Part shown: positions 1-64,000 of the stretch, in pieces
Position numbering within the stretch: position 1 is the stretch's first letter
Layout of the letters: every line of letters begins with the position of its first letter
Assembly: GCA_039193195.1 (NCBI GenBank)
Contig: JBCCWS010000018.1
Span: 1 to 64,000, forward strand
Length of the DNA: 64,000 bases
Direction: 5' to 3'
Origin: Pseudomonadota bacterium
GTDB lineage: Bacteria > Pseudomonadota > Gammaproteobacteria > Steroidobacterales > JBCBZW01
Program-made: the position numbers and the translations under genes
The notes under the pieces: generated by a model
What the model saw: only the letters and a program-made list of their open reading frames with translations
What the model was told of the DNA's origin: nothing
The model's database searches: none

Positions 1-1
1 C

Positions 2-3000
2 GACGATGACGAGTTCGACGTCTCTGCCGTCAGCGATTCGGATGCGAGCGCCAACACGATCGCCGAGAACGCCTCGGCCGGCGACACGGTGGGCGTCACT
101 GCCTTCGCCAGTGACGAAGACGGATCCACCAACGACGTCGAGTACTCCTTGAGCACCAATCCCAACGACGCGTTCGCCATCGACCCGGAGACGGGTGTGG
201 TCACGGTGGCCGATCCGAACGGGCTCGACTTCGAAACGGCCCAGTCGATGCAGATTGAGGTGCTCGCCACCTCCGAGGATGGCTCCACCTCGTCCCAGAC
301 CTTCGACATCGCTATCACCGACCACAACGAGTTCGATATCTCCGCCCTGAGCGATGTGTGGGGCTCGAGTCGCACGGTCAGCGAGGAGGCCACCGACGAC
401 AAGAGTGTCTTCCGCGTACGCGCAGAAGACTATGACGGCACCAACAACGAGGTAACGTACGAGCTGACGGAAAACCCCGGCAATGCCTTCCGCATCTCCA
501 GCAACGGCACCGTTCAGGTCAACGACGCCAATGCGATCGATTTCGAGGTCACGCCAGAGATCCAGATCGAGATCACGGCGACGTCGGAGGACGGTTCGAG
601 CACCTCGCAGCAGTATACGGTCACCGTCAATGACGTGAATGAATTCAACGTCTCACCCGTGACCGACACGGATGCGACGGCGAACAGCATTAGCGAGAAC
701 GTCTCCGCCGGTGACACGGTGGGCGTCACCGCCTTTGCCAGCGACGATGATGGCAGCAACAACGAGGTCACCTACGCGCTCACGGACAACCCTAACGACG
801 CCTTTGCCATCGATGCCGAGTCCGGGGTCGTCACGGTCGCCGACCCAAGCGCGATCGACTTCGAGACGGACGACAGCATGCGCATCGAGGTCACCGCCAC
901 CTCCGATGACGGCTCCACATCGTCCCAGCGCTTCACCATCGAGATCAACGATTTCGATGAGTTCGACGTCACGGCGATCAGCGACTCGGACGGCGATGCC
1001 AACACGGTGAGGGAAAACGCCGTCGACGGCGTCTACGTGGGCCTGACCGCCTCCGCCAGCGATGACGACGGCACCAACAGTGATGTCACCTTCTCCCTGA
1101 GCGACGACGCCAACGGCACCTTTGCCATCGACGCGGAAACGGGCGAGGTGACCGTCGCCGACGCGAGCCAGCTCGACTTCGAGAGCGCCCAGTCGATGCG
1201 CATCGAGGTGACCGCGACCTCCGAGGACGGCTCGGTCAGTACGCAGGACTACGACATCGCCATCGGCGATCACAACGAGTTCCACGTCACCATGCCGAGC
1301 GACACGGACGCCACGGCGAACAGCGTCGCCGAAGATGCGTCGGCGGGCGACGTGGTTGGCGTCACCGTGTTCGCCGAAGACGCGGACGGCAGCACCAACG
1401 AGGTGAGCTACGAGCTGGTCTCCAACCCGAACGATGCCTTCGCCATCGACGCGGAAACGGGCGTGGTCACCGTCGCCGACCCGAACGGCCTCAACTTCGA
1501 GTCATCGCGCTCCATGCGCATCGAGGTACGCGCCACCTCCGAGGATGGGTCGAGCACCACGGAGAGCTTTGACATCGCCATCACGGACGTCGACGAGTTC
1601 GACGTCACCGCTGTGAGCGACAGCGACGGCGCCGCCAACACCGTGTCCGAGCACGCTATCGAAGGCACCCGCGTGGGCGTGACCGCCGTCGCCGACGACG
1701 CCGATGGCTCGAACAGCGACGTCACCTACACGCTGACCGCCAACCCCGGGGGCGCCTTCGCTATCGGGGCCTCGAGCGGCGTGGTCACGGTGGCCGACTC
1801 GAACGCGCTGGACTTCGAGAGCAGCGACAGCATGCAGATCGAGGTGACGGCCACCTCGCAGGACGGCTCCTCGTCGGTCCAGACCTTCGACATCGCGATC
1901 AGCGACCACAACGAGTTCCACGTCTCGCGCATCACCGACGACGACGCTGGCGCCAACGCGGTGAGCACCACCGCAAGCGCCGGTGATACGGTGGCCGTGA
2001 CGGCCCAGGCCGACGACACCGACGGCACCAACAGCGAGGTGACCTACACGCTGAGCGACGACGCCGGCGGCGCTTTCACCATCGACAGTTCGAGCGGCGT
2101 CGTCACCATCGCGGACCCCGGCGCCCTCTCCCACGGCACCGCGCAGATCGAAGTCACCGCTACGTCGCAAGACGGCTCGAGCACCACGCAGCTATTCGAC
2201 ATCGACGTGGTCGATCCGTCGCACGGCGGTGGCGCGGGTGGCGGTGGCGGGGGTGCCGTAGACGATCACGACGTCTCCGCGATCAGCGATACGGACGCGG
2301 ACGGCAACATCGTGTCCGAGCACGCCGGGGAAGGTGTGACCGTAGGCATCGCGGCCTTCGCCGACGACGCTGACTCGGCCGACTCCGTCAGCTACTCCCT
2401 GAGCAGCAACCCCGGGGATGCCTTCGCCATCGACGCCACCACGGGCGTGGTGTCCGTGGCCGACTCGAGCGCGATCGACTACGAGACCGCCTCGACCATG
2501 CAGATCGAGGTCACCGCCACCTCGACGGACGGCTCCACCGCCACCCAGACCTTCGACATCACGATCGCCGACCACGACGAGTTCGCGGTCAAGCCGGTGA
2601 GCGACGCGGACACGGATGCCAACACCGTATCGGAGCAGGCGTCCGTGGGCGACACGGTGGGCATCACCGCCTTCGCCTCGGACGACGACGGCTCCAACAA
2701 CGGCGTGACCTACTCCCTTTCCGACGACGCTGACGGCGCCTTCACGATCGATCCCGACTCCGGCGTCGTGACCGTGGCCGACGCAAGCGCCATCGACTAC
2801 GAGTCCGACGCCTCGATGCGCATCGAGGTCACGGCCACGTCCGACGACGGCAGCAGCACGACCCAGAGCTTCTCCGTGGCGGTCACCGACCACGACGAGT
2901 TTGATGTCGGTCCGATCACCGATTCGGACGCGAGCAACCCGACCATCCTGGAGAACGCGCCGACCGGCCAGCGCGTGGGCGTTACCGCCTCCGCGAGCGA

Positions 3001-6000
3001 CGCGGACGGGTCGACCAACGAGATCACCTACTCCCTCTCCGAAAACCCCGGTAGCGCCTTCGCCATCGACCCCAGCAGCGGCGTCGTGACCGTGGCCGAT
3101 TCGAACGCGCTCGACTACGAGGCGGGCGAGACGGTGCAGATCGAGGTCACGGCGACCTCTGCGGATGGGTCCTCGAGCACCCAGACCGTCGACATCACCC
3201 TGGGCGATCACGATGAGTTCCACATCAGTGGTCTGAGCGACACGAACGCTAGCGCCAACCTAGTGAGCGAGAACGCGCAAGCAGGCGATCAGGTCGGCTT
3301 GACGGTGTTCGCCGTCGACGAGGACGGTACCAACAGCGACGTTAGCTACGAGCTCCTCAGTGACGGCGGTGGCGCCTTCGCCATCGACGCGGATAGCGGC
3401 GTGGTCACCGTCGCCGACCCCAGCGCTCTCGACTTCGAGAGCCGCGACACGATGCGCATCGAAGTGCAGGCGACGTCGGAGGATGGCACCACCAGTAGCC
3501 GGACCTTCCGTATCTCGATCGACGACCACGATGAGTTCGACGTATCGGCGGTGATCGACAGCGACAGCGCCGCCAACCTCGTGGGCGAAAACGCCGAGGA
3601 CGGCGCCTACGTCGGCGTTGCCGCCTTCGCCTCCGACGGCGATGGCACGAGCAGCGATGTGACCTACTCGCTCACGGAGAATCCTAGCGACGCCTTCGCC
3701 ATCGATCCTCTCACCGGTGCGGTCACTCTCGCCGACAGCAGCGCCATCGACCACGAGAGTGCCTCGAGCATGCAGATCGAGGTGACCGCCACCTCCGCCG
3801 ACGGCTCCAGCTCCGCGCAAACCTTCGACATCGAAATCGGCGATCACGACGAGTTCAACATCAGCAGCATCTCCGACATCGACGCCGACGCGAACGCAGT
3901 CAGCGAGAGTGCCGGGGTGGGCGTCTCCGTGGGCATCCAGGGCTTCGCCAGCGATGCCGATGGCACGGACAACGTGACCTACACGCTGACTCACAACCAG
4001 AACAACGCCTTCGCCATCGATCCGGACACGGGTGAGGTCACCGTTGCCGACCCGTCGGGCCTTGATTTCGAGGATGACGCTAGCATGCGGATCGCCATCC
4101 GGGCGGAGTCCGATGACGGCTCGCGCAGCTCGCGCTGGTACACGGTCAATCTGACCGACGAGAACGAGTTTGCGGTCACGCCGATCAGCGACACGGACGC
4201 GGCGACCAATAGCATCGCCGAGGACGTGAGCGCTGGCGATAGCGTGGGTGTGACGGCCTTTGCCAGCGATGACGACGGCAGCAACAACGAAGTTACCTAC
4301 TCGCTGACGCAAAACCCGAACGACGCCTTCGCCATCGACGCGGATACGGGCGAGGTCACGGTGGCCGACCCCGCCGCAATCGACGCGGAAACCGCGGCGT
4401 CCATGCAGATCGAGGTCACGGCCACCTCCGAAGATGGCTCCACCTCCGCCCAGACCTACGACATCAACGTGGTCGACGTGGACGAGTTCGACGCCAGCGC
4501 CGTCAGCGACACGGACACCGCCGCTAACCAGGTGTTCGACACCGCTAGCAGCGGCGACTCGGTCGGGGTCACCGCGAGTAGCACCGATGGAGACCTGGAC
4601 GACGGCATCACCTACGCGCTCAGCGACGATCACAACGGCGCCTTTGTGATCGACGAGAACACAGGCGAGATCAGCGTGGGCGATGAGCACGCGTTGGCGG
4701 CCCTCGGCGGTGAAAGCGTGGACCTCGAGGTCACGGCCTCCTCTACCGACGGCAGCAATTCAGTGCAGACCTTCGGCGTCGACGTTGAGTGGGACAGCTC
4801 TGCCCCCGTGCTGACCACCACTGCGGCGGGCATCTCCGACCACTCCCTAGCGATGTCCGCGACCGTGGTGAATGGGGATGGTGTGGGATCTCTCGAAGGC
4901 GGTCTCGTTACGGTCTCTGCCATCGCGGCCGACGGCAGCGCCGGTACGGTCAACGCGTTCAGTGGCGGCGTAGGCGTCGACGGCGGTCGCCACAGCACGC
5001 AGATCGACCAGGCTGAGCAGATAGTCCTCGACTTCGAGGGCTACGCCTCGGACATCACACTCACCACCACCCGCCAGTACGAAGGCGAAGGCGCTGCGGG
5101 CGAGGAAGGGGAGTGGATCGCCCTGGATGCGGATGGCAACGAGGTCGCGCGCGGCAGCCTTCTCGTGGCCGACGGCACCAATGTAGGTGTCAACGAGTAC
5201 GAGTACACGATCGATCCGGGGCAAGATATCGCCCAGCTGGTGATCCAACCTTCCCAGGCCGATGACTACTCCGACTTCGCCATCAAGCAGCTCGACTTCC
5301 GCCACTACGCGTTCGATGAGGTAGGCGAAGGTATCGCCTACGCGTTTGACGTTGGCGGAAGCGCCGAGGCCGGCAGCTCGATCGGCCAGGTCAGCGCCTT
5401 CGACGTGGACGGCGACTCGCTTACCTATGAAATCATCTCGGGTAACGATGACGGGCACTTCCGCATCGACGCCGCCACCGGGGAGCTGTTCCTCGTCGAT
5501 GACGCTTCGACGGTGCGCGATGGTGATCCGCGCGAAGGCCAAGCGACGCTGGCAGTGCGGGTCTCCGACGGTCGCGGCGGCGAGGACACGGCCCAGGTCG
5601 ATCTCACGCTCGAGGCAGACATCGCCTCACCCTACACGACGCCGGATGTGGCCACCATCGGCACCGAGGCGTCGGCCAGCGTAAGCGGCACCTACACCGG
5701 CAGTGATGCGGCAGAGCATCTCACGGCAGGCGGTGGCAGCGATGACATTAGCGCCGGCGGCGGCAACGACCGCGTCTCGGGCGACACGGGCAGCGATACG
5801 CTGCGCGGCGAGGCTGGCGATGACTACCTAGAGGGCCAGCAGCAAAACGATACGCTCCACGGCGGCAGCGGCGACGACGTTCTCATGGGCGGGGAGGGCG
5901 CCGACCAGCTTTACGGCGACGCTGGCGACGACCTCCTCGTGGGCGATACGGAGAGCGATCAACTCTACGGCGGCGATGGCGATGACATCCTCGAAGGCGG

Positions 6001-6616
6001 CGCCGGCCACGATACGGCAGAAGGTGGCGAGGGCTCGGACGTGTACGTGTTCGGTGCCAACGATGGCAGCGACAGTTTCAGCGGTGGCGAGGGCGATAAC
6101 GACATCGTGCACCTGGAGATCACGCCGGACGCCAGCGACCAGCCCTTCACGGTCACGGTCGACGGCGAGGAGGTTACCTACTCCTTGAGCGACGGCGTCA
6201 TCGAGCTCGGCCAGGACACGGCCGGCACCGTGACCTTCGAGAACGGTGCGCAGCTCAACTTCGACGGCGTCAACCGGATCCAGTTCGGCAGCGCAGAGAC
6301 GGCCGCGGACGAGATCTTCACTGGGGCAGCGGGCGATAACACGGTCAGCGGCGGCGATGGCGATGACCTCTACCAGTTCTTCGCAATGGACACGGGCGTG
6401 AACAGCTTTGACGGCGGTACCGGTTGGGACTCGGTAGAGTTGGAGGTCCCCGTCGGCACCGATGACACCCCGTGGACCATCGAGGTAGACGGCGACACGC
6501 TCGACTACGACCTGGACGCCGGCACGCTCGACCTGGACGCCGACTCGAGCGGCACCATCACCTACGACGATGGCAGTCAGCTGGAGTTCGAACGCCTCGA
6601 CAACATCTTCTGGTAG
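2..6616 (+). CDS. Giant cadherin-like repeat RTX protein, 5' partial
   Basis: The reading frame is already open at the first bases, so the true start lies upstream; 2204 residues are visible. About fifteen tandem units of roughly 102 residues each begin with a D/N-E-F-x-V/I-x-x-x-S/T-D motif and contain A-F-A-I-D...G-V-V-T-V-A-D and I-E-V-T-A-T-S, the pattern of cadherin-like beta-sandwich repeats. A glycine-rich linker (about 2222-2260) separates units 7 and 8. After unit 15 come a different beta-rich segment (about 4790-5290), one more cadherin-like unit (about 5290-5620) and RTX nonapeptides of the GGxGxDxLx type (about 5730-6030). A C-terminal tail of about 190 residues should hold the secretion signal. 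Calcium-bound RTX tails mark type I secretion substrates, and the exporter genes follow directly. The likely role is a surface or matrix adhesin, by inference. Confidence 0.9.
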   Translation, partial: DDDEFDVSAVSDSDASANTIAENASAGDTVGVTAFASDEDGSTNDVEYSLSTNPNDAFAIDPETGVVTVADPNGLDFETAQSMQIEVLATSEDGSTSSQTFDIAITDHNEFDISALSDVWGSSRTVSEEATDDKSVFRVRAEDYDGTNNEVTYELTENPGNAFRISSNGTVQVNDANAIDFEVTPEIQIEITATSEDGSSTSQQYTVTVNDVNEFNVSPVTDTDATANSISENVSAGDTVGVTAFASDDDGSNNEVTYALTDNPNDAFAIDAESGVVTVADPSAIDFETDDSMRIEVTATSDDGSTSSQRFTIEINDFDEFDVTAISDSDGDANTVRENAVDGVYVGLTASASDDDGTNSDVTFSLSDDANGTFAIDAETGEVTVADASQLDFESAQSMRIEVTATSEDGSVSTQDYDIAIGDHNEFHVTMPSDTDATANSVAEDASAGDVVGVTVFAEDADGSTNEVSYELVSNPNDAFAIDAETGVVTVADPNGLNFESSRSMRIEVRATSEDGSSTTESFDIAITDVDEFDVTAVSDSDGAANTVSEHAIEGTRVGVTAVADDADGSNSDVTYTLTANPGGAFAIGASSGVVTVADSNALDFESSDSMQIEVTATSQDGSSSVQTFDIAISDHNEFHVSRITDDDAGANAVSTTASAGDTVAVTAQADDTDGTNSEVTYTLSDDAGGAFTIDSSSGVVTIADPGALSHGTAQIEVTATSQDGSSTTQLFDIDVVDPSHGGGAGGGGGGAVDDHDVSAISDTDADGNIVSEHAGEGVTVGIAAFADDADSADSVSYSLSSNPGDAFAIDATTGVVSVADSSAIDYETASTMQIEVTATSTDGSTATQTFDITIADHDEFAVKPVSDADTDANTVSEQASVGDTVGITAFASDDDGSNNGVTYSLSDDADGAFTIDPDSGVVTVADASAIDYESDASMRIEVTATSDDGSSTTQSFSVAVTDHDEFDVGPITDSDASNPTILENAPTGQRVGVTASASDADGSTNEITYSLSENPGSAFAIDPSSGVVTVADSNALDYEAGETVQIEVTATSADGSSSTQTVDITLGDHDEFHISGLSDTNASANLVSENAQAGDQVGLTVFAVDEDGTNSDVSYELLSDGGGAFAIDADSGVVTVADPSALDFESRDTMRIEVQATSEDGTTSSRTFRISIDDHDEFDVSAVIDSDSAANLVGENAEDGAYVGVAAFASDGDGTSSDVTYSLTENPSDAFAIDPLTGAVTLADSSAIDHESASSMQIEVTATSADGSSSAQTFDIEIGDHDEFNISSISDIDADANAVSESAGVGVSVGIQGFASDADGTDNVTYTLTHNQNNAFAIDPDTGEVTVADPSGLDFEDDASMRIAIRAESDDGSRSSRWYTVNLTDENEFAVTPISDTDAATNSIAEDVSAGDSVGVTAFASDDDGSNNEVTYSLTQNPNDAFAIDADTGEVTVADPAAIDAETAASMQIEVTATSEDGSTSAQTYDINVVDVDEFDASAVSDTDTAANQVFDTASSGDSVGVTASSTDGDLDDGITYALSDDHNGAFVIDENTGEISVGDEHALAALGGESVDLEVTASSTDGSNSVQTFGVDVEWDSSAPVLTTTAAGISDHSLAMSATVVNGDGVGSLEGGLVTVSAIAADGSAGTVNAFSGGVGVDGGRHSTQIDQAEQIVLDFEGYASDITLTTTRQYEGEGAAGEEGEWIALDADGNEVARGSLLVADGTNVGVNEYEYTIDPGQDIAQLVIQPSQADDYSDFAIKQLDFRHYAFDEVGEGIAYAFDVGGSAEAGSSIGQVSAFDVDGDSLTYEIISGNDDGHFRIDAATGELFLVDDASTVRDGDPREGQATLAVRVSDGRGGEDTAQVDLTLEADIASPYTTPDVATIGTEASASVSGTYTGSDAAEHLTAGGGSDDISAGGGNDRVSGDTGSDTLRGEAGDDYLEGQQQNDTLHGGSGDDVLMGGEGADQLYGDAGDDLLVGDTESDQLYGGDGDDILEGGAGHDTAEGGEGSDVYVFGANDGSDSFSGGEGDNDIVHLEITPDASDQPFTVTVDGEEVTYSLSDGVIELGQDTAGTVTFENGAQLNFDGVNRIQFGSAETAADEIFTGAAGDNTVSGGDGDDLYQFFAMDTGVNSFDGGTGWDSVELEVPVGTDDTPWTIEVDGDTLDYDLDAGTLDLDADSSGTITYDDGSQLEFERLDNIFW

Positions 6617-6818
6617 GGATCGCCCAGACTGCATCGGGCGCCGCGTTCCGCGAGCGGAGCGCCTTTCCCAATATGTGATCTGGCGCACGCGCCAGGTTTC
6701 TCCCGAGCAATTTGACTCAAGTCGCGCTGATTCGCGCCGTCTATTGGCACAAGCCATAAGGTGCGGTCTGAGCCGCATGCCTTGGCGTGGGCATATTACG
6801 GGGACGGCCTCCAAGAAC

Positions 6819-8582
6819 ATGGGCAACGCGACCACCGCGAGCAGTCTCTCACTGACCGCCACGGCCACCAGAGCCTGGCGGCGCACTGACGTGCTCGCCG
6901 CCTCCGTATGCCTCAATCTGCTCGCCCTGGCGATGCCTCTGGTGGTGCTCCAACTCTACGACCGCATTATCCCCCAGCAGGCGGTAGAAACCCTGGCGCT
7001 GTTGACGTCGGCCCTGATCGTGATCACGGCGATCGAGACCGGCTTGCGTATCGCTAGATCTAAACTGCTAAATCTACAAGGTGCTCGCTACGAGCACGAC
7101 GCGATGATGCAAGCTATCGACCGCCTGCTCGGCATGGAGCTCGTGGCCTTTGAAGCTCACGCCAAGGGCAGCTATCTCGATCAGTTCGACGCGATCAGCC
7201 AGACCCGCGATTTCTACCACGGCAATACCATGCTCACGATGGTGGACATGCCCTTCGGGTTGCTCTTCCTTGGGCTGATCTGGACCTTTGCCGGGTCGCT
7301 GGTGCTGATCCCCGTGGCCATCGTCACGATCTTCACCCTGGTGTCCATCATCGCAGGGCGACGACTGCAGGCCGCCATCACTGAACAGGACACGCAGCTC
7401 GAACGCCGCCGCAACTTCCTTATCGAGGTGCTGCAGAGCATCCACACGGTGAAGGCAAGCACCATGGAGAAGCAGATCCAGCGTCGCTACGAGCGCCTGC
7501 AGGGCTCCGCGGCGCAGGCGGTGTACACGCTGACTACCACCAACAGCATGGTGACGGGCATCGGCGCCACCTTCTCCCAGGCTGTCATGGTGCTATTCGT
7601 CTCCGTCGGCAGCGTCTCGGCGATCAATGGCGAGATCAGCGTTGGCGCCCTTGCCGCCAGCACGATGCTCGCCGGGCGCGTGTTGCAACCGGCCCTTGGC
7701 GCCATGAGCTTCTGGACCCAGCGCCAGAGCATCGAGCTGGCGCGTGAGAAGCTGGAGAAATTCATGGCCCTGCCCATGGAAGGCTTGTACGGCAAGCAGC
7801 CGCTGAAGATGCGCGGTGGCGTGACCCTGCGGGACGTGAGCTTCAAGCACCCCTGGATGGATGGGGATCTGATCGACGGCGTCAACCTCGAGGTGGCACC
7901 AGGGGAGGCGATCGCCATCTCCGGCGAGAGCGGCTCCGGAAAGAGCACGCTCCTCGACCTCATGATGGGGTTCACCCATCGAGACGGCGGCGAGATCCTC
8001 TTCGACGGGCAAAACCTCGATGCGCTAGAGAAATCCAACCTGCGCAGCCAGATCGGCCTAGTGCCTCAAAACGGCATCCTGTTCAACGGCACGCTGCTGG
8101 AGAACATGACGCTCTTTCGCGAAGGCGAAGCCATCAGCGAAGCGCTACAGCTCGCCCGCATGATCGGACTCGATGAGTTCATCACACGCCTCCCTGACGG
8201 CCTGGAAACCCAATACCACAGCGGCGCCCAGGGCACGCTGCCAGACGGCCTGCGCCAGCGCTTGGTCATGGTCCGAGCCCTGATCGGTCGACCTAAGTTG
8301 ATCCTCTTCGATGACGCGGACTCAGGCCTTGACGCGGAGGCTCAGCTGCAGGCCGTGGAGATGCTGTTCCGCCTGCGCGATGAGGGCGCGACCCTGATCA
8401 TTGTGTCCAACCGCTCCTACGTATTGATGCGCTGTGACCGCCAACTCACCCTCGCCAACGGCAAGCTGTACGAGAGTGATGGCTTTGGCGGGATGGTGCC
8501 GGCGGAGCTACTGGGCGGCGATCCCGCACCGGCGGGTGCCTCGCCTGACGATGCCGATGCCCTGGGGAGCGAGTCGGCATGA
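6819..8582 (+). CDS. Type I secretion ABC transporter (first of a pair)
   Basis: An exporter half-transporter of 587 residues: an N-terminal membrane domain (about residues 25-300) and a C-terminal ATPase. The Walker A motif GESGSGKST starts at residue 369. The signature region reads LPDGLRQR near residue 474 instead of LSGGQ. Walker B ends in D498-D499, so the usual catalytic Glu is Asp. The switch position is Asn531 (V-S-N-R) where His is normal. There is no C39-like extension. The frame is open further upstream, but the ATG at 6819 places the first membrane helix at the usual distance; an ATG at 6777 is the alternative. It follows the RTX gene by about 200 bases and overlaps the next gene by ATGA, so it probably exports the giant RTX protein together with its neighbour. 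Confidence 0.85.
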   Translation: MGNATTASSLSLTATATRAWRRTDVLAASVCLNLLALAMPLVVLQLYDRIIPQQAVETLALLTSALIVITAIETGLRIARSKLLNLQGARYEHDAMMQAIDRLLGMELVAFEAHAKGSYLDQFDAISQTRDFYHGNTMLTMVDMPFGLLFLGLIWTFAGSLVLIPVAIVTIFTLVSIIAGRRLQAAITEQDTQLERRRNFLIEVLQSIHTVKASTMEKQIQRRYERLQGSAAQAVYTLTTTNSMVTGIGATFSQAVMVLFVSVGSVSAINGEISVGALAASTMLAGRVLQPALGAMSFWTQRQSIELAREKLEKFMALPMEGLYGKQPLKMRGGVTLRDVSFKHPWMDGDLIDGVNLEVAPGEAIAISGESGSGKSTLLDLMMGFTHRDGGEILFDGQNLDALEKSNLRSQIGLVPQNGILFNGTLLENMTLFREGEAISEALQLARMIGLDEFITRLPDGLETQYHSGAQGTLPDGLRQRLVMVRALIGRPKLILFDDADSGLDAEAQLQAVEMLFRLRDEGATLIIVSNRSYVLMRCDRQLTLANGKLYESDGFGGMVPAELLGGDPAPAGASPDDADALGSESA

Positions 8583-10762
8583 GCGCCAGCGCCAGCAACC
8601 TGCCCGTGGGCCAGCGGTCGGCCAAGGAGACTCCGCCGCCACGCGCGCCTTACAAGCCCCTAAGCGAGAAGATCGCCGATGCGATTCGCGCGGGCGACTA
8701 CGAGCGCTTGGGTGAGCTCTCCCCGTACGCCGGCTGCCTGCTGCCACTGCTGCACGCCTTGGGCTGGGTGACCTGCGATCGCGACATCCTCGAGGCTCTG
8801 CCGCACTTCTCCGACACGGTGGATCTCGTCACCCTGCGCAACATGCTGGTCGAGCTCGGCTACCGCAGCGACCCCCTCGATATCGACACCCACACGGTGC
8901 CGCGCGACATGCTGCCCTGCCTGTTCTCTACCCACCGCGGGCACCTGTATGTGCTAAAGGAGCAGAGCGAGTTCGGGGTGCGCGCCTTCTGCTCGCAAAG
9001 GCGGACCGACGTGCTGCTCGACGCGCCTCTCAAGGGCACGGCATACCTGTTCACCGACACGCACGTGACCCACGCGGTGGTGCCGGAGCGCCCAGACGAG
9101 GACTGGTTCGGCATGCTCCTGCGCCGCTTCCAGGGACTGATCAAGCACTTGCTCGGCACCACCTTGCTACTGAACGTGATCGCCCTCGCCGTGCCCATCT
9201 ACATCATGCTGGTCTACGACCGGCTGATCGGCACCCGCGACGTCACCGCCGTACCAGCCTTCATGCTGGGCATCACCTTCGTACTGGCAGTCGAATTCGG
9301 CTTGCGCTACCTGCGCGCCAAGATGCTGGGCATCACCGGCAGTCGCATCGACTACCTCATCGGCACGGAGACGGTCCGCCAGATTCTCTCCCTGCCGCCG
9401 ATCATGACCGAGCGGTCTACTATTACCTCGCAGCTCTCGCGCCTACGTCAGTTCGATTCCGTGCGCGAGTTCTTCTCCGGTCCCACCGCCAACTTGGTGC
9501 TCGAATCCCCCTTCGTGCTCATCTTTGTGATCGTGATCGGTATCCTCGGCGGTTGGCTAGCCGCCATTCCCCTGCTCGCCGCCCTCGCCTTCGCCTTGGT
9601 GACTGGCGCCGCCCTACCGCGCGTGCGCGAACTCACGCGTCATGCCGGCGCCGCCAAGACCAATCGAGAGCAGTCGCTCATGGAGACACTCAACGGCCTG
9701 CGCGAGCTGAAGTCCCTCGGCGCTGAGGCGATTTGGCACGAGCGCTTTCGTGAAACCTCCGCCGATACGGCTATGGCTCACCTGCGCACAGCGGACGAGC
9801 AGGCCAGCCTGCAGGCGGTGACCACCGCTATGACCAAGCTTGCGGGCACGGTGGTAATCGCCGTTGGCGCCAGCCAGGTGATCGAGGGCACGATCACAGT
9901 GGGTGCGCTGATCGCCATCCTGGCGCTCCTGTGGCGCGTGCTCGGTCCCCTGCAAGCCCTGTGCATGACCTACGTGCGCTTCGAGCAGATTCTCATGGGC
10001 GTTCAGGGCATCAACCAACTGATGCGCTTGAACTCGGAGCGTCACCGCGGACGCTCCGTGATGATCAAGGAAGACTGCCAGGGGGCAATTCGCTTCGATC
10101 GGGTGAGCTTTCGCTACAGCCGCGAGGCGGATCCCGCTCTAATCGGCGTGAGTTTCACGATCGAGCCCGGGGAGTTCGTGATCCTGCGTGGACAGAACAG
10201 CAGCGGCAAGTCCACGATCCTCAAGCTCATCGGCGGCCTCTACGCCGTGCCCAGTGGCACCGTGAGCATCGACGGGGTAGATACACGCCAGTTCAATACC
10301 GATGAGCTACGCCGTCTGATCGCCTACATGCCACAGCACCCGCGCCTGTTCCACGGCACGCTTGCGCAAAACCTGCGCCTGAAGAACATACTCGCGACCG
10401 AGCAGGACCTGCGCGCCGCCTGTGAGGCCGCCGGCGTGCTTGACGATGTGCTGGCGCTGCCCGGCGGTCTGGAGGTGCGCATCGGCGACCACACCACGCG
10501 TGTCCTGCCCAACGGTCTGATTCGGGGCATGTGTCTTGCTCGCACGCTACTACGCCCCTCTCCGATCCTCCTCTTGGACGAACCCACCGCCGGGGTAGAT
10601 CGGGTTCGCGATCGTCAGCTGACCGAACAGTTTCGAAAGCTCAAAGGCAAAATGACCGTGGTGATGGTTTCGAACCGCACCAGCCACGTTGCCTTGGCCG
10701 ACAAGGTCATCGACCTGGCGAACGGCATGATCAGTTCCATCTCAAAGCCAGGCCAGAGCTAA
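8579..10762 (+). CDS. Type I secretion ABC transporter with N-terminal C39-like domain
   Basis: This 727-residue protein has an N-terminal region of about 150 residues resembling the catalytically dead C39-like domain of RTX exporters; no CGxxC-type peptidase motif is visible. A membrane domain (about 165-440) and an ATPase domain follow. Walker A is GQNSSGKST from residue 538. The signature region is LPNGLIRG rather than LSGGQ. Walker B keeps the catalytic Glu668 (LLLDEP), while the switch position is Asn699 rather than His. Its ATG overlaps the stop of the preceding ABC gene, implying coupled translation and a likely heterodimer, which is inference. It is one of three consecutive genes that form an inner-membrane type I secretion unit. 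Confidence 0.85.
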   Translation: MSASASNLPVGQRSAKETPPPRAPYKPLSEKIADAIRAGDYERLGELSPYAGCLLPLLHALGWVTCDRDILEALPHFSDTVDLVTLRNMLVELGYRSDPLDIDTHTVPRDMLPCLFSTHRGHLYVLKEQSEFGVRAFCSQRRTDVLLDAPLKGTAYLFTDTHVTHAVVPERPDEDWFGMLLRRFQGLIKHLLGTTLLLNVIALAVPIYIMLVYDRLIGTRDVTAVPAFMLGITFVLAVEFGLRYLRAKMLGITGSRIDYLIGTETVRQILSLPPIMTERSTITSQLSRLRQFDSVREFFSGPTANLVLESPFVLIFVIVIGILGGWLAAIPLLAALAFALVTGAALPRVRELTRHAGAAKTNREQSLMETLNGLRELKSLGAEAIWHERFRETSADTAMAHLRTADEQASLQAVTTAMTKLAGTVVIAVGASQVIEGTITVGALIAILALLWRVLGPLQALCMTYVRFEQILMGVQGINQLMRLNSERHRGRSVMIKEDCQGAIRFDRVSFRYSREADPALIGVSFTIEPGEFVILRGQNSSGKSTILKLIGGLYAVPSGTVSIDGVDTRQFNTDELRRLIAYMPQHPRLFHGTLAQNLRLKNILATEQDLRAACEAAGVLDDVLALPGGLEVRIGDHTTRVLPNGLIRGMCLARTLLRPSPILLLDEPTAGVDRVRDRQLTEQFRKLKGKMTVVMVSNRTSHVALADKVIDLANGMISSISKPGQS

Positions 10763-10765
10763 GCG

Positions 10766-12133
10766 ATGAGCACACCCGTCAACAGTCTCGTCACCCGTCA
10801 GGGTCGCCAGCATGCCGGCATGCCGCGCGCTCGCGCGCGCTACCTGGTGCAGGCACTCTCCCTGGAAGAGCGAGACAACACGAGCCTGATTAGCCAGGGT
10901 ATTTTGCTCACCACCGTGCTGATGATCGGACTGATCGTTTGGTCCGCTTTCACGGAGGTGAACGAAATCGCGCGCACCTCCGGCGAGGTGGTGCCGGCGG
11001 GTCTAGTGCAGTCGATTCAACACCTTGAGGGCGGCATCGTGGCCGAGCTTCAAGTGAGCAACGGCGCGAGCGTGCAGGCCGGGGACGTGCTCCTGCAGAT
11101 CGCCGACGCGGGCGCGCGCAGCGAGCTTGCCCAGCTGGCCACGCGACGGGCCTCTCTGGATCTTCGCCTACGCCGCCTCGACGCGCTCATGGCGGGCAAA
11201 GCGCCGAGCTTCGACGATCTCAAGCCCCCCTACACGGCGGAGATGATCGCGCTTCAGCGGGAGGTGTTCACTACCCAGCGCAGCAGCGGCCTTGCCCAGC
11301 TGCAGCTCATCCGTGCCGAACGCGGGCGCTTGCTCGAAGAACGCGCCGCGAGCGCCGCGCGCGTCGACGCCCTGATGCGCGAGGTTGCCCTCGTGCGCGG
11401 CGAGCAGGAGCGGCAAGAGCTCTTGTTAGCTCGCCAGCTGGTGGCGGCGGCGGACGTGACCAATGTGCGCCTGACCGCCTTGCGCACCCAAGGGGATCTG
11501 CATCAGGCCCAAGGCGAATGGGGATCCCTGCAGAGGCAGATCGAAGCGAGCGAGCAACGCGAGCGCGAGCTTCGCAGCCGACGTCGCGAGAGCTGGAATC
11601 TCGAGCGCGAAGAGGTCAAGGCGAACCTCGATGAGGTCCAGGCGCGCCTTGCTGCCCTGCAGGATCGCACGGAACGCCTAGATCTGCGGGCCACCGTGGA
11701 CGGCGTGGTCCAAGCACTGGCCGTGAGTGGTCCTGGGGCAGTCATCCAACCCGGCCAAACGGTTCTGCAGATCGTCCCGGGCGAGGGTCGTATGCTGGTG
11801 CACGCGCGCGTGTCGCCCGACGACATCGGTCACCTAATGATCGGCCAATCCGTCGACGTGAAGGTGAGCAGTTTCGAGCCCCAACGCTACGGCACGCTGG
11901 TAGGTGAGCTAACACAGGTGTCACCTTCGACCCAGCTAAACGAGGAGCGACAGCCCTACTACGAAGCACACATCGAGCTGCAGCAGCTCTACCTAGGAGA
12001 CGATCCGCAGCAGCACCAGTTGGTGCCGGGAATGCTGGTGCAGGCGGACATCATCACCGGGCGCAAGAGCATCCTCGACTACCTACTCAAGCCGGTCTAT
12101 CGCGGCTTCAGCGGGGCCCTGAAGGAGCGCTGA
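10766..12133 (+). CDS. HlyD-family membrane fusion protein
   Basis: A periplasmic adaptor of 455 residues that should link the inner-membrane ABC pair to a TolC-like outer-membrane channel. A single membrane helix lies near residues 45-65. It is followed by a lipoyl-like half-motif (HLEGGIVAEL then a G-x-x-V-x-x-G-D-x-L segment), a long Arg/Glu-rich coiled coil (about 110-305), the second lipoyl half and a beta-barrel domain. The gene starts three bases after the second ABC gene stops. No TolC-type gene is present in the window, so the outer-membrane partner is probably encoded elsewhere or upstream. It ends five bases before a convergent gene. Confidence 0.9.
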   Translation: MSTPVNSLVTRQGRQHAGMPRARARYLVQALSLEERDNTSLISQGILLTTVLMIGLIVWSAFTEVNEIARTSGEVVPAGLVQSIQHLEGGIVAELQVSNGASVQAGDVLLQIADAGARSELAQLATRRASLDLRLRRLDALMAGKAPSFDDLKPPYTAEMIALQREVFTTQRSSGLAQLQLIRAERGRLLEERAASAARVDALMREVALVRGEQERQELLLARQLVAAADVTNVRLTALRTQGDLHQAQGEWGSLQRQIEASEQRERELRSRRRESWNLEREEVKANLDEVQARLAALQDRTERLDLRATVDGVVQALAVSGPGAVIQPGQTVLQIVPGEGRMLVHARVSPDDIGHLMIGQSVDVKVSSFEPQRYGTLVGELTQVSPSTQLNEERQPYYEAHIELQQLYLGDDPQQHQLVPGMLVQADIITGRKSILDYLLKPVYRGFSGALKER

Positions 12134-12138
12134 TCAGC

Positions 12139-15100
12139 CTACGGTCGCGTGCGACCGCGACCGCGCCCAGGTCGCGTGTTGTGCTGAGAGGAAATGCGTT
12201 CGCCGTCGGCCCGGCTCTGGGTCAGGGTCACACGACCGCGAGACGCCTGCTGCATAGCGCCCGACTGCAGATACCCCAAGGCCTCAGCCGATTCCAGCAG
12301 GTAGGCATCCCAGAAGGCGATACTGGCACTCTGCGCATAGCGAACGATGTCCTCATCGGGGTGCGCACGAGAGCCAGACATCGTGCCGCCTGTGGCGCCG
12401 CCAAAGTCATGGTAGGCACCGTCGATGAAAAGCAAATGCTTTTGATCGCTAGCAGCGTAGACAAAGGGATCGATTCGCCAGCTCACGCCGTCGCCGCCGC
12501 GGCCGGGGTCATTAGACCCCGTCATCACCATCATGGGCATCTGCAGGGTGTCCCAGGCCCGCTCGTCGAGCAGCGCTCCGCGCCCCTGCGGTGACATCAG
12601 CAGGGCGGCGTCCACTCGCTCATCGCCAAGGTTTACGGGGCGTTGCGTGCGCGCGTCGAGGATCTTGGTACCGGCCACCAGCTGCGCCGTGTGCGCTCCA
12701 TAGGAGTGTCCGCCAACCCCGATCCGAGAGCGATCGATCATACCTCTCAAGCCCGGTGCGGCGTCCTCGATACGGTCGAGGGAGTCGAGCATGAGCTGCA
12801 CATCCTCTGGGCGATCGCGCCATTCGCGGAACACCGAAGTGTCGCGCTTGGTCGTTCCCAAGGCCGCGGAGTCGCGGTGGTTCGCCTGCAACACCACGTA
12901 GCCATGGCTGACCCAGTGCTCCACAAGCGGCTGATAGTTCTCGTTCGAGGCCCACGCGCCGTGGGAGAACACGATCAGCGGCCGCGGCTGCCTCGCCGCG
13001 CGCGGGTAGGTCACCCGCACCTGCAGCTGCTTGTTGCGGCGGCGGTCATCGAGGTCGATGCGAGTGAGCACATCGATAGCGTAGGGACCACGGGAGAGCT
13101 TGTAGTAATCCGCGCCATTCCAAGACGTGGCAGCCGGTGGCGGAGTGTCGGCGCTCGATGGGTAGGACCGTGTGTCGGCGAGCGCGAGCGCCGTCGTCGC
13201 GGGGCCGCGCGCGCTCACGTGCTCCTGTCTCGCGCCCTCCCCTTCTAGCCGTTGCGCCTGAAGCCAAGCCAGGGCGTCGGCGTCACCCCCGATATAGGCA
13301 TCGAGGAAAGCCATGACCGACTTCTCGATCTGCACATGGTGCTGCGGATTGCGCGGCCCGGCGGGATACCAGGGGGTCGAGTCCGTGAACGCGTGGTGCC
13401 CGCCTCCTGCAAGGTCTACCAGATACTTCTCATCGGACACTGCTGTCGTGTAGGCAGTGACGCGTACATCAGGATTGCGCTTGACGCCGTCGTACCAGAG
13501 AAAGTCGCGCTCGCCGGCCACCACCAACAGCGGCAGGTCAATGCCCGACCAGGAATCGGGCTGCAGCATGTCACTGCCCTTACCGTTGCCGGCGCGCGAG
13601 GGTTGGGCCAGCCCCAGGGGCACCTGGGGCCCGAGCAACATGATCGCATCCACACGATCATCCCGGCTCGAGAATCGCTGATTGCCGGGTAGCTTGGCCG
13701 TCAAGCCGCCCATGGCCGAGGCGATGGAGGATCCGGCACACTGCCCCGCCGCCACCAGGCGGTCTCCATCCATCCGTCCGCGCAGCAGATCGCTATCGAT
13801 CGCGTCGGCAACCACCTGGTCTATCACGAAGTGCGTGTCGGCTGCCTTCTGCTGCGCGTTGTCCACCGTGTTCAGGCCGCGGAAGTTGTTCCTGGCCACT
13901 GCGGCGTCACTGCCCTGGTGGTTCATGAAGATTACGGCGTAACCATTCGAAGCTAACGAATTTCCTAGGTATTTGTAGGAATCGCGAGACTCGCCGAGCC
14001 CGTGGGAGAACACCACGACAGGCCACCCTTCGTCCAGGGGACTGGCACTAGGCGCGTACACGGTGACGGGAACCTCTCGCCGTCGCTCCCGATCGTAGAG
14101 CGTCAGCCGCTCCTGGCGTGCTGGCAGTACGCCGCTGGCCGGCACGTAGTCGCCGCCGGCGCCGCCTGCCACTCGAGAGGGCTCGTCGCTGCCGGGCCGG
14201 GTCGAGGCCTCCGCGATCCCATCGCTCTCACCTTGCACCTGCCCGTTGGCCAGCGCGGCCAGCGCCTCGCCGTCGCCGCGAAGGTGCGCATCCCAGAACC
14301 ACAGCTCCGAGCGCAATACGTAGCTTTCGAGCCCTGCGTTGACCACCCCCGTAAAGCGGCTGCTGCTATTGCCGCCCTCATCGAACAAGCCGCCAAAGCG
14401 ACCGTCCATACCGTTGACGTACACGAGGTACTTGTCCGGCGGCTGCGAGTAGCGGAAAGGTTCCGTGCGCCAACTCGCCGGGTTACCCGTGCGCCGCGAC
14501 GGAAGCTCCGTACCCGTGATGACCATCATCGGCCGATCGATATCGCGCCAGCTGTTCTCGTCCATGAGGCTGCCGCGCCCCTGCGGCGCCAGCAGCAAGG
14601 CCGCATCGACTTGCGGGTTCGCGTAGCGCTCGCCCGAGGTCGGCGTCGCGCCCACCATCAGGGCCGCGCCGAGGGCGCCGATGAGGTGTCCGCTGGCGCC
14701 GACGGCGTCCAGATCTAGCTTCCCCTCCAGGCGCCGCTCGCGGCGACCGATATCCTGCAGATGATCCAGCACATAGGCGAGATCCTCGGGCCGCTCGCGC
14801 CAATTGGCGAGGGCATCTCGGTTGCCGTCAGAGAGTCGCCCGACGGAGGCATCATGCTGCAGCTCCGCCACCACGTAGCCCTGGCCGGCGAAAAAATCAT
14901 GGTGCGGCTGGTAGGCCTGGTCGCTGCCGGCGAGGTAGGGAGAGAACAGGATAATTGGGAAGGGGCCGTCGCCGAGGGGAAAGGACAGCTTGAGCGACAC
15001 GGCGTCGCGGCCGCGGCCTACCTCGACGGCGCTGCGCGCCGTGCCGTAGCGCGGCGCAGGCAAGGCCACCGGCTGCGCGGCCGTTGGATCGACGGTGCTC

Positions 15101-15453
15101 GCCGCAGCGCTGCGCGCCGGTGGGGCCGTCGCGCGTTGACCTCGCGCCCCGCCACCGCTGTGCGCGCCGCGGCCACGACCGGCGATCGCAGACATCTCCT
15201 CGTAGCTGATGGCGCCGTCGCCGTCGCCGTCAAGGTGCTCGAAGGCGGAGAGCAGGCGCTCGCGGCCGGCGAGTTCTCGGCGCGTCAGCTGGCCGTCGCC
15301 GTTGCTGTCGAGGCGATCGAAGATCATCTGCGGTGACACGCGGCCACCGGCACCACCCTGGGCGCACGCGCTCGATGCGCTGAGCGCACCCACGACCAAC
15401 GTCGCGTACAGAGCGAGCGCCGTCAGTAGGGGCTTTCGGAGCGGATTCGCCAT
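12139..15453 (-). CDS. Secreted EF-hand protein with three alpha/beta-hydrolase domains
   Basis: The 1104-residue product begins with a signal peptide ending near A-C-A-Q. Two EF-hand loops follow (DSNGDGQL and DGDGDGAI, about residues 48-85). Three domains resembling PAF-acetylhydrolase or dienelactone hydrolase come next, at about 135-400, 435-745 and 795-1060, each with the P-x-I/V-x-F-S-H/P strand and a DxH-like late segment. The nucleophile elbows differ: G-H-L-I-G with Leu257, G-Q-C-A-G with Cys572 and G-H-S-Y-G with Ser917. Only domain 3 has a canonical serine hydrolase elbow. Domain 2 could use Cys as dienelactone hydrolase does, and domain 1 is probably catalytically dead. The start has a GAGGAG ribosome site. 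Substrates are unknown; a secreted esterase or lipase-like role is inferred. Confidence 0.8.
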   Translation of the reverse strand: MANPLRKPLLTALALYATLVVGALSASSACAQGGAGGRVSPQMIFDRLDSNGDGQLTRRELAGRERLLSAFEHLDGDGDGAISYEEMSAIAGRGRGAHSGGGARGQRATAPPARSAAASTVDPTAAQPVALPAPRYGTARSAVEVGRGRDAVSLKLSFPLGDGPFPIILFSPYLAGSDQAYQPHHDFFAGQGYVVAELQHDASVGRLSDGNRDALANWRERPEDLAYVLDHLQDIGRRERRLEGKLDLDAVGASGHLIGALGAALMVGATPTSGERYANPQVDAALLLAPQGRGSLMDENSWRDIDRPMMVITGTELPSRRTGNPASWRTEPFRYSQPPDKYLVYVNGMDGRFGGLFDEGGNSSSRFTGVVNAGLESYVLRSELWFWDAHLRGDGEALAALANGQVQGESDGIAEASTRPGSDEPSRVAGGAGGDYVPASGVLPARQERLTLYDRERRREVPVTVYAPSASPLDEGWPVVVFSHGLGESRDSYKYLGNSLASNGYAVIFMNHQGSDAAVARNNFRGLNTVDNAQQKAADTHFVIDQVVADAIDSDLLRGRMDGDRLVAAGQCAGSSIASAMGGLTAKLPGNQRFSSRDDRVDAIMLLGPQVPLGLAQPSRAGNGKGSDMLQPDSWSGIDLPLLVVAGERDFLWYDGVKRNPDVRVTAYTTAVSDEKYLVDLAGGGHHAFTDSTPWYPAGPRNPQHHVQIEKSVMAFLDAYIGGDADALAWLQAQRLEGEGARQEHVSARGPATTALALADTRSYPSSADTPPPAATSWNGADYYKLSRGPYAIDVLTRIDLDDRRRNKQLQVRVTYPRAARQPRPLIVFSHGAWASNENYQPLVEHWVSHGYVVLQANHRDSAALGTTKRDTSVFREWRDRPEDVQLMLDSLDRIEDAAPGLRGMIDRSRIGVGGHSYGAHTAQLVAGTKILDARTQRPVNLGDERVDAALLMSPQGRGALLDERAWDTLQMPMMVMTGSNDPGRGGDGVSWRIDPFVYAASDQKHLLFIDGAYHDFGGATGGTMSGSRAHPDEDIVRYAQSASIAFWDAYLLESAEALGYLQSGAMQQASRGRVTLTQSRADGERISSQHNTRPGRGRGRTRP

Positions 15454-15650
15454 CTTCGGGGCTCTCCTCAGTACAAAAGGTGTTGGAAGGTATGGAGTAG
15501 AACGGCTCAGCGCGCAATTGGTGCACGGCTAGCGTCGCGCAGCCAATGGCATCGCATTGGCAAGCGATGCAACGCCGCGGACGCTGCCCCTGGGCAGACC
15601 CGAAGGGCGAGTAGCACGCTGCGCGTCACCTTAGTTTACCAAGCGGCCCA
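15454..15650. other. Intergenic region with a perfect hairpin
   Basis: No gene is seen between the antiporter and the hydrolase gene. It contains a perfect 7-bp stem, GCATCGC at 15549-15555 and GCGATGC at 15564-15570, with an 8-base loop. No T-tract follows on either strand, so it is a weak terminator candidate for the minus-strand antiporter gene. It also holds the promoter and leader of the hydrolase gene, although no clear -35/-10 pair was found. Confidence 0.35.
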
Positions 15651-17081
15651 CTAGATGGCGGCTGGACGATCCCTGACAGGCTCGCCATTGGCGCCGGTGT
15701 AGATCCGTCCGAACCCGGTGACCGCGGCCACGAGCATGACGGCGGCCAGGAACCAGCCGTGCAGCACGTAGGCCCATACGTCCGTCGGCGGCACGGCCTT
15801 TACGAAGTCGTAGCTTTGCTCGAGGTTACGAATCGTCTGGTAGCCGATCAGGATCCCCCCGCCCCAGGGGAAGATGTACCCGATGGCCGAGGTCACCGCG
15901 TCCAGCATATTGGCGCGCCGGTACGGGTGAAGGTCGAACTTCTCTCCGAGTTCGCGGACGACCGGCGCGGCCGTGATCTCTGCGGCCGTGTTGATGGTGA
16001 TAAAAGAGTTGAGGGAGAACACGAGACCCCAGATCGCAGTCTCCGCTCGCGCCACAGACTCGCCCGCGAAGCGCTTCATGGCGTCTACTATGGCCCCTAA
16101 GGCACCACCTATTTTCATTAGGTGACCGCCCGCAACAATCAGCAAAATCAAAATCGACAGACCGATGTAACCGGTGATCCCATCAACCAGGGCTCCACCG
16201 ACGAGATCGCGCTCTGGATCAATGAACAGAATCGCATCCGGCTCAGACAGGCCGAGACCAAACTGCAAGGCGAGCGCGCACAAGATGCCCCAGGTGAGCG
16301 TGATGATGATGTGCGTTCCCCTGAGGGCGAGGCCTATCACCAAGGCGAAGGGAATCAGCAAAATGAGTCCTTGAGGGGAGGCGGACTCGGCAAACAGGGC
16401 GTTCGCGGCCGCGCGGTCAACGCTGCCGTCACCGCCCCCCAGTAAGACGAACAGCATCAAGGCCGGCACGGCAGCGATAAGAGAGTATTTGAAGCGGTTT
16501 CGCACAACCCCTGGAATATCTGTGCCCTGGGTGGTGGCCGATACCACCGTGGTGTCCGAGACCGGCGCCAAGTTGTCGCCGAAGGCAGCCCCAGAGAGGA
16601 TGGCCGCGAACAGCCAGGTGGGGTCGGCGCCCAGAATGATCCCCGTCGGAAACATCAACGTGCAGAAGGCGACCACGGTGCCATAGCCCGTGCCCACCGC
16701 CGACGCGAAAACGGCGGCGAGGACGAAGGTAGCACCGACGAATGTGCCGCCGGTGGCGTTTGAGACTCCCCCCAGCCACACGAGGCCGTCGACCAACCCT
16801 CCGGCGCGCACGAGCTGCGCAAACATCCCGGCCCAAAACCACGCCATGATGGTGACGGTAGCGACCGGGTTGGCCATGCCCTTAAACAGCTCGTCCGCGT
16901 AGTCAGACCACGCGCTGCGACACAAGAACATGCCGAGCACAAGCCCCAGCAACATGCCAAAGATGAGTCCGTGCTCGCTCGGTGCTCCCGCCACGGAGAT
17001 GGCAACGGCCCACACGACGAAGACGACGATGGGCGCGGCGGCACCCATAGGGCCTGCGAGGAACTGCAGTCGAGCGGTCAT
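15651..17081 (-). CDS. NhaC-family Na+/H+ antiporter
   Basis: A polytopic membrane protein of 476 residues with about a dozen hydrophobic segments. The P-V-S-D-T-T-V-V-S-A-T-x-x-G-T-D segment, preceded by G-A-x-F-G-D-N, is the hallmark of the NhaC antiporter superfamily. Such proteins exchange Na+ for H+ or carry organic acids, so substrate assignment is limited to family level. The frame stays open for 48 codons upstream, but the ATG at 17081 is chosen because CGGAGGTG lies about nine bases before it and the upstream residues are Arg/Pro-rich without membrane character. A 7-bp hairpin (17124-17143) sits just upstream in its leader. Confidence 0.85.
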   Translation of the reverse strand: MTARLQFLAGPMGAAAPIVVFVVWAVAISVAGAPSEHGLIFGMLLGLVLGMFLCRSAWSDYADELFKGMANPVATVTIMAWFWAGMFAQLVRAGGLVDGLVWLGGVSNATGGTFVGATFVLAAVFASAVGTGYGTVVAFCTLMFPTGIILGADPTWLFAAILSGAAFGDNLAPVSDTTVVSATTQGTDIPGVVRNRFKYSLIAAVPALMLFVLLGGGDGSVDRAAANALFAESASPQGLILLIPFALVIGLALRGTHIIITLTWGILCALALQFGLGLSEPDAILFIDPERDLVGGALVDGITGYIGLSILILLIVAGGHLMKIGGALGAIVDAMKRFAGESVARAETAIWGLVFSLNSFITINTAAEITAAPVVRELGEKFDLHPYRRANMLDAVTSAIGYIFPWGGGILIGYQTIRNLEQSYDFVKAVPPTDVWAYVLHGWFLAAVMLVAAVTGFGRIYTGANGEPVRDRPAAI

Positions 17082-17553
17082 AAGGACACTCACCTCCGTG
17101 TAAGGTGCGGCTGGGTAACGGTGCGCCAGCTTACCGGCTGGCGTCCGCAAACGCCTCACGGCTCGACGGAATTCGCCCGTTAGCCGCCATCTCCCGCGGC
17201 GGGGTAGGTGGGGACCTCCTGGCATGCGCGCCGCCTGGGGGTGATGGCGCTACGATATGTCACATCGACTCGGCAGTTACGCGATTGCTGCCAGTTCGGG
17301 TGTAGATGCGTACAATCCGCTCGACGCCCATCGGGGCTGGCGGCAGATGCTGGCGGTAATGTCTTGCGCGCTGCGTGTAACCGTTCCCCGGATACGGGGA
17401 ACACGCTAGGAACGGCGATTTCGCTGCAGCGCGCCAAGTGCGGCGCGTCAAAATAGCGTTGAGAGTGCAGAATTCGGCTTGTTTCGCGAGTTGAGACCGG
17501 CTGAAAGTCGGGGGAAGAGCGGCCTCAAATATGGCTGAATTGAAGCATCATAA

Positions 17554-17582
17554 TTGTTTCATGTTGCTGAAACCGTTATGAT
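17554..17582 (+). promoter_or_regulatory. Predicted sigma-70 promoter of sphingolipid operon
   Basis: TTGTTT at 17554-17559 and TATGAT at 17577-17582 are separated by exactly 17 bases in a locally AT-richer patch. Initiation near 17589 would give a leader of about 275 bases before the acyl-AMP ligase start at 17864. This is sequence resemblance only. Confidence 0.5.
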
Positions 17583-17590
17583 CTTCCGAT

Positions 17591-17720
17591 TAGTCGTTCG
17601 CATCCTCACCTTGCGAACGGCGCCGGGGGAAGGTCGAAGAACGACGTGCCTGGGTGAGGGGGAGACCATCGGGAGCGCTCCACGGGGAGTTTGATGCCAC
17701 GCCGCGAAAGGCGGTGGGGC
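17591..17720 (+). ncRNA. Candidate structured 5' leader with pseudoknot
   Basis: Just after the predicted start site, CGTTCGCA (17595-17602) pairs perfectly with TGCGAACG (17612-17619), leaving a 9-base loop. The loop segment CCTCACC (17604-17610) is exactly complementary to GGTGAGG (17653-17659), which would make a loop-to-downstream pseudoknot. Between them is a small hairpin, GTCG/CGAC (17633-17645). Downstream are the palindrome GGAGCGCTCC and a stem near 17700 closing a GAAA-containing loop. I do not recognise a known RNA family. It may be a regulatory leader of the sphingolipid operon. Confidence 0.35.
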
Positions 17721-17863
17721 GGGATTTCTTGTGATTGGCGCTATTGGGACTCCAACATAACGGTGCCGCAGCGTTGCTGCCCGCCCACGTTTGATCAACC
17801 GCACGCGCGCGGGCCCACGGCCCAGGCGTAAGCGGTTTGGAAGGACCGAGACTTTAGACACTT

Positions 17864-19633
17864 ATGAACCGTGACGCTGAGCTGACGCCAACGGGATTCA
17901 ACGACGAACTGCCCCTGCGGAGCGATGGCTTCGCCAACCTTGTGGAAGCACTCGACTACGCCGCTCAGGGCAAGGCCGGGTACAACTTCTATGACGGTAA
18001 GGGCGCTTTGGAACATCGCCTCACGCACGCCACCCTGCGCCAGGAAGCGCAGCTGCTGGCGCGCAAGCTGCTCGGCCTCGGCCTGCAGCGCGGTGACCGC
18101 GTCGCCATCGTGGCCGAGACTGATCCGCTGTTCATCCGCTTTTTCTTCGCTGCTCAGTACGCGGGACTGCTTCCGGTGGCGCTGCCCGCCGGCCTGCAGC
18201 TCGGGGGAGGGGAGGCGTGGGTGAGGCAGATCCGCCAGATGCTAATGTCGTGCGACGCGGCGGTGGCCGTGGCACCCGCATCGCACAGCGCGCTGCTCGA
18301 TTCCGCGTGCGAAGGTCTCGACCTAGTGCTCGCTGGCGAAGCCGATGCGTTTGACTCGCTGTCAGCAGACTACAACCTGCCATTCGAACCCTTCACGGGT
18401 GACGAACCGGCCTACCTTCAGTACACCTCGGGGAGCACTCAGTTTCCGCGCGGCGTCGAGGTGTCGCAGTCAGCGGCTCTGACGAATCTGCGAGAGATCT
18501 GCCGGTACGGCCTGAAGCTCACCAGCAGGGACCGCTTCGTCGGCTGGCTGCCCTTCTACCACGACATGGGCCTAGTCGGTTTCGTCCTAGTGCCCCTGGG
18601 CAGCCAACTTTCCGCGGACTATCTCAGCCCGCGCACCTTCGCCATGCGCCCACGCCTGTGGTTGAAGCTGCTTTCCGACAATCGCGGCACGATCTCTTCG
18701 AGCCCACCCTTCGGCTACGCGCTGGTGGCGAAGCGCCTGCGTGTCGCAGACAGCGAGCGCTACGACCTATCTGCATGGCGAGCGGCCTGCGTGGGCGCTG
18801 AGCGCGTGCCTCGTGGTCCGCTCGAGCAGTTCGCAAAGCTGCTCAAGGACGCCAACTTCGATCCGAAAGCCTTCGTCCCCTGCTACGGCATGGCCGAGTG
18901 CGCGCTCGCCGTGAGCTTCGTGCAAATGGACCATGGCGTGAGCATTGACACAGTCGACAAGGTGGAGATGACCGACCAGGGCAAGGCAACGCCCGTCGCC
19001 GCCGATCATCCCGACGACCAAACACTGGAGTTCGTTGACTGCGGCAACCTGCTGCCAAGCTACGAGCTGGCGATACGTGACGACGCCGGTAACGAACTCC
19101 CCGAGCGCACCTGCGGCCGGATCTGCCTTCGCGGCCCGTCCGTGATGACTGGCTACTTCCGCGACCCGGAGGCCACGGCCGCCGTGCTCTCGCAAGATGG
19201 TTGGCTCGACACAGGCGACATCGGCTACCGCATCGGCGAGCAGCTAGTGATCACCGCGCGGCGCAAAGATGTGATCATCATCAACGGTCGCAACATCTGG
19301 CCGCAGGACCTTGAGTACATTGCGGAGAGTTCCCCGAAGGTGCGCATGGGCAACGTGTCCGCCTTCTCAGTGAACGAGGGCGATAGTCCAGAAAAGGTGG
19401 TGATCGTGGTGGAGTCTCGCCACCAAGACGCGGAGTTGGCGGAGGAGATCGTCGAGCGCGTGCAGAAGCAGTTCGGCATTCGCGTGCACGTGGACCTCGT
19501 GCCTCCACGCACCCTGCCGCGCACCTCGTCAGGCAAGCTGTCGCGCTCGCGCGCGAAGCTCGATCACCTCGAGCGTCAGGCCAGTCACGCTCCCGTTCAC
19601 CAGGACTTTGCCACCAGCGGCAGCGTCGCCTGA
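17864..19633 (+). CDS. Fatty acyl-AMP ligase / acyl-ACP synthetase (AasR-like)
   Basis: A 589-residue adenylate-forming enzyme. The AMP-binding signature Y-T-S-G-S-T-Q-F-P-R-G-V lies near residue 187, with the H-D-M-G-L segment and the C-terminal D-T-G-D-I-G and R-K-D-V-I-I-I-N-G-R-N motifs also present. This long family (fatty acyl-AMP ligases) activates a fatty acid and loads it on an acyl carrier protein rather than CoA. The next three genes are a reductase, an ACP and an alpha-oxoamine synthase. In Caulobacter the equivalent AasR charges the dedicated ACP that feeds serine palmitoyltransferase, and the same job is inferred here. The ATG at 17864 is the best start; its ribosome site is weak and an in-frame GTG follows closely. 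Confidence 0.85.
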   Translation: MNRDAELTPTGFNDELPLRSDGFANLVEALDYAAQGKAGYNFYDGKGALEHRLTHATLRQEAQLLARKLLGLGLQRGDRVAIVAETDPLFIRFFFAAQYAGLLPVALPAGLQLGGGEAWVRQIRQMLMSCDAAVAVAPASHSALLDSACEGLDLVLAGEADAFDSLSADYNLPFEPFTGDEPAYLQYTSGSTQFPRGVEVSQSAALTNLREICRYGLKLTSRDRFVGWLPFYHDMGLVGFVLVPLGSQLSADYLSPRTFAMRPRLWLKLLSDNRGTISSSPPFGYALVAKRLRVADSERYDLSAWRAACVGAERVPRGPLEQFAKLLKDANFDPKAFVPCYGMAECALAVSFVQMDHGVSIDTVDKVEMTDQGKATPVAADHPDDQTLEFVDCGNLLPSYELAIRDDAGNELPERTCGRICLRGPSVMTGYFRDPEATAAVLSQDGWLDTGDIGYRIGEQLVITARRKDVIIINGRNIWPQDLEYIAESSPKVRMGNVSAFSVNEGDSPEKVVIVVESRHQDAELAEEIVERVQKQFGIRVHVDLVPPRTLPRTSSGKLSRSRAKLDHLERQASHAPVHQDFATSGSVA

Positions 19634-20569
19634 TTGCACATCGCACTGACCGGGGCGACCGGGTTCATCGGTCGCCGCCTGCAGCAAGCGCTGCTACATC
19701 TCCGCCATCGGCTCACCGCCCTTGTCCGCCCCGCCCAGCACCAACGACGTCCTGAGCTACTAACGGGCATAGAGCAACTTCCGTTCGATCAGCTCGACTG
19801 CGCCGCCTGGCGAGATCTGCTGGATCGTGAGGACGCGCCCGAGGCCGTGATCCTCCTGGCAGGGGCCGTGCGCGGGCGCACCTTCCAGCAGTTTGCGCGG
19901 GTCAACGAGCGACCGTTCACCGCGCTCGCCTACGCCTTGGAAGGGCTAACGGCACCGCCTCGTTTGCTGCTCATGTCCTCACTCGCGGCGACCCAACCAA
20001 GCTTATCGCCCTACGCCGCCAGCAAGCGCGCTGGTGAAGTCGCCCTGAGCGCTCGTTCTGTCACCGTGCTGCGCCCGCCCGCCGTCTACGGCCCAGGGGA
20101 CCGGGAGCTTGCCGGCCTGTTCCAGACGATCCGCCGCGGCTGGGTACCTCGTCCGGGCCCCGTCGATCAGCGCATCTGCTTCCTGCACGTGGACGACCTC
20201 GCCAACGCCGTGGTCGCCTGGCTGCAATGCGCACCGGGACAAGACGACTTGGACCAGACTTTCACCCTGCACGATGGCGCGCCCAACGGCTACTCGTGGC
20301 CAGAGATCGCCGCAGCGATTGCGCCCCACAAGCACGCCCGCATCCTGCCCGTGCCAAAGGCGTTGCTGCACGCGGTGGGGACGGCCAACCTGCTGGCCGC
20401 CACCGCTCTGCGCTACGCACCCATGCTTACCCCTGGCAAGGCTAGAGAGCTGGGTTACCCTCGCTGGCTCTGCGATAATCGCGCCTTTACCGAAGCCACC
20501 GGCTGGGAGCCGGCAGTGGATTTGGCCACTGGCACGGCGCGCCTGAGGAACGAGACGAACGATGACTGA
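19634..20569 (+). CDS. NAD-dependent epimerase/dehydratase-like reductase (CerR-like)
   Basis: A short-chain dehydrogenase of the extended type, 311 residues. The N-terminal nucleotide-binding motif T-G-A-T-G-F-I-G (residues 6-13) and the catalytic Y-A-A-S-K motif are visible. It starts with TTG immediately after the stop of the ligase gene and overlaps the ACP gene by eight bases. Caulobacter CerR, from the same family and the same gene set, reduces 3-oxo-sphinganine or 3-oxo-ceramide to the 3-hydroxy form. That reaction is inferred from the neighbours; the sequence alone only supports an extended SDR. Confidence 0.8.
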   Translation: MHIALTGATGFIGRRLQQALLHLRHRLTALVRPAQHQRRPELLTGIEQLPFDQLDCAAWRDLLDREDAPEAVILLAGAVRGRTFQQFARVNERPFTALAYALEGLTAPPRLLLMSSLAATQPSLSPYAASKRAGEVALSARSVTVLRPPAVYGPGDRELAGLFQTIRRGWVPRPGPVDQRICFLHVDDLANAVVAWLQCAPGQDDLDQTFTLHDGAPNGYSWPEIAAAIAPHKHARILPVPKALLHAVGTANLLAATALRYAPMLTPGKARELGYPRWLCDNRAFTEATGWEPAVDLATGTARLRNETNDD

Positions 20570-20798
20570 GATCGAGCAGACCCTGAGCCAGCTGCTGCAC
20601 GGCTTCCTGAGCGCGGAGCAGAAGATGATCGACGCGGCCACGCCCATCAACACCCTTGGGCTCGAGTCAGTGGTGATCATGCAGTTCGTCGCTGAGGTGG
20701 AAGATCACTTCGATATCAACATCGATCTCGATAGCTTGGCGCAGATTCATACGCTCGGCGATCTAGCGAAGGTCGTCGTGGCGCAGGGGGACGTATGA
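20562..20798 (+). CDS. Dedicated acyl carrier protein
   Basis: A small acidic protein of 78 residues with four-helix ACP character. The phosphopantetheine site is L-G-L-E-S, so Ser36 should carry the prosthetic group; the usual D-S-L is E-S-V here. The segment after the site, I-M-Q-F-V-A-E-V-E-D-H-F, matches helix II of carrier proteins. It overlaps the genes on both sides (ATG within the reductase end, ATGA with the synthase), so it is translated with them. It probably presents the acyl chain to the serine palmitoyltransferase-like enzyme. Confidence 0.85.
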   Translation: MTEIEQTLSQLLHGFLSAEQKMIDAATPINTLGLESVVIMQFVAEVEDHFDINIDLDSLAQIHTLGDLAKVVVAQGDV

Positions 20799-21985
20799 GC
20801 CTATTGGAAAAGTTCGCCCAGCCGCGCGCAAAGCGCGACGCCCTGGCGAAGACGCCCATCAACCCAGTGGCGGTGCCCATCGAGCGGGCGATCGACGCGA
20901 CCACCGCGCAGATCGATGGCCGCGAAGTCATCATGGCCGGCACCAACAACTACCTAGGACTTACCTTCGAGCAAGAGTGCATCCAGGCAGGGCAACAGGC
21001 CCTGGCGGAATTCGGCACGGGCACCACTGGTTCGCGTGTGGCAAATGGCAACTACACCGATCACGAAGCACTCGAGGCTGACTTAGCAGAATTCTTCGGC
21101 TACCCCTACTCCATGCTCTTTTCGACGGGCTACAGCGCCAATCTCGGCACCATCGCTGCACTCCTTGGACCAGGTGACTGCGTCATGCTCGACGCCGACG
21201 CTCATGCGAGCTTGTACGATGCGTGTCGGCTGTCCGGTGCGGATGTCTTTCGCTTTCGCCACAACGACCCCATCGATCTAGATAAGCGCCTGCGCCGCTT
21301 AGGCGAGCGCGCCAAACGCACCTTAGTGGCCATAGAAGGACTGTACTCAATCCTTGGCGACTACCCCGCTCTCGAGCCCTTCTGCGACGTCTGTGAGCGC
21401 TACGGCGCCTTACTGCTTGTAGACGAGGCGCACTCGCTCGGCACGATGGGAGCTCATGGAAGGGGCTTGGCGGAGGCGGATGGCGTTCTCGATCGGGTCG
21501 ACTTTCTCGTCGGCACCTTCTCCAAGAGCCTCGGCGCCACGGGCGGCTTTTGCGTGAGCCGCCACGAGGAGCTTTCCCTGTTTCGCTACACCTCGAGGCC
21601 CTTCATCTTCACCGCCTCTCCCTGCCCCTCCGTGGTGGCGAGTACGCGTGCCGCCCTGCGGCTCCTGCGCTCCCAGCCGGAGCGCCGCGAACGGCTCTGG
21701 CAGCATGCTCACGGCCTATATGAGAGATTCACGGCGCTTGGCCTGACGCTCGGGCCACAGCCCTCACCAGTAGTCGCCGTACGCTGCCCGAGCGCGGAAG
21801 CTGCCCTGGGTGTTTGGCAGCGACTGCTCGAACACGGGGTATACACCAACCTCATCGTGCCCCCCGCCTCACCCGATGGTTCCAGTCTGATCCGCTGCAG
21901 CGTGAGCGCGGCACACACTCACGCCCAAGTGGAAGCGATCAAGTCCGCGATGGCCGCGGCCACGGCAGACCTCATCGCCGCCTAG
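20795..21985 (+). CDS. spt: Serine palmitoyltransferase-like alpha-oxoamine synthase
   Basis: A PLP enzyme of 396 residues from the KBL/BioF/HemA/SPT family. His137 (D-A-H-A-S) would stack on the cofactor, D210-E-A-H-S holds the pyridine nitrogen Asp, and Lys244 in G-T-F-S-K-S-L-G should form the Schiff base. The family condenses an amino acid with an acyl thioester. The partners (acyl-ACP synthetase, ACP, CerR-like reductase and a ceramide synthase-like gene nearby) argue for serine plus acyl-ACP giving 3-oxo-sphinganine, not biotin or threonine metabolism. It is the last gene of a four-gene coupled operon. Confidence 0.82.
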   Translation: MSLLEKFAQPRAKRDALAKTPINPVAVPIERAIDATTAQIDGREVIMAGTNNYLGLTFEQECIQAGQQALAEFGTGTTGSRVANGNYTDHEALEADLAEFFGYPYSMLFSTGYSANLGTIAALLGPGDCVMLDADAHASLYDACRLSGADVFRFRHNDPIDLDKRLRRLGERAKRTLVAIEGLYSILGDYPALEPFCDVCERYGALLLVDEAHSLGTMGAHGRGLAEADGVLDRVDFLVGTFSKSLGATGGFCVSRHEELSLFRYTSRPFIFTASPCPSVVASTRAALRLLRSQPERRERLWQHAHGLYERFTALGLTLGPQPSPVVAVRCPSAEAALGVWQRLLEHGVYTNLIVPPASPDGSSLIRCSVSAAHTHAQVEAIKSAMAAATADLIAA

Positions 21986-21993
21986 ACCCTTGG

Positions 21994-22962
21994 TCAGCGA
22001 AAGGCGCCGAGGCGATAGAGACGCCAGAACAGAGGCCAGGCGAACAACAGCGGCCAGCGGCGCTGCAAGGGCGTGGGCTCCACGTATATGCCGGAGTGGC
22101 GCTCGATCTTCCACAACAAGTACTCGAAGCCGTCGTTGAAGGTGAACGCTGCCTTGAGCAATCGGGCAACGCTCAAGGCCTTGCCCCACAGCCTGCGCGC
22201 GGGCCACCGCCAGCCACCTGGTGACGCGGCGAGCGGCCAAGAGGACCGGTTCCCTTCCACTCGCGGCTGCTCTGCGCTCCACGCTTGCGCGAGCTGCACG
22301 AAGTACGCGTGATCGCGCTCCACCAACTGTCCAGCGCGCAGCCCGCTCTCGGCGCGCAGCTCACACCGATAGGTCTGGGATAGAGCGTGCTGCCATAGGG
22401 CCTGCGGCGTTGGCGCACAGTGCGGCATGCCTCGCTGTGCTTCCGTGAGCATTCGCCTGACGGCATTGGCGAGACACACTACTAGGCGCGTCGCCGTGCC
22501 CGCGTCGGCCACGTAGAGTACCTGGCAGGGCTGCGCGAAACGAGCCCAAAAATAGGAGTGAAAGTCCTCTCGCAGATGGCGCTCGAAGGCCGCGAGGGGC
22601 ACCAGAGCGTACTTGCAACGGGCGCCGGTCGCCACGCCGAGTTGGTACACATTCGGCGCGAGTATGCGGTTCGCGAAGCGCTGCCAGTGCGGCAAGGCTG
22701 CGGTAGGCACGGGGCCCTCCGTCAGCACGTAGAGATCGATTAACGTATCGCGCTCGCCTCGCGTGTAGGAGCCGTACAGGAGCACTGCCCGAAGGCTGTC
22801 ACCGTAGCGGACACGCAGCGCCGCGAACAGGGTACCCAGATCTTCATCCTGCTCCAGCAGCGCCATCGAGCCGACTGCCCCCTCTGCCAGGCCGATCCTA
22901 GCACCTATGAGATTCGCTAGCTCAAATGAGGGTACCGAGTCAGTGGGCGGAGGGAGCGCCAT
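21994..22962 (-). CDS. Degenerate nucleotidyltransferase-like protein
   Basis: The 322-residue protein contains a minimal nucleotidyltransferase-like motif, G64-S-Y-T-R-G-E followed by L74-I-D76-L. In active members this is G-S-x-A-R-G...S-D-x-D-L, so the first metal-binding Asp is Leu here. The rest is a helical region rich in Trp and Arg with no recognised domain, ending in a hydrophobic stretch (PLLFAWPLFWRLY) that may contact membrane. It converges tail to tail with the spt operon and its start overlaps the end of the CDP-alcohol phosphotransferase gene by 23 bases, which ties it to lipid headgroup metabolism. The function is unknown. Confidence 0.65.
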   Translation of the reverse strand: MALPPPTDSVPSFELANLIGARIGLAEGAVGSMALLEQDEDLGTLFAALRVRYGDSLRAVLLYGSYTRGERDTLIDLYVLTEGPVPTAALPHWQRFANRILAPNVYQLGVATGARCKYALVPLAAFERHLREDFHSYFWARFAQPCQVLYVADAGTATRLVVCLANAVRRMLTEAQRGMPHCAPTPQALWQHALSQTYRCELRAESGLRAGQLVERDHAYFVQLAQAWSAEQPRVEGNRSSWPLAASPGGWRWPARRLWGKALSVARLLKAAFTFNDGFEYLLWKIERHSGIYVEPTPLQRRWPLLFAWPLFWRLYRLGAFR

Positions 22963-24166
22963 CAGCCTGCTGCGCGCTCCCGTAGGCAGAACGCGTCCCT
23001 GAGAAACGACGGAAGGCCTGGGGATGGGTCGAGCGCGCCTGCGCCGGATCCATCAACCAGGAGCGGACAGGACCCTCGCGCCAGCGCCACCACGCTGCCT
23101 GGAGCAGCCTCAGGAACAACAGCGCCGTGCTGACGAGGGTCCATAGGACCACGGCGTAGAAGCCCCAGTCCGGCCGCTGCGCAAGCACGGAAGCGCTCAG
23201 CAGGATCAGACTTGGGTTGCGCCGGGCGGTGACCAGTCGGTTGTACGCATCAAATGGTCGCCAGGCAAATAGAGAGCATTCCCCGAGGATGTCGAACAGC
23301 CCCTCGGCGATCCGACCGCCCACGTAGCCGAGGAGCACCCACAGACTCCAGGTGGCGAGCGAGACACCCCACAGCGGCTCCGCCCCCCCACCGGCTAGGG
23401 ACACCCCCCAGAAGACGTACCAGAACGGCGGATGGAGGATGTCCATTCCATGATCCAACGCATGTCCGAGCTTGGACGACTGAACGGTCACCCGTGCGAG
23501 CTTGCCGTCCACTGTGTCCAGGAAGGTCATGATCCAGCCGCTCACGAGGCCGAGGACGTACTGCCCCTGGTAGAACCACCAACAGCTCGCCAACATCAAC
23601 GCGAAGCCCGTCAGCGTGACCATGTTCGGCGTGATGCCTAACCTCGCGCACCACCCCACCACCACACGGGCTGGACGCGGCCACCACCACTTGGTGACCA
23701 GATCCGTGATGCCCTTGTAGGAGTTGCCGTAGAGCACGCTCTCCAAGCGCTCCTGAGAGGAGGCGTCGACCCTCGCCAATAGGGGGGGCTCGGCCTTGCG
23801 AAGCATGCCGTCGAAGGCATTGAGATCGCCCGCCTCGAGCACCCTCAGCCCCTGGGGCTGCTGCTCGACCAGCGCCGCGCGGCCACGGGGCGCATCATCA
23901 CCCGCGACCAGCGCGGCTGCGAGGCCTCCGTCGTCACTCGCCCGTAGCGCATGGCCTGGCCCGGCCTCGTGAAGACCCTCGAGCGTGCGCAGCTCAAACA
24001 GATACCCCGCGTGTACTACGAGCAGTGGATGCTCTAGTGGCGACTGTGGCAGTCCCTCGAGCAATTCGAAGGCGGTGAATTGCCGCAGCTGACGCGCCAC
24101 ACGGGTGGTCGCTTCCAGGCCCCAAAGCGGCACCGCCGCCCGGCCGACTATGTGCACGTAGATCAC
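22940..24166 (-). CDS. CDP-alcohol phosphotransferase with N-terminal extension
   Basis: About 408 residues. The C-terminal half is a CDP-alcohol phosphatidyltransferase: D-T-V-D-G-K-L-A-R, eight residues, then G-H-A-L-D-H-G-M-D matches the D-x2-D-G-x2-A-R-x8-G-x3-D-x3-D metal and CMP site exactly, with several membrane helices around it. The N-terminal 190 residues recall the nucleotidyltransferase half of bifunctional IPCT-DIPPS proteins but lack the G-x-G-x-R loop, so they look degenerate. Such enzymes transfer a phospho-alcohol from a CDP-alcohol. The acceptor or donor could be a ceramide species, from context. The start is uncertain: GTG at 24166 avoids overlap with the divergent gene, but the frame is open to 24331. 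Confidence 0.8.
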   Translation of the reverse strand: MIYVHIVGRAAVPLWGLEATTRVARQLRQFTAFELLEGLPQSPLEHPLLVVHAGYLFELRTLEGLHEAGPGHALRASDDGGLAAALVAGDDAPRGRAALVEQQPQGLRVLEAGDLNAFDGMLRKAEPPLLARVDASSQERLESVLYGNSYKGITDLVTKWWWPRPARVVVGWCARLGITPNMVTLTGFALMLASCWWFYQGQYVLGLVSGWIMTFLDTVDGKLARVTVQSSKLGHALDHGMDILHPPFWYVFWGVSLAGGGAEPLWGVSLATWSLWVLLGYVGGRIAEGLFDILGECSLFAWRPFDAYNRLVTARRNPSLILLSASVLAQRPDWGFYAVVLWTLVSTALLFLRLLQAAWWRWREGPVRSWLMDPAQARSTHPQAFRRFSGTRSAYGSAQQADGAPSAH

Positions 24167-24251
24167 AGTGTTATCGTTCGCTTTAATTGCGCTTCGCTGG
24201 CGTTCGTACCTGACTCGAAGCAAACGCCCAAGTATAACGCGTCCCCTGCCC

Positions 24252-25142
24252 ATGCCCTTCACGCTCGCCCATCTAAGCGACACGCACACCACGGACCTTC
24301 GCGGCGTGCGTCCCGCCCAGCTGCTCGGCAAGCGCCTGCTCGGCTATCTGTCCTGGCGGCGTCGGCGGCGCTACGAGCACAGCACGCGCATGCTAGAGGC
24401 CAGCGCTGACGCCGCCCTTGCGCATACCCCTGATGCGATGGTAATTAGCGGCGATCTGCTGCACATCGGCCTAGCCGAGGAGATGCGACAGATCCGCGGC
24501 TGGCTCGAGTCTCTACGGGCAAAGCTGCCCGTGTTTTTGGTGCCCGGCAATCACGACCTGTACCGCGCCGATTCCGTGGCCTGGTGGCAGCGCGAGCTAG
24601 GTGACCTAGATCTCTTCGGCGCGCCGCTTACGGATGCCCCTTGGCCCCGAACGCTGCTACTTGCCGGTGCCCGCCTGATCGGCCTCAACAGCGCCTACGC
24701 GGCGCCCCTGACTCGGGCAGATGGGTACCTCGGCGCCGAACAGCTCGAGGCCCTGCGCATGGCCTTGGCCGAGCCTTGCGATGCACCGACGGTGCTAGTT
24801 GTTCACCATCCTGCAGACTCATCGCTGTGCGCCGCGCGCAAGGCCCTGCGCGATGCCGCCGCGCTCGCCGAACTCCTGCACGAGCACCCGCCAGCGCTGC
24901 TGCTCCACGGCCACCTGCACAAGCCGCTCGCCTACCGCGTGGGCACCGTACCATGCTTCTGTGCGCCGTCCGCCTCGAGCGAGCATGAGCATCATCGTGC
25001 AGGTTTTCACCTGTTCCGCTTACCCCCAGACCCGGCCGCTCCTGTGGACGCCAGACTGTACCTAGCGGATGCGGCATGCGCGCCCTGTGGCTTCACCTCT
25101 CAGACCCGCTCGATCGGCAGCCCGTCGACCGTCCCAGTCTAA
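24252..25142 (+). CDS. Calcineurin-like metallophosphoesterase
   Basis: The 296-residue protein shows the complete two-metal phosphoesterase motif set: L-S-D-T-H near the start, S-G-D-L-L, P-G-N-H-D, V-V-H-H-P and H-G-H-L-H. It probably removes a phosphate or cleaves a phosphodiester. It is the only plus-strand gene among the headgroup genes and is divergent from the CDP-alcohol phosphotransferase across about 85 bases. By analogy with bacterial inositol-lipid pathways, it could dephosphorylate a phospho-headgroup intermediate; this is inference. The ATG at 24252 is chosen because D-T-H then falls at the usual distance from the start. No signal peptide is seen. Confidence 0.82.
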   Translation: MPFTLAHLSDTHTTDLRGVRPAQLLGKRLLGYLSWRRRRRYEHSTRMLEASADAALAHTPDAMVISGDLLHIGLAEEMRQIRGWLESLRAKLPVFLVPGNHDLYRADSVAWWQRELGDLDLFGAPLTDAPWPRTLLLAGARLIGLNSAYAAPLTRADGYLGAEQLEALRMALAEPCDAPTVLVVHHPADSSLCAARKALRDAAALAELLHEHPPALLLHGHLHKPLAYRVGTVPCFCAPSASSEHEHHRAGFHLFRLPPDPAAPVDARLYLADAACAPCGFTSQTRSIGSPSTVPV

Positions 25143-25164
25143 CCGAACATTCCTAACGTCTTCG

Positions 25165-26250
25165 CTAGTGTTCGCTCAAGCGCCAAAGCCACACGCCCAG
25201 CAACATCAGAATGATCATCTCTGGCGCGAGGGATAGGAGCACCGGGTGCAAACGGTAAATCACCGCCAGGTGCACGCTCACTTGCTCCACGAGGTAGAAG
25301 GCAACACCGGCGATCACACCAAAGGTCACGCGCTCGCCGATCGGTAACACGCGCGTGTTGCCGAAGACGAAGGGCAGTGCCAGCAGCATCATGGCGAGGG
25401 CCGCCAAGGGCAGACTCAGCCGCTGCCACAGCAACACGCGTAAACCGTGTACATCGAGGGCGTTAGCGCGTGCGTGGGCGATCCGCGCGGCGAGATCGTA
25501 GAGGCCGAGGGACGCGGCCGGCGCACTCAGGGTGTCAAGGCCACCGATGGGGAGGTCTACGGCGCGTGCCTCACCGACCACGCGTCGATCTGCCGCAGGC
25601 TGGCCCTGCGCCACAGCGAGCACACGCACATCTTGCAGCTGCCACTGCTGGCGATCGATTACGCGCGCCGAGGCCGCCTGACGCACGCTCACCAATGAAT
25701 CATCCTCGAACGCGTAGATCTCCACGTCCTGCAACAGCCCCCCGTTGCGTTTACCGTCAACGCGAATGATCTGTTGGCGACTGCGGGTCCAGAAGTCTGC
25801 CTCGGGGTCCGGGGAGTCGGCCGCAGCCTGCACCCCTCCCACGTCCGCTTTCTCGCGCAGACGCTGGGCCTCGCGTTCCGCCGCGGGAACGATGAACTGG
25901 GCCGCCAGCAGCAGCACGACACCGACTGCCAGCGCCGTCAGAATGGGGCCTCGCATAAGTTGCAGTGGGGACCGACCAATCGCCCGCGCTGCGGTGAGTT
26001 CGCTATGACCTGCAAGCCCTCCGATACCGATCAGGGCACCCAGCAACAGCATCACCGGCAGTAGATCGAGCAGACGATTCGGCAAGGTCAGACTAATGAC
26101 CACCAGCGCATCGGTGGCGCTATAGAGCCCCTTGCCTACGTCCTCGAGCTCCTCCGCCAAGGCGAGGAAGCTGAACAGGGCAAGGAGCATCAAGGTCACC
26201 GGCAGCAGGGCCTTGATCATGCTGGTCACTAGGTAGATGTTCAGCCGCAC
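25165..26250 (-). CDS. LptG/LptF-family permease (second of pair)
   Basis: An inner-membrane permease of the YjgP/YjgQ (LptF/LptG) family, 361 residues. It has an N-terminal helix set, the conserved early region with A-L-I-G-I-G-G-L-A-x-x-S-E-L-x-A-x-R-A-x-G, a periplasmic beta-jellyroll middle domain and C-terminal helices. It starts with GTG overlapping the stop of the previous gene by one base. LptF/LptG with LptB extract lipopolysaccharide and pass it to LptC/LptA. No LptB, LptC or LptA gene is present here, nor the pepA gene often found next to lptFG. It lies among sphingolipid genes, so it may be either the housekeeping pair or a paralogue for another lipid. Confidence 0.85.
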   Translation of the reverse strand: MRLNIYLVTSMIKALLPVTLMLLALFSFLALAEELEDVGKGLYSATDALVVISLTLPNRLLDLLPVMLLLGALIGIGGLAGHSELTAARAIGRSPLQLMRGPILTALAVGVVLLLAAQFIVPAAEREAQRLREKADVGGVQAAADSPDPEADFWTRSRQQIIRVDGKRNGGLLQDVEIYAFEDDSLVSVRQAASARVIDRQQWQLQDVRVLAVAQGQPAADRRVVGEARAVDLPIGGLDTLSAPAASLGLYDLAARIAHARANALDVHGLRVLLWQRLSLPLAALAMMLLALPFVFGNTRVLPIGERVTFGVIAGVAFYLVEQVSVHLAVIYRLHPVLLSLAPEMIILMLLGVWLWRLSEH

Positions 26251-27302
26251 TAGAGCTTACCGCCACGCCACGGCTTATACGCAACCACCACCGCAGCCGT
26301 GAGCAAAGCGGGCACCCAGAAGATGCTCGATAGGCGCTCCTGCTCCACCCAGGTGCGCGCCATGCCGATCAGGATGTAGTACACGGCGTATACCCCAACG
26401 GCGATCATTACCTTCGAATAGCGACCCTGGCGCGGTAGGCTGTGGCTGAGGGGTATCGCCAACAAGGCGAGCAGCATCACCGAGAGCCCAGTCGACAGAC
26501 GCCACTGGTACTCGGCTTGATCGTCACCCACGGTGGACTGCGCTAGGACAGCAGAGGTGGCCGACTTCGCCTTGTAGGGAGGCCTTTGCGGCACGGCCGC
26601 TGCAAGGGTCAGGCGTAGGGCGGAGAACTCGCCCACCACGTCGAACTCACCGTCTTCGATGCGAAAGACCCGCGCGTTCTCAAGCTGCAGCTCGTGATCG
26701 GTGGGGGTCACGAACTCCTCCACGTGCCCGCGTGCCGAGGCGATCACCTCCACCCGGTCGGCGACCCGCGTGCGAACGAAGATACCGCGCAGATCGCCCG
26801 CTTGCTGGCCACGGGCACGCACGTATACGGTGCGATCCTGATCCTCGTAGTGATAGAACTGTCCAGGTTTGATGCGCTCAAGCTCATCGCTAGCCTCCGC
26901 CTCAGCTTTCAACTGGTAGATGCTCGCGTAGGCCCAGGGTCGCACCACCAGGGAACCGACGGCGGTCACCAGCGCAACCACCAAGGCCAATGCGACGATC
27001 GGGCGCATGAGGCGAGGCCGCGACAGGCCGGCGCTGCGCAAGGCATCCATCTCACTGTCGCTGTACAGCTGACCTAGGCCGACCACGATCGCCACGTAGA
27101 GGCTGATCGGAATCAACACCTCTAGGGCGATGATCCCGCGCAGGGCGGTGATCCGCAGCACCTCGGACATGCTGAGCAGGCCCGTAGCCGCATCAGTCAG
27201 GAAGCGAGTTAGGCTGTAGGTTACGAACAAGGCAACGAACAGCCCGATGATGAGCAACATCGGGCTGGCGATGTGCCGGGTGATGTAGCGGTCGACGATC
27301 AC
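26250..27302 (-). CDS. LptF/LptG-family permease (first of pair)
   Basis: A 350-residue permease of the same family as its downstream neighbour, with an N-terminal M-I-V-D-R-Y-I-T-R-H start typical of LptF, the G-L-G-Q-L-Y-S-D-S-E-M-D-A-L-R-S-A-G motif before the third helix, a periplasmic jellyroll (about residues 125-245) and three C-terminal helices. It would sit in the inner membrane and form a heterodimer with the next gene product. It follows the HIT gene by 16 bases in one orientation with the nucleotidyltransferase gene, which suggests shared transcription with headgroup genes. Confidence 0.85.
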   Translation of the reverse strand: MIVDRYITRHIASPMLLIIGLFVALFVTYSLTRFLTDAATGLLSMSEVLRITALRGIIALEVLIPISLYVAIVVGLGQLYSDSEMDALRSAGLSRPRLMRPIVALALVVALVTAVGSLVVRPWAYASIYQLKAEAEASDELERIKPGQFYHYEDQDRTVYVRARGQQAGDLRGIFVRTRVADRVEVIASARGHVEEFVTPTDHELQLENARVFRIEDGEFDVVGEFSALRLTLAAAVPQRPPYKAKSATSAVLAQSTVGDDQAEYQWRLSTGLSVMLLALLAIPLSHSLPRQGRYSKVMIAVGVYAVYYILIGMARTWVEQERLSSIFWVPALLTAAVVVAYKPWRGGKL

Positions 27303-27318
27303 GCGGCAGCCAGGTGAA

Positions 27319-27744
27319 TCACCAGCGGGCGCGCAGGTCCGTGATCAGCGCCTCGTTCTGCGCGGGAGTCATTGCGATGGGGTCGCCGAGGGCTGGCAAG
27401 GCCGGCCAACCCGCATCGGCGAACTCGATGTCAGCGAAGCTGCGGGGGACGGAATATCGCGGTATCACGTGGTAGTGCACGTGCGGGTCTACCATCATCA
27501 GCATCAGGTAGTTGATCTTCTCGTACTGCACCCACTCGCCCAGCACGCGCTCGATATCGGCGACTGCCTGGTGTTGCTCGGCGATCGACGCCGGCGACAG
27601 ATCGGAAAAGCGAGTGGCCTCACTGCGCGCGGCGAGCACCAAGGAGCCGAGCGTGACCTGCTTGGGACGCAGCAGCACACACCAGTGCTCGTACTCGTGG
27701 ATGAGCGTCTGGGGATAACCAAACTTGGTCATCGTCTCGTTCAT
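27319..27744 (-). CDS. HIT-family hydrolase
   Basis: A small protein of 141 residues with the histidine-triad signature H-V-H-Y-H-V-I-P near residue 95. The second His of the triad forms a nucleotidyl intermediate, and the family hydrolyses or transfers nucleoside monophosphates from dinucleotides, nucleotide sugars or adenylates. The ATG at 27744 is preceded by GAGGAG and AAGGGCGAG and avoids overlap with the upstream gene; the frame itself extends to 27810. Its place between a cytidylyltransferase-like gene and LptF suggests work on a nucleotide-activated headgroup, but this is inference. Confidence 0.8.
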   Translation of the reverse strand: MNETMTKFGYPQTLIHEYEHWCVLLRPKQVTLGSLVLAARSEATRFSDLSPASIAEQHQAVADIERVLGEWVQYEKINYLMLMMVDPHVHYHVIPRYSVPRSFADIEFADAGWPALPALGDPIAMTPAQNEALITDLRARW

Positions 27745-27772
27745 CTCGCCCTTACTCCTCGGTTGGCTAGGC

Positions 27773-28504
27773 TCACGGGCTTGGCCAGGTCGCGACCACC
27801 TTGGCCGCATGCGCTAAATCGGCCGCATCATCGACCTCGCACCAGCTTAGGCCTTCGATCGAACACACGCCGACGTGGCCCTGCGGCGCCAACGCATCGA
27901 TCGCAGACAGGTACCAGCGCTTTAGACCGCTCTCGTCGCGCATCATTCGATCGAGTTGGGCGCTGAAGACGGCAGGACCGTCGCCGCGAAAGGTCATCAG
28001 TCCAATCGATTCGGCGTTGACGGGGGCATCGCCAAGCTGCTTACCGACGCGTTCCAGGCGCCCCCCCTGCTCCACCACCTTCATGTCGTCGTCGTCGTAC
28101 TCACCCTTGCGATCGATACAGAGGGTCACCGCGTGATCGGCAGGCGAGTCGAGCAAGCGTTGCAGGACCGCTGCCTCAAACAAGGTGTCGCCGTTCATGA
28201 TGACGAACTCTCCCGTCATCTCCGGGCGCGCCAGCCAGCAGGTGCCGAGGTTGTCGCAGGCCGCGTAGAAGGGGTTGTGCGTAGTCCTCACTGCCACTTC
28301 GGTAAACGCTTGCGTGATCGCCTCGACCACGGGCGCGCGGAACCCGGTCATTACCACTACCTGATCGATGTCGGTCTGGGCGATCTGGCTCAGCTGCCAC
28401 TCGAGGGCGGTGCGGCCGGCGACATCAAGGGCGCACTTCGGCGTGTTCTCCGTCAGGGGAAGCAAGCGTCGCCCCTGGCCGGCGCTGAGAATGATGGCTT
28501 TCAA
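27773..28504 (-). CDS. Phosphocholine cytidylyltransferase-like NTP transferase
   Basis: The protein has 243 residues, with the classic sugar-phosphate or alcohol-phosphate nucleotidyltransferase start A-I-I-L-S-A-G-Q-G-R-R-L-L-P-L-T and the P-K-C lysine motif. N-G-D-T binds metal in the middle, and E-V-D-D near the end is the second metal site. The short length and the D-N-L-G-T-C-W-L segment resemble the LicC/phosphocholine cytidylyltransferase and inositol-1-phosphate cytidylyltransferase group. It starts with TTG, with GGAG five bases before it. It is a plausible source of the CDP-alcohol used by the phosphotransferase encoded at 22940-24166. Confidence 0.82.
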   Translation of the reverse strand: MKAIILSAGQGRRLLPLTENTPKCALDVAGRTALEWQLSQIAQTDIDQVVVMTGFRAPVVEAITQAFTEVAVRTTHNPFYAACDNLGTCWLARPEMTGEFVIMNGDTLFEAAVLQRLLDSPADHAVTLCIDRKGEYDDDDMKVVEQGGRLERVGKQLGDAPVNAESIGLMTFRGDGPAVFSAQLDRMMRDESGLKRWYLSAIDALAPQGHVGVCSIEGLSWCEVDDAADLAHAAKVVATWPSP

Positions 28505-28602
28505 CGCATCTCCTGCAATTCAGCTCGACGAAAGCCCGCCAAGATAGCATGGAAGAGCTGTTGCTTTCACCGCGAGCCAGCGTCTGCAAGGACCCGGCCG
28601 AG

Positions 28603-29601
28603 CTAGAGAATAAGGAATTCCGGCGCCCAGTCGGCATCGACGGTCAACGCCTCGGCAGGAGCAGCGAACACTTCGCCATCGATCGCATAGCTTGCGGGCT
28701 GCTGCGCCTTGCGCTCGCTGGCGAAGCTGAGCTTTAAGCGCGTGCAATTGTGGCTGTGATAACCGGCGTCAGCGCCCGGCCGGCCCAGCCCCGGCAGGCC
28801 CAGCAATCCGCCCAAGTGGCGAAGCAGGCGTGCCGAGCGCTCGACCAGCGTGAAGCGCACGGCGCCGCTCTCCGCGCCCCAATGGGGACGTGCGCCGACC
28901 AGCAGTCTATCGAGGGTGGAAACGGCGAGCACAGTAGCACCCGTGCTAGGCGCCAAACGTATCGCTTCACTCTCCCGCTCGCCGAAGGCCTCCAAGGCGA
29001 GCGGCAAGGGCGAGTCGAAGGGCGCCTCCGCCCGCAGCACGCCGAGCACGGTCCGTGCCATGGCGAGGCCTGCGGTCAGTTCGCGGCGTGCGGCACCCTC
29101 AGCCCACAAGCGACGATTGCAGTAGTCGATGCCCTCCACCACGGCTCCGGCGCCGAGGAAGAAACCCGCTTGGACGCCGCTCGCTCGATGCACCCTGAGC
29201 ACGGGCCTTCGAACAAAGGTCGACGCCTGCGGCCCGTCCTTCGCCACCTGGGCGAGCACAGCCGCAGCAGCGGACCAGCGATGGTGGCGGTTGATATCCC
29301 GCGCCGACATGTTGGTGGAGCCCCCTGGGAGCACGGCGAGGCGCGGACAAGGCAGGCCCCGCTCGTGCCGTTGTGCGAGCAACGATAGGAGCCACTGGAG
29401 ACTGCCGTCACCGCCGCTGATGGCGATGAGATCTTCGTGAGTGCCGTCGAACTCATCGACCAGCACCGATACGTGCTCTGCGTTCTGCGTGAGAATCGAG
29501 CGCAAGTTGGCGGCGTCGGGCAACAGCGCCCGTAGGGCGTCGGCGCGCCCCGTCTTACCTCCGGCGCCGGCATTGCATAGGCACAGCAGGCGTACCGTCA
29601 T
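28603..29601 (-). CDS. Diacylglycerol/ceramide kinase-family lipid kinase
   Basis: The 332-residue protein belongs to the DAGK catalytic family. S-G-G-D-G (residues 62-66) is the nucleotide loop, L-P-G-G-S-T-N (91-97) takes the place of the usual L-P-x-G-T-x-N, and A-I-D-G-E near the C-terminus is the conserved acidic site. The family phosphorylates lipid hydroxyls with ATP. Because the gene is coupled by ATGA to a nucleotidyltransferase and lies one gene from a ceramide synthase-like gene, ceramide or a sphingoid base is the likely substrate, as for the Caulobacter kinase of the same family. Diacylglycerol cannot be excluded. Confidence 0.8.
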   Translation of the reverse strand: MTVRLLCLCNAGAGGKTGRADALRALLPDAANLRSILTQNAEHVSVLVDEFDGTHEDLIAISGGDGSLQWLLSLLAQRHERGLPCPRLAVLPGGSTNMSARDINRHHRWSAAAAVLAQVAKDGPQASTFVRRPVLRVHRASGVQAGFFLGAGAVVEGIDYCNRRLWAEGAARRELTAGLAMARTVLGVLRAEAPFDSPLPLALEAFGERESEAIRLAPSTGATVLAVSTLDRLLVGARPHWGAESGAVRFTLVERSARLLRHLGGLLGLPGLGRPGADAGYHSHNCTRLKLSFASERKAQQPASYAIDGEVFAAPAEALTVDADWAPEFLIL

Positions 29602-30398
29602 TCGTCCTGTTCAGCGGGTCGGTCGCGCAGCACTTGTGCCGCTAGGGTGTAGTCGGCAGGGGAGTCCACATCGACGGCCAGCTCCGCGCTGTCCAGCAGC
29701 ACGGCCCGAATCGTCGCCTCGCAGCGTGAGCCTATGTGCGCGAGGGCAGCATCGCGGGTCAATAGCCCGGCGAGGTAGCGTGCCAGCACCAGGGGACCTA
29801 GCTTGTACGCCATACGCGGGGGGTGCTTGCGCAGGGCCTCCAGCGACTGCCAGAAACGCAGCGCGCGCAGGGCGCCAGGTGTGCGCAAGTAGAAGAGATT
29901 GCTGCCGCAGCAATCACCGTCCTGAAAGCGCAGCCAGGTGCGTTGGTTGTCGGGGAATCGCTCGCGCACTCGATCGGCTGGCACCAAACCGACCACCACA
30001 TCTGCCGAGGCCAGCGCCTGCGCCTTCGCGCAGAACTCGCGTACGGTGGAAGGCCGCAGCAGCGCGTGGTCGGCGCTGGTGAGCAGCAGCGGCCAGGTGC
30101 CTGCGCGCTCGGCGCCGGCGATCGCACTCGCGGCCGGTCCTGGCGCCGGAGCCACCCAGTCCACTTCCTCCCGCTCGCTCCACCGGCGCACTGCGGGGCT
30201 CTCGGACAAACCGTTGCCAGGTCCCACCAGCAGCATGCGCTCGATGCCGCTGTTGGCGATAGCGGTCAACGCCCAGTCGATCAAGGCGCGCCCTTCCAGA
30301 TCCATCAGCAAGGCGCTTCGAACGCCGCGGGCACGGGCCAGTGCGTTACCTCCAGGGCGTTCCCCGGCTAACACCACCGCGATCGGTGGCAGGCTCAC
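29598..30398 (-). CDS. MobA-like NTP transferase
   Basis: About 266 residues with a GT-A nucleotidyltransferase fold: an N-terminal V-V-L-A-G-E-R-P-G-G-N loop, L-L-T-S-A-D-H-A-L-L as the metal-binding centre, and D-V-D-S-P-A-D-Y near the end, which is typical of MobA/IspD-like transferases. The start is set at a GTG that overlaps the stop of the ceramide synthase-like gene (GTGA); longer forms would lie inside that gene. It overlaps the kinase gene by ATGA. A role in activating a headgroup precursor is inferred; the nucleotide and alcohol are unknown. Confidence 0.75.
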   Translation of the reverse strand: MSLPPIAVVLAGERPGGNALARARGVRSALLMDLEGRALIDWALTAIANSGIERMLLVGPGNGLSESPAVRRWSEREEVDWVAPAPGPAASAIAGAERAGTWPLLLTSADHALLRPSTVREFCAKAQALASADVVVGLVPADRVRERFPDNQRTWLRFQDGDCCGSNLFYLRTPGALRALRFWQSLEALRKHPPRMAYKLGPLVLARYLAGLLTRDAALAHIGSRCEATIRAVLLDSAELAVDVDSPADYTLAAQVLRDRPAEQDE

Positions 30399-31543
30399 AG
30401 GTCGCACGAATACATGCGATAGCGCTTTGACACCCTGCCACCGATCGACTCGATGATGCTGCGCATGCCGTCGTTCGACTCCAGGATCCAGGACAGTTCC
30501 GAACGGGCTACACCCCTGGCGATCGCCGGCTCCTTGAGCGAATGGATGAGGGCGAAGGAGAGGCCAGGCCCTAGGCGGGTGTGGTGGAACTCGCTGCGCA
30601 CCCCCATGAGCGGTACCCGCGCACTGCGCAGGGGCCCCCGCTTTAAGCGCCACAACAGCTTCGCCCACCCGAAGGGCAGCAGGGCGCCATCGAGATCCGC
30701 AATGTGGGCGTTGACGTTGGGCAGCAAGACGATGAAGGCCACCCCGCGCCCATCGATCTCCGCAATCCTAAGGAAGTCCGCGGGAGTGATCATCAACATC
30801 TCCTTGCCCACCGTGCGGAACTCCTCTTCCGTGAACGGCACGAAGCCCCAGTTCTCGGACCAGGCGTCGTTGAAGATGTCGCGCATCAGTTCGAGCTCAT
30901 CGTCGAGCTTGCGCTTGTCGATGCTCCGCAAGGTCAGCCCCTTGAGGTAGCGCTTGCGCAGGCGCTCATGGACGGGCGGGACTACGTAGCGCTCGGTATC
31001 GATCTCGTAGGCCAACATGTCTTGGGTACCGGCGAAACCCGCCGCCTCAATGCGAGTCCCATAGTAGGGGCGGTGGTGCCCCATCATGAAGTAGGGTGGG
31101 CTGTCAAAACCGTCCACCAGCACGCCCACCTCCTGATTCACATTGAGGTTGAACGGACCGAGGACGCGGGTTCGCGCTCGCTCGCGAAGCCAGCCCTTGG
31201 CCGTCTCGAAGAGCGCGTCGAAGTACGCTTGGTCATCTGGGGCTTCGAGCATACCGAAGAAGCCGACGAACTCCCCGTAGCGCTCCTCGTAGAGCGAATC
31301 GATCTGCGCCGTGATCCTTCCCACGGGGGCGCCCGCCTGGTCGTAGGCCACCCAACCCTGCCACTGCACGTGGTCGAATACCGGCGCCTTGGGCGAGAGG
31401 GCGTCCTTGCGCTCGAAGCGCAGGGGAGCGATCCAATGAGGGTCGTCTCGGTAGAGTGCCCAGGGCACACGTACGAAGTCATCCAAGGTGGCGTTGCCGG
31501 CGCCACGGCCCGCCCCTTTGGGCGCTAAGGGTCTGATCTGCAT
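30395..31543 (-). CDS. Bacterial ceramide synthase-like GNAT acyltransferase
   Basis: The 382-residue protein has the layout of the large GNAT-like N-acyltransferases identified as bacterial ceramide synthase: an N-terminal D-F-V-R-V-P-W-x-L-Y-x-D-D-P-x-W-V/I-x-P-L segment, a G-R-I-x-A-x-I-D motif, then P-F-N-L-N-V-N-Q-E-x-G and a C-terminal GNAT-like half ending in E-L-S-W-I-L-E-S-N. In Caulobacter this family transfers an acyl chain to 3-oxo-sphinganine. It leads a three-gene coupled unit with the NTP transferase and lipid kinase. The ATG at 31543 gives the family's usual start; the frame is open further upstream, but that part is Arg/Pro-rich and dissimilar. Confidence 0.75.
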   Translation of the reverse strand: MQIRPLAPKGAGRGAGNATLDDFVRVPWALYRDDPHWIAPLRFERKDALSPKAPVFDHVQWQGWVAYDQAGAPVGRITAQIDSLYEERYGEFVGFFGMLEAPDDQAYFDALFETAKGWLRERARTRVLGPFNLNVNQEVGVLVDGFDSPPYFMMGHHRPYYGTRIEAAGFAGTQDMLAYEIDTERYVVPPVHERLRKRYLKGLTLRSIDKRKLDDELELMRDIFNDAWSENWGFVPFTEEEFRTVGKEMLMITPADFLRIAEIDGRGVAFIVLLPNVNAHIADLDGALLPFGWAKLLWRLKRGPLRSARVPLMGVRSEFHHTRLGPGLSFALIHSLKEPAIARGVARSELSWILESNDGMRSIIESIGGRVSKRYRMYSCDL

Positions 31544-31825
31544 GTGTGAATTGTAGCGGAAAGGCGAATCCTGCGGGGATCCACCGGGGCAGTCGATGCC
31601 CCGCCAATCGATCGCACGACGGCGCTCGCGAGACGGCAGTCGTCCCCGACTGCGAGCGATATTGCTAGGTCGCTCGAGGAGGCCGGAACGCCAGGACTGC
31701 CGCGCCCCTGCGCATCCGTCGGGGAACTGGCACCCTGCCCTGGGATCGACATGATGCAAGCGCTACGATCGGCCCCTTCCAATCGACAGCCACGACCCCC
31801 CACCAGCGCGCCGCGGAGACCTTCT

Positions 31826-32878
31826 ATGCGCCTCGTGCATGCCCCGCTCCTGCTGATCACCGCATTCCTGGCGCTCAGCGTGCCCGCCGCCTATGCGACT
31901 GACGCCTGCGCAGACCGCGCCATCGTCGCGGCCGCGCAGGTGGATGTGTCCGACGGCACATCGTTTCGGGTAGAGAGCTTCTACCACACGATGGACAACA
32001 TGGCCGTTCGCCACGCCTATCCGCAGGCCGAGGTGCGCACGCGCGCGATCGAGGGGCCGCTCGCTTGGGAGTCCGTGGATGACCGCGTAGGACTCGGCGA
32101 TGACGACACGAAAGTGTTCGCCTTCGGTCACCAATTCCACGCCCTACTGCTGGAGTTCTCCCGCGTGGTACCCGATGCCGTGGGCACGGTGGTCGCCTTC
32201 GGCGAAGACGCCCAGCCAGCCCGCCGAGGCCGCCTCCCCTACGGCGGCAGCCTCGCGCTCGTAGGGGCAAGCGAGCGCCCCCTCGGGATGGTCCTGCGCC
32301 TACCCGACGACACGACCCTACGAGCCACTTTCTCCGACTGGCGTCAGCTGGACGGGGTCGCCCTGCCCTACGACATGATCGTCGACGACGGTGAGCGCAC
32401 ATTCTCGTACCGCTTCTCCTTCATCGATCCGCGCCCACGTCCTCCCACGTGGTTGTTCGACGAGATCGAAGCACCAGCACTGGACCCGGTACGCTTGTAC
32501 CGCCTGCACCGGCGCCTGCTCGCCGCCCACTGCGAGGCCGACGCTGCCATGCTCGGCTCACTCAGCGCCCCCATCATGATGGTGATCAGTGACGGCCAAC
32601 TCACTGACGCCACCTCACTCGACGTACAACGCGGCTTCGAGCAGCTGTTCGGTCGCCTCGACTACGAGCGCTACGAAGATCTTCGCCCGCCGGTGATCGA
32701 GGTTGCCGGCTCCGGGGATCTCGCTTGGGTAGCAGTAGAGGTTCGTGCGCGAGGCACCGTGCGCAACACGGATGACGACATCTTCGACGATCGCTGGGCG
32801 TGGGTCATGCTAGCGCGCAAAGAACGGGGTGATTGGGTGCACGCGGGCAATGCCGCCACCCGACGCCGTACGCCCTGA
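31826..32878 (+). CDS. Secreted protein with C-terminal SnoaL-like domain
   Basis: The product has 350 residues with a clear signal peptide ending near A-Y-A. The mature part contains a beta-rich domain of unknown family (about 30-215). A C-terminal domain (about 235-345) resembles the NTF2/SnoaL or DUF4440 fold, with A-W-V-A-V-E-V and W-A-W-V-M-L-A-R-K strands. The ATG at 31826 is chosen because the signal peptide begins there; an upstream in-frame ATG at 31751 would add a Pro/Arg-rich prefix. It is divergent from the ceramide synthase-like gene. No specific function can be given; it may be a periplasmic protein linked to the lipid locus or simply adjacent. Confidence 0.7.
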   Translation: MRLVHAPLLLITAFLALSVPAAYATDACADRAIVAAAQVDVSDGTSFRVESFYHTMDNMAVRHAYPQAEVRTRAIEGPLAWESVDDRVGLGDDDTKVFAFGHQFHALLLEFSRVVPDAVGTVVAFGEDAQPARRGRLPYGGSLALVGASERPLGMVLRLPDDTTLRATFSDWRQLDGVALPYDMIVDDGERTFSYRFSFIDPRPRPPTWLFDEIEAPALDPVRLYRLHRRLLAAHCEADAAMLGSLSAPIMMVISDGQLTDATSLDVQRGFEQLFGRLDYERYEDLRPPVIEVAGSGDLAWVAVEVRARGTVRNTDDDIFDDRWAWVMLARKERGDWVHAGNAATRRRTP

Positions 32879-32969
32879 GCTGAGCGAACCCTAGATTCTG
32901 CCTAGCTATCAGTTCTATACGCCTACGCCACAGACCCATGGCTGGCCGTCGCTTCTCACTGCGACCCAA

Positions 32970-34517
32970 CTACCATGTGAACAGGCGCGTGCCCGAGATG
33001 TCGTTGCCATCGATATCCCGCGCCGGCTTGGGCGGGCAGGACTTGCGCGTCAACAGTGACACCACCACGATCGTGGTGAAACTCAGCAGGAAGGCCGGTA
33101 CGGCCCCAATGTAGATCGCATCCCAGATCTCGCCTCCCGTGTGCGGCAGCAAGACCCACGCCAAGATCACCCAACTGAAGGCCCCCATAGCCATAGACGC
33201 GAGCGCCCCCGTCACGTTTGCACCCTTCCACAGGACCCCACATACGAAGGTCGCAGCGATGGTCGGGAACGCGACGGCGCCGCCGAACACAAGAAGGTTG
33301 TACAGATCACCCATCGCGAGCCCAAACAGCAGGCCAAGGCAAGTGAACGCGACCATGGCAACTCGAGTGAAGATCAAGCTCAACCGATCATCCGCCTGCG
33401 GCTTGACCACCCGCAGCAGCGTATAGCCCAGCAGCGCGCCGGAGGTCAGCACCGTATCCCCCGCCGTGCTGATGATCGCGGACGACGCCGCCACGAAGAA
33501 CAAGATGGTTACCCACCCCGGCAGGTGCTCCTGCACGAAGTTGGGAAACACGTTGTCGAGCTGCGCCTCGGGGACGTTGGCATTCACGATGAAGGCGCAC
33601 ATCCCCACGATCACGGGGATCATGCCTAGCACGATGTAAATCAGCCCACCGAACACGAAGCCTCTGGACGCGGCGCGCTCATCCTTCGCCGCTAGCGCCC
33701 GCGCCACGAGCACCGAGCCGCCGAGATCGCCGAAAGCGACGGAGAACCAGGCGGCGAACATGTAGATGATGCCGAGCAAACCCAGATACCCAGCGAAGCC
33801 CGTCGGCTCGCCAGCGGCGTTCGGCTGCGTGGTGTAGAACAGGCTGAAGGGCGGTGTGCCGTTGACCGTGCCCGCCTGCTCGATGAAGCCCGAGATCCCG
33901 CCTACCGCCGATAGGGCGTAGGGCAGCACGATCAGCAGCACTGCCGTGAGGATGATGAACGCAAGCATGTCCGAGCGGGACAGGGCCCAGAGGCCACCGG
34001 TCAAGCAGATGCTGAGAATGACCACGGCGCCAAGCAGCGTTGCAGGCACCGCAGACAGCCCCGTCACCAGAGCGATGATCACCCCTAGAGAGAGTAGCTG
34101 CGCCGAGATCCAGGACAGGTAGGAGAGCACATGAATGAACAGTCCGCAGATGCCGATTCGCTCGTCGAAGCGTGCATTATAAAAATCGATAGCCGTGGTG
34201 AAACGTGAGCGGCGAAACACCGCGACCATGAAGAACCCGCAGAACAAGAGCGTCAGCATGGGCGACCAGGGGTCCCAGACAATGGCCTGAAAGCCGCCTA
34301 CATACGCTTCGCGCGCACTGCCGATCACCACGGCGCCGCCGAGCCAGGTGGCGACTACGGAGCCACACACGAAGGGGGCCGAGAGACTGTGGCCGGCGAG
34401 TATGAAGTCCTCCGTGGAGCCGGTCCGCCTGGAGTAGTACAGGGCCAGGCCGATGACCATCGCGACGTAGAACCCAAGGGCGATAAGCACCAGGCTTGCG
34501 TGATCGGCGATTTCCAC
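32970..34517 (-). CDS. Sodium:solute symporter family protein
   Basis: A 515-residue membrane protein with about thirteen helices and SSS-family features: the S-x-x-D-F-I-L-A-G-H/R start, the G-A-x-x-G-S-A region of helix 2, and the F-V-A-A-S-S-A-I-I-S-T-A-G-D segment of the sodium site. It should import a solute together with Na+; the solute is not evident. It starts with GTG at 34517 and converges with the SnoaL-domain gene across about 90 bases, where no strong terminator was seen. Confidence 0.88.
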   Translation of the reverse strand: MEIADHASLVLIALGFYVAMVIGLALYYSRRTGSTEDFILAGHSLSAPFVCGSVVATWLGGAVVIGSAREAYVGGFQAIVWDPWSPMLTLLFCGFFMVAVFRRSRFTTAIDFYNARFDERIGICGLFIHVLSYLSWISAQLLSLGVIIALVTGLSAVPATLLGAVVILSICLTGGLWALSRSDMLAFIILTAVLLIVLPYALSAVGGISGFIEQAGTVNGTPPFSLFYTTQPNAAGEPTGFAGYLGLLGIIYMFAAWFSVAFGDLGGSVLVARALAAKDERAASRGFVFGGLIYIVLGMIPVIVGMCAFIVNANVPEAQLDNVFPNFVQEHLPGWVTILFFVAASSAIISTAGDTVLTSGALLGYTLLRVVKPQADDRLSLIFTRVAMVAFTCLGLLFGLAMGDLYNLLVFGGAVAFPTIAATFVCGVLWKGANVTGALASMAMGAFSWVILAWVLLPHTGGEIWDAIYIGAVPAFLLSFTTIVVVSLLTRKSCPPKPARDIDGNDISGTRLFTW

Positions 34518-34690
34518 TCAGCGATTCCCCACATTGCGTCAGCGGGGACCTTGGCACAGACACCTCCGTGCTGCCACTGCATCCAAGGGTGTTCGCAAGC
34601 ACGCACTGAGCGATCCGCGCGCATCGGCCGCGCGCTTTGAAAGGCAAGCTCGGAAAGTCCAGAGGGCTAGGGGTGGCGCTATGGCGAACG

Positions 34691-34767
34691 TGGCGCCCCG
34701 ACCACGATTCGAACGTGGGACCTTCCGCTTAGGAGGCGGATGCTCTATCCAGCTGAGCTACCGGGGC
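34691..34767 (-). tRNA. tRNA-Arg (anticodon CCT)
   Basis: The minus-strand 77-mer folds into a full cloverleaf. The acceptor stem pairs GCCCCGG with TCGGGGC, the D-arm contains AGCTCAGCTGG, the anticodon stem TCCGC/GCGGA closes the loop CTCCTAA with anticodon CCT, and the T-arm has GTTCGAATC. Discriminator G and an encoded CCA end the gene. It reads the rare Arg codon AGG. Such tRNA genes are common integration sites, but no integrase or flanking repeat is seen here. Confidence 0.95.
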
Positions 34768-34983
34768 CTGCCGCATGCGGAGTCTACGCCCTGAAAAGCG
34801 TCGATTCCAAACCGACGCCGTCGACAGCAGGGCTGAGCGTCGTCTCGGGTCGGCGCGTCCTCTCGATGCAGGCTCGACCTGATCGCACTCACTCGCAGGT
34901 ATGGTTCGAGCCCCCGGCAACCCATCGGTTGTCTCCGACTGGCGCACGCATGAGGTCAGCGATCGTGTGCCGCATAACGAAAA

Positions 34984-35016
34984 GAGGCCGGCGGGGATTT
35001 CCCCCAGCCGGCCCCT
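34984..35016 (-). terminator. Rho-independent terminator of the fasciclin gene
   Basis: On the minus strand GGCCGGC and GGGG arms pair with CCCC and GCCGGCC around an AAAT loop, followed by TCTTTT. It begins about 20 bases after the fasciclin stop codon and is a strong intrinsic terminator. Confidence 0.8.
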
Positions 35017-35036
35017 TCGCTCAGGCATCTAGCGCC

Positions 35037-35555
35037 TTAGCGCGCGTTCGGCAGCACCACGGTGTCGATCACGTGGATGACGCCGTTGGAGGCCTCCACG
35101 TCGGCGGCCACGACGGTGGCGTTGTCAACATGCAGCTTCTCACCCATCACCTTCAGGGTGAGGGAGTTACCGTTCACGGTCTCAGCGGAGTCCAGCTTCA
35201 CGGCCTGCTTGGCCATCACCTTGCCCGGCACCACGTGGTAGGTGAGCACGGCGATCAGTTTCTTCTTGTTTTCGGGCTTGAGCAGCTCGGCCACAGTGCC
35301 CTCAGGCAGCTTGGCGAAGGCAGCGTCGGTGGGCGCGAAAACGGTGAAGGGACCTTCGCCGCGAAGCGTGTCGACCAGACCGGCGGCCTTCAGCGCAGCG
35401 GCCAGGGTCTTGAAGTTGCCGTTGGCGACCGCCGTGGCAACGATGTCCTTCTCGGCAGCCATCTCACCCTTCTCGTGGTGGCCAGCGACAGCGGTACCGG
35501 AGATAGCGGCAAAGGCAAGGAAGCCAGCCAGGAACTTGGTCAGTGCGTTTCGCAT
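35037..35555 (-). CDS. Secreted fasciclin-domain protein
   Basis: The protein has 172 residues: a signal peptide ending near A-V-A-G, a short His/Glu/Lys linker and one fasciclin (FAS1/beta-Ig-H3) domain. Both family boxes are present: [11 protein letters not shown], and [13 protein letters not shown] at the end. Such proteins are exported and thought to act in adhesion or cell-surface binding. The ATG at 35555 follows AAGGGTG and starts the signal peptide; the frame is open for 169 more codons upstream but crosses the divergent peroxiredoxin gene. A strong terminator follows. Confidence 0.92.
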
Positions 35556-35810
35556 CAATATCACCCTTAGGTTGAAGTGTTGGTGACCCTGTCTCGCCCG
35601 CCTTGGCGTGCGTAGCAGCGTCGCTCGGGGGCATTGTTCGCGACCTAACGTACGGGTGGTTTCATGTCGTCCGCGGAACGGTCTGAGCGGCGTATTTGCG
35701 CTGTTGCTAGCATGACCTCGATAGCGTGAATCACGGGTGCAGGCGACTTGCGGTAAAATGAAGAACTTCAGGTAATTCAACGTCCACTCGCGCCTTGGGA
35801 GGTGTTTAGG

Positions 35811-36272
35811 ATGCTCGCGCCCGGTACCCGCGCCCCAGATTTCACCCTGCCCGATCACGAAGGCAAGGACGTGACCCTGTCGACGCTCCTCGGCGAGGGG
35901 CCACTGATCCTCTACTTCTACCCGGCAGATTTTACGCCAGGGTGCACGCGCGAAGCCTGCAGCTTGCGCGACCTCAACGACGATTTGATTGCTGCCAACC
36001 TGCGCGTAGTGGGCGTGAGCCCCCAGGACAGCGACTCCCATGCCCGCTTTCGTGAGCAGCACAGGCTACCTTTCACCCTCCTCGCTGACACGAAGAAGCG
36101 GGTGGCGGGTCTGTACAGTGTGAAAGGGCCGCTCGGTCTGATCGTTCGCCGAGCTACCTTCCTCATTCGCGCAGACGGCACGATCGAGGATGCCGTACTC
36201 GCGGACCTCAGCGTGGATCGTCACGAGGCCTTCGTGAGGCGCGCGATCGAAGCCGGTGCCACCGGCGCCTGA
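35811..36272 (+). CDS. bcp: Peroxiredoxin (BCP/PrxQ type)
   Basis: A thiol peroxidase of 153 residues. The Y-P-x-D-F-T-P-G-C-T-x-E-A-C motif carries the peroxidatic Cys45 and a resolving Cys50 five residues later, the arrangement of atypical two-Cys PrxQ/BCP enzymes that reduce hydroperoxides with thioredoxin in the cytoplasm. The ATG at 35811 is preceded by GGGAGGTG at a good distance; a GTG nine bases earlier is less likely. It is followed eight bases later by trmH. Confidence 0.9.
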
Positions 36273-36280
36273 GAGCCCAC

Positions 36281-36994
36281 TTGACCCCACAACGGCTAAC
36301 CCGCCTGCGCGAGGCCCTGGATCGGCGCCAGCCTGATCTGACGGTGGTTATGGACCGCACGCAAAAGAGTCACAACATCGCGGCGGTGATGCGTACCGCC
36401 GATGCGGTGGGGCTATACGAACTCCACGCAGTCTCCGTCGACGGCATCCGTTCTCACCACATGATATCCGGCGGCGTGCGCAAATGGGTGCGCGTGCAGC
36501 GACACCAAACACTCACCGACTGCTTTGGCGCCCTACGCGGCGACGGCTTCACCCTGCTAACGGCCCATCGCGGTGAGCAGTCGGTCGACTACCGAGAGGT
36601 GGACTACACCAAACGCATCGCCCTAGTACTCGGCAGCGAACTCCATGGCGTGGCGCCACAGACCCTGGCAGCGTCCGCCAAATGCGTGTCGGTGCCGATG
36701 GAAGGGCTCACCGAGTCCTTGAATGTGTCCGTCGCGGCCGCATTACTGTTGTTCGAAGCGCGACGCCAGCGCGAGGCGGCGGGCCTCTATGACGGCCCCA
36801 GTCGCCTGCCGGCAGAGCAGTACGCCAACACGCTCTTCGAGTGGGCCTACCCCCACATCGCTCGGCGCTGTCACGAGCGCGGATTGCCCTACCCTCCCTT
36901 GCGCGAGGACGGCCAGATGGCCCACAACCCGTTGGACCCTCCGGCGGGCCGAGTTGGCGGGGCGACGAGCACCTCCTCAGAGGAGTCCATATGA
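36281..36994 (+). CDS. trmH: tRNA (guanosine(18)-2'-O)-methyltransferase
   Basis: The SPOUT methyltransferase of 237 residues aligns by eye with E. coli TrmH through most of its length: R-Q-P-D-L-T-V at the start, H-N-I-A-A-V-M-R-T-A-D-A-V-G (motif 1), L-V-L-G-S-E-L-H-G (motif 2) and S-L-N-V-S-V-A-A-A-L (motif 3, the trefoil knot). It uses SAM to methylate the ribose of G18 in the tRNA D-loop. The start codon is TTG at 36281, which matches the family's N-terminus. The stop overlaps the next start (ATGA). Confidence 0.93.
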   Translation: MTPQRLTRLREALDRRQPDLTVVMDRTQKSHNIAAVMRTADAVGLYELHAVSVDGIRSHHMISGGVRKWVRVQRHQTLTDCFGALRGDGFTLLTAHRGEQSVDYREVDYTKRIALVLGSELHGVAPQTLAASAKCVSVPMEGLTESLNVSVAAALLLFEARRQREAAGLYDGPSRLPAEQYANTLFEWAYPHIARRCHERGLPYPPLREDGQMAHNPLDPPAGRVGGATSTSSEESI

Positions 36995-37356
36995 ACGACT
37001 TTCAACGGTTTCTGGAAAGCCAGCGCCGAGCCCAGAGGGGCGCCCCGGCGGGGCCCGGGGCGTTCCTTGCTCGTGCCGTCGGCATGGTGGCAGCGGTGGG
37101 GGTACTGGCGATAAGTCTGATCTTCGGTGCCTTTGTGATCACCACCCTACTGGCCATTGGCCTGGTGGGTGCCATCGCCCTAAGGGTATGGCTGTGGTGG
37201 CAGGAGCGGAAGTTCCAAGCCAGTGGCGCGACGCGTGGGCCGCACACGGCGCCACGCCCACCCCCACGGAACCGAGGCAAGGACGGTGACGTGGTGGAGG
37301 GTGAGTTCGAGGTGTTACACGAGGACGGCGACGACCCGGGCCACCCCGGCGCCTAG
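36991..37356 (+). CDS. Small membrane protein of unknown function
   Basis: A 121-residue protein coupled to trmH by ATGA, with AGAGGAG before its start. It has a basic N-terminus, one or two hydrophobic segments (about 28-68, A-V-G-V-L-A-I-S-L-I-F then V-I-T-T-L-L-A-I-G-L), and a charged C-terminal tail rich in Pro, Arg and acidic residues. No domain is recognised. Genes of this kind are often annotated as hypothetical. Confidence 0.65.
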   Translation: MNDFQRFLESQRRAQRGAPAGPGAFLARAVGMVAAVGVLAISLIFGAFVITTLLAIGLVGAIALRVWLWWQERKFQASGATRGPHTAPRPPPRNRGKDGDVVEGEFEVLHEDGDDPGHPGA

Positions 37357-37361
37357 GGGAA

Positions 37362-37796
37362 TTAGTCGCCGAGCGTAAGGCTGTGGCAGCCTCCGTAGGC
37401 GCGCAGGCGCTCCCCCCATCCGTACACGGTGCCCGCCTTGCGCCAACGCTTGTCCTTGCGAACGAGCAGGCACGGGCCATCAGCGCGTTCCACGATGACC
37501 ATGTGGCCCTCCTCAACCTCCGGCCCCTCCGGTGGTTGCTCGGACCCGTTCCAGAGGAACGCCTTCTTCTCATCCGCCCAGCGATACCAAAACACATCCG
37601 GTTCCAGCCAGATACCCAGCGGCGCGAAATAAACCCGAAAGCCGGCGCGCGTCTCCGGGTCGTCCCGCGCTTCCCCATTTGCAGGCAGCGCTGGCGCCTG
37701 CGTGGACTGCGCCCAGCTCGCCCAGGGCATCATGGGCAGACACAACGCACAGAGCACCAGCGGTGCCCACAGGTTGCCACGAATAGATGTACTCAT
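37362..37796 (-). CDS. Secreted hypothetical protein at end of exosortase cluster
   Basis: The 144-residue product has a signal peptide (hydrophobic core L-V-L-C-A-L-C-L-P, cleavage near S-W-A-Q) and a mature part rich in Trp, Gly and charged residues with two Cys that could form a disulfide. No family is recognised. It lies 16 bases downstream of the TPR lipoprotein gene with a GAGAGGAG ribosome site, so it is probably the last gene of the exopolysaccharide cluster. Confidence 0.65.
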   Translation of the reverse strand: MSTSIRGNLWAPLVLCALCLPMMPWASWAQSTQAPALPANGEARDDPETRAGFRVYFAPLGIWLEPDVFWYRWADEKKAFLWNGSEQPPEGPEVEEGHMVIVERADGPCLLVRKDKRWRKAGTVYGWGERLRAYGGCHSLTLGD

Positions 37797-37812
37797 CGTC
37801 GGTACTCCTCTC

Positions 37813-40248
37813 TTACAGCCGCGACAGGGTCGCGCGGGCTTCCTGCACGCCGACGAAACTCACGCCATCCTCGGCGATCGCGGCCTCCAACTCAGTGCGA
37901 GCCAGCGCCGACTCGCCAACGGCCACGTAGGTCATGCCCAGGTGATAGCGCAACTGTGGAAGCACTTGCGCGTAGCGAGGCTCGGCACGTGCCGTGCGTA
38001 CCGCTTGCTCCAGCAAGGAACGCGCCTCGATGAAATTCTCGAGGCGATAGGCGAGCCAGCCGACGGTGTCGAGGAACACAGGGTTGGACTGGGTACGCAG
38101 AGGCCGTGCCAATTGGGCAGCGTAGTCCAAGCGTTCGGGACTGCGGTCATGGTCGGCGACCAGCGACGCCAGATTGTTGATCGCCACAAGGGACGATGGA
38201 TCGGTACCGAGCAGCGTCTCGTACTCGGCTATCGCCGCCAGATAGGCCTCCTCGCGCTCCAACAGCTGGGCCTTAATCACGCGCAGCTGGGTGTTCTCTG
38301 GGGCCACGGCCAAGCCACGATCAGCCACCTCGATCGCTGCCCCAACGTCGTTCAAGGCCACGTTCACAGAGATTAGATCACGATAGGTGGGCCACACGTC
38401 GTTTCGCACGGCGAGCGACCGCTCCAAAACCTCACGCGCCTCATCCATGCGCTGGGTACGACTCAAAACCTGTCCCTGCAGCGTAAGTCCAGCGAAGTCG
38501 TCGGGGTGCTCCTTCAGGTACGTCTCCAGCTCGGAGAGCGCCTCCTCCGGGCGTTCGAGCTCGACCAGAGCGGTCACCAACCCCGAGAGCGCGTCGGATG
38601 TCATCTCGCCGAGCGCCGCGACCTCACGGTAAGCGGTAAGCGCCGCCTCGTAGTCGCCTGCCGCGAGGTGGGCGCGACCGGCCAGGTAGTGGCCCAAGCG
38701 CGCTTGCTCGGCGTTGACGCCCTGCGCCGCCCCGATTAGCTCCTCAGCCACGGTCAGGGCATCCGCGGGGCGCCCGTCGCGAATGAGCGCCTCCGCGAGA
38801 AGACGAACGCTGGTCGTCGTCGGCGGAGCGCCGGCCTCGTTGGCGCCACGGATCAACGTGTGAACGTCGCGGAACTGCTCGCGGGCGAACAGTACACCGG
38901 CCAGGCGATCACGAGCGAAAGCATCATTCGGATGGGCGGCCAGCAGGTCGCGCAGGCGTTCCTCAGCGAGCACGCCGTCTCCGGCCTGCGCGTGGGCCTG
39001 CGCGAGCAAGGTCAGGGCGCGCTTCGAGTCGGGATCGTTGCGCCGGGCGGCCCGCAGATCCGTGATCGCGTCCTCCACCTGCCCGTCTTGCAAGGCAAGA
39101 CCCGCACGCAAGATCAGGGCCTCCGGATCCCCCGGGGAGTCCTCGAGCACGCCATCGATCAGCGGCCGCGCCTCCTCAATGCGGCCTTCGCGCATGTACA
39201 GCTTGGCGAGCTCGTTGCGTGCCGTCGAGCGATCCTCCGCGTCGTCCGCGCCGCTCACAATGCTCTCGAACACCTCGATCGCCTCGCCATTGCGGCGCTG
39301 AGCCTGGTAGAGCGTCGCTAGGGCGAAGCGAAATTCCTGGATCTGCGGCTCCGCCGCCGAGTAGGACTGCAGTGCTTCTTCAGCCTTGGCAAGGTCACGC
39401 CGGTTGGCCAGGAACTCGGCGTATTTGAGCTTGGCAGTGCTGTCGTCGGGATCGTTGGCGACCAGGCTCTCCAGCACCACTTCGGCGTCGTCCTCCTGAC
39501 CGCGTTGGATGTAGAATTTCGCCAGCTGGTAGCGCACGGCATTGCTATCGGGGAACTGATCACTGAGCGACTTCAGCCCTGACTCGACATCCTCCCAACG
39601 CTCTAGGCTTTGCAGCGCCTGCAGGCGCAACAGGTGCAGAGGCGCGGAGGACGGGTTCTGGGCGATCCCTTGCTCGAGCGCCACCAACGCCTCGTCAACC
39701 TGGCCCTGCTGGTAGAGCAGGGAGAACAGGAGGGAGTGGGCCGGCACGTTGTCCGAGTGCTCCGTCAACACCTCTCGCATCTGCGCCGTCGCACCTTCGA
39801 AGTCGCCGTCGAAGCGCTTGAGTGAGGCCTGCAGCACCTGCACGTCAGGATTCTCAGGCGCCTGCGCCACCGCCAAGGCCACGTTGTCTCTCGCCTGCTC
39901 GATCACTTCGGGCGTCTGGCTGGCTGCGCCGAGCTGTAAGATGCCTAGCTTCACCCTTGCGTCAACGTTGTTCTCGTCAAGGGCTAGGATGCGCACCAGG
40001 TGGTTGTACATCGCCCGATAGTTGCGGTTCTGCTCGGCGACTCGAGCGAGGAGCATGCGCGCCTCGATGTTGTCACGATCGATCTTCAGCGCCGTGCGCA
40101 AATCCAAACGCGCCTTAACGAAGTCGCCCTCGTCGAAGAACGTCTGCGCGCGCTCGATGTAGTTGGCGGCACGATCCTCAGCACTGCCGCAGGCGGTCAG
40201 CAACGTGGCCGCGAACAAGGCCGTCAGCACGGGCAACAGCGTTCTCAT
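37813..40248 (-). CDS. PrsT-like TPR-repeat lipoprotein (exosortase system)
   Basis: The 811-residue protein has a signal peptide with lipobox L-L-T-A-C and is then filled with tetratricopeptide repeats, including units such as A-R-x-x-L-x-x-A-L-x-x-x-P-D-N. Length, lipobox and position match the TPR-repeat protein PrsT of PEP-CTERM/exosortase systems, thought to sit on the periplasmic side of a membrane and help assemble the export machinery. It is encoded downstream of a WecA-like transferase and the exosortase. The exact role of PrsT is unproven. Confidence 0.82.
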   Translation of the reverse strand: MRTLLPVLTALFAATLLTACGSAEDRAANYIERAQTFFDEGDFVKARLDLRTALKIDRDNIEARMLLARVAEQNRNYRAMYNHLVRILALDENNVDARVKLGILQLGAASQTPEVIEQARDNVALAVAQAPENPDVQVLQASLKRFDGDFEGATAQMREVLTEHSDNVPAHSLLFSLLYQQGQVDEALVALEQGIAQNPSSAPLHLLRLQALQSLERWEDVESGLKSLSDQFPDSNAVRYQLAKFYIQRGQEDDAEVVLESLVANDPDDSTAKLKYAEFLANRRDLAKAEEALQSYSAAEPQIQEFRFALATLYQAQRRNGEAIEVFESIVSGADDAEDRSTARNELAKLYMREGRIEEARPLIDGVLEDSPGDPEALILRAGLALQDGQVEDAITDLRAARRNDPDSKRALTLLAQAHAQAGDGVLAEERLRDLLAAHPNDAFARDRLAGVLFAREQFRDVHTLIRGANEAGAPPTTTSVRLLAEALIRDGRPADALTVAEELIGAAQGVNAEQARLGHYLAGRAHLAAGDYEAALTAYREVAALGEMTSDALSGLVTALVELERPEEALSELETYLKEHPDDFAGLTLQGQVLSRTQRMDEAREVLERSLAVRNDVWPTYRDLISVNVALNDVGAAIEVADRGLAVAPENTQLRVIKAQLLEREEAYLAAIAEYETLLGTDPSSLVAINNLASLVADHDRSPERLDYAAQLARPLRTQSNPVFLDTVGWLAYRLENFIEARSLLEQAVRTARAEPRYAQVLPQLRYHLGMTYVAVGESALARTELEAAIAEDGVSFVGVQEARATLSRL

Positions 40249-40338
40249 GGTATTCCTCGGTTTCAGTAGTTAGGACGCGCCCCTAGTTGGCGCGAGAGTC
40301 TACCGCAGGCGCAGCTTCGGCGCGTTACCCGCCACCCA

Positions 40339-42063
40339 TCAGCCCAGCAGCAACGCGCGCATGCCCATGAGCAGGAGGCAGCTCCCCGCGGCGCCGCTAA
40401 GCAGGTTTAAGTAGCGGTTACCCTTGCTGCTCAGCAGCTCCGTGGCGTAGAAAAGAACGGCTAGCCGTGCCACGGCCTGGTCCTGATCGAGCACAGCGCC
40501 CACCTGCGATAGGGGCGCTAGGGGGGTCGCGACATCCGCCCCCAACAGGAGCACCACCACCACGAAAATCAGGATCAGGATATCGAGGGGCGAGGTGCTG
40601 AAGCGACTGCGACGGGTGACCCGGATGGCCACCACGAGCGCGCCCACCAGCGCCAGGGTCAGCGCGTTCACCGCGATCTTCGGCACGATCGCCGCACCTC
40701 CCGCATCAGCCGTCTCGAGCACGAATACGGACAACACCGCAGCCCCGTAAAGGGTGATGCGCCGCAGTAGGCGACGCCGGCGCCCACTCAGGCGCAGCGT
40801 GAGCAGCAACCCCACCCCCGCCACGAGGCTGGCGATGCCCACCCCCGGCGCGAAGGAGAGCGGTGAGAGCGCCGCTAGGGCGACGAGCGATGCAAAGCCC
40901 GCTTCGACCATCGACACGCTGACCGGATGCAGCCAGGGCATGCCGCGCAACCACAGGTTGCGTCGTTCGACAAACACCCCTGGTTCGGACGGCGCGCGCA
41001 GGCGCCAGTCGGACACTCGCGCCACGCGAAACCCGATCACGATGAGCGCGGAGGCAAGCAAGTAGATGCTGATTACAACGACATCTGCACTGAAGCGAAC
41101 GGCGAGCGCAGCCAACACCAGCAGCGCCTGCACTACGTAGATCGTAGACACCGCCTCGTAGTGCTTGAAGCCCATGTCGAGCAGGCGGTGATGGAAGTGC
41201 TTTCGGTCCGCACGAAACGGCGACTGCCCCGTGCGCACACGCCAGATCATCACGGAGAAGGTGTCGAGAATTGGCAGACCGAAGAGGAGCAGGACGATGG
41301 CTGGGTTCAAGGCCGTATCGAAGTGCTGGGTCAACGCGATCGCCAGGCCAGCGGTCATGAAGCCGAGGAACTGGCTGCCCGTATCCCCCATGAAGATCTG
41401 CGCTGGGTAGTTGTTGTAGCGTAGGAAGCCGCACAGACCGCCGATGATCGCGATTGAGTAGAGCGCGATGTGACGGCCCTGCTCCGCATCGCCGACCATC
41501 ATCTCCAGCGCCGTCTGAGTGAGGTCCTGCCCCGCGGGGGTGCCGGCGATAAACGCGATCGCTCCCAGGGTGACCAGTGAGATGCCCCCCGCCAGCCCAT
41601 CGAGGCCGTCGGAGAAGTTGATCGCGTTGGTCACCCCAATCAAGAACATGAAGGTCGTGGGGTAGGAGAGCGCAGCGGGCACCGGATCGATGCCGAAGAA
41701 GGGCCACACCTCGATCAACAACCCACCGCGCATGGCGATCAACGCCGCCAGCGCCTGGCCGGCGAACTTCAGGCGGTAGTCCAAGTCCTGCCGATCGTCT
41801 ACTAGCCCGATCAGGACGATCACCATCGCCCCGAGCAGCAGGTGTGCGAGCAGGGAGTCCGCCGGTGCCCACAGCACGATGGGCAAGAGCGCGCCTGCGA
41901 CGATCGCTACGCCACCGCTGCGCGGCACGAGGCGTTCGTGCACCTTGCGTGGATCGGGCGTATCGATGAGCCCTAGCCTCCCCGCATAGCGCTGCAGGAC
42001 GGGCACCAAGAGCATGCTCGTCATGAGGGCAAACAAGAAAGAGGTAAAGAGACTCATCTCCAC
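40339..42063 (-). CDS. WecA/MraY-like polyprenyl-phosphate sugar-phosphate transferase, extended
   Basis: The N-terminal 340 residues form a polytopic glycosyltransferase-4 domain: D-T-P-D-P-R-K-V-H near the start, N-F-S-D-G-L-D-G-L-A-G-G as the metal centre, M-G-D-T-G-S in the next loop, and H-F-H-H-R-L-L-D. It should transfer a HexNAc-phosphate to undecaprenyl phosphate at the inner membrane, the first step of the polymer. The protein is 574 residues where WecA-type enzymes have about 340-360; the extra C-terminal part holds roughly six more hydrophobic segments of unknown role. Confidence 0.85.
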   Translation of the reverse strand: MEMSLFTSFLFALMTSMLLVPVLQRYAGRLGLIDTPDPRKVHERLVPRSGGVAIVAGALLPIVLWAPADSLLAHLLLGAMVIVLIGLVDDRQDLDYRLKFAGQALAALIAMRGGLLIEVWPFFGIDPVPAALSYPTTFMFLIGVTNAINFSDGLDGLAGGISLVTLGAIAFIAGTPAGQDLTQTALEMMVGDAEQGRHIALYSIAIIGGLCGFLRYNNYPAQIFMGDTGSQFLGFMTAGLAIALTQHFDTALNPAIVLLLFGLPILDTFSVMIWRVRTGQSPFRADRKHFHHRLLDMGFKHYEAVSTIYVVQALLVLAALAVRFSADVVVISIYLLASALIVIGFRVARVSDWRLRAPSEPGVFVERRNLWLRGMPWLHPVSVSMVEAGFASLVALAALSPLSFAPGVGIASLVAGVGLLLTLRLSGRRRRLLRRITLYGAAVLSVFVLETADAGGAAIVPKIAVNALTLALVGALVVAIRVTRRSRFSTSPLDILILIFVVVVLLLGADVATPLAPLSQVGAVLDQDQAVARLAVLFYATELLSSKGNRYLNLLSGAAGSCLLLMGMRALLLG

Positions 42064-42086
42064 TCGTCTTCGCCCAAGCGCACCAC

Positions 42087-43709
42087 TCAGTCCGGCAGGT
42101 ACTGATCGAAGCGCAAGCTCACCTCACGCAGTAACCCTTGCAAACGGGCCTCCGCTTGCGCCGGGGCCTCGCTCTCGAGGATCGGCGTGGTCAGCCGCAC
42201 CAGGGCGCCGTCGGTGCGGTTCAGGTGCAGGGCATCCCAGAGCAGGTACCACTTCACCGCATACTCGTTCGTCAAGGAGCGGCCTCGTTGGTCAAACCAG
42301 TAGTACACGAGCTGGCGCGATCGATCCTTCTGAATCAATACGCGATTGACGCGTACCGGCGCTTCGCCGGGGATTCGCAGGTCGATCTCCTCGACGCGCG
42401 AGTCGTTGATGATCCAATCGTTGCCCGGTAAGCATGAACGCGGCGAGTGGATCGATGCGCCCTTGCGCTGGGATGCGTAATACGCAGAGTATAGGTTCAC
42501 CGGCGCCCGCTCGCCTGGGCTGGTGTAGTTGATCAGCGCGTAGTCGGTGAGCTTTAGCACCTTGAGGATGTTTGGCCGCAGGCGCTCGGTACGGCCAACC
42601 CAGCCGTCACCAAGGCGCAGGGGGAAGCTCGTGAAGTCGGCCCGCGCCGGCACAACCTCTTCACGGGTTGTCAGCGACAGGGTGAACAGGGCCATTGCGA
42701 CGACGGCAACCGTAGCGACGGTGGCCGACCGCGCCAAACGCTGATGGGAGAGATCGCGCTCAGCCGGCTCGCCGAGATCGACCACGAACACATCGTTGAA
42801 GGATCGGCCACCGCCCGTGAAGCGGGCGAGCAACCACATGCCGGCGAACAGCATGCCAACGCATGCCATGAAGATCACCCAACCCTCGAAGTAGTGCAGA
42901 AAGCCCTCTGCCTGCTCTATGCCGAAGTACTCCACGAGTACGCCGATGATGCCGACGCGCACGCTGTTCATCAGCACCGTGAGCGGAATCGATGCCAGAA
43001 ACACCAGCACGCGCTGCCAGGCAGGTGCTTTGAATAGGTAAGCGCACAGAAACCCGAAGCTCATGAGCGGGAACAAGTAGCGCAGCCCGCTGCACGCCTC
43101 CACCACCTGCAGCTGATAGACGCCAAGGTCGATCACGTTGCCCTCGAGGAAGACGCTGATGTCGAACAGGCGGATCACCGCCACGCCTAGAGCCGAAGAG
43201 ATCAGCTGCAGCTGCTGACTCAAGTTCGCGTAGAGGAAGTTCGGCAGGGGAATCATGAAGAAGAGATAAACGAGCGGCACCCATAGGTAGCGCATCGCTC
43301 GCACGCCGAAGATCGACAGGCACACGCCGGTCAACGTCAGAAGGAAGGCGTACTGAATGAGCACGTAGAGGGTGCTGAGCTCGCCCAACAGGAAGAGGCC
43401 GAGCCCGGCAAAGGTAACCAGCAGCCCTAGGTAGCTGCCTTGCCAAGCGAGATTGTTGAGCGCGCGCCGTTCGCGCCACACCATGGCGGCGGCGATCACA
43501 GGAATCAGGTAACCGTGGCTATACTCCTCGCGGGACCACTCCCCCACCATAAAGGCGAGGCCATCGAAGAAGATGAACGCGAGGGCCGCTAGGAGCACGC
43601 CCAAGACCGCCCACGCCAGGGCCGACATTAGGGGCGGACCGTCACCCGGTGAGGTGGGCGGCACCGGGGGATCGGAGGCGAGCGTCGCATCGTCGGAGAT
43701 CGAAACCAT
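42087..43709 (-). CDS. Exosortase fused to an EpsI domain
   Basis: The N-terminal part (about 30-310) is an eight-helix exosortase with Cys206 in V-E-A-C-S-G-L-R, Arg251 in M-N-S-V-R-V-G and His272 in L-H-Y-F-E-G, the cysteine-protease-like triad. The C-terminal 200 residues form an EpsI domain (P-L-R-L-G-D-G-W, Y-x-x-Q-R-K-G, S-P-R-x-C-L-P-G). This fusion is typical of the XrtD-type (VPLPA-CTERM) subgroup, although that assignment is tentative. Exosortases cut and may transfer C-terminally tagged proteins at the inner membrane. No substrate with a PEP-CTERM-like tail is encoded in this window. Confidence 0.9.
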   Translation of the reverse strand: MVSISDDATLASDPPVPPTSPGDGPPLMSALAWAVLGVLLAALAFIFFDGLAFMVGEWSREEYSHGYLIPVIAAAMVWRERRALNNLAWQGSYLGLLVTFAGLGLFLLGELSTLYVLIQYAFLLTLTGVCLSIFGVRAMRYLWVPLVYLFFMIPLPNFLYANLSQQLQLISSALGVAVIRLFDISVFLEGNVIDLGVYQLQVVEACSGLRYLFPLMSFGFLCAYLFKAPAWQRVLVFLASIPLTVLMNSVRVGIIGVLVEYFGIEQAEGFLHYFEGWVIFMACVGMLFAGMWLLARFTGGGRSFNDVFVVDLGEPAERDLSHQRLARSATVATVAVVAMALFTLSLTTREEVVPARADFTSFPLRLGDGWVGRTERLRPNILKVLKLTDYALINYTSPGERAPVNLYSAYYASQRKGASIHSPRSCLPGNDWIINDSRVEEIDLRIPGEAPVRVNRVLIQKDRSRQLVYYWFDQRGRSLTNEYAVKWYLLWDALHLNRTDGALVRLTTPILESEAPAQAEARLQGLLREVSLRFDQYLPD

Positions 43710-43812
43710 ATCGTCCTTGCCGTTGCACGTGTGAGGGCGCCGCGCGGGCGCACCGTCGTTGGTTGGCGAAGCCTGTCCTTGAGCCCGGCGATTCTACCAG
43801 CTGGCCTCGCCC

Positions 43813-45063
43813 TCAGGCGGGTCGGCGGAGCTGGCGATAGTTGTCATAAAGGGGTGCGAGCACGCGCTCGGGCGCATAGGGCGTCACGGCTTCGACACAT
43901 GCCTGATCGAGATGTTCGCGGGGCATCGATGCGGCTTGGGCCATCACGCGGCCGACAGCATCGGCGAAGTGCTCGGCGCTACGCCCAGCCGGTGGAATCA
44001 CCCATCCGTTAATTCCATCGCGCAACACACGTCGCACTTCGCCTACATCGCTCGCGACCGCAGGCAGACCGCATGCCAGGGCTTCGAGCAAGGCGATTGG
44101 CATCCCCTCATAACGAGAGGGCAGTACGAAGACATCGGCGCCGTGCAGATACCCCGGAATCACCTGGGGAGAGAGCAAGCCGGTGATGTGCATTCGCTCA
44201 GCCACGCCGAGCGATCGAGCAGTCGCCTGCAGTTGTCGGCGCAAGCTCCCGTCCCCAACTAGGACCAGCCTCCAGTCACGTCCGTCCTTGGACTGCACCA
44301 AGCGCGCTAAGGTCTCGACGGCGAGAGCCGGCTCCTTTTGCGATTCGAGGCGGCCCACTAGCATCAGCAGCGCTGCACTCTCACCTAATCCCAAACGCTG
44401 GCGCAGGGCGAGTCGAGCGTCCATGCGCGCCCCGAGGCTCGGCACCGCGAAACGATCGCCATCGAACCAGGTGGGGGTAAAGCGCACCCGACTCGCGAGC
44501 GCCGGGTAGCGTCGCTTGAGTCCGTCCACGGCGCTCTGGAAGACGCTGTACACGCTAGCGGCGCGCCCGATGAGGCGCGACTCCGCAGCGAAGTACAGGC
44601 TGGGGAGGTGGCGCCAGCGAATGTCGCTACCGGGGTCGTAGAGCACCTCGCTATCCTGGTGCATGAAGGCGTTGATCGGTACGCCACGAGGCAGCAGGAC
44701 CACGGGCTCTAACCGGTGCACTTCCGCCACGTCAAAGGCGTTGCGAGCTAGCAGCCCCCGGCGCGGCGCGAGGGCGGCGAGGTAACGTACCGTGGCTGGG
44801 ACACGCGGCTGACGCGAAGGGTCACCGACCGCGTAGGTGGCGAAGTGACGATAGTTCTTATCGCGCATCCGGCAATTCAGCCAACGCCCCACGGGGCGCG
44901 CCTGCACATCAGTCGTCAATCCGACTACGCTGAAGTCGATGTCCTGCGGCGCCCAGCCGATTAGGCCACGGATGAAGGTCTCGATACCGCCAGGCAGGGT
45001 ACCCAAAGGATCCGATGGGTAGAAGATACGCACGTGCGTGCGGTTGGGAGCCGCTGAGCTCAT
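43813..45063 (-). CDS. Glycosyltransferase family 4 protein
   Basis: A retaining GT-B glycosyltransferase of 416 residues. The N-terminal G-G-I-E-T-F loop and the C-terminal donor site P-S-R-Y-E-G-M-P-I-A-L-L-E-A-L-A-C-G-L-P are the family hallmarks. It probably adds a sugar to the lipid-linked repeat unit on the cytoplasmic side. Its start overlaps the previous gene by ATGA, and about 100 bases separate it from the exosortase gene downstream. Sugar specificity cannot be read from sequence. Confidence 0.85.
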   Translation of the reverse strand: MSSAAPNRTHVRIFYPSDPLGTLPGGIETFIRGLIGWAPQDIDFSVVGLTTDVQARPVGRWLNCRMRDKNYRHFATYAVGDPSRQPRVPATVRYLAALAPRRGLLARNAFDVAEVHRLEPVVLLPRGVPINAFMHQDSEVLYDPGSDIRWRHLPSLYFAAESRLIGRAASVYSVFQSAVDGLKRRYPALASRVRFTPTWFDGDRFAVPSLGARMDARLALRQRLGLGESAALLMLVGRLESQKEPALAVETLARLVQSKDGRDWRLVLVGDGSLRRQLQATARSLGVAERMHITGLLSPQVIPGYLHGADVFVLPSRYEGMPIALLEALACGLPAVASDVGEVRRVLRDGINGWVIPPAGRSAEHFADAVGRVMAQAASMPREHLDQACVEAVTPYAPERVLAPLYDNYRQLRRPA

Positions 45064-46235
45064 GCGGTCAGCGACCCCCCGGCCGGCGCACTAGCCGGCC
45101 CCACCTCACGCAATATGACGGCCGTGTCGCGGACCATCGCTTGCACCGTGAACGACTCCCGCACCCTAGCGCGACCGTTCACACCGAGGCGAGCCGCCCT
45201 CGGCAGATCCGCCGCGAGCTCTGCGATGGCCTCGGCGAGCGCCGGTGCGTCCCCTACCGGTACCAGCCACCCCGTCTTCGCCGTCTCGATCGCCTCGCCC
45301 ATGCCGCCAATCCGCGTGGCGATCACCGGCGTGCGCATCGCCAGCGACTCGAGCATCGCCATCGAGAAGGTCTCCACGCTGGTGGAAGCCAGCACACTGG
45401 CATCGGCGAGGGCGTAGAGCGGTCGCGTATCCGCTACATCACCGAGCAGGTGCACTCGCGCCTGCAGATCGAGCGCCTGGCGTTGCGCCTCGATCTGCCG
45501 GCGCATCGCCCCGTCTCCAGCGAGCACCAGATGCACGCGCGCCTGCCCCGCGAGGGCCCGCAGCAAGAGCAGGTGTCCCTTCTCCGGGCGCAGGCGGGCC
45601 ACGCACAAGAGCACGGGCGCATCGGCGGCGATGGAGAGGGATGCGCGAAGGGCGCGCGCTGCGGCCTCCTGTGTGGGCGTCGGGGAGAACCGCTCCGCAT
45701 CCACGCCGTTGTAGACCACCGTGGCTCGTGACTTGAGCTCCGGGAAGCGCTGAATCCAATAGGCGGCTTGCGCTTGGCAGACGAATATGGTCCGGGCGCA
45801 GCGCCTGATCAGCGGCCGGTAGAGCCAACGATCGAAACGGTCCTCGCGCGCAGAGAGGTTCTGCGTGGTGTGGATCGCCACGACCAGCTCGGGCTTGTCG
45901 CGTTGCGCGATGAGCCACCTGGCAAGCGATGCGTAAAACAGACTGATCTGCAGCGTGCAATGGATCACCGCGAAGCGGTGCGTTCGCACGAGGCGGACCA
46001 AGTCCCCCACCAGCGACCAGCCGAGGCGCCCGCGCCGCTGCAGCCGATGGAACACTACCCGCGCGCGGTCGATCTCCTTCAACTGATCCAGCGGCTCACC
46101 GAAGGTTGCCAGGTGCACGGCGAAGCCCTGGCGAGCCAGACCATTCGCCAGGCTGATGGCCTGGGTCTCGGCGCCGGCACGAATTAGGGAGGGCACCAGC
46201 AAGAGAATCGGTGCGGGTCCTTGGGAGGGGTTCAT
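45060..46235 (-). CDS. Glycosyltransferase family 4 protein
   Basis: A 391-residue GT-B enzyme with the G-A-E-T-Q acceptor-side loop near the start, V-A-R-L-R-P-E-K-G-H in the middle and S-V-E-T-F-S-M-A-M-L-E-S-L-A as the donor-site E-x7-E motif. The ATG at 46235 is chosen because the family N-terminus begins there; the open frame upstream to 46382 overlaps the preceding gene and is low in hydrophobic core residues. It is the second of three consecutive glycosyltransferase genes. Confidence 0.84.
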   Translation of the reverse strand: MNPSQGPAPILLLVPSLIRAGAETQAISLANGLARQGFAVHLATFGEPLDQLKEIDRARVVFHRLQRRGRLGWSLVGDLVRLVRTHRFAVIHCTLQISLFYASLARWLIAQRDKPELVVAIHTTQNLSAREDRFDRWLYRPLIRRCARTIFVCQAQAAYWIQRFPELKSRATVVYNGVDAERFSPTPTQEAAARALRASLSIAADAPVLLCVARLRPEKGHLLLLRALAGQARVHLVLAGDGAMRRQIEAQRQALDLQARVHLLGDVADTRPLYALADASVLASTSVETFSMAMLESLAMRTPVIATRIGGMGEAIETAKTGWLVPVGDAPALAEAIAELAADLPRAARLGVNGRARVRESFTVQAMVRDTAVILREVGPASAPAGGSLTA

Positions 46236-46246
46236 TGGTGAGCGTG

Positions 46247-47419
46247 CTAGGAGGTGGGCAATGACAGCGATGAGCGCGCCGAATCCGCACCTCCGCGCCG
46301 GTCGCCCGGCGTAGCGCCGCTGGCGATGTAGCGCTCGACCACAGCGCTGGGCGCGTAGTGCGCTAGGGCGAAGTTTCGGCAACGCTCGGTCATGGCTTTC
46401 AGAGCGGTCGGGTCCCCGAGCAGCTCATCGAGCAGCCGGCTCATCAGATGGATGTCTCCCTTCACCGCAAGGCCCAGCCCGTGGCGGGCGATGAGGCCAT
46501 CGGGATCGAAGAAGCTCACCACGGGAACCCCGCGAATCCATGCCTGGAGGAAGGAGTTCGGGAAGCCCTCACTATCAGAGGTGTTCACGAACACGCGCGC
46601 GCGGGCAAAGTAGGCGTTGACCTCATGGTAGGGCACGGCCCCGAGCATCCGCAGGTTTGTAATCGCCCTAGCCTGCGATTGCACTTGCGCATAGAGGGCC
46701 TCGTATCCGGGTACGGCACCGCCGATCATCGCTACCTGCCGACGGTGGAGCGCTTGTGCCAGCACAGGCACCAGGTCCGGGCGCTTGAAGTCACGAAGGT
46801 TGTTAACCCACAATACGTCCAGGTCGCGCGGTTCGCTGAGCGATTCGCGCGGCAGTTCCACAGCCATCGGGATGGGAGCGCTCTCGAGCCCGTAGTGCGT
46901 TCGAAGGAGATCGCGTTGGTGCTCGCCCTGGGCGGAGATGAAATCCGCCCGCTCGAGTCCATACTCGTAAAGCTTGCGGTCACGCCAGAAACGGATCAGC
47001 TGCTGGCCCGGCACGCAGTCCGTATCGTGGGCCACGCGAAAGACGAAGCGTCTTGCGTTTCGTCTTGCATGCCACGCGGTCAGCCCCGTGATCATGCCCG
47101 CACAGGACTGGTAGTAAACGTCCGCATCGGCCGCCGCTAGGGCTCGCAAGATGCCGGTCGCCCGCGGGTGCAGGAAGCGCAGCACGGGCACGCCAGCGCG
47201 CTGGTTGTAAGCCGTGTGCACGCGGATGCCGTCGATGATCTCATCCGGCGCCTGCCCGTGATCCTTCACCAGCATGTGCACATCCCAGCCAGCTGCCACG
47301 TAAGCTCGCGCGAGCAAGGTCTGCTGCACAGACTCCCCGCCGAAGTAGTCTCCGCCCGCGCTGGGGTTTAGGACGGGGTAGTTGTCCAACCCCACGAAGC
47401 AGATGCGCGGCACTGTCAA
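46247..47419 (-). CDS. Glycosyltransferase family 4 protein
   Basis: A 390-residue glycosyltransferase. It shows an N-terminal G-G-D-Y-F-G-G-E-S-V-Q-Q segment, a W-V-N-N-L-R-D-F-K-R-P-D-L motif after the linker, and S-D-S-E-G-F-P-N-S-F-L-Q-A-W as the donor-binding motif. The last part of the family's E-x7-E pattern reads E-x7-Q here, a common variation. It is coupled by ATGA to the O-antigen ligase-like gene upstream and probably builds the exopolysaccharide unit. Confidence 0.82.
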   Translation of the reverse strand: MTVPRICFVGLDNYPVLNPSAGGDYFGGESVQQTLLARAYVAAGWDVHMLVKDHGQAPDEIIDGIRVHTAYNQRAGVPVLRFLHPRATGILRALAAADADVYYQSCAGMITGLTAWHARRNARRFVFRVAHDTDCVPGQQLIRFWRDRKLYEYGLERADFISAQGEHQRDLLRTHYGLESAPIPMAVELPRESLSEPRDLDVLWVNNLRDFKRPDLVPVLAQALHRRQVAMIGGAVPGYEALYAQVQSQARAITNLRMLGAVPYHEVNAYFARARVFVNTSDSEGFPNSFLQAWIRGVPVVSFFDPDGLIARHGLGLAVKGDIHLMSRLLDELLGDPTALKAMTERCRNFALAHYAPSAVVERYIASGATPGDRRGGADSARSSLSLPTS

Positions 47420-48837
47420 CCCGCGCCAGGCGTGCGGCTCAGGGCACCTGCCGGCGTGAAGGGATCGCCGGCACTGGCGAAGTCGGGGCGCGTGGCCAAG
47501 CGCGTGGCCACCGGATTGCTGTAGTGCTGCAGGGAGTGGACGCTGAAGGCCGAGAATATGGCCAGCAAGGCGAACACGTAGTGCTGATAGTCCACCACCT
47601 GAAAGCGTAGGAACTCGATCTTCATCGAGTCAAATAGGAAGGTGAGCAGCACGACCACCCCCAGGCGCGGGAACTCGGACGCCATGTCCTCTGCTCGCTC
47701 CCAGCGCGATGCGCGCAACCAATGCAGGCCGAGGCTGGCGAACCAGACCATCCAAACGATGAAGCCTACTAGCCCGAGGGAATAGAGAAGGAACAGGTAT
47801 AGATTGTGGGGATAGCCGATGTACACCTCGCGCAAGAACCTCGGCGACATGTACTCGAGCACGATGCGTGGGCCGTGGCCGAAGGTCAGGGCCTCTGGAA
47901 TACGCTCGATCACGTAGAACCACCCGCGCCGACTGTCCGGCACCACCCCGGTGAACTCCGTACCGGCAAGGCGCGTAAACAGCGTATCGAACGGCGTATA
48001 GGCCACGATGATCACGCCTGCCACAGCCACTGCTGCGCCCCCCGCGGCAAGGACGCTGACTACCCGCGCGGTGCCGAGGGTGCGGCGGAACACTGTGAGA
48101 AACAGCAAGGTACCGAAGATCAGCGCAATGAAGCCACCGCGAGAACCCGTCGCGATCAGCATCGCGACATTGGCGAACAGCAGCGCTATCAGCAACACCC
48201 GCATCCGCAGGCTGGGGAAGCGCATGAGCGCGTACCCCATGATCAGGCACTGCAAGACCAAAAAGCCCGCATTCGTTCCCGCCGGACCGAAGGGCCCTAG
48301 AAGCCGCCCCTTGTTTTCCAGGTTGCCGCCTATCGACCACTCGGAGAGGCCGAGCACGTTCACGCTGTCGAAGCCGAGCGTGATCTGAACAGCGAAAAAC
48401 AGCAGCACCGCCACGTCCAACCCGATCAGCAGCTTTAGGACGAACCGCGGGTCCGGAAAGCGGCGGAAGTGATTGAACAGCAGGTAGAAGAAGACGAAAC
48501 TTGAGAAGACGTTGAATAGGTAGATGCCCTGCTGCCCGTAGGTAGTCGGAATGCTCGTCGCCATCGACAGCAAGTAGGCGAGCACCAGCAGGCTCGCTTG
48601 CAGCAAATAAGGCACTTCGCGCATACGCCCCTGGAACAGGAACGCTGCGAAAGTGAGGTAGACCATGCCCACGTTCAACGACCCGTAGCGCGACGCAATG
48701 AGCTGAAACGGGACCATCAAGATCAGCAAAGCGATCGGGTAGCGTTCAGGCAACGCATAGCTTGCCACGAACACGGTGAGCGCGCCGAGCAGTCCGAAGG
48801 CGAGCTGTACGCCGTGGGCGTTGATTAAGTCCATCAT
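47416..48837 (-). CDS. O-antigen ligase-like membrane protein
   Basis: A polytopic protein of 473 residues with ten to twelve hydrophobic segments. The T-G-S-R-G-G-F-I-A-L motif and the large periplasmic loop after it (containing H-G-P and H-N-L-Y-L-F-L) are typical of the Wzy_C family. Members either ligate polymer to a lipid or protein or polymerise repeat units. In exosortase clusters this type is often a putative O-glycosylation ligase or polymerase; the two cannot be told apart here. Confidence 0.8.
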   Translation of the reverse strand: MMDLINAHGVQLAFGLLGALTVFVASYALPERYPIALLILMVPFQLIASRYGSLNVGMVYLTFAAFLFQGRMREVPYLLQASLLVLAYLLSMATSIPTTYGQQGIYLFNVFSSFVFFYLLFNHFRRFPDPRFVLKLLIGLDVAVLLFFAVQITLGFDSVNVLGLSEWSIGGNLENKGRLLGPFGPAGTNAGFLVLQCLIMGYALMRFPSLRMRVLLIALLFANVAMLIATGSRGGFIALIFGTLLFLTVFRRTLGTARVVSVLAAGGAAVAVAGVIIVAYTPFDTLFTRLAGTEFTGVVPDSRRGWFYVIERIPEALTFGHGPRIVLEYMSPRFLREVYIGYPHNLYLFLLYSLGLVGFIVWMVWFASLGLHWLRASRWERAEDMASEFPRLGVVVLLTFLFDSMKIEFLRFQVVDYQHYVFALLAIFSAFSVHSLQHYSNPVATRLATRPDFASAGDPFTPAGALSRTPGAG

Positions 48838-49853
48838 CTGCGTTGCTCGCCTGCGCTCGTAAACGGCCGCGCCAATGGCTCGCCAATGAACAGCCCCTGC
48901 CCAGGCATCGCCACGCTCTTCCAGTACGCCTCGATGACGCTGTCACCGGCGTAGTAATGACTTAGAAGCACGGTCGGGTCGGGGAACTTCTCTCGATACG
49001 CACAGGGTTCGGCCACGGTGCCGTAGCTCGCCGTCGCACCGGCCTCGAGCCAGCGTAGGGCGCTCATCTGCGGGCTGTCGTCGAGACGGCCGCCGCTGGA
49101 GGTCAAGTGATCGGCGACGGCGCCGGGCAGGAAGCGATTACTGCGCAAGGCCACCACCTCCTTTGCGCCCGTGAAGTAAAACAACACATCGTCCCTATCG
49201 CGCAGGGCGTCGGTGCGCTCGTGGCGAAGGCGCAAGCGACCAGACCACCGCTGCACCAGCGCCGGAAAGGCCACGGCACGTACGTTTCGGTGCCGATCAC
49301 TGGTCTGTACCAGGTAGCCCGTGCCCGAGGGTCGCGTGCCGTCGGCAGCAAGACCACGCGCGATCAGGGCCCGCCCTTCGGACTCGTCACGTGCGGCCAA
49401 CAGCATGGCCGGACGCACCCCGTGGTCTTGCCAGGGTTTCGCACTCGAGCTGTCGAAGTAGTCGGAAAGACGCGTGCGAGCGCAGGGCTTGGCGCACCAC
49501 TGCTCATCGAAGCCGGCGGCGAAGGCGGTCGTCATCGACATGCACTTCACCCGATAGGGCCGCATCCACGCTAGCACGTAGGCCTGAACATGCGCCGGCG
49601 TCTTCTGAAGTACTCGGGCGCGGATACGCGTCAGGCGATCCGCATTCACCCGCGGCTGATCGGGCGGCAGGCGCACTTCTATCAGCTGCGTCGGTGGTAT
49701 TCCCCTCGCGTCAACGTAGTGGCGGGCAAGCACCATGCTTAGAGGATCGTTGGCATTGGCGATCACGGCGACCTCGCGGGGGCTGAACGCCGCCCACGAC
49801 GTCATCGATCCCGCTAGCCACACTATCAGGCTGACCAGCAGCAGGCGAGCCAT
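48834..49853 (-). CDS. TIGR03790-type secreted protein of exosortase clusters
   Basis: About 339 residues with a signal peptide. The mature N-terminus V-A-V-I-A-N-A-N-D-P-L-S followed by Y-x-x-A-R-G-I-P-P matches the TIGR03790 family, a protein of unknown function that co-occurs with exosortase/exopolysaccharide genes. The ATG at 49853 is chosen because it sits just before the hydrophobic segment and avoids overlap with the ATPase gene; 49886 is an alternative. Its product is probably periplasmic or surface exposed. The biochemical role is unknown. Confidence 0.72.
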   Translation of the reverse strand: MARLLLVSLIVWLAGSMTSWAAFSPREVAVIANANDPLSMVLARHYVDARGIPPTQLIEVRLPPDQPRVNADRLTRIRARVLQKTPAHVQAYVLAWMRPYRVKCMSMTTAFAAGFDEQWCAKPCARTRLSDYFDSSSAKPWQDHGVRPAMLLAARDESEGRALIARGLAADGTRPSGTGYLVQTSDRHRNVRAVAFPALVQRWSGRLRLRHERTDALRDRDDVLFYFTGAKEVVALRSNRFLPGAVADHLTSSGGRLDDSPQMSALRWLEAGATASYGTVAEPCAYREKFPDPTVLLSHYYAGDSVIEAYWKSVAMPGQGLFIGEPLARPFTSAGEQRR

Positions 49854-49857
49854 TGCC

Positions 49858-50700
49858 CTAGCCGACCGCTTCGCGCTCGTCGCCACCGGTGAAAATGCCT
49901 CCCTGCTTGCGATCGCGGACCACCTCCTTCACGAGCTCCTCGCTAATCTGTGAGAGGCTGGCGGCGTAGCCGTACACCAAGGACACGTCGCACAGTGAAT
50001 TGATAACGCGCGGCACGCCACGGCTGTGGTACCAGAGCAGTGCACGAGCCTTCTCATCGAACAGCTCGGCATCGCCCCCGACCACTTGCAAGCGGTGGCG
50101 AATGTACTCGTGCGCCTCGTCTGCGCTAAGGGTATCTAGGTGGTGTGCGATCAGGATCCGCTGTGCGAACTGGGTCAGCTCGGGCAGGCGAAGCTTCTCC
50201 CGCAGTTCCGGTTGACCGACCAGAATGAGCTGCAGCACCTGTGACTTGTCGGCGTTAACGTTCGACAGCATGCGCAGCTCTTCGAGCGTCTCTACGCTCA
50301 AGTTCTGCGCCTCATCGATGATCAGAACCGTACGCCGCGACTGGGCGTACTCCTCGATAACGAAACTGATGAACTGCTCGTACATCTCGACTTTATCGAG
50401 GTTCTTGTACTCCAGATTGAACGCCATCAGCACCCACTGCAGGAGTTCGCCGAAGGACTCGTGCGTGTTAGTGATAAGGCCCACCGTGAGGTCCGACTCG
50501 ATCTCGTTCAGCACCTGACGGATCAGGGTGGTCTTGCCCGAACCGATCTCGCCCGTGACTACGGTGAAGCCAGCGTTGCTCATGAGGCCGTACTGGAGCA
50601 TCGTCAGCGCGGCTCGATGCTTCGTACCGAGGTACAGAAACTCAGGATCCGGCAGCAGAGAGAACGGCTTCTCAGAGAAGCCGTAGTAGGCCTCATACAT
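49858..50700 (-). CDS. Exosortase-associated AAA ATPase (ExeA/TIGR03015-like)
   Basis: The 280-residue ATPase starts M-Y-E-A-Y-Y-G-F-S-E-K-P-F, exactly the pattern of the XrtA-associated ATPase. Walker A is G-E-I-G-S-G-K-T-T and Walker B is L-I-I-D-E-A-Q-N-L, with a sensor region Q-L-I-L-V-G-Q-P-E-L. It lacks a membrane helix or peptidoglycan-binding domain, unlike full ExeA. It lies between the tyrosine kinase gene and the TIGR03790 gene. It may power or gate polymer export; this is inference. Confidence 0.88.
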   Translation of the reverse strand: MYEAYYGFSEKPFSLLPDPEFLYLGTKHRAALTMLQYGLMSNAGFTVVTGEIGSGKTTLIRQVLNEIESDLTVGLITNTHESFGELLQWVLMAFNLEYKNLDKVEMYEQFISFVIEEYAQSRRTVLIIDEAQNLSVETLEELRMLSNVNADKSQVLQLILVGQPELREKLRLPELTQFAQRILIAHHLDTLSADEAHEYIRHRLQVVGGDAELFDEKARALLWYHSRGVPRVINSLCDVSLVYGYAASLSQISEELVKEVVRDRKQGGIFTGGDEREAVG

Positions 50701-50739
50701 CGGACGCCATCCAAGCGACGGCGTTGCGCGGGCGAACGC

Positions 50740-51561
50740 TCACAAGGGGTAGCCTGCCACGCCATCCGTCATCGTCAGCACCGTACCAGCAAGGTTGACG
50801 TCCTTGAGCAGCTCCGCCGCCTGGCGCAGCTCTTGCTGGCGCGTACCCGCATCACGTACCACCAGTAGGAACGCATCGACCAGGGGCGAGAAGGCGAGCA
50901 CATCATCGGTGGTGCACACGGGCGGCAGATCGAAGATCACTAGACGCTCGGGATAGCGATGGGTGATGTCATCGATAAGCTGGTGCATTTTCGGCGCTGA
51001 CAGCATTTCCGAGGCTTCCTCCTGCCCATCACGCCCCGGCAATATCACCAATCGGTCCATGCCAGGATTGATCAGCACCTGCGACAGGGGCAGCTCCGTG
51101 AACATGTAGTCAGCGATGCCTACTTCAATCTCGTTCTCGAAGCCCAGGAGGCTGTGCACCGTGGGCCGGCGCAGGTCTAGGTCCACCAGCAGCACCGTGT
51201 GGTTGACCTCACGCGAGAGACTGATCGCCAGATTGAGCGCGGTGACGGACTTGCCCTCACCCGGTCCAGGGCTGGTCACGGCGAGGGAGTTCCAGCGGTG
51301 CGAGCGCATCAGCTGCAACACACGAGTGCGGAGCATTCGAAAGGCATCCGCACCAGGATCGCGATCGCGGTTGGCGATGATGCGATTGTGCTCGAGCACC
51401 TGAGGATCGGTCGGGATTACGCGGGTCTGGGTGTAGCGCACGGCCGCCGCGGGCTGGCCGCCGGCAGCAGGTTGCGCATGCTCCACGCGGCGCGGGGCCG
51501 CAACTTGTCCGGCGCTGCGCTCACGACGGGCGCGATCGAGCGCCTCTTTGATCTTTTCCAT
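50740..51561 (-). CDS. Tyrosine autokinase of exopolysaccharide synthesis (CpsD/Wzc-like)
   Basis: A P-loop BY-kinase domain of 273 residues. Walker A is P-G-P-G-E-G-K-S, Walker A' is L-V-D-L-D-L-R-R-P and Walker B is L-V-I-F-D-L-P-P. It is a separate cytoplasmic kinase, as in PEP-CTERM/exosortase loci, with its membrane activator encoded by the adjacent Wzz-type gene. A Tyr cluster at the C-terminus is not evident: the last residues are G-Y-P-L, with a single Tyr. It should control polymer length or export by cycles of phosphorylation. Confidence 0.85.
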   Translation of the reverse strand: MEKIKEALDRARRERSAGQVAAPRRVEHAQPAAGGQPAAAVRYTQTRVIPTDPQVLEHNRIIANRDRDPGADAFRMLRTRVLQLMRSHRWNSLAVTSPGPGEGKSVTALNLAISLSREVNHTVLLVDLDLRRPTVHSLLGFENEIEVGIADYMFTELPLSQVLINPGMDRLVILPGRDGQEEASEMLSAPKMHQLIDDITHRYPERLVIFDLPPVCTTDDVLAFSPLVDAFLLVVRDAGTRQQELRQAAELLKDVNLAGTVLTMTDGVAGYPL

Positions 51562-51633
51562 CAGTTCACTTCCGGTTCACGAAGCCGCTCCGCCCACTGG
51601 GGGCTGCGGTGCGTTCCTGTCCACGAGTCAGGC

Positions 51634-53361
51634 TCATAGGCCAACGCTCCGAGCTAGCGCGCCCCACAGGACGGGTAACTCCATGATGAGTATATGCACC
51701 AGGGCGAGACCAATGAGTAGGGCGGCAAAGGCACCGGCGGCAGCTAGCAGAGCCACCTGGGACCGGGCACCGGCGGCCATCACGGGCGACGCGCCGATCA
51801 CAGGGATACTGGCGAGCGGAGCGACACCGAACACGTCGATCACTCCATTGCGACCGCGGACGGTGCTGTCCAAGGCCTCCAAGGTCGCGGCGAGAAAGAT
51901 CGCCAGAAACATGCTCATCACCAGCCCCAGAAACAAGATAGCGCCACGATTAGGCGAGTAAGGCTCGAAGGGAAGCGAAGGGTCCTCGATGGTCACAAAG
52001 CGCTGGCCTCGGCGCTGCTCCTCCACCTGCTGCGCCACCCGCGCGTCAAGCTCCTGGGCTTTCACCGACTGATACTGGTTCTGCAGGTTGCTCAAATCAC
52101 GGCTGATGCTGCTGTAATTCAATTCCACCTGCGGCAGGCGGGAGATCGCTGCTTCGAGTTCGGCGATTTGGCGCGTCTGCTCCTGGCGCGAGTTCTGGAG
52201 CGTATTGACCTCTGCCAGGGCCGTCGCCAGATCCGCCCGCAGGCGAATCTCCGCATCAGTGAGCAGCTCGCCGCTGCCACCGGTCTCGGCCGCCCGCGCC
52301 TCGAGTTCCGCCACACTCTGCTGCAGCCGCACCACTTCGGGGTGGTTGTCGGTGTAACGCTCACGAGCCGCCGTCAGCGCCGCACGCGCGGAGGCGAGCT
52401 CGGGGCTCTCACTGGCCAGCCGCCCGCTCTCGATCGCCCGCTGCAGGGCTTCGACCTGACGACTCACGGCAATCACGTCGGGGTGGCTTTCGCCGTAGCG
52501 CGCGCTCAGCAGGCGCAACTGCGACTCCGCTTCCACCAGCTGCTCGCGTGGCAGCAGGCCACGCTGGCCACCGCTTCCGGCCAGCTGGTCGGCCACGGTA
52601 GCCAACTCTGCCCTTAGGTAGATGATGCGCTGCTCTTGCGCGGCAAGGCGGCGGTCCGTCTCCAGGCGCGCGGCCTCCACCCGTTGCAGCAGCTGGCTGT
52701 TGCTCTCGTAGGAGCCGGGCAGCGACCCTTCGTTGACCGCTCGGAACTGGGCGAGCTGCTGCTCGAGAGCTTGGATCTGGTCCTCGATTCGAGCAGCCTC
52801 GTTGCCGAGAAAGCGTGCGCGCTCGCTGAGACGAGACTCGCGGATCAGCTTGTTCTCCCGCTCGTAGAGGCTAACCAGCCTGCCCACCACTCGCTGCGCG
52901 GCGGCGGGCTGAGGGTCCTCGAAGGCGAGAGAGAAGGTCACGACGGACTCCGTAGGGCGCCCCCGCGAGTCTACGCTCTCCGCCGTGAACTGCTCGAGCG
53001 TGAAGTTCTCACGAAGCTTATCCACGCGCTCGCTGATCGACAGCCCCTCGTTGTCGTAAAGACGTATGTCACGCAGCAGGGGGGCGAGCTTCTCAGTGGT
53101 CATCACGCGCTGCGTGACCCGGGCGATCTGCCGAGCGGGAAGCTCTTCGGCCGCGTCGGTCTCTGCCGTGACGTCCGAGGGCTCAACGTAGATCGTGGCC
53201 ATTGAGCGGTAGGTCGCGGGCCAGACGAGCGCGATGAACAGCGTCAGCAGAACACCGCACACCAGGGCGGCCAGGAAGGGCCAGCGGCGGCGGCGTAGAC
53301 CGGCCATGAGTTGGGCGATCTGGTTTTCGAGCTGCGGCGGCGCAGAGGACTGCTGCTGCAC
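51634..53361 (-). CDS. Wzz-type polysaccharide chain length determinant
   Basis: The 575-residue protein has membrane helices near residues 32-52 and close to the C-terminus, with a long periplasmic coiled coil between them (about 190-430, rich in Glu, Arg and Gln), the layout of Wzz/GumC proteins. The P-A-T-Y-R-S-M-A-T-I-Y-V motif after the first helix is typical. It pairs with the separate tyrosine kinase downstream. An extra pair of hydrophobic segments at the very C-terminus is present. Confidence 0.87.
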   Translation of the reverse strand: MQQQSSAPPQLENQIAQLMAGLRRRRWPFLAALVCGVLLTLFIALVWPATYRSMATIYVEPSDVTAETDAAEELPARQIARVTQRVMTTEKLAPLLRDIRLYDNEGLSISERVDKLRENFTLEQFTAESVDSRGRPTESVVTFSLAFEDPQPAAAQRVVGRLVSLYERENKLIRESRLSERARFLGNEAARIEDQIQALEQQLAQFRAVNEGSLPGSYESNSQLLQRVEAARLETDRRLAAQEQRIIYLRAELATVADQLAGSGGQRGLLPREQLVEAESQLRLLSARYGESHPDVIAVSRQVEALQRAIESGRLASESPELASARAALTAARERYTDNHPEVVRLQQSVAELEARAAETGGSGELLTDAEIRLRADLATALAEVNTLQNSRQEQTRQIAELEAAISRLPQVELNYSSISRDLSNLQNQYQSVKAQELDARVAQQVEEQRRGQRFVTIEDPSLPFEPYSPNRGAILFLGLVMSMFLAIFLAATLEALDSTVRGRNGVIDVFGVAPLASIPVIGASPVMAAGARSQVALLAAAGAFAALLIGLALVHILIMELPVLWGALARSVGL

Positions 53362-53430
53362 GGTTGTGCATCTCCTACAGAGTTAAACGTAAGGTGGCGT
53401 TCGCGCGTGAGCACCAACGCCCTGACACTG

Positions 53431-54744
53431 CTATCGGAACACGGGTGAACGGCTGAAATCGTAGATCAGGTTGACGAACAGTCGCACGCCGTCGCGCTCA
53501 TCACCGTTGGCGTCGCGCACGCTCGCGTAGCGCGCGCCAGCGGCGATCGCCCAGTGTTCGCGGAATCGCCAGCGCAAGGTGGGGTCCACCCGCACCACTT
53601 CGCGATCGAAGGGAACTCCCCCTGCCACCCGGCTGCGCTCGAGATAGCCGGTGCGTAACCTGGCCGTCAGGCCGGGACGCAACTCACGGACGATCAGCAG
53701 CGAGAGGCGATCTTGCTCGAGCAGCTGACCGATGCCCGAGGGCGTGATGGTTCGCGAGGCCGTTAGGGTGACTTGCGTACGTTCCGGCGTCCAATTGAGC
53801 TCGGCGTCGAAAACGCCGCCCGTGGAGTCGTCTTCAAAGGTCTGGGTGGGCGTGCCTAGCAGCAGGTCCGTCACGTCTGTCTCGCTGTCCACGATGCGTG
53901 CACCCGCCCGGAAGGTACCGCTCACCGTTGCGGTGAAGGCACGAGTAACACCGAGTTCGAATTGACGGCTGAAGTTCGATGTTTCCTGCTCATTGAGCGA
54001 GAAGTCGGTGAGCAACAGGCGTTCATCTGCGCGAAAACGTGAGACGGCCGCCGTGGCGAACACATTGGTGCGCTCGGAGAGGGCGCGCTGGAAGGTGATG
54101 TCGGCCCCGTCGAAGCGGTAGTCGGTCAGCTGTCCGGCGGCATCCACATCGAAGGTACGCCCGTCGACGGCCACCGGGAAGGTACGATCCTCGAAGTCCA
54201 CCAGCGACGCAGACCCGCCGATGATCACCTGATTGCGCTCGCTCAACTGGCGTGCCCACTGCGGGCGCACGACCGCGCTGTTGCGGCGCGTGGCAATCAC
54301 CTCGTTGTTGTCGTTGATCAGGCCACCGAGTTCGTCCACCAGGCCGTTGGTCAGGGTGGACCCACGCTCCAGCGCCCCAGTAACGGAGAAGTTACCCCGC
54401 GGCAGCACGCGCGTGGCCGTGAGTTCGTAGCGCTGCTCGGTCAAATTGAAGTCATCGTTGTCGTAGAACGGGAAAGTCAAGCGCAGGCCATTGGTCATAT
54501 CCCAGCGCTCGCCAACGACATCCAAGCTGAGGCTGGGCTCAAAGATGTAGCCACTGACCGACTCCGTATCGGACAGTGCTAGGCGCGGGCTTGAGTCATA
54601 AACCCCGCGCTGAGTGAGGCTCCCAGTGAGGGTGGTGTCCGCATGGGCGATACCTGCTGCGAAGAGCAGTCCGCTAGCGGCCAACAGGCTGGCGAGGGCG
54701 CGCGAGCCTGGCGGGTAGGTGGCGCCGAAAGCGTTCGGGGCCAT
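53431..54744 (-). CDS. Outer-membrane beta-barrel protein of the exopolysaccharide cluster
   Basis: About 437 residues with a signal peptide (cleavage near A-H-A-D) followed by alternating beta strands, ending in an aromatic C-terminal strand (Y-D-F-S-R-S-P-V-F-R), as in outer-membrane barrels. It resembles the TIGR03016-type barrel found in PEP-CTERM/exopolysaccharide loci. It may form the outer-membrane passage or anchor for the polymer. The ATG at 54744 starts the signal peptide; an open frame to 54906 would overlap the Wza-like gene. Confidence 0.82.
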   Translation of the reverse strand: MAPNAFGATYPPGSRALASLLAASGLLFAAGIAHADTTLTGSLTQRGVYDSSPRLALSDTESVSGYIFEPSLSLDVVGERWDMTNGLRLTFPFYDNDDFNLTEQRYELTATRVLPRGNFSVTGALERGSTLTNGLVDELGGLINDNNEVIATRRNSAVVRPQWARQLSERNQVIIGGSASLVDFEDRTFPVAVDGRTFDVDAAGQLTDYRFDGADITFQRALSERTNVFATAAVSRFRADERLLLTDFSLNEQETSNFSRQFELGVTRAFTATVSGTFRAGARIVDSETDVTDLLLGTPTQTFEDDSTGGVFDAELNWTPERTQVTLTASRTITPSGIGQLLEQDRLSLLIVRELRPGLTARLRTGYLERSRVAGGVPFDREVVRVDPTLRWRFREHWAIAAGARYASVRDANGDERDGVRLFVNLIYDFSRSPVFR

Positions 54745-54763
54745 GCTAGGACAGTCGCCCCCC

Positions 54764-55357
54764 TCAGGGCACGACGATGACATCACCGCTAAGCAGCTCA
54801 ATGTTGCTCTCCAGTCGATCGCCCGACTCGACGTCGGAATACTTAAAGGCGATGGCACGCTGGCGACCGCCACCGTCGCGGCGCAGGATCTGGATGCGAT
54901 TGCCATTGGCGAACTGGGCCAGTCCGCCCGCTAGGGCGAGGGCCTGAATCACCGTCATCGGCCGATCCATGGCGTACTCGCCAGGCCGCGGTACCTTGCC
55001 GATCACGTAGAACTTGTTGCCCTGGGCGGACAGCACGCTCACGGTCACGACCGGCTCTGGAATGAAATCCACGAGACGACCAACGATCGCGGTACGCACG
55101 TCCTCCGCGGATCGTGTTGCGGCTTCGACCTCACCGATCAGCGGGAAAGTGATACGACCGTCGGGTCGCACGATCACCTCCCGCGATAGCTCCTCCTCAC
55201 GCCAGACGGAGATCCGCAGCACGTCCCCTGGATTCAGGGCGTAGGCCCCTTCCGCCTCCTGCGCCTGCGCGGGTGCTAGGGCGGCGAGGGTCGCAAGCAG
55301 CGCTAGCGCGAGTGCTGCAGCCGTCGGTCGCAAGCCAGATAGGCCAAACCTCATCAT
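54764..55357 (-). CDS. Wza-type polysaccharide export protein
   Basis: The 197-residue protein has a signal peptide (A-P-A-Q-A-Q) and then the polysaccharide export motif Y-x-L-N-P-G-D-V-L-R-I-S-V-W, P-D-G-R-I-T-F-P-L-I-G and a SLBB domain (V-I-G-K-V-x-R-P-G-E-Y). There is no lipobox Cys after the signal peptide, unlike Wza itself, and it is much shorter, as in exosortase-associated exporters. It is the first gene of a long minus-strand operon, with an AGGGG ribosome site and a -10-like element close by. Confidence 0.88.
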   Translation of the reverse strand: MMRFGLSGLRPTAAALALALLATLAALAPAQAQEAEGAYALNPGDVLRISVWREEELSREVIVRPDGRITFPLIGEVEAATRSAEDVRTAIVGRLVDFIPEPVVTVSVLSAQGNKFYVIGKVPRPGEYAMDRPMTVIQALALAGGLAQFANGNRIQILRRDGGGRQRAIAFKYSDVESGDRLESNIELLSGDVIVVP

Positions 55358-55380
55358 CGAAAACCCCTGGTGTTCTCTAA

Positions 55381-55386
55381 ATTATA
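55381..55386 (-). promoter_or_regulatory. Predicted -10 element of the exopolysaccharide operon
   Basis: On the minus strand a perfect TATAAT lies 24 bases before the Wza-like start codon, giving a short leader. The region 17 bases upstream of it is GC-rich with no -35 match, so activation by a regulator is plausible. Confidence 0.4.
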
Positions 55387-55993
55387 GCGGTCGGCCTCTA
55401 CGCGCGCCGTCGGGGCGCACTTTAGCGCAGGCGCCGAAGCGAGCCTAGTTAAAGAGGTTGCCAGGGTTTGGCGCGGCCGCTATCGCCTAAGCGATACCGC
55501 CATGCGACGGGCAAGAACCCGCAACGGGAGCCGCCAAACACGTGTCACGGGCCGTTCGTCCGAGCACGCCGGAGGTGCCGATGGATGGCCTGGAGATCTT
55601 GGAGCGTCAGCTGCGCGCCGAACGCCTATCGCAAGGTCGATGCGGCGAGCTCGACGCGTCCCCGGGCTGACCCAAGGCGAGAGCACGCAGGACGGTGCGT
55701 ATTATGTCGCAGTCTGTATCGCACCAGAGTGTCGATCACTCGGATCCTGGCAATGCGGGGCCACAGGCTCACGACCGGGAGGGAGTTGCGCCCTGTACCA
55801 GCGCGCGGCGCTCGCCCCCCCCAGCCCGGCGGTGCGCGCGCGTGCCAACGACTACAGCCGCGAGGTCGCCGGCGCGATTGGTGGGCGGCCATCGCGCCAT
55901 CGCGACTCTGCGCTATCAATGCCTATATTGCCATCTGACAGTATATTTAATAATCTTTGCATATTGACACTTTACCAATGGCAATTACCCCCT
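55387..55993. other. Gene-free divergent region between exopolysaccharide and toxin-antitoxin operons
   Basis: About 600 bases without a convincing gene; open frames crossing it are Arg/Pro-rich and match nothing. It has a TATCGC/GCGATA hairpin (55481-55496) and a sudden AT-rich tract (55920-55990) unlike the rest of the window. That tract holds the operator-like repeat of the antitoxin gene. Confidence 0.5.
55927..55985 (+). promoter_or_regulatory. Operator-like inverted repeat before the antitoxin gene
   Basis: ATTGCCAT (55927-55934) and ATGGCAAT (55978-55985) are exact inverted copies flanking an AT-rich core that contains CTGACA, CATATT and TTGACA elements. The antitoxin start is nine bases downstream. 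Xre-type antitoxins usually bind such sites and repress their own operon. Confidence 0.45.
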
Positions 55994-56398
55994 ATGCTCG
56001 AGTCCATCCCGCGCCTGGCCCCGTTCGACAACGGTCCGGAGATCACGGACGAAGAGAGCGCCGCCATGGCGCGCGCCATGGTGAACCTGTTCCGTCTATG
56101 GCAAGTCAACGACGCCCAAGCGTGCGTGCTCCTCGGCGGCCTTTCCAAGCGTACCTACGCCCGCTGGAAAGAAGGCGCGATCGGGCGCGCATCGGTGGAT
56201 CAGAGCACTCGTATGTCGGTGCTTCTCGGCATCCACAAGTCCCTGCGGATTCTATTTGCGGATAAGGCGCGGGCCCACGGCTGGGTACGCCAGCCCAACG
56301 CCGTGTTTGACGGCAGCAGCGCCCTGGACGTGATGCTGGGCGGCTACCTAACGGACCTGTTTAGAGTTCGCCACTACCTCGACGCCATACGCGGGTGA
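55994..56398 (+). CDS. Xre/MbcA/ParS-family antitoxin
   Basis: The 134-residue protein has an N-terminal helix-turn-helix-like region (V-N-L-F-R-L-W-Q-V and L-G-G-L-S-K-R-T-Y-A-R-W-K) and a C-terminal DUF2384 domain with R-M-S-V-L-L-G-I-H-K-S-L-R-I-L-F and the A-x-x-W-V-R-x-P-N segment. This is the antitoxin of Xre-RES systems; it blocks the toxin active site with its C-terminus and represses the operon. The ATG at 55994 follows the operator-like repeat. Its stop overlaps the toxin start. Confidence 0.85.
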   Translation: MLESIPRLAPFDNGPEITDEESAAMARAMVNLFRLWQVNDAQACVLLGGLSKRTYARWKEGAIGRASVDQSTRMSVLLGIHKSLRILFADKARAHGWVRQPNAVFDGSSALDVMLGGYLTDLFRVRHYLDAIRG

Positions 56399-57150
56399 TG
56401 GAGGCCCGCTCGCTGGCGATCCCGCCGATTTCGCGCGTGCGCTGGTCCAAGGCGCGACGTATCGTGCCCACGCGCCACCCTCCCATCGACCTGTTCGAAG
56501 ATATCGCTGCCCCCGACGACTGGGATCTCCTAGTTTCCGCTGAGGCGAAGACCAATCCACGCGTCTGCACCAGCGTTGGGCGCTTGGATTTGGTCCCCAC
56601 CGCCAGGCGCGTCGGTGGCCCGGGAGCGAGCTACCTGATGGCACCGTTCGTACACGTAAGCACGGAACGTCCCGGACGGTTCCACGACGGCACCTACGGC
56701 GCCTGGTACGCGGCCAACCGCTTCCAGACTGCGGTCGCCGAAACGGCGCACCACATGGCCGCCTTCTACCGCAGCACGGCTCAGACGCCCGGATGGCTGG
56801 TCCAAGTACGCGAGCTCATCGCGCGGGTCGATCACCGATTCCACGACCTACGCGCCGCGCCGGCGTTCGAGAGCGCCCTCGATCCGAATGACTACGCCCC
56901 CTCCCAGGCCCTGGCCTGGCGCCTGCGGAGCGACCACCGCAGTGACGGCATCGTCTACCCAGCCGTACGCGATGGCCAGGGAGAGGCGCTCGCCGCATTC
57001 TGGCCCGACGTCGTTCGCCCACCGGTCACCCCAGGGCGCCATCTCGGCTACCACTTCGACGGACATCTCATCGACTACGTACGCGATGCATCGAGCGGAG
57101 AACTCTGGCGCCTACACGGCTGCGCACCGGCGCCCCTGGCACCCTCCTGA
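56398..57150 (+). CDS. RES-domain toxin
   Basis: A 250-residue RES-family protein. The Arg region (G-R-F-H-D-G-T-Y-G-A-W-Y) and Glu region (T-A-V-A-E-T) are present, but the third conserved site, Y-P-S-x-R in most members, reads Y-P-A-V-R with Ala189. Active RES toxins break down NAD+ and stop growth. The Ser-to-Ala change could weaken or abolish activity, or the alignment may shift. The ATG at 56398 overlaps the antitoxin stop; a GTG one codon earlier is possible. It is translated together with its antitoxin. Confidence 0.82.
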   Translation: MEARSLAIPPISRVRWSKARRIVPTRHPPIDLFEDIAAPDDWDLLVSAEAKTNPRVCTSVGRLDLVPTARRVGGPGASYLMAPFVHVSTERPGRFHDGTYGAWYAANRFQTAVAETAHHMAAFYRSTAQTPGWLVQVRELIARVDHRFHDLRAAPAFESALDPNDYAPSQALAWRLRSDHRSDGIVYPAVRDGQGEALAAFWPDVVRPPVTPGRHLGYHFDGHLIDYVRDASSGELWRLHGCAPAPLAPS

Positions 57151-57387
57151 AATCGACCCCTGCGGCGACGCATCAGACTTCTGAGATGGCGGTTTCCTGA
57201 AATCCCCCTACCGCCCACGGCAAAAATATGGTCTAACTGGCGGCTGTTCCGGTGGCTGAATCGGGAGTCGTGCGAGCGGCGACCGCTAACAACATCAAGC
57301 GCAGCTACCTGAACGACCGTCACGGACGACGGGTGACTTCGCACCGCGCGGTCCGTGCTTATCTAAAAACCAGGGGAGTCATAGTCC

Positions 57388-60300
57388 ATGCACAACTTGC
57401 CATGCAGGACGGCGCTCGTCGCATCGTCCCTGCTGGTCACCCTGATGGCGGGCAGCGCAAACGCGTCCGTTGATGGGGACAACCAGCGGTCCTTGCTAAG
57501 CAAACCGGTCGAGATGAGGGAGCTTTCGCTCGCCACCAAGCCCAATGCTGGGCGCGTCGGCAGTCGAGTGTTCCGGCCCGAACGGGGCCTCACCGGCGAA
57601 CACGTGTACATCATCACCCTTGCCGAGCCTGCTCTCGCGGCCTACACCGGCGGTGTTCGCGGGCTCGCACGCACGGCGGTGGATACGCGCCGCGGCGAGC
57701 GCAAGCTCAACGCCCGCAGCCCTGCCAGCCGCGCTTATATGCAACACCTGCGTGGCCAGCAGGACCGATTCCTGAGCCGCACCTCGCGCATGCTTGGCCG
57801 CAGCGCAGCGCCACTCAACCGCTATGTTGCCGCCGTCAACGGTGTGTCCTTGCGCATGACCCAGGCTGAAGCCCAGCGCGTCGCGCGCCTGCCCGGCGTG
57901 GCGATGGTCGAACGCAGCGTAGCGATGCAGCTGGACACCGACGCGGGCCCGAACTTCATCGGCGCGCCGCGGGTGTGGAGCGGTGAGGCCACCGGCGAGG
58001 CGGCCCTCGGTGAAGGCATCATCGTCGGCATCATCGACAGCGGCATCAACGGTGACCATCCGTCCTTCGCGTCGATGGGCTCCGATGGGTACGAGCACAT
58101 CAACCCCTATGGCGACGGCGTCTACGTGGGTGAGTGCTTCGACACACCGGACCTGGTCTGCTCGAGCAAGCTAATCGGCCGCTACAACTTCACCCAGGGG
58201 TCGAACCCACCCGCGCCCACTTCCGAGGACACGGACGGTCACGGCACCCACGTGGCGAGCACTGCTGCGGGCAACTTCGTTGACGATGTCCCGTTCTTCG
58301 ATGCGGAAGGCAACCCCATCGAGTTCTCCGTGAACATCTCCGGCGTGGCGCCCCACGCAAACCTCATCGCCTACTCAGTGTGCGCGCCCCTGTGCCCGAG
58401 CTCAGACGTGCTGAACGCGATCGACCAGGCCATCCTCGATGGCGTCGACGTGCTCAACAAGTCCATCTCGAGCCCGCCGGGCAGCCCCTGGGAAGCTAGC
58501 CTTTCCCTCGGCGCCCTGAATGCGCGTGCCGCAGGCATCTCCTTCGCCATCTCCGCCGGTAACGACGGTCCTGGCGTCGGCACCGTTGCCGAGGTCAACG
58601 GTGCGCCCTGGAACGGGGCCGTGGCGGCGAGCACGCACGACCGTGCCTTCCCCACCAAGACTCTGGATATGTTTGAGGGTGGCGACGTAGCGCCGCCGGC
58701 CACCATCACGGGCCGCTCCTTGAGCCCGGGCATCACCGGCACCATCGTCTACGCCGGTGACTATGCCAACGGCGACCCGGACCCTGAGCAGTGCCTCAAC
58801 CCCTTCCCGCCCGGCACCTGGAGCGCGGATGAGATCGTGGTCTGCGACCGCGGTGCCATCGCTCGCGTGCAAAAGTGCATCAACGTGCGTGACGGCGGTG
58901 CGGCCGGCTGCGTCCTGACCAACATCCCGGGCGGCGCCACGTCTCTCGCGGACGACCCCCACGTCATCCCCGCGATCCACATCGCGGAGGCGGACGGCAC
59001 GGCCCTGAAGGCCTGGATGGCTAGCGGCAGTGGCCACGTCGCCACCATCGGTGAGGGCGGCGCGCCCTTCTCCGACGAAGCGGCCGGCGACATCATGGCC
59101 GACTTCAGCTCCCGCGGACCCTACACGGGCTTTGACTTCCTCTCGCCCAACGTGTCCGCGCCGGGGGTGAGCATCTACGCAGCCTTCGCGGATGGCATCG
59201 AGTACTCGTTCCTCGGCGGCACCTCCATGTCCAGCCCGCACGTCGCCGGCTCCATGGCGCTGCTGCGTCAGACCCGTCCCGACTGGACCGACGCGGAAAT
59301 CCTCTCCGCCCTCATGAGCACGGGCGTGCAGGAGATGCGCAAGGAAGACGGCGCCACGCCGGCGGACGCCTTCGACTTCGGTGGCGGCCGCGTGCGCGTG
59401 AACCAGGCGGCCAACGCAGGGCTGCTCTTCGACGAAACGGCAGCTGGCTTCGAGGCCGCTAACCCGGCCACCGGCGGCGATCCTAAGGACATGAACCTCG
59501 CGTCCTTCGCCAACGATGCGTGCCTGAGCATCTGCTCCTGGGAGCGCACCGTGGAAGCCGCGGTGAGCGACACCTGGTCCTCCAGCTCCAACGGCGACTT
59601 CCCGGTCACCGTCGAGCCTGCCTCGTTCTCCCTGAACGCGGGCGACACTCAGGTAATAACCGTCACGGCCGACGTCTCCGCCATGGCCAACGGCGAGTTC
59701 GCCTTCGCCGAACTGGTTCTGACCCCCGCCGGTGGCGCCAATCCGCCGACGGAACTGCAGGTGGCGGTCACGCCCTCGGCCGGTGACCTGCCAAACGCCC
59801 TGGTCATCAACACCGGCCGCAACGCCGGCTCCGTGACCGAGACCATCGCCTCCATCGAGGTGAGCGATCTGCAGGTGCAGGCCTTCGGCCTGTCCAAGGG
59901 TGACACCGAGCGCCTCGCCATCACCGGCGAGACGGGCGAGTTCGATCCCTACGATCAGCCGGACGGCGTGGGCGTGAGCTTCTTCGACGTGCCCGCCGAT
60001 GCGATCCGCGTGATCGTGCGCACCTTCGACTCCGAAGCACCAGACGCCGACCTGTTCGTGGGCCGCGACGACAACGGGGACGGCGAGATCTCGCTGGACG
60101 AGGAGCGTTGCAACAGCGGCACCGGCGGCAGCGATGAGTTCTGTGAGGTCACGGACGTCGAGGGCGGCACCTGGTGGGCTGCGGTGATCAACTTCACCGC
60201 CTCCGATCCGGAAGCGACCGACGAGACCAGCGTCAACGCCACGGCCGTGGCCCCGAGCACCGGCAACTTCTTCGCCGAGGGGCCGGGCGGCCCCGTGGAC

Positions 60301-61806
60301 GAGCTCGAGCCCTACGATCTGTCGATCTTCTACGATCTAGACGATGCTGAGGCGGGCGACATCTACTACGGCGACCTCATCCTGGGCTCTGGCCCGGGCA
60401 ACGAAGGCGACATCGGCAGCATCCCCGTCACCGTGGTGCGCGGTGCGGACGACGTCTCCATCGAGGTCGACTCGATGATGGCGGAGGTCGGCGATACGCT
60501 GAACTTCACCGTCACGGTGCAGCCCAACGCCACGCCAGAAGATCTCGCCTACGCCATCGAGACCGCCATCCCCGACGGCTTTACGCTGGATGAGGAGTCG
60601 GTTGCAGTGACCGCCGGTGAGGTGACGGTGAACGGTGACTCGATCGATTGGTCGCTGGTACAGGCGAGCGTTGAAGGTGCCACCAACAGCTACACGGTGA
60701 CCACCAGCGCCGAAGATGCGGCGTGCACGATGCCGGAAGTCGGCCAGGGCGGTGGCTATATCGACCTCGCGGCCTTCGGCTTCGAGCCCGGTGACACCGA
60801 GGGCGACACCATCACCGGCACCTTCGGCCTCGATCCGGAGCAGGTGAACTTCTACGGCAGCGACCGCGGAAGCCTCACCTTCACGGACGATGGCTTCGTC
60901 TTCTTCGAAGGCTCCCCGGGGGCGAACCCGTGGATCAACCAGTCGATCCCGTCCCTCGACGACCCGAACGATCTCTCCGCCATCTTCTGGCGGGACATGG
61001 AGATGGTCTCGAGCCCGTCTGACGGTCCTGAGGGCGAGCGCGGCGTAACCGCCATCACCCTCACCTGCGGCGGCGAGCCCTGCGCCTTCCTGGTCGAGTT
61101 CGATAACCTGGAGCCGTGGCCCGCAGGCGACACTTCCGACCGCATCGACTACGAAGCCTGGTACTGGGGCATCGTAGACGACGCGCCGGGTGCCTACGAG
61201 ATCATCTACGCCTACGACAACATCAGCGGCTTCGCTGACGGCGTCGGCACGATCGGCGTGGAGGGTCCGGACGGGTCCATCGGTACGCAGGCGGCCTTCA
61301 ACGATGTGGCCGTGAGCAATGGCGACTTCATCTGCTTCGATCTCGTGGGCGTGACCTTCGACCCCGCCGTGCTCACCTTCTCGGTGTCCGTGGATCCGTC
61401 CGCGGCCGGCCGTGACGTGGAGACGACGGCGACGAGCGTGGTCGACAACGCCGGCAGCGAAGCGGAGACGGCCAGCGTGAGCGTATCCGTGGGGGGCGAG
61501 TTCATCGACAGCGATGAAGATGGCATCGCCGACGCCGACGACAACTGCACGCTGATCTCGAACGAAAGCCAGTGCGATAGCGATGGCGACGGCTTCGGTA
61601 ACCACTGCGACGCGGACTTCAACGACGACGGCTTCGTGTTCTTCCAGGACTCGCTGCTGTTCCGTGATGAAGGCTTCGGCAACCCGAGCGAACCGCCCGA
61701 ATACAGCGAGTACGACCTGAACTGCGATGGTTCCATCGACAACGATGACATCGACATCGGTCGCACCCTGTTCCGGGCCCCGCCTGGACCTGCCGGGGAG
61801 CTTTGA
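57388..61806 (+). CDS. Large secreted subtilisin-like serine protease (S8) with PA insert
   Basis: The 1472-residue precursor has a signal peptide (A-N-A-S) and an I9-like propeptide (about 60-185). The peptidase domain carries Asp217 (I-I-D-S-G-I), His285 (G-H-G-T-H-V-A) and Ser613 (G-T-S-M-S-S-P-H). The long gap between His and Ser holds a protease-associated domain (about 430-560). Beta-rich domains follow. The C-terminus has thrombospondin-type-3-like calcium loops (D-S-D-E-D-G-I-A-D-A-D-D-N-C) and a dockerin-like pair ending in P-P-G-P-A-G. It should act outside the cell. A GGGGAG ribosome site precedes the ATG. Confidence 0.88.
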   Translation: MHNLPCRTALVASSLLVTLMAGSANASVDGDNQRSLLSKPVEMRELSLATKPNAGRVGSRVFRPERGLTGEHVYIITLAEPALAAYTGGVRGLARTAVDTRRGERKLNARSPASRAYMQHLRGQQDRFLSRTSRMLGRSAAPLNRYVAAVNGVSLRMTQAEAQRVARLPGVAMVERSVAMQLDTDAGPNFIGAPRVWSGEATGEAALGEGIIVGIIDSGINGDHPSFASMGSDGYEHINPYGDGVYVGECFDTPDLVCSSKLIGRYNFTQGSNPPAPTSEDTDGHGTHVASTAAGNFVDDVPFFDAEGNPIEFSVNISGVAPHANLIAYSVCAPLCPSSDVLNAIDQAILDGVDVLNKSISSPPGSPWEASLSLGALNARAAGISFAISAGNDGPGVGTVAEVNGAPWNGAVAASTHDRAFPTKTLDMFEGGDVAPPATITGRSLSPGITGTIVYAGDYANGDPDPEQCLNPFPPGTWSADEIVVCDRGAIARVQKCINVRDGGAAGCVLTNIPGGATSLADDPHVIPAIHIAEADGTALKAWMASGSGHVATIGEGGAPFSDEAAGDIMADFSSRGPYTGFDFLSPNVSAPGVSIYAAFADGIEYSFLGGTSMSSPHVAGSMALLRQTRPDWTDAEILSALMSTGVQEMRKEDGATPADAFDFGGGRVRVNQAANAGLLFDETAAGFEAANPATGGDPKDMNLASFANDACLSICSWERTVEAAVSDTWSSSSNGDFPVTVEPASFSLNAGDTQVITVTADVSAMANGEFAFAELVLTPAGGANPPTELQVAVTPSAGDLPNALVINTGRNAGSVTETIASIEVSDLQVQAFGLSKGDTERLAITGETGEFDPYDQPDGVGVSFFDVPADAIRVIVRTFDSEAPDADLFVGRDDNGDGEISLDEERCNSGTGGSDEFCEVTDVEGGTWWAAVINFTASDPEATDETSVNATAVAPSTGNFFAEGPGGPVDELEPYDLSIFYDLDDAEAGDIYYGDLILGSGPGNEGDIGSIPVTVVRGADDVSIEVDSMMAEVGDTLNFTVTVQPNATPEDLAYAIETAIPDGFTLDEESVAVTAGEVTVNGDSIDWSLVQASVEGATNSYTVTTSAEDAACTMPEVGQGGGYIDLAAFGFEPGDTEGDTITGTFGLDPEQVNFYGSDRGSLTFTDDGFVFFEGSPGANPWINQSIPSLDDPNDLSAIFWRDMEMVSSPSDGPEGERGVTAITLTCGGEPCAFLVEFDNLEPWPAGDTSDRIDYEAWYWGIVDDAPGAYEIIYAYDNISGFADGVGTIGVEGPDGSIGTQAAFNDVAVSNGDFICFDLVGVTFDPAVLTFSVSVDPSAAGRDVETTATSVVDNAGSEAETASVSVSVGGEFIDSDEDGIADADDNCTLISNESQCDSDGDGFGNHCDADFNDDGFVFFQDSLLFRDEGFGNPSEPPEYSEYDLNCDGSIDNDDIDIGRTLFRAPPGPAGEL

Positions 61807-61863
61807 TCTGCTAGCGATGAGCGCCGGGTGCTGAGGCGCCCGGCCTCGATTTGAAAGACCGTT

Positions 61864-61898
61864 GGCCCCGGTCGCTACGCGCGACCGGGGCTATTTTG
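61864..61898 (+). terminator. Rho-independent terminator of the protease gene
   Basis: CCCCGGTCGC (61866-61875) pairs perfectly with GCGACCGGGG (61881-61890) around a five-base loop and is followed by CTATTTTG. A weaker GC hairpin at about 61824-61846 precedes it. Confidence 0.8.
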
Positions 61899-62115
61899 TG
61901 TCGCCCTGGAACGGCGCCGCGAGAATACTCGAGCGCTCAGGCCACTTTCCTCCACCTAAGGAGGATCTAAGGCAGGTGTGAAAAAGGGCGGGCTGCGCCG
62001 GTGGAGCCGCGACACGAAGGCCTCGCAACCTTACCAAGGCCCGTCTCAAAATCCGCGATGTGGCACGCGGCTGACAGCAGTTGCTCGAAACGGGAACGGC
62101 GCGAGACCCAGCTCC

Positions 62116-62745
62116 TCACACCTCGGACGCCCCCGGGTCAAAGCGCCAGATGACGGTATTGGTAACAAGACCCGGAATGTAATCGAAGCGGTCTATCTCC
62201 GCACCCTCAAACCCCTTGAACTGAAGCCACGCCTCATCGCTGAAGTAGTTCAGGCCCCACCACGGAACACGCTTCCTTCTGTGGCTCCTGATCGGGTAGT
62301 AGAATTGGCCTACGTGCGGCTCCAGCCGAGTCGAGATCGACGGCACTACAACCACGTACGAACGCGCCACTCGGGAGATCTCGCGTACCGCCTCAGCAAG
62401 GGTCTCAATCGGCTGAATGTGCTCAAACACCCCAATCGACAACGCCACGTCGAACTCATCGTGTTCGAAAGGAAGATCAGAGGCATCCGCCTTGACGAAG
62501 CTGACGTTGGGGAAATCCAACGTCACATCTCGAATATCCACCCCCGTCACAGCAACGCCTTGGCTGGCCGCAAATCGGATGTAGTCCTCTCCAGAGCTGC
62601 ACCCCACTTCTACAACACGACTAGCGGGGCGGGTAAGGCCACCTGAGACCAACCTGTTGAGACGATCGAGTCGTCGCGTCTTGAGCCTCTCAGCGATACC
62701 CGATGCTCGCCATATTCGCTTAGCTGACTCCGCCAGACCTGGCAA
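62116..62745 (-). CDS. Class I SAM-dependent methyltransferase
   Basis: The 209-residue protein has motif I V-V-E-V-G-C-S-S-G-E-D, an acidic residue in motif II (V-D-I-R-D), A-D-A-S-D-L-P-F, and D-V-A-L-S-I-G-V-F-E-H-I as motif IV, the fold of UbiE/type-11 methyltransferases. The substrate is unknown. The gene is noticeably richer in A and T than its neighbours and has no clear operon partner, so a different origin is possible. About 120 bases separate it from the next gene. Confidence 0.8.
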   Translation of the reverse strand: MPGLAESAKRIWRASGIAERLKTRRLDRLNRLVSGGLTRPASRVVEVGCSSGEDYIRFAASQGVAVTGVDIRDVTLDFPNVSFVKADASDLPFEHDEFDVALSIGVFEHIQPIETLAEAVREISRVARSYVVVVPSISTRLEPHVGQFYYPIRSHRRKRVPWWGLNYFSDEAWLQFKGFEGAEIDRFDYIPGLVTNTVIWRFDPGASEV

Positions 62746-62871
62746 TTTCTCGCTCCCTCGCCCTGTTAGCCCGTGATGCTACGGCGCGCATATGGTTTGA
62801 ACAAGCGCTTCACCACGAGCAAGTGGCCCATCATGCGTCATCGCTGGCGGTGGAGCTCGTTAACTCCCGCA

Positions 62872-63561
62872 TCAGGAATGCCGACGGGCACACCACGGCT
62901 TAAAGCAACCCGCAGCGAGCGCCGCGGCGAGCGCAACACCTGCGCACGCCATCAAGGGGAGCGCCCAGACCGCGCCGAGCACCCACAGGGTGAGACCACT
63001 GAATAGGCACCAGCTTAGGGGCACGATCATCGATACCCACAGTGCCCAACCGCGCAGGGCGAGCAGACACACACCGAGCGTCGCTACTGCGGTCGGGTCC
63101 GGGTGGATGCCCACCACCTCGCCGCGACCGAAGCCCCCCGCCGTGGCGAACGCGAGCACGGGATAGCACAGGCCTAGCCAACACAGTACGGCCCCCACCC
63201 AAGGCACGGGCGCAGGATGCGATCGCTCCCCCAGAGCGAATTTCCCTGATAGGCCCAAGGCAGCCAGGAGCGCGCCCTGGCCGTAGAAGACCCAGGCGAT
63301 CGGGCCTGCGGCCCAATTGAGGCTGGCGTACTCGCTCAACAGAAACCCGTAGCCGACCCACACCCACATCGCGGTTAGCAACAGCGCCACGCTGCGTCGA
63401 TGTCCCCAGCGCAGCATGGGCAGTAACGCGAGCGTCCCCGCGAGGCTTAGCAGATGCAGCGGCCACTCGGTCGCGTTCACCCGCTCGATCATCCGAAAGT
63501 AGACCTCCGCCGAGAAGGGAACGAAGTCAGCGAGGCGGTAAGTCAGCCACTCGCCGGTCAA
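62872..63561 (-). CDS. Multi-pass membrane protein (DUF6064-like)
   Basis: About 229 residues with six or seven hydrophobic segments and an N-terminal Y-R-L-A-D-F-V-P-F-S-A-E-V-Y-F-R-M-I-E-R-x-N motif that recalls the DUF6064 family; the identification is tentative. The start is taken as TTG at 63561, overlapping the stop of the aldo/keto reductase gene; the frame is open to 63726, but that part lies inside the reductase gene. The function is unknown. Confidence 0.6.
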   Translation of the reverse strand: MTGEWLTYRLADFVPFSAEVYFRMIERVNATEWPLHLLSLAGTLALLPMLRWGHRRSVALLLTAMWVWVGYGFLLSEYASLNWAAGPIAWVFYGQGALLAALGLSGKFALGERSHPAPVPWVGAVLCWLGLCYPVLAFATAGGFGRGEVVGIHPDPTAVATLGVCLLALRGWALWVSMIVPLSWCLFSGLTLWVLGAVWALPLMACAGVALAAALAAGCFKPWCARRHS

Positions 63562-64000
63562 ATCGACTCCAGGTCGCGCACCATGCGCGCACGGTGGTCT
63601 GGCGTCGGCATCGACCCCACGCCCGCACGCATGTTCTCGTGCATGTGCGCGAGCTGGCTGGTGGCCGGAATGGCACAGGCGACGGCGGGATGCGAGACGA
63701 TAAAGCGCAGCAGGTAGTCCGCCCAAGTCTCACAGCCGAACGCGTCACGGGCCCAGCTCGGCACAGCATGCGAGCGCTTCAGGGTTCTGATCAGAGCACC
63801 GCCGTCGTAGGGGCGATTGGCGATCACGGCGATACCCCGTTCGCGGGCGATCGGTAACAGCCGTCGCTCCACATCCCGGTGGGTGATGTTGTAGGTCAGC
63901 TGGACAAAGTCGAGGTCTCGCGTCTCGAGCACGCGCTCGAGCTCGCGGTGGCGGCGGCCGTGCGAGGTGGTGACCCCGACGTAGCGCAAGGCGCCGTCTG
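63558..64000 (-). CDS. Aldo/keto reductase, C-terminal part (cut by window end)
   Basis: The frame runs off the right edge of the window; the visible 147 codons are the C-terminal half. R-Y-V-G-V-T-T-S, F-V-Q-L-T-Y-N-I-T-H-R and G-I-A-V-I-A-N-R-P-Y segments match the later beta strands of the aldo/keto reductase barrel, and S-H-P-A-V-A-C-A-I-P-A-T-S is the NADP-binding region. It is an NADPH-dependent oxidoreductase of unknown substrate. It overlaps the start of the membrane protein gene by four bases. Confidence 0.82.
   Translation of the reverse strand, partial: DGALRYVGVTTSHGRRHRELERVLETRDLDFVQLTYNITHRDVERRLLPIARERGIAVIANRPYDGGALIRTLKRSHAVPSWARDAFGCETWADYLLRFIVSHPAVACAIPATSQLAHMHENMRAGVGSMPTPDHRARMVRDLESI

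Follow-up and report, generated by a model that had tools for sequence, protein, structure and literature searches.

A contiguous CPG2-type sphingolipid gene cluster with an LptF/LptG pair in a gammaproteobacterium

The window, the 64,000-nucleotide stretch of DNA analysed here, contains a block of approximately 14 kb in which 14 genes lie between positions 17,864 and 31,543. The block is taken to start at 17,864 because positions 17,554-17,863 carry no assigned gene. Family assignments were made with Pfam and NCBIfam profiles, and start codons were read from the sequence, with likely starts at 31543 for CerS, 30398 (GTG) for the CofC-like protein, 27744 for the HIT protein, 24252 for the metallophosphoesterase, and 24166 (GTG) for the CDP-alcohol transferase.

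17864..19633, plus strand: aasR, fatty acyl-AMP/ACP ligase (Pfam AMP-binding, 1.9e-52; NCBIfam fatty acyl-AMP ligase, 711 bits, cut-off 600)
19634..20569, plus strand: cerR, NAD-dependent epimerase/dehydratase, ceramide reductase candidate (Pfam Epimerase, 7.8e-18)
20562..20798, plus strand: acpR, dedicated acyl carrier protein (PP-binding, 1.4e-11)
20795..21985, plus strand: spt, serine palmitoyltransferase (NF047599, 560.5 bits, cut-off 500)
21994..22962, minus strand: cpgC-like, Tam41-like nucleotidyltransferase, predicted ceramide-1-phosphate cytidylyltransferase (family alignments A1/A3; profile match to Tam41, 6ig2, E 5e-5)
22940..24166, minus strand: cpgA-like (CC_1159-like) CDP-alcohol phosphotransferase, start GTG 24166 (PF01066, 4.4e-11)
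24252..25142, plus strand: metallophosphoesterase, CC_1158-like (PF00149, 3e-13)
25165..26250, minus strand: lptG2 (PF03739, 1.9e-61; TIGR04408 above cut-off)
26250..27302, minus strand: lptF2 (PF03739, 1.2e-65; TIGR04407 above cut-off)
27319..27744, minus strand: HIT-family protein (PF01230, 9.1e-5; intact HVHYHV triad)
27773..28504, minus strand: cpgD-like cytidylyltransferase (PF12804, 1.5e-11)
28603..29601, minus strand: cpgB-like ceramide kinase, DAGK catalytic domain (PF00781, 2.2e-13; GGDG motif; alignment A2)
29598..30398, minus strand: CofC/MobA-like nucleotidyltransferase, CC_1153-like, start GTG 30398 (PF12804, 3.1e-10)
30395..31543, minus strand: cerS, ceramide synthase candidate (conserved neighbourhood only)

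The plus-strand operon aasR-cerR-acpR-spt (17864-21985) converges with a minus-strand pair, CDP-alcohol transferase/cpgC (24166-21994), and the plus-strand metallophosphoesterase starts 85 bases from the divergent start of the CDP-alcohol transferase. A second minus-strand operon (31543-25165) follows the order cerS, CofC-like gene, cpgB-like gene, cpgD-like gene, HIT gene, lptF2, and lptG2. The coupling by overlapping stops and starts that was originally predicted holds for six gene pairs (cerR/acp, acp/spt, cerS/cofC, cofC/cpgB, lptF/lptG, and CDP-alcohol transferase/cpgC). The profile E-values, together with the linkage conserved across other genomes, rule out a chance grouping. Other parts of the window were noted as well. 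Positions 89-12133 encode a 2175-residue protein with cadherin/RTX repeats and, after it, two ABC transporters and an HlyD adaptor, likely a type I secretion set; next comes a 1104-residue protein with an EF-hand and two alpha/beta hydrolase-like regions (12139-15453). Positions 37813-54906 hold an exosortase locus with an XrtD/VPLPA-CTERM exosortase (TIGR04152, 601 bits, cut-off 400), glycosyltransferases, and homologues of chain-length determinants and kinases.

In Caulobacter crescentus, the CC_1168-CC_1152 cluster (which includes CCNA_01210-01219) holds five genes for ceramide and six for phosphosphingolipid, plus duplicates of LptC, LptF, and LptG that were proposed to function in transport; the product of this LptF2/LptG2-carrying cluster is the anionic sphingolipid ceramide diphosphoglycerate (CPG2) (PMC11324152). 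Thirteen of its genes have a counterpart in the window by family, profile, and order, namely aasR, cerR, acpR, spt, cpgC, cpgB, the CDP-alcohol transferase, the metallophosphoesterase, lptF2, lptG2, cerS, the CofC-like gene, and cpgD (PMC11324152, PMC12275187). The HIT gene could add a fourteenth, as the counterpart of CC_1157, a gene whose mutants lacked high co-fitness with the Caulobacter cluster and which was called probably unrelated (PMC11324152). At another locus (L141), a HIT gene occupies the CC_1157 slot and the remaining order is Caulobacter-like. Compared with Caulobacter, the window cluster lacks LptC2 (CC_1168), CC_1167, and the CC_1166 flippase, has its cpgB and cpgD within the cerS-lptFG operon, and shows a rearranged gene order. 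The exact combination, which the original prediction did not recognise, was already known: judged by family, profile, and gene order, it matches the published CPG/CPG2 gene set, of a kind described in 2021-2025.

Plasmid p1318-4 of Roseomonas marmotae (L049) shares with the window acpR, spt, cpgC, cpgB, the CDP-alcohol transferase, the metallophosphoesterase, the HIT gene, LptF/G, cerS, the CofC-like gene, cpgD, and aasR. It differs in being plasmid-borne and alphaproteobacterial, in the placement of its LptF/G on another tree branch, and in having no cerR within the fetched stretch. The clusters of Azotobacter vinelandii and Pseudomonas luteola are, like that of the window, contiguous, gammaproteobacterial, and without CC_1166-1168, whereas they were reported to lack the CC_1158 metallophosphoesterase that the window has (PMC11324152 Fig 7). 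Sphingolipid clusters were also observed on Pseudomonas and Diaphorobacter plasmids (L046, L047, and L048); the plasmid location and the nearby transposases make the pathway look mobile.

The headgroup genes, the HIT gene, and the LptF/LptG pair of the original prediction are all present, and its two or three nucleotidyltransferases number three (the CpgD-like, the CofC-like, and the Tam41-like CpgC proteins). By family and order, the CpgB-like, CpgC, CpgD-like, CDP-alcohol transferase, and CC_1153- and CC_1158-like genes are all found together here. Activities of CpgB and CpgD and mutant phenotypes are available from the Caulobacter studies (PMC11324152, PMC10331486, PMC12275187). The CpgB-like protein is only ~30% identical to the fetched homologues beyond its own genus, and its GGDG motif is one that was pointed out in Caulobacter CpgB (PMC10331486). 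No Pfam family is specific to CpgC; the Tam41 family (PF09139) gave no match over the cut-off for CpgC and none in the genome, and a profile built from 28 CpgC sequences gave a distant top match to Tam41. A single-sequence structure model of CpgC reached a pLDDT of 41 and was not used for a fold search. A CDP-DAG-synthase domain had earlier been remarked in CC_1161 (PMC11324152), and the CpgC mechanism was described as unidentified (PMC12275187). The profile match to Tam41, a CDP-DAG synthase, favours a CDP-ceramide step. The cpgC gene neighbours spt in many genomes, and the metallophosphoesterase orthologues of L045 and the Roseomonas plasmid occupy the matching slot.

The CpgD-like protein is 52% identical to its Roseomonas homologue. 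Its best match in the PDB is the CTP:phosphocholine cytidylyltransferase 1jyk, and 4jd0, the enzyme closest by structure to Caulobacter CpgD (PMC12275187), was also matched. The translated CDP-alcohol phosphotransferase contains the motif DxxDGxxARx8Gx3Dx3D, and its best NCBIfam matches, which fall below the cut-offs, are archaetidylinositol-phosphate and PI-phosphate synthases. These matches would be expected if the pathway logic were kept and the CpgD-like and CDP-alcohol enzymes used another phospho-alcohol, such as inositol or choline phosphate. Such a headgroup is nevertheless unlikely, as the full CPG2 gene set is present, including the CofC-like gene and the metallophosphoesterase, and Caulobacter CpgD, which sits structurally beside inositol-phosphate cytidylyltransferase, uses phosphoglycerate (PMC12275187).

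Synteny, named at the outset as a check on the locus, is conserved in other genomes, including Roseomonas p1318-4, L141, and 40 loci seeded with CpgC. Hits to the CpgC profile came from 20 of the 369 genomes sampled for the class and from 27 of the 398 in the phylum sample. Near CpgC in the 40 loci, CpgB was found in 33, LptF, LptG, and CerS in 27 each, the CofC-like gene in 24, the metallophosphoesterase in 19, the CDP-alcohol transferase in 14, CpgD in 10, and the HIT gene in nine. The HIT gene was accompanied by the CDP-alcohol transferase in eight of its nine loci (Fisher 3e-4) and by CpgD in seven (Fisher 2e-4), and the metallophosphoesterase by the CofC-like gene in 17 of 19 (4e-4); these p-values serve as guides only, the loci being interrelated and some of them truncated at contig ends. 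The window HIT protein has a 54% identical counterpart in the Roseomonas cluster, and at L045 no HIT gene was found between lptF and cpgD. The position of the HIT gene varies from locus to locus, which argues against simple hitch-hiking. A search for CpgB in the L045 genome, run with no positive control, gave nothing.

A separate LptF/LptG pair is encoded elsewhere in the genome, on contig C17. The genome also encodes LpxC, so lipid A is probably made, and both LptF and LptG of the window exceed the cut-offs of the LPS-export equivalogs TIGR04407 and TIGR04408, as would ordinary LPS export machinery located here by happenstance. Such an origin is nonetheless highly improbable, since the C17 pair groups with those of its order in the trees while the window pair clusters with pairs linked to sphingolipid clusters, and LptF and LptG recur beside CpgC at the frequencies given above. 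The cluster pair is the sole LptF/G in eight of the 15 surveyed CpgC-bearing genomes (G428, G718, G706, G730, G797, G799, G704, and G318). One of these, G318 (locus L120), consists of a single contig and comes from the class of the source organism. No LptC2 was found in the window cluster, and a single LptC was found genome-wide, on contig C1; the published gamma- and betaproteobacterial clusters likewise lack LptC2 (PMC11324152). The alpha- and gammaproteobacterial copies of LptF/G separate in the trees with high support, the class of some genomes being assigned from named neighbours, and a separate origin of the cluster LptF/G in the two classes is favoured by these trees; an AU test run with fewer LptF rows did not reject a single origin (p 0.105).

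Of the five homologues of the ceramide route that were predicted within 14 kb, four are present by profile, and the fifth, CerS, is a candidate assigned by neighbourhood. The aasR, cerR, acpR, and spt genes form one operon, as in Caulobacter-type ceramide synthesis loci; AasR shows 60-62% identity to the copies of L044 and L045, where the gene order is alike, and the cerR slot between aasR and acpR is conserved in other loci. An Spt-seeded scan of genome contigs recovered only two loci. A Kbl/BioF-type identity of the synthase, with unrelated neighbours, is refuted by score and synteny: the PLP fold is common to these enzymes and the models for Kbl and BioF also give matches, with lower scores, but the protein passes the Spt equivalog cut-off (NF047599) and not those of Kbl or BioF, its best PDB relative is Sphingomonas Spt (2x8u, 382 bits, compared with 225 bits for Kbl), and the linkage is conserved. 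The product of 30395..31543 has no Pfam or PDB match, and it is considered a ceramide synthase candidate from its conserved neighbourhood; homologues in sphingolipid loci are 41-57% identical, and that of L141 adjoins lptG2 and the CofC-like gene, as does CC_1154 in Caulobacter (PMC11324152). On the Roseomonas plasmid, the CerS-like gene (20614-21765) is annotated as ‘dATP pyrophosphohydrolase’, which is probably a misannotation.

By analogy with Caulobacter, it is quite likely that the locus makes, and probable that it exports, a phosphosphingolipid of the CPG/CPG2 type. AasR would charge AcpR with a fatty acid, Spt would condense the AcpR-bound fatty acid with serine, and CerS and CerR would complete dihydroceramide. 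The CpgB-like kinase would then yield ceramide-1-phosphate, which the Tam41-like CpgC would probably convert with CTP to CDP-ceramide. The CpgD-like enzyme would supply CDP-glycerate, which the CDP-alcohol phosphotransferase would use for headgroup extension, and the CofC-like enzyme and the metallophosphoesterase would assist in headgroup steps of unspecified order. LptF2/LptG2 would act as a second, lipid-dedicated Lpt permease that draws the lipid toward the outer membrane; it would have LptC in common with LPS export, and probably also LptB and the bridge. The originally proposed phospho-headgroup sphingolipid, made through a CDP-alcohol, is supported by analogy, as the homologous Caulobacter cluster has been published for this synthesis; so is transport to the outer membrane, since LptF/G-like export was proposed for the same cluster (PMC11324152, PMC10331486, PMC12275187). 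A broader reading, possible but doubtful as a whole, has CpgC as a ceramide-1-phosphate cytidylyltransferase forming CDP-ceramide, the HIT protein as an enzyme dedicated to nucleotide intermediates in the CPG2 module, and LptF/LptG as recruited to sphingolipid loci separately in alpha- and gammaproteobacteria.

The locus extends the CPG2-type cluster, with its parts nearly all contiguous, to another large-genome lineage. The association of the HIT gene suggests an overlooked gene, and the locus offers testable leads on the function of CpgC and on sphingolipid export by a second LptF/LptG pair.
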